Below are positions 1 through 21,573 of a stretch of DNA of 21,573 nt, piece after piece; positions within the stretch are counted from its first letter, which is position 1, and the number at the start of each line of letters is the position of its first letter. Under the pieces are notes generated by a model, which saw only the letters and a program-made list of their open reading frames with translations, ran no database searches and was not told the DNA's origin. Made by a program: the position numbers and the translations under genes. The DNA comes from a virus: the IMG/VR virus record IMGVR_UViG_3300025308_000096, positions 1 through 21,573 of that record, one strand, 5' to 3'.

Positions 1-800
1 TCCAGCGTCTGCGCATCGATGCCGGTCATGCTGGTGTTGAGCCACTTGGCGCCGCGATCGAGCAGCATGGCCTTGCCGGCGTTCTCGACCCCGCCGATGT
101 TCTTGTCGATCCACTTTTTCAGCGCTTCGTACTGGTCATCCTTGAGCGTGCCTTCAACGGAATACACGCCGGAGGTTTTTACGCCGTTCCTCTGCATCCT
201 CGCCTGCTGCTCTTCGGTGGCCAGGGACAGGCCGATGGCTTCACGCGCGAGATGAACGGCTTCCAGCCCCATCCAGCTATTCCATGACGGTCCGCGAACG
301 TGCCAGATGGCCTTGGCCGGAAAGGTTTGCACCTTGCCGTTCTGGCCGCGCACGTCATAGGTGAGCGTCCAGTCTTCGGCCCGCTTGGGTGTGACGCTGC
401 CGGGCTCGAACGGGATCAATTCCATGATGCCGGAACGGTTCGATCGGTTGATGAATGAGTAGTGATTCCCGGCCAAAACCGCGTGCATGGCGACCATTTC
501 GCGGTATTCGAAGCTGGTTTGCCACTCGTTTGGACGGCTGCCGAGGATGTCGTACAGCGAATGGTCCTTCGCCGGTAGCCGCGTCTTGCCGTCGGCGCTT
601 TCGCGCATCAGTTTCAGCGGCACCTGGGCAATGCCTTCGCCGATGACGCGCGCGCAAGCGCAGACGGTGGAGACTTCGATGGCGGTGCGCACGGTGACGG
701 ACTTGCCGCTGTGCGAAGTGCGCATCATGCCGGCAATTTCACGCAGGAGGTCATAGCCGCCTGCCGATTTGCGCGAGAACGCGCGCGCCAGCATGGCCAC
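1..800 (-). CDS. HK97-family phage portal protein (C-terminus beyond window edge)
   Basis: The portal forms the dodecameric ring at the capsid vertex through which DNA is packaged and to which the tail joins. The minus-strand frame is open from about 800 to the window edge, so roughly 266 N-terminal codons are visible and the C-terminus is missing. Family-typical segments are TVRTAIEVSTVCACARVI near residue 37, IAQVPLKLMRE, then HAVLAGNHYSFINR and ELIPFEPGSV, and further on HVRGPSWNSWMG. The GTG at 800 has GAGGG seven bases upstream and overlaps the preceding stop by one base. An in-frame ATG at 794 is the alternative start. It directly follows the terminase and a small membrane gene, the usual order portal after terminase in HK97-like phages. 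The family assignment is from remembered sequence pattern; the frame itself is directly visible. Confidence 0.9.
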   Translation of the reverse strand, partial: MAMLARAFSRKSAGGYDLLREIAGMMRTSHSGKSVTVRTAIEVSTVCACARVIGEGIAQVPLKLMRESADGKTRLPAKDHSLYDILGSRPNEWQTSFEYREMVAMHAVLAGNHYSFINRSNRSGIMELIPFEPGSVTPKRAEDWTLTYDVRGQNGKVQTFPAKAIWHVRGPSWNSWMGLEAVHLAREAIGLSLATEEQQARMQRNGVKTSGVYSVEGTLKDDQYEALKKWIDKNIGGVENAGKAMLLDRGAKWLNTSMTGIDAQTL

Positions 801-946
801 TATTCAGCCCTCGCAATCTGGATGCCGGCGGCGATCAGCAGCACGCCGGCGACCAGCCAGCCGGCCGGCGCCCAGGCCAGCCAGGCGCCATAGGCCAGGC
901 TGCCAGCGCCCAGCATCAGCAACACGTCGGGCAAGTGTTTTTTCAT
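800..946 (-). CDS. Small two-helix membrane protein (48 aa) between terminase and portal
   Basis: A 48-residue protein that starts MKKHLPDVLLMLGAG and continues through AWLAWAPAGWLVAGVLLIAAGIQ in shorter hydrophobic runs. Two hydrophobic stretches (about residues 7-24 and 28-44) are separated by a Trp/Pro-containing turn, so a two-helix inner-membrane protein is likely. Its ATG at 946 overlaps the TGA of the terminase large subunit (ATGA), and its TAG overlaps the GTG of the portal gene, so the three are almost certainly co-translated. Similar tiny membrane ORFs occur between terL and portal in other siphoviruses, but I know no assigned function. It is too short for many gene callers. Confidence 0.65.
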   Translation of the reverse strand: MKKHLPDVLLMLGAGSLAYGAWLAWAPAGWLVAGVLLIAAGIQIARAE

Positions 947-2655
947 GCCTTTTCCCAGAAGGATTGTTCGGCGCTTTCGCCTACCATGGCGCGGCTGGTG
1001 GCGATGATGGTGGCCACCGCGGCGTCAATCTTGTTCGCGGCGCGCAGTTTGCGCGGAAAGATGTTTTCGTTGCGATCCGGCGCGACTTCGACATTCGAGA
1101 ACTGCCACACGGTGCAGGGATTGTCGTCGTGATGGAAGCGACCGGCATCGGTGAGCGCCTGGATCTCTTTCATCGGGTCGGACAGGTAGCGCACTTGTTG
1201 CGGAATATCGACGACTTCAAGACCCTGATTGGCAAGGTTGGCACCCATCTGCTGCCCGCCCCAGGGGTCCTTAGCGATCTCACGGATGACGACGATCTCG
1301 GCGCTGGCGAAGATGTCGTCTTCGATTTGGCTGAGGTCGATCATGTTGCCCGGGGTGACGATCAGGTGCCCCGAATTGACCCAGCCGCGGTAATGCGCGT
1401 TTTCTTCCTTGTCGACGGCGGCCCGCGGCACGTAGTTGCGGGTGATGAGGTAGTAATGATCCTGGTCGTCGATCTGGCGACGGAATTCCCACACCAGGCT
1501 GGCGATGTCCTGCTTGCTGGCGAGGTCGAGGCCGACGACGCACTGTTCGCCCTTGAATTGGTCGAGCGCGAGCGTGGCGTCGCCGGCCTGCTGCAGGTTG
1601 TGAAGGTTCAGCCAGGGTGAGGCGGCGGCGACCCAAACGTTGAGGTGCTTGGTCTTGAAGGTGTTCTGCTTGCGCGGATCGGCCAGGGCGTCGCGCTGCT
1701 GGCTCTTGAGAAATTCGGCATCGACCGACACGCCGAAATTCGGGTTAGCCTTGATCAGGGCACCCTCGCTGGTCCAGTCATCACCTTCGTCGATGCCGAA
1801 AACAATGCCGAAGCGCTGGTCGTTTTCGATCAGGCCTTCGAGTATCTTCTCGAGTTCTTTCTGGTGCAGGTAGCACGGGCCGGAAATGTCGCTGCCGGCG
1901 GTGGTGATGACCAGCATCAGCGGTTGCGAGCGCGCGCCCATGCCGGTCTGCATGGTGTCGTAGAGTTCGCTGGTCTTGTGCTCGTGGTACTCATCGACGA
2001 TGGCGCAACTGGGGCTGGCGCCGTCGCCGGGCTTGCCGATGACGGGCTCGAACTTGGCATTTTTGTCGATGACGGCGAGGTTGCTGGCATTGGCGAGGAC
2101 GCCGTATTTCTGGCGAAAGATCGGCGTCTGGCGCGCCATGAGCAAGGCCGGGCGGAAGACTTCCATCGCCTGGTCCTGGCTGGTGGCGCCGGAATAGACT
2201 TCGGCGCCGAACTCGCCATCGACGGCGAGCATGAAGTTGCCGATGATCGCGGCCAGCGTGCTCTTGGAATTCTTGCGCGGCACGAAGAGGTCGGCCACGC
2301 GGAAGCGGCGCTTGCCGGTGGCGAAGTGTACCCAGCCGAAGACACTGGCAAGAATGAAAACTTCCCACTCTTCGAGCTTGATCAGCTCGCCACGGCCAGC
2401 CCAATCGCCCTTGATGTGCGGCATCAGCTGCGCAAACTTGCAGATACGCTCGGCCGGGAAATAGCTGATGCCGGCGGCGTCAGTCACCTCAGGATTGAAG
2501 ATGTAGGGAAATCCATCGCTGCCGGCGCGATCGAGATCCTTGAGGTGGCGCGCGCAGGCAAGCCTGTGCCATTTGCAGGCGGGGATTTCTCCCGCCACCA
2601 CGGCGCGCGCGTACTGCGTGGCGCGGTCGGCAAATGAAAGGACTACAGGTTCCAT
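943..2655 (-). CDS. Phage terminase large subunit (TerL)
   Basis: The ATPase/nuclease motor that cuts concatemeric phage DNA and pumps it through the portal. The 570-residue product has a Walker A-like segment VPRKNSKSTLAA near residue 120, a Walker B-type segment CAIVDEYHEHK near residue 215, a coupling-motif region LMLVITTAGSD near residue 245, and the start of an RNase H-like nuclease domain, VVGLDLASKQD, near residue 370 with its first acidic residue. Length and layout fit the Terminase_1 family of HK97-like phages. The frame stays open upstream to 2859, but that extension lies inside the small subunit gene. I chose the ATG at 2655, which overlaps the small subunit stop by 13 bases and gives the N-terminus MEPVVLSFADRATQYA. 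Confidence 0.95.
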   Translation of the reverse strand: MEPVVLSFADRATQYARAVVAGEIPACKWHRLACARHLKDLDRAGSDGFPYIFNPEVTDAAGISYFPAERICKFAQLMPHIKGDWAGRGELIKLEEWEVFILASVFGWVHFATGKRRFRVADLFVPRKNSKSTLAAIIGNFMLAVDGEFGAEVYSGATSQDQAMEVFRPALLMARQTPIFRQKYGVLANASNLAVIDKNAKFEPVIGKPGDGASPSCAIVDEYHEHKTSELYDTMQTGMGARSQPLMLVITTAGSDISGPCYLHQKELEKILEGLIENDQRFGIVFGIDEGDDWTSEGALIKANPNFGVSVDAEFLKSQQRDALADPRKQNTFKTKHLNVWVAAASPWLNLHNLQQAGDATLALDQFKGEQCVVGLDLASKQDIASLVWEFRRQIDDQDHYYLITRNYVPRAAVDKEENAHYRGWVNSGHLIVTPGNMIDLSQIEDDIFASAEIVVIREIAKDPWGGQQMGANLANQGLEVVDIPQQVRYLSDPMKEIQALTDAGRFHHDDNPCTVWQFSNVEVAPDRNENIFPRKLRAANKIDAAVATIIATSRAMVGESAEQSFWEKA

Positions 2656-3191
2656 GCGGTCTCGCCTGGTTGTTCGAATAGCGCCGCCTGGCGGTTGTCG
2701 CTGGTGCGCACACGACCGCGCGACGCCGGCGACAGGCCGAAGCTCTGTAGATACCAATGCACTTCTTGCGCCGCGCGGCGCTGCACCACCCAGTGGTGCG
2801 AATACTGGAAGGCGCCGGACGTGCCGGTCGGCACCCAGATGCCGTCGCCACCCTTCCACTCGCCACCAGCGGCCTCAACCTCGACGCGCTTGTCTTCGGC
2901 GAGCTTCATCGCCCGGGCCAGCATCGTCTCGGCCCAGACCAACCGAGCCCATGCCTGGCAGTACAGCACCAGGGCCGAGCGATCGAGCTTGCTGATCAGG
3001 CCGTAGCGCTCCAGCTCGCGACCAACGCGACGCCACTCCTTGCGCGCCTCCGGCCAGATCCACTTCGGCGCGCTCGGGATCTCGACTTCGGGATTGAAGT
3101 CATCAGCCAGGTCGGCGGCGGATTTTTTCGACGGGTTGCCGCGCAGGTGATGCACGTTCGACGGCAGCGGCTGCGGTCCTCGTGATCCCAT
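2643..3191 (-). CDS. Phage terminase small subunit, P27-like
   Basis: This subunit recognises the packaging site and directs the large subunit to it. The 182-residue product opens with MGSRGPQPLPSNVHHLRGNP, the basic, Gly/Pro-rich start typical of the P27 family. The helical core includes WPEARKEWRRVGRELERYG and SKLDRSALVLYCQAWARLVW, and the C-terminus is RTSDNRQAALFEQPGETA. The last codons overlap the start of TerL, consistent with translational coupling. It is the first gene after a hairpin at 3212-3229 and after the HNH gene. The order HNH, TerS, TerL, portal is common in cos-packaging HK97-like phages, which suggests that the packaging site is close. Confidence 0.93.
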   Translation of the reverse strand: MGSRGPQPLPSNVHHLRGNPSKKSAADLADDFNPEVEIPSAPKWIWPEARKEWRRVGRELERYGLISKLDRSALVLYCQAWARLVWAETMLARAMKLAEDKRVEVEAAGGEWKGGDGIWVPTGTSGAFQYSHHWVVQRRAAQEVHWYLQSFGLSPASRGRVRTSDNRQAALFEQPGETAWNL

Positions 3192-3348
3192 GGCAACTCC
3201 AGAAAGTGAAAAACCGCCCGGAGGCGGTTCAGTGATCGATCAAATGCAGACGCCTGGACAGGGAGCACCTACCCCCCCCCTCCCCCGAAACTCCCGCACG
3301 TAAAAATTTAGGTAATGGCTCGGTCCTGCGCTGGGAAGCTGCAGAGAT
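3192..3348. other. Intergenic region with homopolymer C/G tract; candidate packaging (cos) region
   Basis: This 157-bp gap between TerS and the HNH nuclease holds the short hairpin at 3212-3229 and a striking run at 3272-3286: nine C, one T, five C on the plus strand (G-rich on the minus strand). No reading frame in it looks real. In HK97-like phages the cos site lies near the HNH and terminase genes, so this is a reasonable place for it. No cos consensus can be shown from sequence alone. The G-rich strand could also form a quadruplex. Confidence 0.35.
3209..3229 (-). terminator. Putative short rho-independent terminator (minus strand)
   Basis: Read on the minus strand, AACCGCC and GGCGGTT form a perfect 7-bp stem around the tetraloop TCCG, and the 3' arm runs into five T residues. 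It lies 5' of the terminase small subunit and downstream of the HNH gene. It could end part of the late transcript or be a structural element of the packaging region. The T-tract is short, so efficiency is uncertain. Confidence 0.5.
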
Positions 3349-3759
3349 TTACCCAGCCCTCCCCCGGTTTTTTTCCTGGTCCGTCTTCGCCGTATGGCAC
3401 GGCTTGCACAACGCCTGCAGGTTGCTGTCGTCGTCGATCTGCTCGTCAGACCAGCCTGCCGCCCGCGCTTCTGCCTTCGGTTTGATGTGATCGACGAAGG
3501 CCGAGTAAGGCCGGTCGCCGATCGCGGTCAGCTTGCCGTTGCGCTTGCATTCCTGGCAAAGGTAGCAGTCACGCTCCAGGATCTGCTTGCGCTTCTTGTC
3601 CCAGTCTTTTCCGTACCCGCGCTTGTGCCGGCTGCCTCGCTCACGATCAGCGAATGACCCCGGCGCCGAACGCTTGTGTGGCTGACAGTAGCCAGAGCCA
3701 TCACGCACCAACTGGCTGCAGCCGGGTTGGCGGCAAGGTCTTGGAGCGGCGCTAGGCAT
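3349..3759 (-). CDS. HNH endonuclease, terminase-associated
   Basis: A 136-residue HNH nuclease. An N-terminal Cys/His cluster (CRQPGC, then YCQPHK) precedes a basic linker with YGKDWDKKRKQILERD. The HNH core follows: CYLCQECKRNG, VDHIKPKAE near residue 90 and SNLQALCKPCHTAKT near residue 115, giving paired CxxC zinc ligands and the D-H-I catalytic motif. Phage HNH proteins next to terminase help cleave at cos in HK97-like phages, and the position directly 5' of TerS fits that role. The start is ambiguous. I chose the ATG at 3759. A TTG at 3774 has AGGG eight bases upstream, but that AGGG lies inside the terminator stem. Confidence 0.88.
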   Translation of the reverse strand: MPSAAPRPCRQPGCSQLVRDGSGYCQPHKRSAPGSFADRERGSRHKRGYGKDWDKKRKQILERDCYLCQECKRNGKLTAIGDRPYSAFVDHIKPKAEARAAGWSDEQIDDDSNLQALCKPCHTAKTDQEKNRGRAG

Positions 3760-3772
3760 GGGCTTGGGCAAC

Positions 3773-3807
3773 AAAAAAGCCCTGCGACTCGGAGGAGTGG
3801 CAGAGCT
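3773..3807 (-). terminator. Strong rho-independent terminator ahead of the late genes
   Basis: Read on the minus strand, AGCTCTGC pairs with GCAGGGCT (8 bp, one G-U), and inside this ACTC pairs with GAGT around the loop CTCC. The outer stem is followed directly by a T-tract of six. It begins about 22 bases after the expected start of the late promoter and ends at the first codons of the HNH gene. Position and strength match a tR'-type terminator that an antiterminator must override before late genes are expressed. Confidence 0.75.
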
Positions 3808-3835
3808 TTGGTGACAACTTCAACAGCCTGCCCGT

Positions 3836-3864
3836 TTTATACTGGAAGTGTCCGGGCATGTCAA
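3836..3864 (-). promoter_or_regulatory. Near-consensus sigma70 promoter, putative late promoter (pR'-like)
   Basis: On the minus strand a perfect -35 box TTGACA (3859-3864) and a -10 box TATAAA (3836-3841) are separated by exactly 17 bases. The -35 box overlaps the TGA stop of the Q-like gene. The predicted start is near 3829, so a leader of about 20 bases would enter the terminator at 3773-3807. In lambda the late promoter also sits just after Q and is followed by a terminator, so this is very probably the late promoter. Confidence 0.82.
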
Positions 3865-4223
3865 CACCCCGCTGCAATGTCGTTCAGATGGCCCATCACA
3901 GCGCGATGCACGGCATCGAGGCGCTCGTATAGGCGTTGCCTCGCAATGCCCAGGCGTTGGGCCACTGATACCGCCGTGCCACCATGCTGGTAGAACTGGA
4001 CGCACAGCGCCCGATCATCATCGGGTAGCCGCGACACTGCCAGATCGGTCTCGCGTACATACTCGCAGTCGCACACACCTGCCGGCATGGAGCTTCCATA
4101 GCTGCCGCCATGCTGCACCTGGTTGAACATCGGGCTGATGCTGGGATAGCCAAGGCCGGCAGCATTGCGCCGAGCCGCCCACTTGCCCCAGATGCTCAGC
4201 TGCACGTTGATGTATTCGATCAC
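3861..4223 (-). CDS. Putative Q-type late antitermination protein
   Basis: A 120-residue protein. Its N-terminus has the pattern VQLSIWGKWAARRN followed by GLGYPSISPMF, like the WGxWA...YSS start of the phage antitermination Q family (Pfam Phage_antitermQ). The C-terminal half reads LPDDDRALCVQFYQHG, then SVAQRLGIARQRLYERLDAV, a clear helix-turn-helix. Members act on RNA polymerase at the late promoter so that it reads through the adjacent terminator. The context fits well: the gene ends inside a consensus promoter, and a strong terminator follows before HNH, terminase and portal. Its start overlaps nothing; the gene upstream ends at 4220, so the two overlap by four bases (ATGA). The family call is from memory; the promoter and terminator are directly visible. 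Confidence 0.72.
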   Translation of the reverse strand: MIEYINVQLSIWGKWAARRNAAGLGYPSISPMFNQVQHGGSYGSSMPAGVCDCEYVRETDLAVSRLPDDDRALCVQFYQHGGTAVSVAQRLGIARQRLYERLDAVHRAVMGHLNDIAAGC

Positions 4224-4408
4224 CGCTGTCCTTTCACTTCTCTGTTCTTGGCCGCCTTCAACAGCTTGCGAATATGCCGAGCCTTGCGCCGGCGCTCCCG
4301 TTCCCGGTATTCCTTGTCCGCCTTCTCGAACCGATCCCGCGTCACCCGTAGCCGATCCAGTGATTCAGCTGGATCGCCCCACAGCCAGGCGAAAGGAATG
4401 GCGCTCAT
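4220..4408 (-). CDS. Small basic charged protein (62 aa), unknown
   Basis: A 62-residue, strongly charged protein. After the N-terminus MSAIPFAWLWGDP comes a long predicted helix rich in Arg, Lys and Glu (RVTRDRFEKADKEYRERERR, then KARHIRKLLKAAKNRE). No domain is recognisable. It has four-base overlaps with the genes on both sides (ATGA type), so it belongs to the leftward early/middle operon that ends with the Q-like gene. The helix could bind nucleic acid, but that is a guess from charge alone. Confidence 0.6.
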   Translation of the reverse strand: MSAIPFAWLWGDPAESLDRLRVTRDRFEKADKEYRERERRRKARHIRKLLKAAKNREVKGQR

Positions 4409-4620
4409 ACCCTGATCACCATTTCTGACGCCGACACCGCCCGTCCTGCCTCCTGCAGCGGCTGGCCAAGCACGTGGCCGCCCTCACTGAAATACACCCG
4501 ATGCTCCGGCTTGCAGTCCAGTCGCAGGCCGCGCTTGATGACGTTGTTGATCTCCTCGACACCGAAGGCCTCGCGCAGGGCATCGACCAAGGCGGCGCAG
4601 CGTGGCATCTTCGCCCTCAT
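4405..4620 (-). CDS. Small phage protein (71 aa), unknown
   Basis: A 71-residue protein with helix ALVDALREAFGVEEINNVI, then RVYFSEGGHVLGQPL, and the C-terminal part ASEMVIRV. I cannot name a family. The ATG at 4620 abuts the last base of a 38-bp hairpin made of the local repeat (4621-4658), and its possible ribosome site AAGG lies within that stem. A second in-frame ATG at 4608 has GAGGG five bases upstream and may be the real start, which would leave the hairpin outside the gene. It overlaps the next gene by four bases. Confidence 0.6.
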   Translation of the reverse strand: MRAKMPRCAALVDALREAFGVEEINNVIKRGLRLDCKPEHRVYFSEGGHVLGQPLQEAGRAVSASEMVIRV

Positions 4621-4895
4621 GTTCCATACCTTGCCGAGGTGTGGCAGAGGTATGGAACCCCGGAGCCCTTGTCCTGCGGCCCTCTTCCATACCTTCCATA
4701 CCTTCCATACAGGAAATAGTCAGGTGCGCGCGCGCGTGCGCGTGCAGGCCTGTGTATACGCCTGCACGCACGCCCATGTGCGCCCACGTACACGTGAGGG
4801 GAAAGGTATGGAAGGTATGGAAGGTATGGAACGCCCTTGTCTCGCAAGGCTTCGCGGGCTCCATACCTTTGCGCCGAGGTGTGGAAGGTGTGGAA
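4621..4895. repeat. Array of 9-bp repeats GGTATGGAA in both orientations; candidate replication origin
   Basis: This non-coding gap directly downstream of the primase/helicase holds many copies of GGTATGGAA or its complement TTCCATACC. Reverse-orientation copies are at 4622-4630, 4685-4693, 4694-4702, 4703-4711 (last base changed) and 4859-4867 (one mismatch). Forward copies are at 4649-4657, 4805-4813, 4814-4822 and 4823-4831, with the variant GGTGTGGAA at 4878-4886 and 4887-4895. The tandem triplets repeat at exactly 9 bp and face each other across about 93 bp. Between them are 23 alternating purine-pyrimidine bases (4724-4746) and a 9-bp hairpin (4740-4748 with 4761-4769). The pair 4621-4631 and 4648-4658 forms an 11-bp stem that continues inward. 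Iterons beside a replication gene suggest an origin; an operator array is the alternative. Confidence 0.65.
4740..4769. other. Perfect 9-bp inverted repeat at the centre of the iteron-like array
   Basis: GCGTGCAGG (4740-4748) and CCTGCACGC (4761-4769) are exact reverse complements separated by 12 bases. They overlap the end of an alternating purine-pyrimidine tract that begins at 4724. The hairpin sits between the two oppositely oriented repeat triplets, so the array is roughly symmetric about it. This could be an unwinding or binding element, but function is inferred only from position. Confidence 0.6.
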
Positions 4896-4905
4896 CCCTG
4901 GACGA

Positions 4906-7350
4906 TCAAAGAGGGACATCATCGCCCTCCCAATCGGGCGCGCCGGTCGTCGAGCTGGCCTCATTTCTTACGGGAGGCTTGTACCAGAACCGGGTCATGC
5001 CGTTGCGCCGCTCAAATCGCGTGCAACCCAATTTTCTCAACGCGATACCCACCCGAGTCTGGACATCGCGCGTGATCTTCGACGCATCGAGCTTCAGACA
5101 ATCGTGCATGGCATCGAAGGCCGAGAATTCCTGCCGCAGCGGCTCGAACACCCAATCATGCAAGGCATCGACCAAGCTGTCCTGTTGCTCTACCCGCAAC
5201 TGCTCGACATCGAACAAGGTACGCTGCTCCTCGGCCGTCGGCCAGTAGCGTTCCCCCGCATCGATCCGCGCCACCGCCTCGGCAAACAGCTGATCGCGCA
5301 CGCTGCGCAGGCCCTCGATGTCGATTTCGTCGATCAGGCAATCGGCCGGCCAGAAGCGCCGGCCCCCCGTCGGGTCCTTGTTCCACTCATGCTCGTTGGT
5401 CGAACCACCGAACACCAGCTGACGCAGCGCGCGCACCAGGCGCGTGCCATACGGCGGCCGGTACTCATCCGCCGTGCGCGACAGAAACGACTTCTGCCGC
5501 TTCTCGTCCGAGCGCGTCAAGGAACCCAGCTCCGCGAACTCATGAATCATCTTGCCGCGCAGGCCGATCATCGAATCTTTCGACGACAAATCCAGCTCTG
5601 CGTCGCCGAACCATTCACCGCCCAGCACCGATAATGCCGTGCTCTTTTTCTTGCCCTGCGGTCCGCTCAACACCAGGCAGTAATCAAACTTCGTGCCCGG
5701 CGCGAAGATGCGCTTCACCAAGCCCATCAGCCACCACGCCGCGACCCGCTTTGAGTACGGCGAAAACGGCACACCCAGATACTTCGCCAGCCAGCCATTG
5801 AGGCGCTTTTCGCCATCCCATTTCAGGCTGCGCAACCATTCGCGCACCGGGTGCCACTTGTTCGTCTTCCCCAGCGCCTCCACCACCTCCAACACCATCA
5901 CCGAAGCCGGCGTGAAACCATACGTGCGCGAAATCCACATCGCGGTAAAGGTATCGTCCTGGGCATCCCATTCCCCGGCGCGGCCTTCGGCATAGGGCGG
6001 CGGCTTGCGCTTCACAGTGCACAGCGACATTTCATCAAACGCGATCACGCCGCGCCAGGCCGGATGATGCGCCAGCACCTGATACACGTTCGACAGACAG
6101 CTTTTGATCTCGCCGTCTTTCCAGATCAAGGCCGGGATAAACGGTCTCTTCCCCTCTTTACCCGCGTCAGCCTCAAAAGGGGTAGAAATGCCTTCCGCAG
6201 GGTCCGGCGGCGGGCCGCCGTGGGTATCGGAAGGCGGTGCCCATAGACGAGCCTTGTCGCGTAGATGATCAACCAGAGGCGCGCCTGTAATGCCCTCCTC
6301 GATCGCATCCGCAATATCCCAACCGTCCGGCTTTTCACCGGGCGCAGGGATGTCGATGAACCAGATCTTGTACCCGATCGCATGCAAGCGCTCGGCCACG
6401 GCTATCATCGCCTTCATGCCCGGCTGCTTCTCGGCAGGAAGCAGCGGCTTCGAAGCCGGATCGACGCCCGCCTCCTTCTCCGCCTTGGTCAATTTCTCGC
6501 GCTTCGCATCGGCATCAGGCCACAACAGCGCCTTCTTCACCGGCCGATCGGCCTGCGAGCTGAAGTCCGCCTTGCCCACGCCATTGCAGCCGCCAGGCCA
6601 GGACATCACCGCCAGCTCGGGCAGCAGTTCCTGCCCCGCCACGCAGCACTTCTCACCCTCGACGAACAGCAGCGAGGCCTCCGGCTTTGCTGCCGCGCCA
6701 TCAAGGCCATAGAGCGGCCGGTTTTCCTCGGCGAACGCCATCCAGCGCCACTCGCGCTTGCCGGATTTCGCATGCTGCGCGAACACCAGCGGAATATCGT
6801 CCTTGCCGCCGTCGCTGGTGATGAATCGGCAGACGTAGCCGATCACCCGGCCATCAGCCGCGCGATACGTGAAAATCCGCACCGGCACGCCGCGATTCGG
6901 GTGCGCCTTCGGCGGCTCGCCGGCATCATCCGGCGCCGGCCAGATCGGCTGCCAGAACGTGCGCGGCTCTTTCGGTTTCGGTGGTTCCATGGGCGCCGGT
7001 GGTGGTGATGTTGCCTTCGCCTTGCGCTTGCGGCCTTTTTCCAGCGGCGGTAACGCAATGCCGAAGCGCTCCGCCAACTCCACCGCCGCCTTGCCCTGGT
7101 CGCCGTAGTGAAACAGGTAGGCATACAGCGACACCAGATCGCCGCCCTTGTCATCGCACGCAAAATCGCCCCAGGCGCCGCTGATCAGATTGACCGAGAA
7201 CGAGCCGATCTTTCCGTCGGCCCGCGTCGGATTCAGCGCCTTCCATTCCGGCCCCTCGCGCCGGCCGCCCGGCAACCATTCGGCCGCCAGCGACTCCGCC
7301 TGATTGAGCGCGGCCGCCGCGATCGCGGCGAAGGGAAGCGATGCCGTCAC
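4906..7350 (-). CDS. VapE-family replication primase/helicase
   Basis: An 814-residue replication protein. The N-terminal part (about 1-100) has SFSVNLISGAWGDFACDDKG and GGDLVSLYAYLFH, as in phage primases that act on a template-bound zinc or DNA-binding module. A TOPRIM-like region follows with LLFVEGEKCCVAGQEL near residue 225 and ALLWPDADAKRE near 285. The C-terminal half is a VapE (virulence-associated E) ATPase: WLRSLKWDGEKRLNGWLAKY, then Walker A-type SGPQGKKKSTALSVLG near 560, EFAELGSLTRSDEKRQKSF, and RFWPADC near 660. Such proteins prime and unwind at the phage origin. It starts at a GTG at 7350, six bases after the CII-like gene, and is followed by the repeat array that may be its origin. 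Confidence 0.9.
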   Translation of the reverse strand: MTASLPFAAIAAAALNQAESLAAEWLPGGRREGPEWKALNPTRADGKIGSFSVNLISGAWGDFACDDKGGDLVSLYAYLFHYGDQGKAAVELAERFGIALPPLEKGRKRKAKATSPPPAPMEPPKPKEPRTFWQPIWPAPDDAGEPPKAHPNRGVPVRIFTYRAADGRVIGYVCRFITSDGGKDDIPLVFAQHAKSGKREWRWMAFAEENRPLYGLDGAAAKPEASLLFVEGEKCCVAGQELLPELAVMSWPGGCNGVGKADFSSQADRPVKKALLWPDADAKREKLTKAEKEAGVDPASKPLLPAEKQPGMKAMIAVAERLHAIGYKIWFIDIPAPGEKPDGWDIADAIEEGITGAPLVDHLRDKARLWAPPSDTHGGPPPDPAEGISTPFEADAGKEGKRPFIPALIWKDGEIKSCLSNVYQVLAHHPAWRGVIAFDEMSLCTVKRKPPPYAEGRAGEWDAQDDTFTAMWISRTYGFTPASVMVLEVVEALGKTNKWHPVREWLRSLKWDGEKRLNGWLAKYLGVPFSPYSKRVAAWWLMGLVKRIFAPGTKFDYCLVLSGPQGKKKSTALSVLGGEWFGDAELDLSSKDSMIGLRGKMIHEFAELGSLTRSDEKRQKSFLSRTADEYRPPYGTRLVRALRQLVFGGSTNEHEWNKDPTGGRRFWPADCLIDEIDIEGLRSVRDQLFAEAVARIDAGERYWPTAEEQRTLFDVEQLRVEQQDSLVDALHDWVFEPLRQEFSAFDAMHDCLKLDASKITRDVQTRVGIALRKLGCTRFERRNGMTRFWYKPPVRNEASSTTGAPDWEGDDVPL

Positions 7351-7356
7351 GCCCGC

Positions 7357-7731
7357 TTACCGGCGCGCCAGTTTCTTCATGGATGTCTTGGCCGCCAAGG
7401 CCGCCGTCGCCGCGCCCAGCAGCTCCTCGATACGCTTCATCGTCGACGCCTCGGCCGTCGCCTGATCGCCCATGTAGCGTGCGATCAAATAGCGGATCGG
7501 CTCCAGGTCGCCCGTCGTCTGGATATAACGCTCCAGATCGTCGGTGCCCAGCTTGCGCTGCGATTCGTCGTTGAGCATGCACGACAGGTTGCCAGGCGCG
7601 ACATCCATATCCATCGCTACGCGCTTGAGGCCGCGCTGGTAAATGCCGGAGGCGACCACCTCGCGCACATTGCGGTAGCGGTCGAGCATTCCCGGCTCAA
7701 GATCGAGCGTCAATTGAAGGGCTTGGTCCAT
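7357..7731 (-). CDS. CII-like phage regulatory protein
   Basis: A 124-residue protein beginning MDQALQLTLDLEPGMLDRYR. The segment VREVVASGIYQRGLKRVAMD followed by DVAPGNLSCMLNDE is a helix-turn-helix, and the rest (LERYIQTTGDLEPIRYLIAR, then helical KRIEELLGAATAAL) resembles the phage regulatory protein CII family (Phage_CP76). Such proteins activate lysogeny promoters or regulate early genes. I chose the ATG at 7731, with GGGAG ten bases upstream. An upstream in-frame start at 7764 would place the phased TATCA repeats inside the gene. It heads the leftward operon with the primase/helicase six bases downstream. Three helically phased repeats lie in its upstream region. Confidence 0.75.
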   Translation of the reverse strand: MDQALQLTLDLEPGMLDRYRNVREVVASGIYQRGLKRVAMDMDVAPGNLSCMLNDESQRKLGTDDLERYIQTTGDLEPIRYLIARYMGDQATAEASTMKRIEELLGAATAALAAKTSMKKLARR

Positions 7732-7758
7732 GGTGTGATAACTCCCGATAGTTTTTGG

Positions 7759-7786
7759 TATCACTGCGTATCAGCGTTTATCAGTG
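7759..7786. promoter_or_regulatory. Three TATCA repeats at 10-bp spacing upstream of the CII-like gene
   Basis: TATCACTG (7759-7766), TATCAGCG (7769-7776) and TATCAGTG (7779-7786) are direct repeats with exactly 10-bp period, so they lie on the same face of the helix. They end 28 bases upstream of the CII-like start codon. A related inverted element GTGATAAC (7735-7742) lies closer to the gene. They look like operator sites for a phage regulator, perhaps CII itself. No clear -35/-10 pair could be fixed here. Confidence 0.55.
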
Positions 7787-7796
7787 CAAAAGCAGT

Positions 7797-7835
7797 AAAA
7801 AAGAGGCCAGGGCATGCGCTGGGCAGGCCCTGGCC
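7797..7835 (-). terminator. Rho-independent terminator between cro and the CII-like gene
   Basis: On the minus strand GGCCAGGGC (7827-7835) and GCCCTGGCC (7805-7813) form a perfect 9-bp stem with a 13-base loop, followed by TCTTTTTT. It would stop leftward transcripts coming from the cro promoter before they reach the CII-like gene, as tR1 does in lambda. No T-tract follows on the plus strand, so it acts only leftward. Confidence 0.75.
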
Positions 7836-7892
7836 GTCAAGCCCGATGACTCGGGCGGGAGGAGACGAAATGCGGATTACATGGGTGGAGGC

Positions 7893-7954
7893 GGGTCATT
7901 CCAGCGGGATAGAATCGATTTTCCACGATCTCAACTATTCGAAAGGAATGACCC
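7893..7954 (+). repeat. 62-bp leader repeat, copy 1
   Basis: This leader directly precedes the zinc-ribbon gene and is matched by 8298-8359 with about five differences in 62 bases; both copies end exactly at the next start codon. In this copy the ends form a perfect 10-bp inverted repeat, GGGTCATTCC (7893-7902) and GGAATGACCC (7945-7954). Its 3' arm overlaps the ribosome site AAAGGA, so the RNA could hide the start. No convincing promoter was found inside it, although GATAGAAT is a possible -10. Confidence 0.75.
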
Positions 7955-8164
7955 ATGAACACGCTCAAATTCGCCTGCAAGCACTGCGGCAATCAGGAGT
8001 TCAAGTTCCCCCGCGAACCCCAGCCGACAGACGAGGTGACTTGCGCCGGATGTGGCCGGACAGCTCTCTACGCGGACATCCAGGCCGCCGCCCTCGACCA
8101 GGGAAAGAATGCGGTAGCCGATCTGATGAGCAAGACCTTCGGGAGCGCGTTCAAGCGCCGCTAG
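7955..8164 (+). CDS. Small zinc-ribbon protein (69 aa), ECs_2282-like
   Basis: A 69-residue protein with two CxxC pairs, CKHCGNQEF near residue 9 and CAGCGRTALY near residue 30, which should bind one zinc ion. The C-terminal helical tail GKNAVADLMSKTFGSAFKRR is typical of the small putative zinc-binding proteins found in prophages (ECs_2282-like). The start ATG has AAAGGA upstream. A 104-codon frame on the opposite strand (7931-8245) overlaps it fully and is judged a shadow. The gene is carried on the plus strand between leftward cro and cII, so it would be antisense to any leftward early transcript. Its exact function is unknown. Confidence 0.75.
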   Translation: MNTLKFACKHCGNQEFKFPREPQPTDEVTCAGCGRTALYADIQAAALDQGKNAVADLMSKTFGSAFKRR

Positions 8165-8245
8165 CACCGGGCGGAACAAACGAGCAACCTCCGCCTGCAA
8201 TCCTTCGGCATCGATCACCAGGTCTGCGCGATCTGATGCCATCAC

Positions 8246-8290
8246 GCCGCCTCCTGGTGGAGTTCGGGCGCCGGGGTGCTGGCGCCGACT
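8246..8290 (-). pseudogene. Duplicated 3' fragment of the cro-like gene
   Basis: These 45 bases match 8630-8674 with about four differences and encode, in the same minus-strand frame, the same C-terminal tail ending APELHQEAA followed by a stop. No start or helix-turn-helix precedes it, so it is a remnant rather than a gene. The offset is 384 bp, against 405 bp for the leader repeats, so the two repeat pairs do not form one simple tandem unit. Confidence 0.75.
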
Positions 8291-8297
8291 ATTGGGA

Positions 8298-8359
8298 GGG
8301 TCATTTCAGCGGGATAGAATCGATTTTCCACGATCTCAACTACCCGAAAGGAACGAACC
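8298..8359 (+). repeat. 62-bp leader repeat, copy 2
   Basis: Second copy of the leader at 7893-7954, with the same length and the same distance to the start codon. The central 36 bases are identical; changes cluster near the gene and in the 5' arm. The flanking inverted repeat that is perfect in copy 1 is damaged here, so any start-hiding RNA hairpin would be weaker. The ribosome site AAAGGA is kept. Confidence 0.75.
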
Positions 8360-8605
8360 ATGGCCGAAGAAATTGCCACGCTACCCATCGCAGGATGGGA
8401 GCTGAAGACCGTGCCAGCACTCGACGCGCTGCTCATCACGTTTTCCTACCTGTCGCACCCAACGCAAACGCCTGCAGAAGCGGTGACGGATCGCACCTAC
8501 ATCCTTCACAGTGCCCTGGCTCGAGAATTTGCACAGCGAATACTCGCAGCACTCGACCGGATGGAATCCGGTGTACCTCACGGAAGCGGACTTCCGAAGC
8601 ACTGA
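8360..8605 (+). CDS. BssS-like small protein (81 aa)
   Basis: An 81-residue protein. The N-terminal half has LPIAGWELKTVPALDALLIT followed by FSYLSHPTQTP, which matches the pattern GW-(D/E)-x-x-TV-x-x-x-DAL of E. coli BssS, a small protein linked to biofilm and indole signalling. The C-terminal LAREFAQRILAALDRMESG also parallels the BssS helix. I infer family membership from this pattern; the phage role is unknown. It has the same leader as the zinc-ribbon gene and sits between two copies of the cro 3' end, which marks it as an acquired cassette. The ribosome site AAAGGA is 7-8 bases upstream of the ATG. Confidence 0.65.
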   Translation: MAEEIATLPIAGWELKTVPALDALLITFSYLSHPTQTPAEAVTDRTYILHSALAREFAQRILAALDRMESGVPHGSGLPKH

Positions 8606-8625
8606 TCGAGAATGGGGCGCGCACG

Positions 8626-8838
8626 CTATGCCGCCTCCTGGTGGAGTTCGGGCGCCGTATCGCTGGCGCCGACTTTCTCAAATACGTCCGGACGGGCCAG
8701 CTTCAAATACATCATGCGCGCCTGCGGGATGCCATCGCGCCGCCACTGGGAAACTGCTCCCGGACTGGTATTGCACAACCTGGCTGTTGCGCCAGTCCCG
8801 CCCAAATTGTCGATTACGGTGTTCGCTTCGATGTCCAT
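8626..8838 (-). CDS. Cro-like HTH regulator (YdaS type)
   Basis: A 70-residue protein with helix-turn-helix TARLCNTSPGAVSQWRRDG around residues 18-36, preceded by VIDNLGGTGA. It then carries IPQARMMYLKLARPDVFEKV and a divergent tail ending APELHQEAA. This matches the small YdaS/Cro-like proteins divergent from phage repressors. I chose the ATG at 8838. A TTGAAT-N17-TAAATT promoter ends at 8846, so transcription should begin at or within a base or two of the A of this ATG, giving a leaderless message, and no ribosome site is visible. An upstream frame start at 8913 would run through the operators into the repressor gene and is rejected. Confidence 0.8.
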   Translation of the reverse strand: MDIEANTVIDNLGGTGATARLCNTSPGAVSQWRRDGIPQARMMYLKLARPDVFEKVGASDTAPELHQEAA

Positions 8839-8845
8839 GAAGCCG

Positions 8846-8874
8846 AATTTAGCACACTCAATCCCACAATTCAA
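8846..8874 (-). promoter_or_regulatory. Leftward promoter of the cro-like gene
   Basis: On the minus strand -35 TTGAAT (8869-8874) and -10 TAAATT (8846-8851) are 17 bases apart. The -10 lies in the element GCTAAATT, which is also the -10 element of the rightward DGR operon promoter at 10070-10077. The predicted start coincides with the A of the cro ATG at 8838, so the transcript would be leaderless. Confidence 0.65.
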
Positions 8875-8899
8875 CAAGCTAAATACAAAAAGATTTAGC
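8847..8899. promoter_or_regulatory. Operator elements between cro and the repressor
   Basis: Three copies of GCTAAAT or its complement ATTTAGC lie at 8847-8853, 8878-8884 and 8893-8899. The last two form a perfect dyad GCTAAAT-N8-ATTTAGC just upstream of the repressor start. The first overlaps the -10 box of the cro promoter. They are likely binding sites for the repressor and/or Cro. Confidence 0.65.
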
Positions 8900-8907
8900 C
8901 TACTGCT

Positions 8908-9330
8908 ATGCAACTCGAAAATGACTTTTCAACCTTCGCCGGCAGATTCACGTGGGCCGTTTCGAATATGACCGGAACGCAGGAGCAACTCGCGACCGCC
9001 ATGGGCGCGTCACCCGGCGTCATCACGCAATGGAAATCCGGGCAAACGCAGAACTTTGACGCCGTCAAGGTAATCAAGGCCGCCCAATTCCTCAATGTGG
9101 ATGTCGAGTGGCTGGTACTCGGTGACGGAACACCTGAGCGCATGCGAAAGACCTCGCTGCATATGGCGCAGATTGTCGACAGCCTGCCCAGGGAACCACG
9201 CCAGCAGACACTGGATTTCATCTCCTACCAAATCACAAAATCCGAAGCGCTGATGACGGGTGAAAAGGGCGCCCACTATCACAAGATGATCGAGGAAATC
9301 ATCCAGGACATGAAACACAGAAATCAATAG
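8908..9330 (+). CDS. HTH repressor (CI-like, no peptidase domain)
   Basis: A 140-residue protein. A helix-turn-helix of the XRE type occupies about residues 22-60 (GTQEQLATAMGASPGVITQW, then KSGQTQNFDAVKVIKAAQFL and VDVEWLVLGDG). The rest is helical (MAQIVDSLPREPRQQTLDFI, then KMIEEIIQDMKHR). It is divergent from the cro-like gene and overlies the operator region, so it is the likely prophage repressor. It lacks the C-terminal LexA-like autocleavage domain of lambda CI, so RecA-dependent self-cleavage is not expected. Induction may need an antirepressor or another signal. No good ribosome site is seen 5' of the ATG. Confidence 0.82.
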   Translation: MQLENDFSTFAGRFTWAVSNMTGTQEQLATAMGASPGVITQWKSGQTQNFDAVKVIKAAQFLNVDVEWLVLGDGTPERMRKTSLHMAQIVDSLPREPRQQTLDFISYQITKSEALMTGEKGAHYHKMIEEIIQDMKHRNQ

Positions 9331-9375
9331 ACGATTGGCGTACCATTGACGGCTCATCGTTTGGGAGATAGCAAC

Positions 9376-9693
9376 ATGGCCTCTTTTGGGATTATTCACT
9401 GGCTCATCGTCGCCGCCATCGTTTTCCTGGTCGTCAAGCCCTTCCTGCCTTCCGATCGCCGCACGATGATCTGCCCTTCCTGCGGTAGTCGAGGCCCGGC
9501 GAAAATTCAGGTGCGCGGTTCCATCTGGATCGAAATCATCCTTTGGCTCATGTTGATCGTCCCCGGCCTGATCTACAGCATCTGGCGCCTGACCACCAAG
9601 CGCCCGGTGTGCGTGCAGTGCGATCAACCGGGCATCATCCCGATCGCCACTCCGCGCGGCGCCGAACTGGCCGCCAAGTTCTCACCGTCATGA
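9376..9693 (+). CDS. Membrane protein with split zinc-ribbon (105 aa)
   Basis: A 105-residue protein with an N-terminal hydrophobic helix (GIIHWLIVAAIVFLVV, about residues 5-21), a CPSCG motif near 36, a second hydrophobic helix (WIEIILWLMLIVPGLIYSIW, about 54-73) and a second CVQC motif near 83. The two Cys pairs could close into one zinc ribbon on the cytoplasmic side, with the helices forming a hairpin. Similar small membrane proteins are common, but no function is assigned. The start ATG has GGGAGA seven bases upstream; an earlier in-frame start at 9346 is less likely. Its stop overlaps the start of the next gene (ATGA). It follows the repressor by 45 bases and may be lysogen-expressed. 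Confidence 0.7.
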   Translation: MASFGIIHWLIVAAIVFLVVKPFLPSDRRTMICPSCGSRGPAKIQVRGSIWIEIILWLMLIVPGLIYSIWRLTTKRPVCVQCDQPGIIPIATPRGAELAAKFSPS

Positions 9694-9983
9694 TGTCGCG
9701 GCTGGTCGCTGCGATTCTCGTCGCGACATTCGCCACCATTGCTCCAAGCATCGAGGCGAAGCAACACCGCAGCACCGCCGTCAAGAACGCCTTCAAGATC
9801 ACCCACCCCTGCCCTGCCAACGACCGCCGCCGCGGACCCTGCCCAGGGTATGTCATAGACCACATCATCCCTCTCTGCGCCGGCGGGCCGGATGCCACAA
9901 GCAATATGCAGTGGCAAACCATCGCCGCAGGAAAGATCAAGGACAAAACCGAGATCCTCAGCTGCCGCAAACGCCGCACATAA
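9690..9983 (+). CDS. Exported HNH endonuclease (97 aa)
   Basis: A 97-residue protein with a likely Sec signal peptide (MMSRLVAAILVATFATIAPS, then IEAK; predicted cut after about residue 23). The mature part has HPCPANDRRRGPCPGYVIDH, continuing IIPLCAGG, with D-H-I-I-P-L as the HNH catalytic start, and then SNMQWQTIAAGKIKDKTE as the N and final part. Similar small HNH proteins with a leader are frequent in prophages. A periplasmic nuclease in a lysogen might act on incoming or external DNA, but this is inference. Its ATG overlaps the previous stop by four bases, and the next ATG (9693) is an alternative start. Confidence 0.78.
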   Translation: MMSRLVAAILVATFATIAPSIEAKQHRSTAVKNAFKITHPCPANDRRRGPCPGYVIDHIIPLCAGGPDATSNMQWQTIAAGKIKDKTEILSCRKRRT

Positions 9984-10126
9984 CACGCGACCACAGCATC
10001 GCGGCAACGGGAATTCACACGGCAAAGGTTCATCCAGCTAAATATTTCTTGACTTGCTTCGTTTAGTTCGCTAAATTTCTCCATCGCCGGCAACTCACCG
10101 CCGAATTTCAACCGATGGAGGCACTC
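9984..10126 (+). promoter_or_regulatory. Promoter and operator region of the DGR operon
   Basis: This 143-bp gap contains a sigma70 promoter: -35 TTGACT (10049-10054), 17-base spacer and -10 TAAATT (10072-10077), with a predicted start near 10084. GCTAAAT occurs at 10037-10043 and again at 10070-10076, overlapping the -10. Just before the latter, GTTTAG (10061-10066) makes a small dyad with CTAAAT. These are the same elements as in the cro/repressor operators. The leader to the first DGR target is about 43 bases and ends in GGAGG. Confidence 0.72.
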
Positions 10127-10516
10127 ATGACCCACCCCGCAATCCCCGTCCCCGCCCTCAACACAGGCGAAACCTACGTCGGCGCGATCATCAGCGCCTG
10201 CGGCACTTACAGCCATCACACGATCCTGCTGCCCGGCGATCACGACGATGCCAACTGGAATGCCGCCATGGACTGGGCAAAGTCGCTCGGCGGCGACCTA
10301 CCCAACCGCATCGAACAGTCCCTGCTCTTCGCCACGCTGAAGGACCAGTTCAAGCGCGACTGGTACTGGTCGAACACGCTACACGCCTCCGCCGCGAGCT
10401 ACGCCTGGTGTCAGTACTTCATCATCGGCCTCCAGTACGACTACCTCATCCTCACCCAGTGCCGCGCCCGGGCCGTCCGCAGATTGCCGATTCAGCCCTT
10501 TAACAATTTGCCTTGA
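10127..10516 (+). CDS. DGR target protein 1 (CLec/DUF1566-like, 129 aa)
   Basis: A 129-residue protein homologous over its length to the two other targets (11898-12278 and 12315-12698). Shared segments are GETYVGAII, HTILLPGDHDDANWNAAMDW, then DLPNRIEQSLLFATLKDQFK, RDWYWSNTLHAS and the final RARAVRRL. This order, ending in a diversified stretch with Trp and Tyr residues, fits a C-type-lectin-fold domain of the DUF1566 kind. Residues 86-119 are encoded by the variable repeat at 10383-10484. I chose the ATG at 10127 with GGAGG five bases upstream; the upstream ATG at 10115 contains that ribosome site. It has no signal peptide, membrane helix or extra domain, so it is the binding domain alone. 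Its ligand is unknown. Confidence 0.88.
   Translation: MTHPAIPVPALNTGETYVGAIISACGTYSHHTILLPGDHDDANWNAAMDWAKSLGGDLPNRIEQSLLFATLKDQFKRDWYWSNTLHASAASYAWCQYFIIGLQYDYLILTQCRARAVRRLPIQPFNNLP
10383..10484 (+). repeat. DGR variable repeat 1 (VR1)
   Basis: These 102 bases align without gaps to the template at 13236-13337. By hand there are 14 differences, all at template adenines: for example TAT to TGT, AAC to TAC, AAC to ATC, AAC to CTC. The 3' 27 bases, from AGTGCCGCGCC through CGCAGAT, are identical in all copies and form the initiation region for mutagenic homing. The repeat ends four bases before the target diverges. Confidence 0.95.
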
Positions 10517-10530
10517 CGGCAGGCCAGGCC

Positions 10531-10743
10531 ATGACCCGCCACAGCGCCCACCAACAGCTCGTCGAAGCCCGCCAGATCGCGCGCGATCACGGCCTGATCC
10601 TGTTCGAAAAACCCGTCGAGCCTGGCAAGACCAGCTACATCGTCTATCGCAAATTACCCGAAGGCCGCAAGACCTTCCTTGGAAAACGCGGCACTCCCGA
10701 AGGCGTGCGCGCCTACGTCGCCAAGCTCGCCAACTTCCACTAG
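10531..10743 (+). CDS. Small phage protein (70 aa), unknown
   Basis: A 70-residue protein with HSAHQQLVEARQIARDHGLI followed by LFEKPV, then SYIVYRKLPEGRKTFLGKRG and a short helix GVRAYVAKLANFH. The N-terminal helix-strand pattern EARQIARDHGLILF resembles EAHRIAKTAGMYLV of the next gene, so the two may be distant relatives. No function is known. The ATG at 10531 was chosen; a TTG at 10513 would overlap the end of DGR target 1. It is the second gene of the rightward operon. Confidence 0.65.
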   Translation: MTRHSAHQQLVEARQIARDHGLILFEKPVEPGKTSYIVYRKLPEGRKTFLGKRGTPEGVRAYVAKLANFH

Positions 10744-10751
10744 GAGCTGCC

Positions 10752-10958
10752 ATGTCCGCCATCGCCCTGTATCCTGGACTCACCCTGCTCGAAGCCCACC
10801 GCATCGCCAAGACCGCCGGCATGTACCTGGTCAGCGATGGCCACGATGTCCGCATATCGCCGATCATCCTTCCTGGCTGGCGCGAAGTGCCGATGGTCGT
10901 CAAGATCACCGCGCCGGATCGTGGAAACGTCTGCACTGGCGAGCGGGTGGCGGCATGA
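10752..10958 (+). CDS. Small phage protein (68 aa), unknown
   Basis: A 68-residue protein beginning MSAIALYPGLTLLEAHRIAK, with TAGMYLVSDGHDVRI, then WREVPMVVKITAPD and a Cys in RGNVCTGERVAA. AGGAG lies six bases upstream of the ATG. The stop overlaps the next ATG. The segment EAHRIAKTAGMYLV resembles the N-terminal part of the preceding small protein, which suggests an old duplication. There is no recognised domain. It is part of the operon between DGR targets 1 and 2. Confidence 0.65.
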   Translation: MSAIALYPGLTLLEAHRIAKTAGMYLVSDGHDVRISPIILPGWREVPMVVKITAPDRGNVCTGERVAA

Positions 10959-11251
10959 ATCCGGCGTCGGAAAAATGGGCCTACGCCTACCTCAAGACCC
11001 TGGGCGCCGCCCTTGCCCTGATCATTCTCATCCTCGGCGCGCAAGGCTTTGCTGACCGCATCGAGCGCAACACCGAAGACCGCCTGGCGTACCAGCGCTG
11101 GGTGGCAGACGCCTGCATACCCGTCCGCGAAGGCCAGCGCGCGGTCGCCACGCATGACGGCGCCCGGCTGCGGTGCACCATCTACAGCACCTACGAGCGC
11201 GGCCTGGTGCCGGTCGTCGTCAGCGCCGCCGTGATGGAGGTGCCGCAATGA
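10955..11251 (+). CDS. Single-pass membrane protein (98 aa), unknown
   Basis: A 98-residue protein with a hydrophobic helix at about residues 12-31 (KTLGAALALIILILGAQGFA), preceded by a short basic N-terminus and followed by a mostly polar domain with Cys residues (VADACIPVREGQRA, LRCTIYSTYERG). The likely topology is N-in with the C-terminal domain outside the cytoplasm, where the two Cys could pair. The ATG overlaps the previous stop by four bases and the stop overlaps the next ATG (ATGA). It has no known family. It is the only membrane protein between the first two DGR targets. Confidence 0.68.
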   Translation: MNPASEKWAYAYLKTLGAALALIILILGAQGFADRIERNTEDRLAYQRWVADACIPVREGQRAVATHDGARLRCTIYSTYERGLVPVVVSAAVMEVPQ

Positions 11252-11874
11252 GCCGGCCGCCCATCGCCCGTGACAAGCTCGTCCGCCACATCTGCGGCCT
11301 CGGCAGCGACAAGAACGGCAACCCGATCAGCATCCGCACCGCCGACCTGGCGACGGCCTGCGACGTTGCGCCTGGATCGATCCAGGCGATGTTATCCGGC
11401 CCGGTCGCCGCGGGCGAAATCTATGTCTGCAAAGTCACCCCGCCAAGCGGCCGAGCGTTCAACGAATACCGCAAGGGCAGCGGTCAAGCCGCCCCGGAAT
11501 TCAAGCCGCTCGACACCAGGCGCGCGGGCATCGCACTCTGCACCGCAGACCAAAAGCCGCGCCCGAGCACGATCAACAAGCCCCAGCCGGCGGTGGGCAA
11601 CAACACCGGCAGCACGCGACCGGACCCTGCCTCCGCCGGTGAGCGTGCCGTTGCTGCCGCCAAAGCAACGCCGAAGCCCGCAGCGCGCGACCGGCTGAAA
11701 GAAGAGCCGGCGGCGACCAAGGCTTCGGCGGGTGACGTCTTCACCATCACGATCGACGACACCGGCGTGCTGATCATCGGCACCGATGAAGGCGTCATCA
11801 AACTGCAACCCAAACAATGCCAGCGCCTCGGCCACTTCCTGGTCGGCTCGCAAGGCATCTGGAATCCCTTCTGA
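11248..11874 (+). CDS. Putative DNA-binding phage protein (208 aa)
   Basis: A 208-residue protein. The N-terminal 75 residues look like a winged helix: RDKLVRHICGLGSDKNG, TADLATACDVAPGSIQAMLS, and a strand-turn-strand YVCKVTPPSGRAFNEYRK. A low-complexity Ala/Pro/Lys linker (about 85-155) leads to a small C-terminal domain, DVFTITIDDTGVLIIGTD, then VIKLQPKQCQRLGHFLVG. This build is seen in small phage regulatory proteins, but I cannot name a family. The ATG overlaps the previous stop. It lies 23 bases before DGR target 2, so it may regulate the operon. That is inference from the helix-turn-helix and position. Confidence 0.68.
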   Translation: MSRPPIARDKLVRHICGLGSDKNGNPISIRTADLATACDVAPGSIQAMLSGPVAAGEIYVCKVTPPSGRAFNEYRKGSGQAAPEFKPLDTRRAGIALCTADQKPRPSTINKPQPAVGNNTGSTRPDPASAGERAVAAAKATPKPAARDRLKEEPAATKASAGDVFTITIDDTGVLIIGTDEGVIKLQPKQCQRLGHFLVGSQGIWNPF

Positions 11875-11897
11875 CCCACCCACCCCTGGAGAACACC

Positions 11898-12278
11898 ATG
11901 CCCGATCGCACCATCAGCATCCCTGCCGCACAAATCACCCTCGCCGACGAAGAACTCTACGCCGGCATCATCCTCAATGACGACGGCACGCCCAGCCATC
12001 ACCTGGTGCTGCTGCCTGGCGATCATGAAGACACCGAATGGAATGCCGCCGTCGAGTGGGCCAAGAGCATCAACGGCGAACTGCCGACCCGTCGCGAACA
12101 ATCGCTCCTGTTCGCCAATTGCAAACAGCATTTCGAAAAAGACTGGTACTGGTCCAACACGCTACACGCCTCCGACGCGAGCTACGCCTGGTGTCAGGGC
12201 TTCTACGGCGGCAGCCAGAACTACGACCACGTCGACGGCCAGTGCCGCGCCCGGGCCGTCCGCAGATTGCCCATTTAG
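11898..12278 (+). CDS. DGR target protein 2 (CLec/DUF1566-like, 126 aa)
   Basis: A 126-residue homologue of target 1. It shares LYAGIILNDDGTPSHHLVLL, then PGDHEDTEWNAAVEWAKSI, ELPTRREQSLLFANCKQHF and KDWYWSNTLHASDASYAW. The variable part reads CQGFYGGSQNYDHVDGQ before RARAVRRLPI. TGGAGA is eight bases upstream of the ATG. The last 34 or so codons are encoded by the variable repeat at 12166-12267. No signal peptide or membrane segment is seen. It is closest in sequence to target 3 just downstream, 36 bases after its stop, and the two look like a tandem duplication whose variable surfaces have since diverged by mutagenic homing. Confidence 0.88.
   Translation: MPDRTISIPAAQITLADEELYAGIILNDDGTPSHHLVLLPGDHEDTEWNAAVEWAKSINGELPTRREQSLLFANCKQHFEKDWYWSNTLHASDASYAWCQGFYGGSQNYDHVDGQCRARAVRRLPI
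12166..12267 (+). repeat. DGR variable repeat 2 (VR2)
   Basis: 102 bases aligned without gaps to the template. Thirteen differences were counted by hand, all at template adenines, including AAC to GGC (three times), AAC to TAC, AAC to GAC and ATC to GTC. One AAC codon is unchanged. The 27-base 3' segment is identical to the template. Confidence 0.95.
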
Positions 12279-12314
12279 TCCTTCGTCCATTTATTCATTC
12301 TCAGGAGCGTCAAC

Positions 12315-12698
12315 ATGAAACCATCGGAACTCAAAGCCAAATATCTCGCGTCCAACCTCAAGAAAGGCGAGGCCTACGCCGGCCTGATCCTCGGCAAAAA
12401 CGGCGAGCCGGACTACCACCTGGTGCTGTTGCCGGGTGAAGCCAGCGCCGTCAATTGGGCGAATGCCAAGGCCTTCGCCAAGAAAGCCGGCGGAGAACTG
12501 CCCAATCGTTGCGAGCAGTCCCTACTCTTCGCCAATCTCAAGGAAGAATTCAAGGGCGACTGGTACTGGTCCAACACGCTACACGCCTCCGACGCGAGCT
12601 CCGCCTGGTGTCAGGGCTTCAGCTTCGGCACCCAGCTCAGCCGCCACATCGGCAGCCAGTGCCGCGCCCGGGCCGTCCGCAGATTGATTAGTTCTTAA
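12315..12698 (+). CDS. DGR target protein 3 (CLec/DUF1566-like, 127 aa)
   Basis: A 127-residue homologue of targets 1 and 2. It has KKGEAYAGLILGKNGEPDYH, LVLLPGEASAVNWANAKAFA, ELPNRCEQSLLFANLKEEFK and GDWYWSNTLHASDASSAW, then the variable CQGFSFGTQLSRHIGSQ and the end RARAVRRLISS. AGGAG is eight bases upstream of the ATG. The variable repeat occupies 12583-12684. The Avd-like gene starts 19 bases after its stop. It has no export signal, so like its relatives it is probably cytoplasmic unless it is carried on the virion or released by lysis. Confidence 0.88.
   Translation: MKPSELKAKYLASNLKKGEAYAGLILGKNGEPDYHLVLLPGEASAVNWANAKAFAKKAGGELPNRCEQSLLFANLKEEFKGDWYWSNTLHASDASSAWCQGFSFGTQLSRHIGSQCRARAVRRLISS
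12583..12684 (+). repeat. DGR variable repeat 3 (VR3)
   Basis: 102 bases aligned without gaps to the template, with 16 differences counted by hand, all at template adenines, for example TAC to TCC, AAC to TTC, AAC to CGC and AAC to GGC. It is the most diverged of the three copies. The 3' 27 bases are identical to the template. Confidence 0.95.
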
Positions 12699-12717
12699 TT
12701 TAACCCTTTCACTCAGC

Positions 12718-13071
12718 ATGGCCCTGCACACACAACTGCCGATTTACAAGGTCGCCTACGACCTGCTCGACATCGTCACCGATCTCGTCAAGAACATGCC
12801 GCGCGACTTCAAGCAAAGCATCGGCGGCAAGATCGGTGCGGAATGCGTCGAGATCGTGGTGCTCATCTTCCGCGCCAATTGCGCGCGGGAGAAAGCGCCG
12901 CACCTGGTGGATCTGATCGAGCGCCTGCAGGTAGCCGAGTTACTGATTCGGCTCTCCTGCGACAAGCGCCTGATCTCCAAGGCCCAGTACGCCCGGGCCG
13001 TGGAACTCACCAACAGCATCGGCAAGCAGGCCAACGGATGGCGTAAATCCGCAGCCTCGCCCGCTGCATGA
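12718..13071 (+). CDS. avd: DGR accessory variability determinant (Avd-like)
   Basis: A 117-residue, mainly helical protein: LPIYKVAYDLLDIVTDLVKN, MPRDFKQSIGGKIGAECVEI, VVLIFRANCAREKAPHLVDL, ERLQVAELLIRLSCDKRLI, and NSIGKQANGWRKS at the end. Four amphipathic helices and a basic C-terminus match the Avd four-helix bundle, which forms a pentamer that binds the reverse transcriptase and template RNA and is needed for mutagenic homing. Location is decisive: it lies between the last target and the template repeat, as in the Bordetella phage DGR. No strong ribosome site is seen before the ATG. Paralogous S23-type four-helix proteins are the alternative, but the context favours Avd. Confidence 0.88.
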   Translation: MALHTQLPIYKVAYDLLDIVTDLVKNMPRDFKQSIGGKIGAECVEIVVLIFRANCAREKAPHLVDLIERLQVAELLIRLSCDKRLISKAQYARAVELTNSIGKQANGWRKSAASPAA

Positions 13072-13216
13072 CGGTCATGGCCATCATGCCTGTGCGAATG
13101 ATCAATCTGGTCGCGCCGCTGCCCCACGAGGGCACCGCCATGCGCATCACGGAGACCGCTGGCAGCGCGCCGGAAAGGTCCGGCGCAGTTTCCCCGTCGA
13201 GCGATCGGCAGGGCGA

Positions 13217-13238
13217 CGTCGATAGTGCGACATCGACG
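13217..13238 (+). other. Hairpin at the 5' edge of the template repeat
   Basis: CGTCGAT (13217-13223) and ATCGACG (13232-13238) form a perfect 7-bp stem with an eight-base loop. It overlaps the first bases of the template repeat. It could shape the template RNA or mark its 5' end, but this is inference from position. Confidence 0.45.
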
Positions 13239-13337
13239 CCTCCGACGCGAGCTACGCCTGGTATCAGAACTTCAACAACGGCAACCAGAACAACAACCAC
13301 ATCAACAACCAGTGCCGCGCCCGGGCCGTCCGCAGAT
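13236..13337 (+). repeat. DGR template repeat (TR)
   Basis: This 102-base segment is the adenine-rich master copy. Read in the targets' frame it has nine AAC codons between the invariant TGG and TGC codons, the codon that can yield many amino acids but no stop when its adenines change. All 43 differences seen in the three variable repeats fall on its adenines. The shared 3' end stops at AGAT: the template continues GATCC while the targets continue TG. The repeat has no gene of its own and is transcribed between avd and the reverse transcriptase. Confidence 0.95.
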
Positions 13338-13373
13338 GATCCATGCCATCCGGCTGATTTTTCTTTTTCTGAC

Positions 13374-14447
13374 TTGGTTGAAGCCTACTTCGACTGTCGG
13401 CGCACCAAACGCAACAGCGCCAGCGCGCTCGCCTTCGAGCAGCAACTGGAGCGCAACCTCGGCACGCTACACGATGAACTGACCGAGGGCATCTACCGCC
13501 CCGGCCCGTCGATCTGCTTCGTCATTACCCGGCCCAAAGTGCGCGAAGTGTGGGCCGCCGCGTTCCGCGACCGCATCGTGCACCACCTGCTCTACCGCAA
13601 GATCGGCCCGCGTTTCGAGGCCAGCTTCATCGCCGACTCCTGCGCCTGCATCCCCGGACGCGGCACACTCTACGCAGCCCGTCGTCTCGACGCCAAGGTC
13701 CGCAGCCAGACACAAAACTGGCAGCGCCCAGGCTACTACCTCAAGCTCGACCTCGCCAACTTCTTCGTCAGCATCGACAAGCGCATCGTCGCCGAGCAGT
13801 TGGCCAGCCGCATCAGCGAGCCCTGGTGGCGTCAGCTCGCACTCGATATCCTGTTCCACGACCCACGCCAGAACGTCGTCATTCAGGGCCGTCCTGACGA
13901 GTTCGCGCGCGTTCCGCCACACAAGAGCCTGTTCAACCAGGACACGCACCACGGCCTGCCGATCGGCAACCTCAGCAGCCAGTTCTTTGCCAACGTCCTG
14001 CTCGACGCACTCGACCAGCACATCAAGCACGACCTCATGGCGCGCCATTACATCCGCTACGTCGACGACATGCTGCTGCTGCACGAATCCCCCGACTGGC
14101 TCAACCAAGCCAGGGCCGACATCGAGGCCTGGCTGCCAGCACATCTGCACCTGACCCTAAATCCGCACAAGACCATCCTGCAGCCGATCGACCGCGGCAT
14201 CGACTTCGTCGGCCATGTGATCCGTCCCTGGCATCGCACCCTGCGGCGGCGCACCTATCACGATGCCCTGCGCCGTGTCGCCACGATGCCGGCCGCTGAT
14301 CTGTTCCACACCGCCAACAGCTATTTCGGACTGTTGCGGCAAACCACCCACAGCCACGCCGACCGGGCAAGGCTGGCCAACCTGCTCCGCGATCGTGGCC
14401 ACACGATCAACGGAGATATCACCAAAACTTACCGGAGATCCACATGA
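13374..14447 (+). CDS. DGR reverse transcriptase
   Basis: The reverse transcriptase copies the template RNA, inserting wrong bases opposite adenines, and the cDNA replaces the variable repeats. Visible motifs are YLKLDLANFFVSIDK near residue 123, GLPIGNLSSQFFANVLLDAL near 194 with the GxxxSQ feature that sets DGR enzymes apart, and the catalytic YVDDMLLL near 229, followed by LNPHKTILQ and GIDFVGHVIRPW. The N-terminus LVEAYFDCRRTKRNS aligns with LLDAYRKTS of the Bordetella enzyme. There is no in-frame ATG after the template, so I chose TTG 13374 (about 357 aa). The frame is open back to 13068, but that would translate the template as Thr-rich low complexity. Its stop overlaps the ParB-like ATG. 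Confidence 0.93.
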   Translation: MVEAYFDCRRTKRNSASALAFEQQLERNLGTLHDELTEGIYRPGPSICFVITRPKVREVWAAAFRDRIVHHLLYRKIGPRFEASFIADSCACIPGRGTLYAARRLDAKVRSQTQNWQRPGYYLKLDLANFFVSIDKRIVAEQLASRISEPWWRQLALDILFHDPRQNVVIQGRPDEFARVPPHKSLFNQDTHHGLPIGNLSSQFFANVLLDALDQHIKHDLMARHYIRYVDDMLLLHESPDWLNQARADIEAWLPAHLHLTLNPHKTILQPIDRGIDFVGHVIRPWHRTLRRRTYHDALRRVATMPAADLFHTANSYFGLLRQTTHSHADRARLANLLRDRGHTINGDITKTYRRST

Positions 14448-16306
14448 ACGCACCCGAATCGCACACCCTACTGATCCCGCTCACCAGCATCATTCAGTCG
14501 TCGAGCAACCCGCGCAAACACTTCGACCAGGCCAAGCTCGACGAGCTGGCCGTCAGCATCAAGACCCACGGCGTGCTGCAGCCGATCCTGGTGCGCGCCT
14601 GGCAAGTCGGCATGGCGAATCCGAAGCATCGTCCCATGGTAGAAATGATAGGCATCTACGAGATCGTCTGCGGCGAGCGGCGCTGGCGCGCCAGCCAGAT
14701 CGCCGGCATGGATACCATCCCCGCCATGGTCCGCGAACTGACCGACAAGGAAGTGCTGGAGCTGCAGGTTGTCGAAAACCTGCAACGCGAAGACGTGCAT
14801 GAGCTGGAAGAAGCCGAAGGCTACGAGCGGCTGATGAAGTACCACGACTACACCGCCGATAGCCTGGCTGAGAAGATCGGCAAAAGCCGCGCCTACATCT
14901 ACGCCCGTCTCAAGCTCACCGCCCTGGCGCCGGCCGCGCGGGATCTGTTCTATGAAGGCAAGCTCACCGCCAGCACCGCGCTCCTGATCGCCCGCATTCC
15001 CGGCACCACGCTGCAGATGCAGGCCGCCACTGATATCACCAAGCCCGACTGGAAGGGCGACGTGATGGCCACCCGCGCTGCCGCCGACCTGATCCGGCGG
15101 GCCTACACGCTGGACCTTGAAGATGCCAGCTTCAAGACCGCCGACGCCGCCCTGGTGCCCAAGGCCGGCAGCTGCGACGCCTGCCCAAAGCGCAGCGGCA
15201 ACGACCTGATCCTGTTCGCCGACATTGGCGATCCAGACGTCTGCACCGATCCGTCCTGCTTCCAGAACAAGAAGGAGGCGAACTACCTGCGCCTCAAGGC
15301 GCTCGCCGAAAAGAGCGGCAAGGAAATCTGCAGCGGCAAGGAAGCCGCCGAAATGCTGGTCAATGGCCGGCACAGCCTGGACAAGTTCAACCTGGCCAAC
15401 ATCGACGACATCTGCTACGACGACGAGCAGCACCGCACCTATCGCACCATCCTCGGCAAAGCGGCGCCGGCCATTACCCTGGTCGAAAATGCCCGCGACA
15501 AAATCTTCGTCGAAACCGTCGACACCAAGCTGCTCGCCATTGCCCTGAAGAAAGCCGGCGTCGCCAAGCCGACGATCAAGACCGACCGCGCCGACGTCAA
15601 TCATCAGAAAGAACACGCCGCGCGCGAAGCCAAGGCCAAGGCAGAAAACACCTGGCGCGGCAAACTATTTCAGGAAATCCGTCTCAAGCTCGGCGAACGC
15701 TTTGCCGCAAATACCTTCGACGAAACCGATCTGCGCCAGATTGTCCGAGAAGTATTCCGGCAACTCGCCGACACCGGCAACCGCGGAATCGATGAAGTAT
15801 CGACGCTCTGGAACCTCGACACCACCTACGACGACGAAGACGACTGGCTGAAAGCGCTTGATGAATTCTTCGGCAAGCTCACCATGCCGGGGCTGTGGCT
15901 GTTCATGACGGATATAGCGCTGATCGAGGACACCTGGGTTGCCCCGTGGGCGTACAACAGCACAGTCGAGCCAACGCCACAGCTTCTGCTCGCCCAGGCC
16001 GCGCGGCTCGGCATCAACGCCGAAGCCCTGCGCGAACCTCTGCCGAACTCTGCCAAAGTGCAGCCCAAAACTGCAAAATCGAAGGCGGCGAAACCCGTTT
16101 CTACCCCTGCCGATGCTGCGCATGCGGGAGTCAAAGGCGCGACGGCTGCGCCGGCCGATAATGCAAAGCCGGTCCTGAAGCCCACGGCGAAAAAAGCCAA
16201 AGCCAAGGCAAATCCAGCGCCGTCTTCGACGGCGAACGAGCCGGCTGCGCCGGCAAAAACCACCGCGATGGCACCGTGGCCATTCCCAACCGGAGCGCAG
16301 GTGTGA
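14444..16306 (+). CDS. ParB-like partition/DNA-binding protein
   Basis: A 620-residue ParB/RepB/Spo0J-type protein. The N-terminal domain has SSSNPRKHFDQAKLDELAVS, IKTHGVLQPILVRAW and the CTP-binding motif GERRWRASQIAGMD near residue 78, then VVENLQREDVHELEEAEGY. A helix-turn-helix follows (DSLAEKIGKSRAYIYARLKL). The middle contains a Cys cluster (CDACPKRSGND, CTDPSCF) that may bind zinc. The end is an Ala/Pro/Lys-rich tail. No ParA gene is in the window, so a role in partition is doubtful; regulation or nuclease-like activity on DNA is possible. The ATG overlaps the RT stop (ATGA), which places it in the DGR operon. Confidence 0.85.
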   Translation: MNAPESHTLLIPLTSIIQSSSNPRKHFDQAKLDELAVSIKTHGVLQPILVRAWQVGMANPKHRPMVEMIGIYEIVCGERRWRASQIAGMDTIPAMVRELTDKEVLELQVVENLQREDVHELEEAEGYERLMKYHDYTADSLAEKIGKSRAYIYARLKLTALAPAARDLFYEGKLTASTALLIARIPGTTLQMQAATDITKPDWKGDVMATRAAADLIRRAYTLDLEDASFKTADAALVPKAGSCDACPKRSGNDLILFADIGDPDVCTDPSCFQNKKEANYLRLKALAEKSGKEICSGKEAAEMLVNGRHSLDKFNLANIDDICYDDEQHRTYRTILGKAAPAITLVENARDKIFVETVDTKLLAIALKKAGVAKPTIKTDRADVNHQKEHAAREAKAKAENTWRGKLFQEIRLKLGERFAANTFDETDLRQIVREVFRQLADTGNRGIDEVSTLWNLDTTYDDEDDWLKALDEFFGKLTMPGLWLFMTDIALIEDTWVAPWAYNSTVEPTPQLLLAQAARLGINAEALREPLPNSAKVQPKTAKSKAAKPVSTPADAAHAGVKGATAAPADNAKPVLKPTAKKAKAKANPAPSSTANEPAAPAKTTAMAPWPFPTGAQV

Positions 16307-16527
16307 TCGCGCAAACCGCCATCCTGATCCTGTCTGCCGTGGCGCTGTGGTTGCTCTCCTGCACGCCGCCCAGCCGCTGGGGCTGGGCGGTCGGCCTGGC
16401 CAGTCAGCCCTTCTGGCTGACCGAGACCTGGCACGCCGAGCAGTGGGGCATGTTCGCCAACGCCCTGGTGTTCACCGCCATCTATCTGCGCGGCATGGTC
16501 AATCACTGGACGCCAGCCCATGGATGA
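16303..16527 (+). CDS. Small two-helix membrane protein (74 aa)
   Basis: A 74-residue protein with a hydrophobic segment at about residues 4-20 (QTAILILSAVALWLLS) and a second at about 45-62 (WGMFANALVFTAIYLRGM). Between them is WAVGLASQPFWLTETWHAEQ, a Trp-rich loop that recurs in small phage membrane proteins. A holin is possible but not supported by a neighbouring endolysin. The start is a GTG with GGAG seven bases upstream, and it overlaps the ParB-like stop (GTGA). It overlaps the next gene by eight bases. Confidence 0.7.
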   Translation: MIAQTAILILSAVALWLLSCTPPSRWGWAVGLASQPFWLTETWHAEQWGMFANALVFTAIYLRGMVNHWTPAHG

Positions 16528-16708
16528 AATCGACATCGCCAATGAACAGCGCGACAAGACCGAAGCCTACGCCGTCGCTGCCGCCCGCGCCAACGCTGCA
16601 GAGATTCCGCAAGGCCAGCCCGGCGACTGCGACTACTGCGGCAAAAACTTCAGCCGCCTGGTCGGTGGCGCATGCGGCCGATGCCGCGACGAAAGGAAAC
16701 TACCGTGA
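16520..16708 (+). CDS. DksA/TraR-like small zinc-finger protein (62 aa)
   Basis: A 62-residue protein whose start MDEIDIANEQRDKTEAYAVA is a charged helix and whose end has CDYCGKNFSRLVGGACGRCR, a four-Cys zinc finger. This is the layout of the truncated DksA/TraR-type phage zinc-finger proteins, which in larger members bind the RNA polymerase secondary channel. The short length makes such an activity uncertain. It overlaps its neighbours by 8 and 4 bases. Confidence 0.72.
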   Translation: MDEIDIANEQRDKTEAYAVAAARANAAEIPQGQPGDCDYCGKNFSRLVGGACGRCRDERKLP

Positions 16709-16935
16709 ACACAGGACAGCAGCTGTACGCGAAGATCAAGAAGTCGAGCAAGTATTACGATCAGAACAACATCGCCAAGCGCGACGCCAGCTGGGGCGGA
16801 TTCCCCTTTCAGGTGCGAATCGTGCCCAACGACCCAATGGGCGGGCCAGTGAAGGGCGGGCCCGGCGGCCAGTACCGGCTGAGCGACGTCAATCTCTTCA
16901 TCGTCGAGAACGGGCACGAGGTGCGGATTTCGTGA
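16705..16935 (+). CDS. Hypothetical phage protein (76 aa)
   Basis: A 76-residue protein beginning MNTGQQLYAKIKKSSKYYDQ and containing WGGFPFQVRIVPNDPMGGPV, then QYRLSDVNLFIVENGHEVRI. The mix of strands and Gly/Pro turns suggests a small beta domain. I recognise no family. The start is GTG, with AAGGA eight bases upstream, overlapping the previous stop (GTGA), and the stop overlaps the next GTG. Confidence 0.65.
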   Translation: MNTGQQLYAKIKKSSKYYDQNNIAKRDASWGGFPFQVRIVPNDPMGGPVKGGPGGQYRLSDVNLFIVENGHEVRIS

Positions 16936-17339
16936 GCGCCACCACCTTCATCCGCGCCGCCGAGCTGCTGGAGATCGACGCCAATGCCCTGCGCCAATGC
17001 CACAACGTTGACCCGCTCAACCCTGACTGGGAAGACGAACCCGAAGCCAGGGAAGCGCACGATGAGGCCCGGGCGATCGCCGGACAGCTGCGTCAAATCG
17101 CCGGCGTGGTCCAAACGCTGCAGTCCGATCTGGCCAGAGAGAAGGACCGCGCCGACTACGCCTGGCGCAATACGAACACGATCGAGAAATCCCGCCAGGA
17201 GGAAATGGCGAAGCGCGACGAGCTGCTGGCTGCGTTGGAAAGGTTATTGTATTGCGTAGAGCCTGACGCAAATCAAAAGTGGGCGGAAGGAACGGAAGTC
17301 GAACAGGCACGCGATGCCATCGCCAAGGTGAGGCCATGA
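16932..17339 (+). CDS. Hypothetical coiled-coil phage protein (135 aa)
   Basis: A 135-residue protein. The N-terminal third is acidic (FIRAAELLEIDANALRQCH, PDWEDEPEAREAHDEARAI). The middle forms a long predicted coiled coil (GQLRQIAGVVQTLQSDLARE and RQEEMAKRDELLAALERLL), as in small ead/Ea22-like phage proteins, but no family can be named. The start is GTG and overlaps the previous stop (GTGA). The stop overlaps the next ATG. Confidence 0.65.
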   Translation: MSATTFIRAAELLEIDANALRQCHNVDPLNPDWEDEPEAREAHDEARAIAGQLRQIAGVVQTLQSDLAREKDRADYAWRNTNTIEKSRQEEMAKRDELLAALERLLYCVEPDANQKWAEGTEVEQARDAIAKVRP

Positions 17340-17533
17340 CGCGCCTGGTCTCCCTCGGCACCAAGATCGAGCAGCTCGACGGCTTGCGTGATACGAAGGA
17401 TCTGTCCGAATGGGAACAGGGCTTCGTCACCAGCATCATAGAGCGCTACCTGCTCGCCGGACGCGACACGCGCATGCTCACCAGCAAACAGGTCGACGTC
17501 ATCGAGCGCATCTGGGGAAAACACTTCTCATGA
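17336..17533 (+). CDS. Hypothetical small phage protein (65 aa)
   Basis: A 65-residue protein with LVSLGTKIEQLDGLRDTKDL, SEWEQGFVTSIIERYLLAGR and TSKQVDVIERIWGKHFS. The pattern W-x-x-x-F-(V/I)-x-S-I near the middle and the C-terminal helix with VDVIERIWGKHF occur in small phage proteins of unknown function. It has four-base overlaps on both sides, so it is firmly in the operon. Confidence 0.65.
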   Translation: MTRLVSLGTKIEQLDGLRDTKDLSEWEQGFVTSIIERYLLAGRDTRMLTSKQVDVIERIWGKHFS

Positions 17534-18546
17534 GCGATAAAACCCACATTGAATGGACCAACGCCACCTGGAACCCGGTCACCGGCTGCACCAAGGTCAG
17601 CGCCGGCTGCAAGCACTGCTATGCCGAGCGCGACTGGGCGCGGCTGTCGGCCAACCCGGCGACGCGCTACTACGGCCGGGCCTTCACCGATGTGCAGTGC
17701 CATTCTGACGTATTGGAGTTGCCATTGCGCTGGACCAAGCCACGCCGCATCTTCGTCAATTCCATGTCCGACCTGTTCCATCCGGACGTGCCAGACCAAT
17801 TCATTGCCGACGTCTTCGCCTACATGGCCTACGCCCGACATCACACGTTCCAGGTGCTGACCAAGCGCCCGGAACGGATGCGAGCGCTGCTGACCAATCA
17901 TGAATGGATCGAAGAGATGTATTCCGCCTCGACCGCGCTTGCTCACGACGATGCATGCGAGATCCTCGGGCGGCGTGGCGCGTTCGATGCCAACCGAAGA
18001 ACAGGCACCGACATCAGAGCTTTCGATCCAACATTTTCGCTGAGCAACGTATGGCTCGGCGTCAGCGTCGAAGACCAGGCCACGGCCGATGAGCGTATTC
18101 CGTTGCTGTTGCAAACGCCGGCGGCCGTGCGCTGGATCAGTGCGGAGCCGTTGCTTGGACCGATGAATCTCGCACAAATCAGGGATGCGGATGTCCTGCT
18201 CTTTCCATTAGCCGGAGAAGTTAGCGGAGAGGGCCGTAACGAACCCATGCCGCTGCGCAATGGCGGCATCGATTGGGTTGTCGCTGGCGGCGAGTCCGGC
18301 CCCAAGGCACGGCCGATGCATCCGAATTGGGCTCGCAGCCTGCGCGACCAGTGCGCGGCGGCTGGCGTGTCGTTTCTGTTCAAACAGTGGGGCGAGTTCC
18401 TTCCGATTCCAGACGCAGAAGATCGTGGGCTTATCGCTTCAGGTCTGAATCCAGTGCGCTCGGCAATGATGCGCGTTGGAAAGAAAACCGCCGGCCGCTT
18501 GCTCGATGGCATATTGCACGACGGCTATCCGGAAGCGCGGTCGTGA
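17530..18546 (+). CDS. DUF5131 / Gp37-Gp68 family phage protein
   Basis: A 338-residue protein starting MSDKTHIEWTNATWNPVTGC. The Cys pattern C20-x6-C27-x2-C30 (GCTKVSAGCKHCYAERDW) is the radical-SAM-like 4Fe-4S motif of the DUF5131 (phage Gp37/Gp68) family. Family landmarks also include IFVNSMSDLFHPDVPDQFI, FQVLTKRPERMRALL, NVWLGVSVEDQATADERIPL, WISAEPLLGP and the end FLFKQWGEF. The chemistry of this family is not established. It is a common cargo of proteobacterial prophages. It overlaps the genes before and after it by four bases. Confidence 0.88.
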   Translation: MSDKTHIEWTNATWNPVTGCTKVSAGCKHCYAERDWARLSANPATRYYGRAFTDVQCHSDVLELPLRWTKPRRIFVNSMSDLFHPDVPDQFIADVFAYMAYARHHTFQVLTKRPERMRALLTNHEWIEEMYSASTALAHDDACEILGRRGAFDANRRTGTDIRAFDPTFSLSNVWLGVSVEDQATADERIPLLLQTPAAVRWISAEPLLGPMNLAQIRDADVLLFPLAGEVSGEGRNEPMPLRNGGIDWVVAGGESGPKARPMHPNWARSLRDQCAAAGVSFLFKQWGEFLPIPDAEDRGLIASGLNPVRSAMMRVGKKTAGRLLDGILHDGYPEARS

Positions 18547-18884
18547 CCGTCTACGTTGACACCATGACCGCCCGCTTCGGGCGCATGATCATGTGCCACA
18601 TGCTGGCCGATACGGAGGCCGAATTGCATGCCATGGCTGATCGCATCGGCGTGGCCAGGCGCTGGCACCAGGGCGACCACTACGATATCTGCCTGGCCAA
18701 GAAGGCGCTGGCCATCAAGGCCGGCGCGATCGAGATCACCCAGCGCGAGGCGGTGATGATTCGCCGGCAGCTCCGTGCGGCGAAGACGATGAGGCTGCCT
18801 TTGCAGTTCGCCTTCGCGACCGGCGATCTGGATGCGCTGCCCGACGACGGCCGGCGCTATTGGCCAGTAAAACCATCCGCTTGA
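18543..18884 (+). CDS. DUF4031-family protein (113 aa)
   Basis: A 113-residue protein beginning MTVYVDTMTARFGRMIMCHM, followed by LADTEAELHAMADRIGVARR and HQGDHYDICLAKKALAIKAG. These are the landmarks of DUF4031, a small family common in phages and plasmids with no known activity. The start is GTG and overlaps the DUF5131 stop (GTGA), a frequent neighbour pair. Confidence 0.82.
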   Translation: MTVYVDTMTARFGRMIMCHMLADTEAELHAMADRIGVARRWHQGDHYDICLAKKALAIKAGAIEITQREAVMIRRQLRAAKTMRLPLQFAFATGDLDALPDDGRRYWPVKPSA

Positions 18885-18886
18885 CC

Positions 18887-19096
18887 ATGGCCAAACCCGC
18901 GCTCACAATCACCGCCTCCAATCAACCCGACCCGCGCGTGGTCGCTGAGGCCGCGGTCGCGCTCATACTGGACTTCCATGCCAAGACAAGCCGCCCTCGG
19001 CTTGTGCCCGCCGACGCCGTACCGCCAGCGCCGACTTTTGACAACCCGCCAGACCGGGACTATGATCCGCCGCACGGTGCTGATAACACCAACTAG
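18887..19096 (+). CDS. Hypothetical protein (69 aa)
   Basis: A 69-residue protein with a helix PRVVAEAAVALILDFHAKTS and a Pro/Asp-rich tail (ADAVPPAPTFDNPPDRDYDP). There is no recognised family and no strong ribosome site. It begins two bases after the DUF4031 stop. It is the last gene before a 178-bp gap, so it may end the DGR operon. It could be a spurious frame. Confidence 0.45.
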   Translation: MAKPALTITASNQPDPRVVAEAAVALILDFHAKTSRPRLVPADAVPPAPTFDNPPDRDYDPPHGADNTN

Positions 19097-19274
19097 CAAG
19101 CGGCAGGTCGCCCCGTCAGCGCGGTTTTTTTTCGCCCATGGTTTGATCAATGGGCGGGAGTGCGACGGATACAAGACCCGCAAGGGAAAGAAGTCCGCCC
19201 AGCTTGCTATGGGTTATCAGCTCCTGCCCACCCCCGCTGATAACGGGGCCCCTAGACTCAGCAAGGAGCACACC
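19097..19274 (+). promoter_or_regulatory. Intergenic region with dyad operator candidate
   Basis: This 178-bp gap includes a T-tract of eight at about 19123-19130 with no convincing stem before it, a 7-bp inverted repeat CGCCCAT/ATGGGCG just after it, and a perfect 9-bp dyad: GTTATCAGC (19213-19221) and GCTGATAAC (19236-19244), spaced by 14 bases. The half-site resembles the TATCAG elements upstream of the CII-like gene. AAGGAG lies ahead of the next gene. No promoter could be fixed. Confidence 0.5.
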
Positions 19275-19571
19275 ATGACCACCATCAAGCTACCCCGCAA
19301 AACCCGCTTTACGAAGTTCTTTTCCTGCAACCCGCAGCAAGACTCGCTTTTTGCCATCAATGGCGACCTGGACGTCGACGACGCCCTTGAGCAAGCCCTG
19401 TGCTTTCTTGAAGCCAGTGAACATACGCTCCGCGATCTGTGTATGTCCGCCAGTTCAAGGGCTAACCCAATCAACCAAGCATGGCCGTCGCTATATCTCG
19501 TTGAGATTTCGCGGGCCATCGTCCTTGCCGCGCTTTCCGCGATACGCCGCGAGGAGCGCGGTCATGCCTAA
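19275..19571 (+). CDS. DUF3077-like protein (98 aa)
   Basis: A 98-residue protein beginning MTTIKLPRKTRFTKFFSCNP, then SLFAINGDLDVDDALEQALC, a helical part FLEASEHTLRDLCMSAS and a final helix YLVEISRAIVLAALSAIRRE. The arrangement F-x-I-N-G-D-x-x-x-x-D-A-L-E-x-A followed by helices resembles DUF3077/DUF6124 proteins, common in Pseudomonas and related phages, of unknown role. GGAG lies seven bases before the ATG. It overlaps the next gene by eight bases. Confidence 0.62.
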   Translation: MTTIKLPRKTRFTKFFSCNPQQDSLFAINGDLDVDDALEQALCFLEASEHTLRDLCMSASSRANPINQAWPSLYLVEISRAIVLAALSAIRREERGHA

Positions 19572-20031
19572 GACAAAACACGGGATGCATGGCACAAAAG
19601 AAAATCAGGCGTGGCGCGACATGAAAGACAGGTGCAAGAACCCACGAAACCGCTCATATAAAAACTATGGCGGACGCGGGATTTCCGTGTGCTCGGCGTG
19701 GGAATCGTTCGAGCAGTTTTTTGCCGACCTTGGGCCGGCTCCGCCCGGAAGCTGGCTAGAGCGCAACGACAATAACGGAAATTACTGCAAGGACAACTGC
19801 CGGTGGGCAAGCCGGGACGAACAGCAAAACAACCGCCGCGGGATCATCAAGCTTGAATTTCAGGGCCGGGAGATGTCCGTGGCACAATGGGCACGTGAAA
19901 CTGGTATTCAAAAGCAGACGCTTTATGAGCGCCTTCGATTAGGATGGCCGATTGAACGAGCCTTAACGACTCCATGTGACCGATATGGCAACCGTAAGGA
20001 AAGTGGTCGCCTACGCGCGATCAAGCAATGA
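19564..20031 (+). CDS. HNH-like/NUMOD-type phage DNA-binding protein (155 aa)
   Basis: A 155-residue protein of a widespread phage type. It reads ENQAWRDMKDRCKNPRNRSY, KNYGGRGISVCSAWESFEQF, then SWLERNDNNGNYCKDNCRWA and SRDEQQNNRRG. The blocks R-x-D-N-x-G-x-Y-x-x-x-N-C-R-W-A match proteins linked to HNH or AP2 nucleases. The C-terminal MSVAQWARETGIQKQTLYER is a helix-turn-helix. Some family members are homing endonucleases; activity here is untested. The integrase start lies within its last 50 bases in another frame. Confidence 0.75.
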   Translation: MPKTKHGMHGTKENQAWRDMKDRCKNPRNRSYKNYGGRGISVCSAWESFEQFFADLGPAPPGSWLERNDNNGNYCKDNCRWASRDEQQNNRRGIIKLEFQGREMSVAQWARETGIQKQTLYERLRLGWPIERALTTPCDRYGNRKESGRLRAIKQ

Positions 20032-21487
20032 CGCCCATGCCGTAGCGATTCAAGCACAACTCCGCGAGCTTAAACAGCTTGCGGAGTCTCGCGGCATGGT
20101 CATTGTCGGGACCTATGAAGACGCTGCGCTGTCTGGCAAGGACACCGACCGCCCGGGCTTTCAGCAGCTGCTGCGCGAACTGAAGCTCAAATCGCGCACC
20201 TGGTCGGCGATCCTGATCTACGACACCAGCCGCATCGGCCGCCGGCGCTACATTGCCGAAGCCTTCAGGCACGAATGCAAGAAGCTCGGCATCGACATCA
20301 TCTTCGCCAAGGTGCCCGAGGTCGACCCGATCAGCCAGGTGATCCTCGACAGCGTGCTACAGGCCATGGATGAAGTGCACAGCCTGATGAGCCGCGAGAA
20401 GGGGCTGGCCGGCATGGCCGAGAATGTCAGACAGGGGTTTCGCGCCGGCGGCCGTGCGCCGTTTGGCTATCGCCTGGTGTCGATCGACACCGGCCAGATC
20501 CGCGACGGCGCGCCGGTGACCAAGAGCAAGCTGGAACCAGACGCCAATGGGCAGAAGATCTCTGCGTGGCTGCAAGGTCGCGCCAGCGGCAAGAACGGCC
20601 GCAAGCTCGCCGACGAACTGGGCATCGACATGGCCAAGAGCAGCCTGGCGCATCTGGAATGGACCGCGCTGACCTACGCCGGGCATACTGTCTGGAACAT
20701 GATGCGGGGGAAAGAAGACGCAGGAGCGGGAAAACGCCGCCACAGGGCCGACTGGATCATCCAGCGCAATACCCACGCCGCGCTGATCACCGACGACACG
20801 GCAGAGACGATCCTGGCGCGACTGGAGGCCAAGAAAGCCGGCCGGCCGACTCGCGTGAGAATCTCGGATTATCTGCTGGCCGGAAAAGTGCAGACGCCTG
20901 ACGGTCAGGCCTGGCACGGCAACGCCGGCAACTATCGCGTTGGCAGCGCCAATATCAAATCGACCATGCTCGAAGACGCGATCCTGCAGCAGGTGGCAAT
21001 CGACATTCGTGGCGACTCAATGGTCAAGGCCATGACCGAGACTGCCCGGGCAGCCCAGCAACCCGGCGATGGCCACGAACTGCAAGCGCTGCAGACAGAT
21101 CTGCGCGACACCGAGGTAAGAATCAAGAAGCTGACCGCGCTCCTGGAACAAACAGACGCACCCGGGCCGCTGTTGCGGCGTCTGGAGGAATTGGAGGGAA
21201 ACAGGGAAGAGACTCGCCAGCGTTTGACCAGGCTGGAAGAGGAGACGCGCCGCGCCAAAGCCCTGGCGGCGGTCAAGGAAAGCGACGTGCGCCGATTGCT
21301 CGACGCACTGGCCGAAGACATGGCCGCGCTCGATCGCGACCACCTGAAAGACTTCATCGGCACACTGGTCGAGGAGATCATCCTCGATCCTGCCACTCGT
21401 GCTGGGGCGATCCGTTACCGGATCGCCCAGCGGAGTGGGGTTAAGCTGGCGTCCCCACGGGGATTCGAACCCCGGTACTTACCGTGA
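19985..21487 (+). CDS. int: Large serine integrase (site-specific recombinase)
   Basis: A 500-residue large serine recombinase that inserts and removes the phage genome. The N-terminal catalytic domain begins VRKVVAYARSSNDAHAVAIQ with the Y-x-R-x-S motif and likely nucleophile Ser14, then YEDAALSGKDTDRPGFQQLL and LIYDTSRIGRRRY. The recombinase domain has RAPFGYRLV and continues to YAGHTVWNMMRG. The zinc-ribbon part (YLLAGKVQTPDGQAWHG) has lost the usual Cys residues. A coiled coil follows (LRDTEVRIKKLTALLEQ to RLEEETRRAK). The last codons, GVKLASPRGFEPRYLP, are read from the antisense strand of tRNA-Glu. Start: ATG 19985, or GTG 19976. It overlaps the previous gene. Confidence 0.93.
   Translation: MATVRKVVAYARSSNDAHAVAIQAQLRELKQLAESRGMVIVGTYEDAALSGKDTDRPGFQQLLRELKLKSRTWSAILIYDTSRIGRRRYIAEAFRHECKKLGIDIIFAKVPEVDPISQVILDSVLQAMDEVHSLMSREKGLAGMAENVRQGFRAGGRAPFGYRLVSIDTGQIRDGAPVTKSKLEPDANGQKISAWLQGRASGKNGRKLADELGIDMAKSSLAHLEWTALTYAGHTVWNMMRGKEDAGAGKRRHRADWIIQRNTHAALITDDTAETILARLEAKKAGRPTRVRISDYLLAGKVQTPDGQAWHGNAGNYRVGSANIKSTMLEDAILQQVAIDIRGDSMVKAMTETARAAQQPGDGHELQALQTDLRDTEVRIKKLTALLEQTDAPGPLLRRLEELEGNREETRQRLTRLEEETRRAKALAAVKESDVRRLLDALAEDMAALDRDHLKDFIGTLVEEIILDPATRAGAIRYRIAQRSGVKLASPRGFEPRYLP
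21447..21487. other. Right attachment-site region (attR) inside tRNA-Glu
   Basis: The integrase reading frame runs from prophage DNA into the 3' half of the tRNA-Glu gene and stops there. Integration in this tRNA with restoration of its 3' end is the simplest reading. The exact crossover cannot be set because the left junction lies outside the window. Confidence 0.6.
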
Positions 21488-21522
21488 AAGGGTAATGTCC
21501 TAGGCCTCTAGACGATAGGGAC
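21447..21522 (-). tRNA. tRNA-Glu (anticodon UUC)
   Basis: On the minus strand a 76-base cloverleaf begins GTCCCTATCGTCTAGAGG and ends in an encoded GCCA. The anticodon loop CTTTCAC is held by the 5-bp stem TTACC/GGTAA with TTC as anticodon. The T-arm is GGGGTTCGAATCCCC. The gene is intact, including the encoded CCA. Its 3' half (as tRNA) lies toward the prophage and overlaps the integrase frame by 41 bases, so it is the likely attachment site. Confidence 0.95.
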
Positions 21523-21530
21523 TGATCGTT

Positions 21531-21573
21531 TGGTGGAGGTACGCGGGATCGAACCGCGGACCTCTTGCATGCC
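21531..21573 (-). tRNA. tRNA-Ala (anticodon GGC), 5' part beyond window
   Basis: The visible 43 bases give the 3' half of a tRNA on the minus strand, from the anticodon GGC at the window edge through loop bases AT, stem GCAAG, variable AGGTC, the T-arm CGCGGTTCGATCCCGCG and the acceptor ending ACCTCCACCA. This matches tRNA-Ala(GGC). It lies eight bases from tRNA-Glu, so the two are probably one host transcript. Confidence 0.88.

Follow-up and report, generated by a model that had tools for sequence, protein, structure and literature searches.

A predicted lambda-type immunity region shares its operators with the early promoter of a DGR operon in a temperate phage

The window, that is, the whole 21,573-bp stretch of IMG/VR virus record IMGVR_UViG_3300025308_000096 analysed here, carries a divergent cro/repressor pair and a DGR (Table 1). 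On the plus strand, the repressor gene is followed by two small genes, the DGR promoter, three lectin-like targets, Avd, the template repeat (TR), the reverse transcriptase (RT), a ParB-like protein and a serine integrase. The minus strand bears lytic-side genes, among them a D5-type primase, terminase and portal as judged from ORF translations. The ParB-like protein (620 aa, 14444–16306) lies directly after the RT. Differences between the variable repeats (VRs) and the TR sit mainly at template adenines (15 of 18 in VR1, 14 of 16 in VR2 and 17 of 22 in VR3), indicating that the DGR of the window is genuine.

The initial annotation had proposed a 70-aa Cro-like protein and a 140-aa repressor on either side of an intergenic gap, and both were confirmed by family matches (Table 1). 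The Cro-like protein further matched a DNA-binding protein family (phrog_8008, E = 6.5e-12), and the repressor gave an RstR/DicA-like match below the cut-off. The two genes diverge from a gap of 69 bp, with HTH families on both sides. A family search of the 140-aa repressor returned HTH families only and no S24 cleavage domain, and a search for close homologues of this protein in IMG/VR, 399 genomes of one order and phage records yielded only distant HTH matches. The promoter predicted for the cro-like gene can be read directly in the sequence, and TG precedes its −10 box. This −10 box ends 7 bp upstream of the ATG (8846 to 8838); with the predicted start and the −10 so near the ATG, the cro-like mRNA may be leaderless. 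In lambda, the leaderless mRNA is that of cI, transcribed from pRM.

Table 1 Features of the immunity region and the DGR operon, in window coordinates.
Feature	Position	Strand	Details
Cro-like regulator gene, 70 aa	8626–8838	−	ATG at 8838; P22_Cro E = 2.7e-6 and YdaS E = 5e-4, both below curated cut-offs
pR-type promoter (predicted) of cro-like gene	8846–8874	−	TTGAAT (8874–8869), 17 bp, TAAATT (8851–8846)
Gap operator (predicted) ATTTAGCACACTCAAT	8847–8862	none	11/12 to ATTTAGNNNNCTAAAT, joint best of window; on −10 side of cro promoter
Gap operator (predicted) ATTCAACAAGCTAAAT	8869–8884	none	10/12; 22 bp from 8847–8862 site; over −35 of cro promoter
Third gap operator (predicted, weak) ATTTAGCCTACTGCTA	8893–8908	none	8/12; 24 bp from 8869–8884 site
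Immunity repressor (CI-like), 140 aa	8908–9330	+	HTH_3 E = 2.3e-6; phage transcriptional repressor families
Upstream DGR-promoter operator (predicted, OL2-type) GTTCATCCAGCTAAAT	10028–10043	none	9/12; rank 5 of all positions with gap-only matrix
pL-type promoter (predicted) of DGR operon	10049–10077	+	TTGACT (10049–10054), 17 bp, TAAATT (10072–10077)
Downstream DGR-promoter operator (predicted, OL1-type) GTTTAGTTCGCTAAAT	10061–10076	none	11/12; rank 3 of all positions with gap-only matrix
Leader inverted repeat CTCCATCG...CGATGGAG	10079–10120	+	5' leader; would pair Shine-Dalgarno of target 1
DGR target 1	10130–10516	+	start inferred, ORF open from 10115; VR1 10383–10491; Lcl_C match below cut-off
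DGR target 2	11892–12278	+	VR2 12166–12274; Lcl_C E = 6e-7, below cut-off
DGR target 3	12315–12698	+	VR3 12583–12691; Lcl_C match below cut-off
Avd accessory protein	12718–13071	+	bAvd E = 3.8e-14; phrog_3206 E = 3.7e-34
DGR template repeat (TR)	13236–13344	+	repeat family D2; A-biased differences vs three VRs
DGR reverse transcriptase	13335–14447	+	RVT_1 E = 3e-15; phrog_1423 E = 4e-116; ORF open from 13068, true start uncertain

Five GCTAAAT elements had been reported in the initial annotation, three in the cro/repressor gap and two before target 1, together with a TAAATT −10 box and a 17-bp spacer in both places. All five coordinates and both promoters were borne out. GCTAAAT (or ATTTAGC) occurs at 8847–8853 (−), 8878–8884 (+), 8893–8899 (−), 10037–10043 (+) and 10070–10076 (+) and nowhere else in the 21,573 bp; the extended form GCTAAATT has two copies, at 8846–8853 (−) and 10070–10077 (+). 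Dinucleotide shuffles of the window contained 0.87 copies of GCTAAAT on average and three at most, and 0 of 100 reached five.

Both operator stretches are AT-rich within a phage of 62% GC, and TAAATT is the −10 box in each. GCTAAAT might accordingly be a chance, promoter-like word that only seems shared because both places hold a −10 box, and the earlier annotation had itself considered that the motif could be common by chance across the host genome. Within the window and in local shuffles, which control for local AT-richness, this is not the case: the three copies in the gap stretch (8839–8907) were matched in 0 of 200,000 shuffles and the two copies in the DGR-promoter stretch (10020–10085) in 21 of 200,000, ruling out a chance AT-rich word. 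Moreover, the match is a 16-bp palindrome whose second half falls outside the −10 box, and other phages have quite different words common to both places, such as TACAAA-N4-TTTGTA, AGCCAT-N2-ATGGCT and ACCC-N6-GGGT. We regard coincidence as extremely unlikely.

On sequence grounds, GCTAAAT is the half-site of a larger unit, the 16-bp palindrome ATTTAG-N4-CTAAAT. The frame of this palindrome was picked with all five sites known, and four of the five fall within the window's five best matches to ATTTAGNNNNCTAAAT (9/12 or better). When a matrix derived from the gap trio alone was run over ~21,500 positions, the DGR-promoter pair took the top two ranks outside the gap. Two of the five sites are weak, namely 8893–8908 and 10028–10043; the former has one perfect half-site and a weak right half, and reaches one base into the repressor gene. 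The two stronger gap sites cover the cro promoter on its −10 and −35 sides, respectively. At the DGR promoter, the two operators are 33 bp apart, and the downstream one lies over the spacer and the −10 box, its centre at about −16 from the predicted start, as in relatives.

The DGR promoter lies ~0.7 kb past the end of the repressor gene and points in the same direction. TTGACT-17-TAAATT is the sole sigma-70-like match within 9300–16500, and a search of the plus strand over the same interval found no terminator-like sites. These features argue for a lambda-type OR/OL immunity region with the DGR in a pL-type early operon, in which the five predicted operators would serve the immunity repressor, and probably Cro, and the CI-like repressor would repress the DGR operon. 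We assign this reading a probability of roughly 0.87.

Under such an arrangement, the gap trio would form an OR-type array, and the sites at 10028–10043 and 10061–10076 an OL-type pair on the pL-type promoter. This promoter would drive an early operon running from target 1 to targets 2 and 3, avd, the TR and the RT, toward the integrase. In the prophage, repressor bound to both operator sets would shut off cro and the DGR operon, the downstream site acting over the spacer and −10 box and the upstream site against the −35 box. Upon non-immune infection or loss of repressor, the DGR operon would fire with the early lytic genes, so that the targets and the diversification machinery would be made as phage DNA replication begins; Cro would later lower both the cro and the DGR promoters. 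Because the repressor sites sit on the sole predicted promoter of the DGR cassette, the dormant phage probably keeps targeted diversification off, and infection or induction would switch it on.

Either of the two HTH proteins encoded beside the gap may bind these sites; lambdoid Cro and CI use common operators. The shared sites could thus serve mainly Cro or another phage regulator, with the DGR operon tuned during the lytic cycle rather than silenced in the prophage. However, operators in a gap between divergent regulators normally serve both proteins, and the DGR-promoter sites overlap the promoter alike in dozens of phages, as described below. Control mainly by Cro or another regulator is unlikely in our judgement, and we retain repression by the CI-like protein as the main reading.

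To extend the analysis to related DGR loci, RT relatives were taken from IMG/VR, GTDB genomes and phage records, and HTH genes were identified with iterated phmmer. A divergent pair upstream of the RT was taken as the candidate switch, giving 65 loci. All palindromes with 6-bp half-sites that had two or more copies around the gap were then searched for as closely spaced pairs in the stretch from the repressor gene's end to the DGR, and the highest total was set against those from 60 dinucleotide shuffles of that stretch. In 56 of the 65 loci, the window among them, the locus's own gap palindrome gave a pre-DGR pair unmatched by any of the 60 shuffles. The palindromes vary by phage and include, besides those given above, TTAGGC-N2-GCCTAA, ATAAGC-N2-GCTTAT and CTACAA-N6-TTGTAG. 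Removal of near-duplicates left 60 loci, and in this non-redundant set a control stretch on the cro side equalled the DGR-side score in just 2 of 53. When gap motifs were matched to the DGR sides of other loci, the own locus was strictly best in only 25 of 60, at least in part because some phages have similar operators, which makes cross-locus matching a weaker control than the shuffles or the cro-side stretch. The motif of the window, for example, also fits the early promoters of Cruim01 (L009) and L143.

The geometry of the sites was compared in 55 non-redundant loci for which at most 4 of the 60 shuffles were as good. The distance from OR to OL ranges from 0.76 to 3.1 kb, and the two OL sites are mostly 21–26 or 31–35 bp apart. 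TTGAC is present at OL in 35 of the 55 loci (3.9 expected), and a promoter matching at least 9 of 12 positions in 37 of 55, compared with 2% of random stretches. Targets lie between OL and the RT in all 55 loci and between OR and OL in none; a target-like ORF begins less than 200 bp from the OL pair in 17 loci, as it does in the window. Where a good promoter was called, the downstream operator of either spacing class is centred at about −16.5 from the predicted start (interquartile range about −17 to −16). The position of the upstream site depends on the spacing: it is −41, on the −35 box, at 21–28 bp, and −50, clear of the −35 box, at 31–35 bp. The 33-bp spacing of the window belongs to the minority class. 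The sites picked at L007, L050 and L153 depart from this geometry and may be wrong.

Such identical placement of differing operators on an early promoter is what selection for repressor control predicts. The predicted OR/OL layout with a DGR is general in related phages and not peculiar to the window. The central proposal of the initial annotation, that shared operators link the repressor or Cro to the DGR operon, is thereby supported by comparative anatomy across dozens of phages with differing operators. From the sites, their spacing and promoter overlap, the continuity of the operon and a layout conserved while the operators change, we infer protein binding here, the sign of control, and the timing of mutagenesis with its effect on diversification.

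The sign of control could in principle be the opposite, the repressor activating the DGR promoter so that diversification takes place in the lysogen. In the window and in other long-spacing phages, the upstream site is at about −48 to −50 and leaves the −35 box free, and it might play an activating part, since the 33-bp class puts it at −50. The hankyphage DGR, from another phage type, is also reported to show mutagenesis in lysogen cultures (PMC12135933). Yet the downstream site, at about −16 over the spacer and −10 box in both classes, should block polymerase, and silencing of the CI-like repressor (RepC-HP) in this Bacteroides phage increased the level of most phage transcripts and triggered DGR activity (PMC12135933). 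Activation by the repressor is therefore very unlikely, and the hankyphage is better seen as a functional precedent for repression, although it is transposable and Mu-like, and its DGR targets a tail fibre. The accessible part of that paper describes no shared OR/OL operators at its DGR promoter (PMC12135933).

The two nearest DGRs, in loci L011 and L010 (RTs 89% and 90% identical to that of the window, respectively), each have their own shared motif. The motif of L011, ACCC(A/G)-N4-TGGGT, is found in the gap as ACCCAACTATGGGT and ACCCATACATGGGT and at the early promoter as ACCCGTTTATGGGT and ACCCGTTTTTGGGT, around TTGACA. For L010, reading of the sequence revealed sites based on ACCTTTGG at both the gap and the early promoter, which the automatic scan had missed (53 of 60 shuffles equal or better). 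The leader of L010 just past the promoter is 88% identical to 10080–10130 of the window, whereas the promoter and operators differ, suggesting that immunity specificity changes right at the operator. As no close homologue of the window's repressor was found in the collections searched, operators could be compared across immunity types only.

The region shares with lambda- and P22-type immunity regions the divergent cro/repressor pair, a multi-operator gap with 22–24-bp spacing, a further operator pair at a codirectional promoter past the repressor, and a pL-side early operon that ends at the integrase. It differs from them in that a DGR with three targets replaces or precedes the customary genes for recombination and host takeover in the early operon, in the 33-bp distance between its OL sites, and in its repressor of 140 aa, in which no cleavage domain was found by family search. 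Lambda CI and P22 C2 are repressors with a RecA-stimulated self-cleavage domain. With no such domain in the window's repressor, SOS induction via RecA-stimulated self-cleavage is unlikely here, and an antirepressor or some other cue would be needed to trigger induction. Across the 55 loci, repressor length ranges from 100 to 295 aa, with 19 below 170 aa. The short repressors probably lack a self-cleavage domain despite the same OR/OL layout, so the induction trigger must differ between phages.

Similar to the DGR of Bordetella phage BPP-1, that of the window comprises an RT, Avd, template and variable repeats, and adenine-directed differences. The target in BPP-1 is a tail tropism determinant (PMC11792537), whereas the window encodes three small stand-alone lectin-like proteins in a predicted repressor-controlled early operon. 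The operators predicted at the DGR promoter would make the targets early gene products, which calls into question the default view of such targets as tail receptors. More tentatively, the lambda-like temperate phages of Beta- and Gammaproteobacteria may include a large group in which the immunity repressor controls the DGR as an early module. The hypervariable targets would then be early effectors at work in a cell just infected or induced, directed for instance at factors of the host or of rival phages, and not virion receptor-binders, and diversification would be limited to the replicative phase. We consider this broader view possible, and clearly less probable than the OR/OL reading itself. 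The timing of phage DGR activity has been described as comparatively little studied (PMC11792537). A recent reconstitution led to the suggestion that DGRs might use heavy lytic-phase replication (PMC12875486).

Burkholderia phage Magia has the same order of cro, C2-like repressor, lectin-fold targets, Avd, RT and integrase, and a palindrome, ATAACC-N2-GGTTAT, common to its gap and early promoter. It differs from the window in operator sequence and in the placement of target 2, avd and the RT, which lie ~6 kb farther along and are preceded by recombination genes and an annotated terminator. With a terminator in this position, some phages may need antitermination or another promoter for those genes. 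The accessible part of the Magia announcement lists cro, a C2-like repressor and a potential DGR, without mentioning operators or linking these features (PMC7883833). Our search found no description of OL/pL control of a DGR, or of a DGR with shared operators, in the literature covered, which was that available without subscription. Each part is of a known kind, and the combination, a DGR in a predicted repressor-controlled early operon of many temperate phages, appears to be undescribed in that literature. If the main reading is true, a whole class of phages would have target expression and diversification coupled to their lysogeny switch, and a simple rule would be at hand for finding the operators of each. 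The idea is testable in the cultured phages Magia and Cruim01, whose shared operators were found here.

Besides the operators, we observed a potential mRNA hairpin at the start of the early operon in the window, in L010 (6746–6790) and in the 5' leaders of relatives, where it would pair the Shine-Dalgarno sequence of the first gene. Among the early-operon leaders of 56 loci, a Shine-Dalgarno sequence was found in 37, and at least three of its bases were paired in 29. The stems vary in sequence (CTCCATCG/CGATGGAG, TCCGTT/AACGGA and TTTCTCCCG/CGGGAGAAA), and the median folding z-score of the leader hairpins is only −0.75.

Repeated elements were also seen on the cro side. Minus-strand ORFs, including that of the Cro-like protein, share a C-terminal tail (E-L/P-HQEAA) encoded by repeated DNA, GCCTCCTGGTGG(A/G)GTTCG. 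This repeat was found only in the window (8249 and 8633) and its two closest relatives (L010 at 4947 and L011 at 3755). In addition, two small plus-strand ORFs are preceded by near-identical copies of a leader of ~65 bp (GGTCATT..AGCGGGATAGAATCGATTTTCCACGATCTCAACTA..CGAAAGGAA), at 7890–7957 and at 8295–8362, the latter overlapping a promoter-like site. Similar leaders are present in L010 near 4115 and 4672.

What the first reader, a model, noticed from the sequence alone, without database searches (positions are those of the whole stretch)
10127..12698. DGR targets are minimal stand-alone domains in the lysogeny arm, not tail proteins
The best-known phage DGR diversifies a tail-fibre receptor binder. 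Here the targets are 126-129 aa, have no signal peptide, membrane helix or structural domain, and lie between the repressor and the integrase, far from the packaging genes. They may bind varied ligands inside the lysogen (for example rival phage or regulator proteins) or be delivered in an unknown way. This role is inference.
Basis: partly seen in the sequence, partly recalled or inferred. Interest (0 to 1): 0.8.

Follow-up and report, generated by a model that had tools for sequence, protein, structure and literature searches.

The report
Hypermutated lectins in phage early operon
A bacterial virus uses a reverse transcriptase to keep rewriting the binding face of three small lectin-like proteins that are encoded with its earliest genes rather than with its tail parts, so it appears to diversify proteins that act inside the infected cell instead of its docking gear.

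Summary
The window is a 21.6 kb IMG/VR fragment of a temperate phage with a complete DGR: three targets (129, 126 and 127 aa), bAvd, TR and RT. All 43 TR/VR mismatches in the core fall on template adenines. The targets are bare C-type-lectin domains (AF2 pLDDT 96; nearest solved fold Lcl C-terminal domain, Z 12.9).

Across about 180 related loci, mostly betaproteobacterial prophages, and six deposited phages, the same small targets lie with early, recombination and lysogeny genes, on the strand opposite terminase in 12 of 12 testable records. VRs are actively rewritten: in one near-identical pair 37/216 VR bases differ against 1/3029 elsewhere.

New here: the targets sit downstream of a lambda-like OR/OL operator pair with a CI-type repressor gene between them (64 of 109 loci; 2 of 63 control stretches). 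In the window and nine other loci a target starts within 100 bp of OL. So 'not tail' is well supported. 'Inside the lysogen' is less likely than 'early in infection or induction', because CI should switch this operon off in a lysogen. An intracellular binding role, such as anti-defence, is inferred and untested.

The parts
8629..8838 (-). Cro-like protein (70 aa), divergent from the repressor
   Evidence: PF14549 P22_Cro 5.6e-6, below cut-off; divergent genes at OR in relatives are YdaS or Cro types
8847..8908 (.). OR-like operator cluster: ATTTAGNNNNCTAAAT-type sites at 8847-8862 and 8869-8884, and a third, weaker site from 8893; ATTTAGC/GCTAAAT heptamers at 8847, 8878 and 8893
   Evidence: heptamer 5x in the window against 0.87 expected
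8908..9330 (+). CI-type repressor (HTH_3)
   Evidence: PF01381 2.3e-6, above cut-off
10028..10077 (.). OL-like operator cluster (10028-10043, 10061-10076) overlapping a sigma70-like promoter (TTGACT-17-TAAATT, 10049-10077)
10127..10516 (+). DGR target 1, 129 aa CLec protein, first gene after OL; VR 10383-10484
11898..12278 (+). DGR target 2, 126 aa CLec protein; VR 12166-12267
   Evidence: AF2 model
12315..12698 (+). DGR target 3, 127 aa CLec protein; VR 12583-12684
12718..13071 (+). Avd (accessory variability determinant)
   Evidence: bAvd PF22296 3.8e-14; phrog_3206 3.7e-34
13236..13337 (+). Template repeat (TR); the GC-rich 3' end (13311-13337) is identical in TR and all VRs (IMH-like)
13338..14447 (+). 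DGR reverse transcriptase (open frame; exact start uncertain, in-frame TTG at 13374)
   Evidence: RVT_1 1.8e-15; phrog_1423 5.5e-116
14444..16306 (+). ParB-like protein, next gene on the same strand, overlapping the RT stop
   Evidence: PF02195 2.7e-28
19976..21487 (+). Serine recombinase (integrase)
   Evidence: PF00239 9e-21
943..2859 (-). Terminase large subunit: packaging side, opposite strand
   Evidence: PF20441 7.5e-45 and PF03354 3.1e-24

Best explanation
This is an active type of DGR whose targets are immediate-early, non-virion phage proteins. The target/DGR operon starts at a second operator cluster (OL) of the phage's own CI/Cro-type switch, in the place of lambda pL, so it is repressed in the lysogen and transcribed at infection or induction. 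RT and Avd copy the TR with errors at adenines into the VRs of two or three small cytoplasmic C-type-lectin proteins, remodelling their ligand-binding face. Most likely these proteins bind varied intracellular protein ligands early in infection, for example host defence or host-takeover targets. Shown by sequence: DGR anatomy, adenine-specific variation, recent rewriting in relatives, single-domain fold, operator pair, strand and gene context. Inferred: the timing of expression, cytoplasmic action, the nature of the ligand and the anti-defence role. My confidence is about 0.85 for 'early-operon, non-tail' and lower for the function; the figure given is for the whole statement.
For: A-only TR/VR mismatches: 43/43 in the window, 2090/2122 in 169 VRs. 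Recent activity: L160/L163 differ at 37/216 VR bases, 36 of them at TR-A, against 1/3029 elsewhere; L032/L033 33/220 against 4/3023. Bare CLec domain. Operators: heptamer 5x against 0.87 expected, three at cI-cro and two at the T1 promoter. Magia, with a different operator, has 3 OR + 2 OL sites, 5 against 0.08 expected, and target gp57 is the first annotated leftward gene after OL. OR/OL pairs in 64/109 loci against 0/109 shuffles, and 60/97 against 2/63 control stretches; a target within 100 bp of OL in 10 of the 64 loci. The gene after OR is a CI-type repressor (S24 in 29/60, HTH_3 in 28/60). Targets opposite TerL in 12/12 records and opposite Baseplate_J in 12/15; the other three are Mu-like with targets downstream of MuA/MuB. 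Recombination genes on the target strand in every case. Six deposited phages agree in placement.
Against: No transcript, proteome or binding data. The promoter consensus alone is at chance level (1 found, 1.2 expected). Genomic position does not exclude packaging into the virion. No match to a defence or anti-defence family, though a diversified binder need not have one. One related pair of targets (L008, L179) has a signal-peptide-like N-terminus. Operator pairs were not found in 45 of 109 loci; in many loci the targets lie several kb after OL rather than directly at it. The shuffle control keeps only local base composition.
Confidence: 0.55

Rival explanations
1. The targets are expressed in the lysogen and act as a diversified superinfection-exclusion or immunity device against rival phages.
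For: They lie near the repressor in temperate phages; binding proteins of cytoplasmic location are plausible sensors (compare the cytoplasmic antigen-sensor proposal of PMC10907252).
Against: The first target is under OL-type operators of the phage's own repressor, so the operon should be off in a lysogen unless it has a second promoter. No effector partner is conserved next to the targets.
Confidence: 0.2
2. The targets are virion proteins after all: small adhesin tips made early or expressed from a late read-through and docked onto tail fibres, changing host range (the suggestion made for Magia).
For: CLec DGR targets in other phages are receptor binders, and the Magia authors suggest altered host range (PMC7883833).
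Against: Opposite strand to TerL in 12/12 records and to Baseplate_J in 12/15, at least about 9 kb away; same placement in myo-, sipho- and Mu-like phages; no docking domain.
Confidence: 0.13
3. The targets are diversified regulators, for example anti-repressors that bind repressors of co-resident prophages or host regulators and influence the lysis-lysogeny decision.
For: First-gene position in the pL-like operon of many phages; anti-repressors are known early or lysogeny-region products of temperate phages (own knowledge).
Against: No sequence or structural link to known anti-repressors was seen; nothing tested here singles out repressors as ligands.
Confidence: 0.08

Closest known systems
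DGR of Burkholderia phage Magia (NC_070954; PMC7883833)
   Same: Same RT family (66.5% identity), Avd, three small CLec targets (54% identity to T2), a target as the first annotated leftward gene after OL, and the same operon with RecT and exonuclease.
   Different: Different operator sequence and tyrosine integrase. Its authors noted short target ORFs in genes 47 and 57 and suggested host-range change; they did not report the operator control or the early-operon pattern.
Bordetella phage BPP-1 Mtd-type DGR
   Same: RT, Avd, TR/VR, adenine mutagenesis, CLec-fold variable domain.
   Different: Mtd is a tail-fibre receptor binder. Here the targets are bare CLec domains in the early operon, on the strand opposite the packaging genes.
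Viral DGR target clusters of Roux et al. 2021 (PMC8144416)
   Same: Phage-encoded, actively diversifying CLec targets.
   Different: There, viral targets of clades 1, 4 and 6 are mostly annotated as tail structure and targets are typically multi-domain. Whether this group is one of their 24 clusters could not be checked, because supplements were not open to me.
Thiohalocapsa PB-PSB1 DGR 'antigen sensors' (PMC10907252)
   Same: Many diversified CLec proteins predicted to be cytoplasmic, with a conflict role proposed.
   Different: Cellular clade-5 DGRs; CLec fused to or next to STAND, MoxR or peptidase effectors. Here there is no effector domain and the element is a phage early operon.
Legionella Lcl C-terminal domain (8q4e; Pfam Lcl_C/DUF1566)
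   Same: Closest solved fold (Z 12.9) and a weak sequence match.
   Different: Lcl_C is the C-terminal part of a larger protein; here the domain stands alone, and the Pfam score is below the cut-off.
Lambda pL early operon
   Same: cro - OR - cI - OL - early genes order, with operators spaced 22-24 bp at OR and recombination genes downstream in relatives.
   Different: The first gene after OL in the window and several relatives is a DGR target instead of N; no antiterminator was looked for.

Membership tests
Diversity-generating retroelement | DGR-type reverse transcriptase | tested here: met
   phrog_1423 5.5e-116; 60-67% identity to phage DGR RTs
Diversity-generating retroelement | TR/VR pair with mismatches confined to template adenines | tested here: met
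   43/43 in the window; 2090/2122 in 169 VRs, with a scoring scheme that favours A mismatches
Diversity-generating retroelement | Avd accessory protein | tested here: met
   PF22296 3.8e-14; phrog_3206 3.7e-34
Diversity-generating retroelement | CLec-fold target with VR at its C-terminus | tested here: met
   AF2 model pLDDT 96; CLec matches
Diversity-generating retroelement | Actual mutagenic retrohoming | tested here: inconclusive
   Strongly indicated by near-identical pairs in relatives; not testable in the window itself, a single sequence
Tail-targeting (Mtd-type) phage DGR | Target gene in the tail module or co-directional with late genes | tested here: not met
   Opposite strand to TerL in the window and 12/12 records; opposite to Baseplate_J in 12/15, the rest Mu-like and 24-27 kb away
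Tail-targeting (Mtd-type) phage DGR | Target carries virion-docking or trimerisation domains | tested here: not met
   Single CLec domain, residues 14-126 of 126
Tail-targeting (Mtd-type) phage DGR | Target protein present in virions | not testable with these tools
   No virion proteomics available
Lcl_C / DUF1566 (PF07603) | Score over Pfam gathering cut-off | tested here: not met
   18.1, 30.2 and 22.7 bits against 34.9
Lcl_C / DUF1566 (PF07603) | Lcl C-terminal-domain fold | tested here: met
   8q4e_A Z 12.9 over 114 residues, 20% identity
Lambda-like CI/Cro double-operator early operon | Two clusters of one operator, at cI-cro and at the early-left promoter | tested here: met
   Window, Magia and 64/109 loci in all; 2/63 controls
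Lambda-like CI/Cro double-operator early operon | CI-type repressor gene between the clusters, Cro-type gene divergent | tested here: met
   S24 29/60 and HTH_3 28/60; YdaS 28/55 and P22_Cro 12/55
Lambda-like CI/Cro double-operator early operon | Repressor binding and repression of the target promoter | not testable with these tools
   Needs a binding assay or RNA-seq
Known anti-phage defence or anti-defence protein | Match to a PADLOC family | tested here: not met
   Targets have no PADLOC hit; the RT matches many PADLOC RT models, best the general RT model PDLC01136

The most novel reading that the evidence does not exclude
Temperate phages of beta- and gammaproteobacteria use a DGR to hypermutate immediate-early, CI-controlled cytoplasmic effectors. 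These would be adaptable intracellular binders, such as variable anti-defence proteins, deployed in the first minutes of infection, a use of DGRs distinct from tail diversification and from cellular adhesins.
Probability: 0.4. Interest if true: 0.92.

Novelty: new variant of a known kind. Interest (0 to 1): 0.74.

Why it matters
The surveys read here describe phage DGR targets mainly as tail or host-attachment proteins. A large group of temperate-phage DGRs whose targets are bare CLec domains at or after the repressor-controlled early promoter would mean that phages also hypermutate an early, probably intracellular, function. It makes a concrete question testable: what do the variants bind? 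The operator pairs predict when these genes are on, and isolated phages (Magia, Haboob, LPPA56, QDWS, Cruim01) give ready systems. In 36 of 109 large loci a phage recombination gene lies on the target strand of the same region, which could help cDNA integration during retrohoming; this is a further testable guess.

Tried and rejected
Literature on QDWS and Cruim01 gave no function for the targets; the Magia paper names a possible DGR and suggests host-range change only. Profile A1 was too diverse for a genome scan, so a closer subset (A4) was used. Pfam, PHROG, PADLOC and NCBIfam gave no function for the targets beyond Lcl_C and phrog_4245. Operator sharing between OR and target promoters was not found in Cruim01 or QDWS with the words tried. 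GCTAAAT is not shared by the window's closest relatives; each phage has its own operator. The strand fraction between OL and Avd from my crude ORF caller (median 0.73) is unreliable in GC-rich DNA and is not used. Some near-identical pairs have identical VRs, so not every pair shows activity. L145 (a chromosomal 407 aa protein with two tandem CLec domains) was considered a functional clue, but its neighbours gave none. A terminase match in G040 on the target strand is below cut-off and was not counted. No systematic comparison of the targets with known anti-repressors was made.
Full report
WHAT IS IN THE WINDOW. The window is a complete IMG/VR record of 21,573 bases, a fragment of a temperate phage. 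Terminase small and large subunits (2643-3191, 943-2859), an HNH gene and a VapE-like primase (4906-7350) run leftward. An HTH_3 repressor (8908-9330), the three targets, Avd, TR, RT, ParB, a DUF5131 gene and a serine recombinase (19976-21487) run rightward. The DGR is complete. Over the TR core 13236-13337 the three VRs differ from the TR at 14, 13 and 16 positions, and all 43 are template adenines; the GC-rich 3' end is identical in all four copies.

WHAT THE TARGETS ARE. Each is one C-type-lectin-fold domain. Pfam finds Lcl_C below its cut-off (18-30 bits against 34.9). AlphaFold2 on an alignment of 62 relatives gives pLDDT 96, with the fold filling residues 14-126 of 126. The best solved matches are the Legionella Lcl C-terminal domain (Z 12.9) and Bd2740 (Z 12.8). 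There is no hydrophobic stretch in the three proteins. Among 368 non-redundant relatives 20 pass a crude hydrophobicity threshold. Most of these are interior strands or over-extended starts; only L008 and L179 look signal-peptide-like.

THE SAME SYSTEM ELSEWHERE. Scans of viral contigs with Avd and with the targets, and one scan of bacterial genomes, brought in about 180 loci with target, Avd and RT together. Most genome hits are Burkholderiales, Rhodocyclales and other betaproteobacteria. Six deposited phages carry it: Magia, QDWS, Cruim01, Haboob, LPPA56 and SC_8_H2H8. In 169 VRs, 2090 of 2122 mismatches are at TR adenines; my diagonal scoring favours such mismatches, so this is a description, not an independent test. 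In 152 distinct cassettes the usual layout is two tandem targets ending about 20 bp before Avd; in 31 a target lies more than 1.5 kb upstream. The Avd-proximal and next targets are separate old paralogues: 19 changes of position on the tree, against at least 49 when positions are swapped within cassettes.

IT IS ACTIVE. Three pairs of near-identical loci differ almost only in the VRs. L160/L163: 37 of 216 VR bases (36 at TR adenines) against 1 of 3029 elsewhere. L032/L033: 33 of 220 against 4 of 3023. L073/L074: 17 of 121 against 5 of 3170. Other near-identical pairs have identical VRs.

NOT IN THE TAIL MODULE. The conserved neighbours are integrase, S24 repressor, CII, RdgC, YqaJ, ERF, ParB, C5-methylase, DUF5131, and in some loci MuA/MuB. 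In whole records, TerL over cut-off lies on the strand opposite the targets in 12 of 12. Baseplate_J lies opposite in 12 of 15; the remaining three are Mu-like, with targets downstream of MuA/MuB and 24-27 kb from Baseplate_J. Recombination genes, found in 36 of 109 large loci, are on the target strand in every case.

UNDER THE PHAGE'S OWN SWITCH. The heptamer GCTAAAT occurs five times in the window (0.87 expected): three between the cro-like gene and the repressor, two in the promoter of target 1, where the second site overlaps the -10 box. In Magia a different operator, AACYWWRGTT, occurs five times in 44.9 kb (0.08 expected): three between cI and cro at 24 and 23 bp spacing, and two upstream of gp57, a target and the first annotated leftward gene after OL. 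An automatic search for two clusters of one palindrome upstream of the targets succeeds in 64 of 109 loci and in none of 109 local shuffles. In stretches of at least 8 kb the rate is 60 of 97, against 2 of 63 control stretches. The gene after the upstream cluster is a repressor type (S24 in 29 of 60, HTH_3 in 28 of 60; a protein can match both), and the divergent gene is YdaS or Cro type. This is the lambda order cro - OR - cI - OL - early operon. In the window and nine other loci a target starts within 100 bp of OL.

INTERPRETATION. Shown: DGR anatomy, adenine-specific variation, recent rewriting in relatives, bare CLec fold, early-gene context, operator pairs. Inferred: that CI represses the operon in the lysogen, that the proteins act in the cytoplasm early in infection or induction, and that they bind variable host or competitor proteins. 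Early operons of this kind carry recombination and anti-defence functions in lambda-like phages (own knowledge), which makes a diversified anti-defence or takeover binder the leading guess; no data name a ligand. Records with targets but no TR (G034, G036, G044, G045) suggest that a fixed form is also useful, if those records are complete.

COMPARISON. The Magia authors noted a possible DGR with short target frames and suggested host-range change. Roux et al. describe viral targets of three clades as mostly tail proteins and targets as typically multi-domain. The Thiohalocapsa antigen-sensor proposal concerns cellular DGRs with effector partners. DiGReF (2012) already listed Burkholderia, Ralstonia, Collimonas and Sideroxydans DGRs with two or three VRs. 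I found no paper in the library that reports the early-operon and operator pattern, but subscription papers and supplements were not searchable.

Noticed in passing
window 7890-7957 / 8295-8362 and 8246-8290 / 8630-8674: Two pairs of direct repeats (68 nt and 45 nt, 91% identical) between the primase and the repressor; the 68 nt copies end at the start codons of small genes (7955, 8360), the second of which is a BssS-family protein, suggesting repeated promoter/leader units.
   Followed up: no
window 17524-18543: DUF5131 protein (2.1e-97) that also matches PADLOC candidate defence models PDC-M41B and PDC-M30B; same family in 13 of 109 large DGR loci, always on the target strand.
   Followed up: partly
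L145:9470-10693: Chromosomal Janthinobacterium protein of 407 aa with an unknown N-terminal domain and two tandem CLec domains related to the DGR targets, no DGR in the 20 kb held.
   Followed up: partly
G034 (L147), G036 (L150), G044 (L179), G045 (L192): Phage records of 42-72 kb with target homologues but no TR match, so targets may persist without a DGR.
   Followed up: partly
L008:9495-9899 and L179:9488-9892: Targets with a signal-peptide-like N-terminus (MTTKTEIKPLALAAVAALALG...), unlike the rest of the family.
   Followed up: no
window 10513-11874: Four small ORFs between target 1 and target 2 (76, 68, 98 and 208 aa) with only weak or no family matches.
   Followed up: no
L061, L062, L086: The same DGR cassette in Mu-like phages, placed downstream of MuA/MuB, showing capture into an unrelated early operon.
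   Followed up: partly
A1/A3 targets next to Avd (for example L041:9519-9977): Many Avd-proximal targets carry a conserved N-terminal helix-like segment (MTTITLEAIKAEQ...MIA..E) of about 30 residues that could mediate oligomerisation or docking.
   Followed up: no
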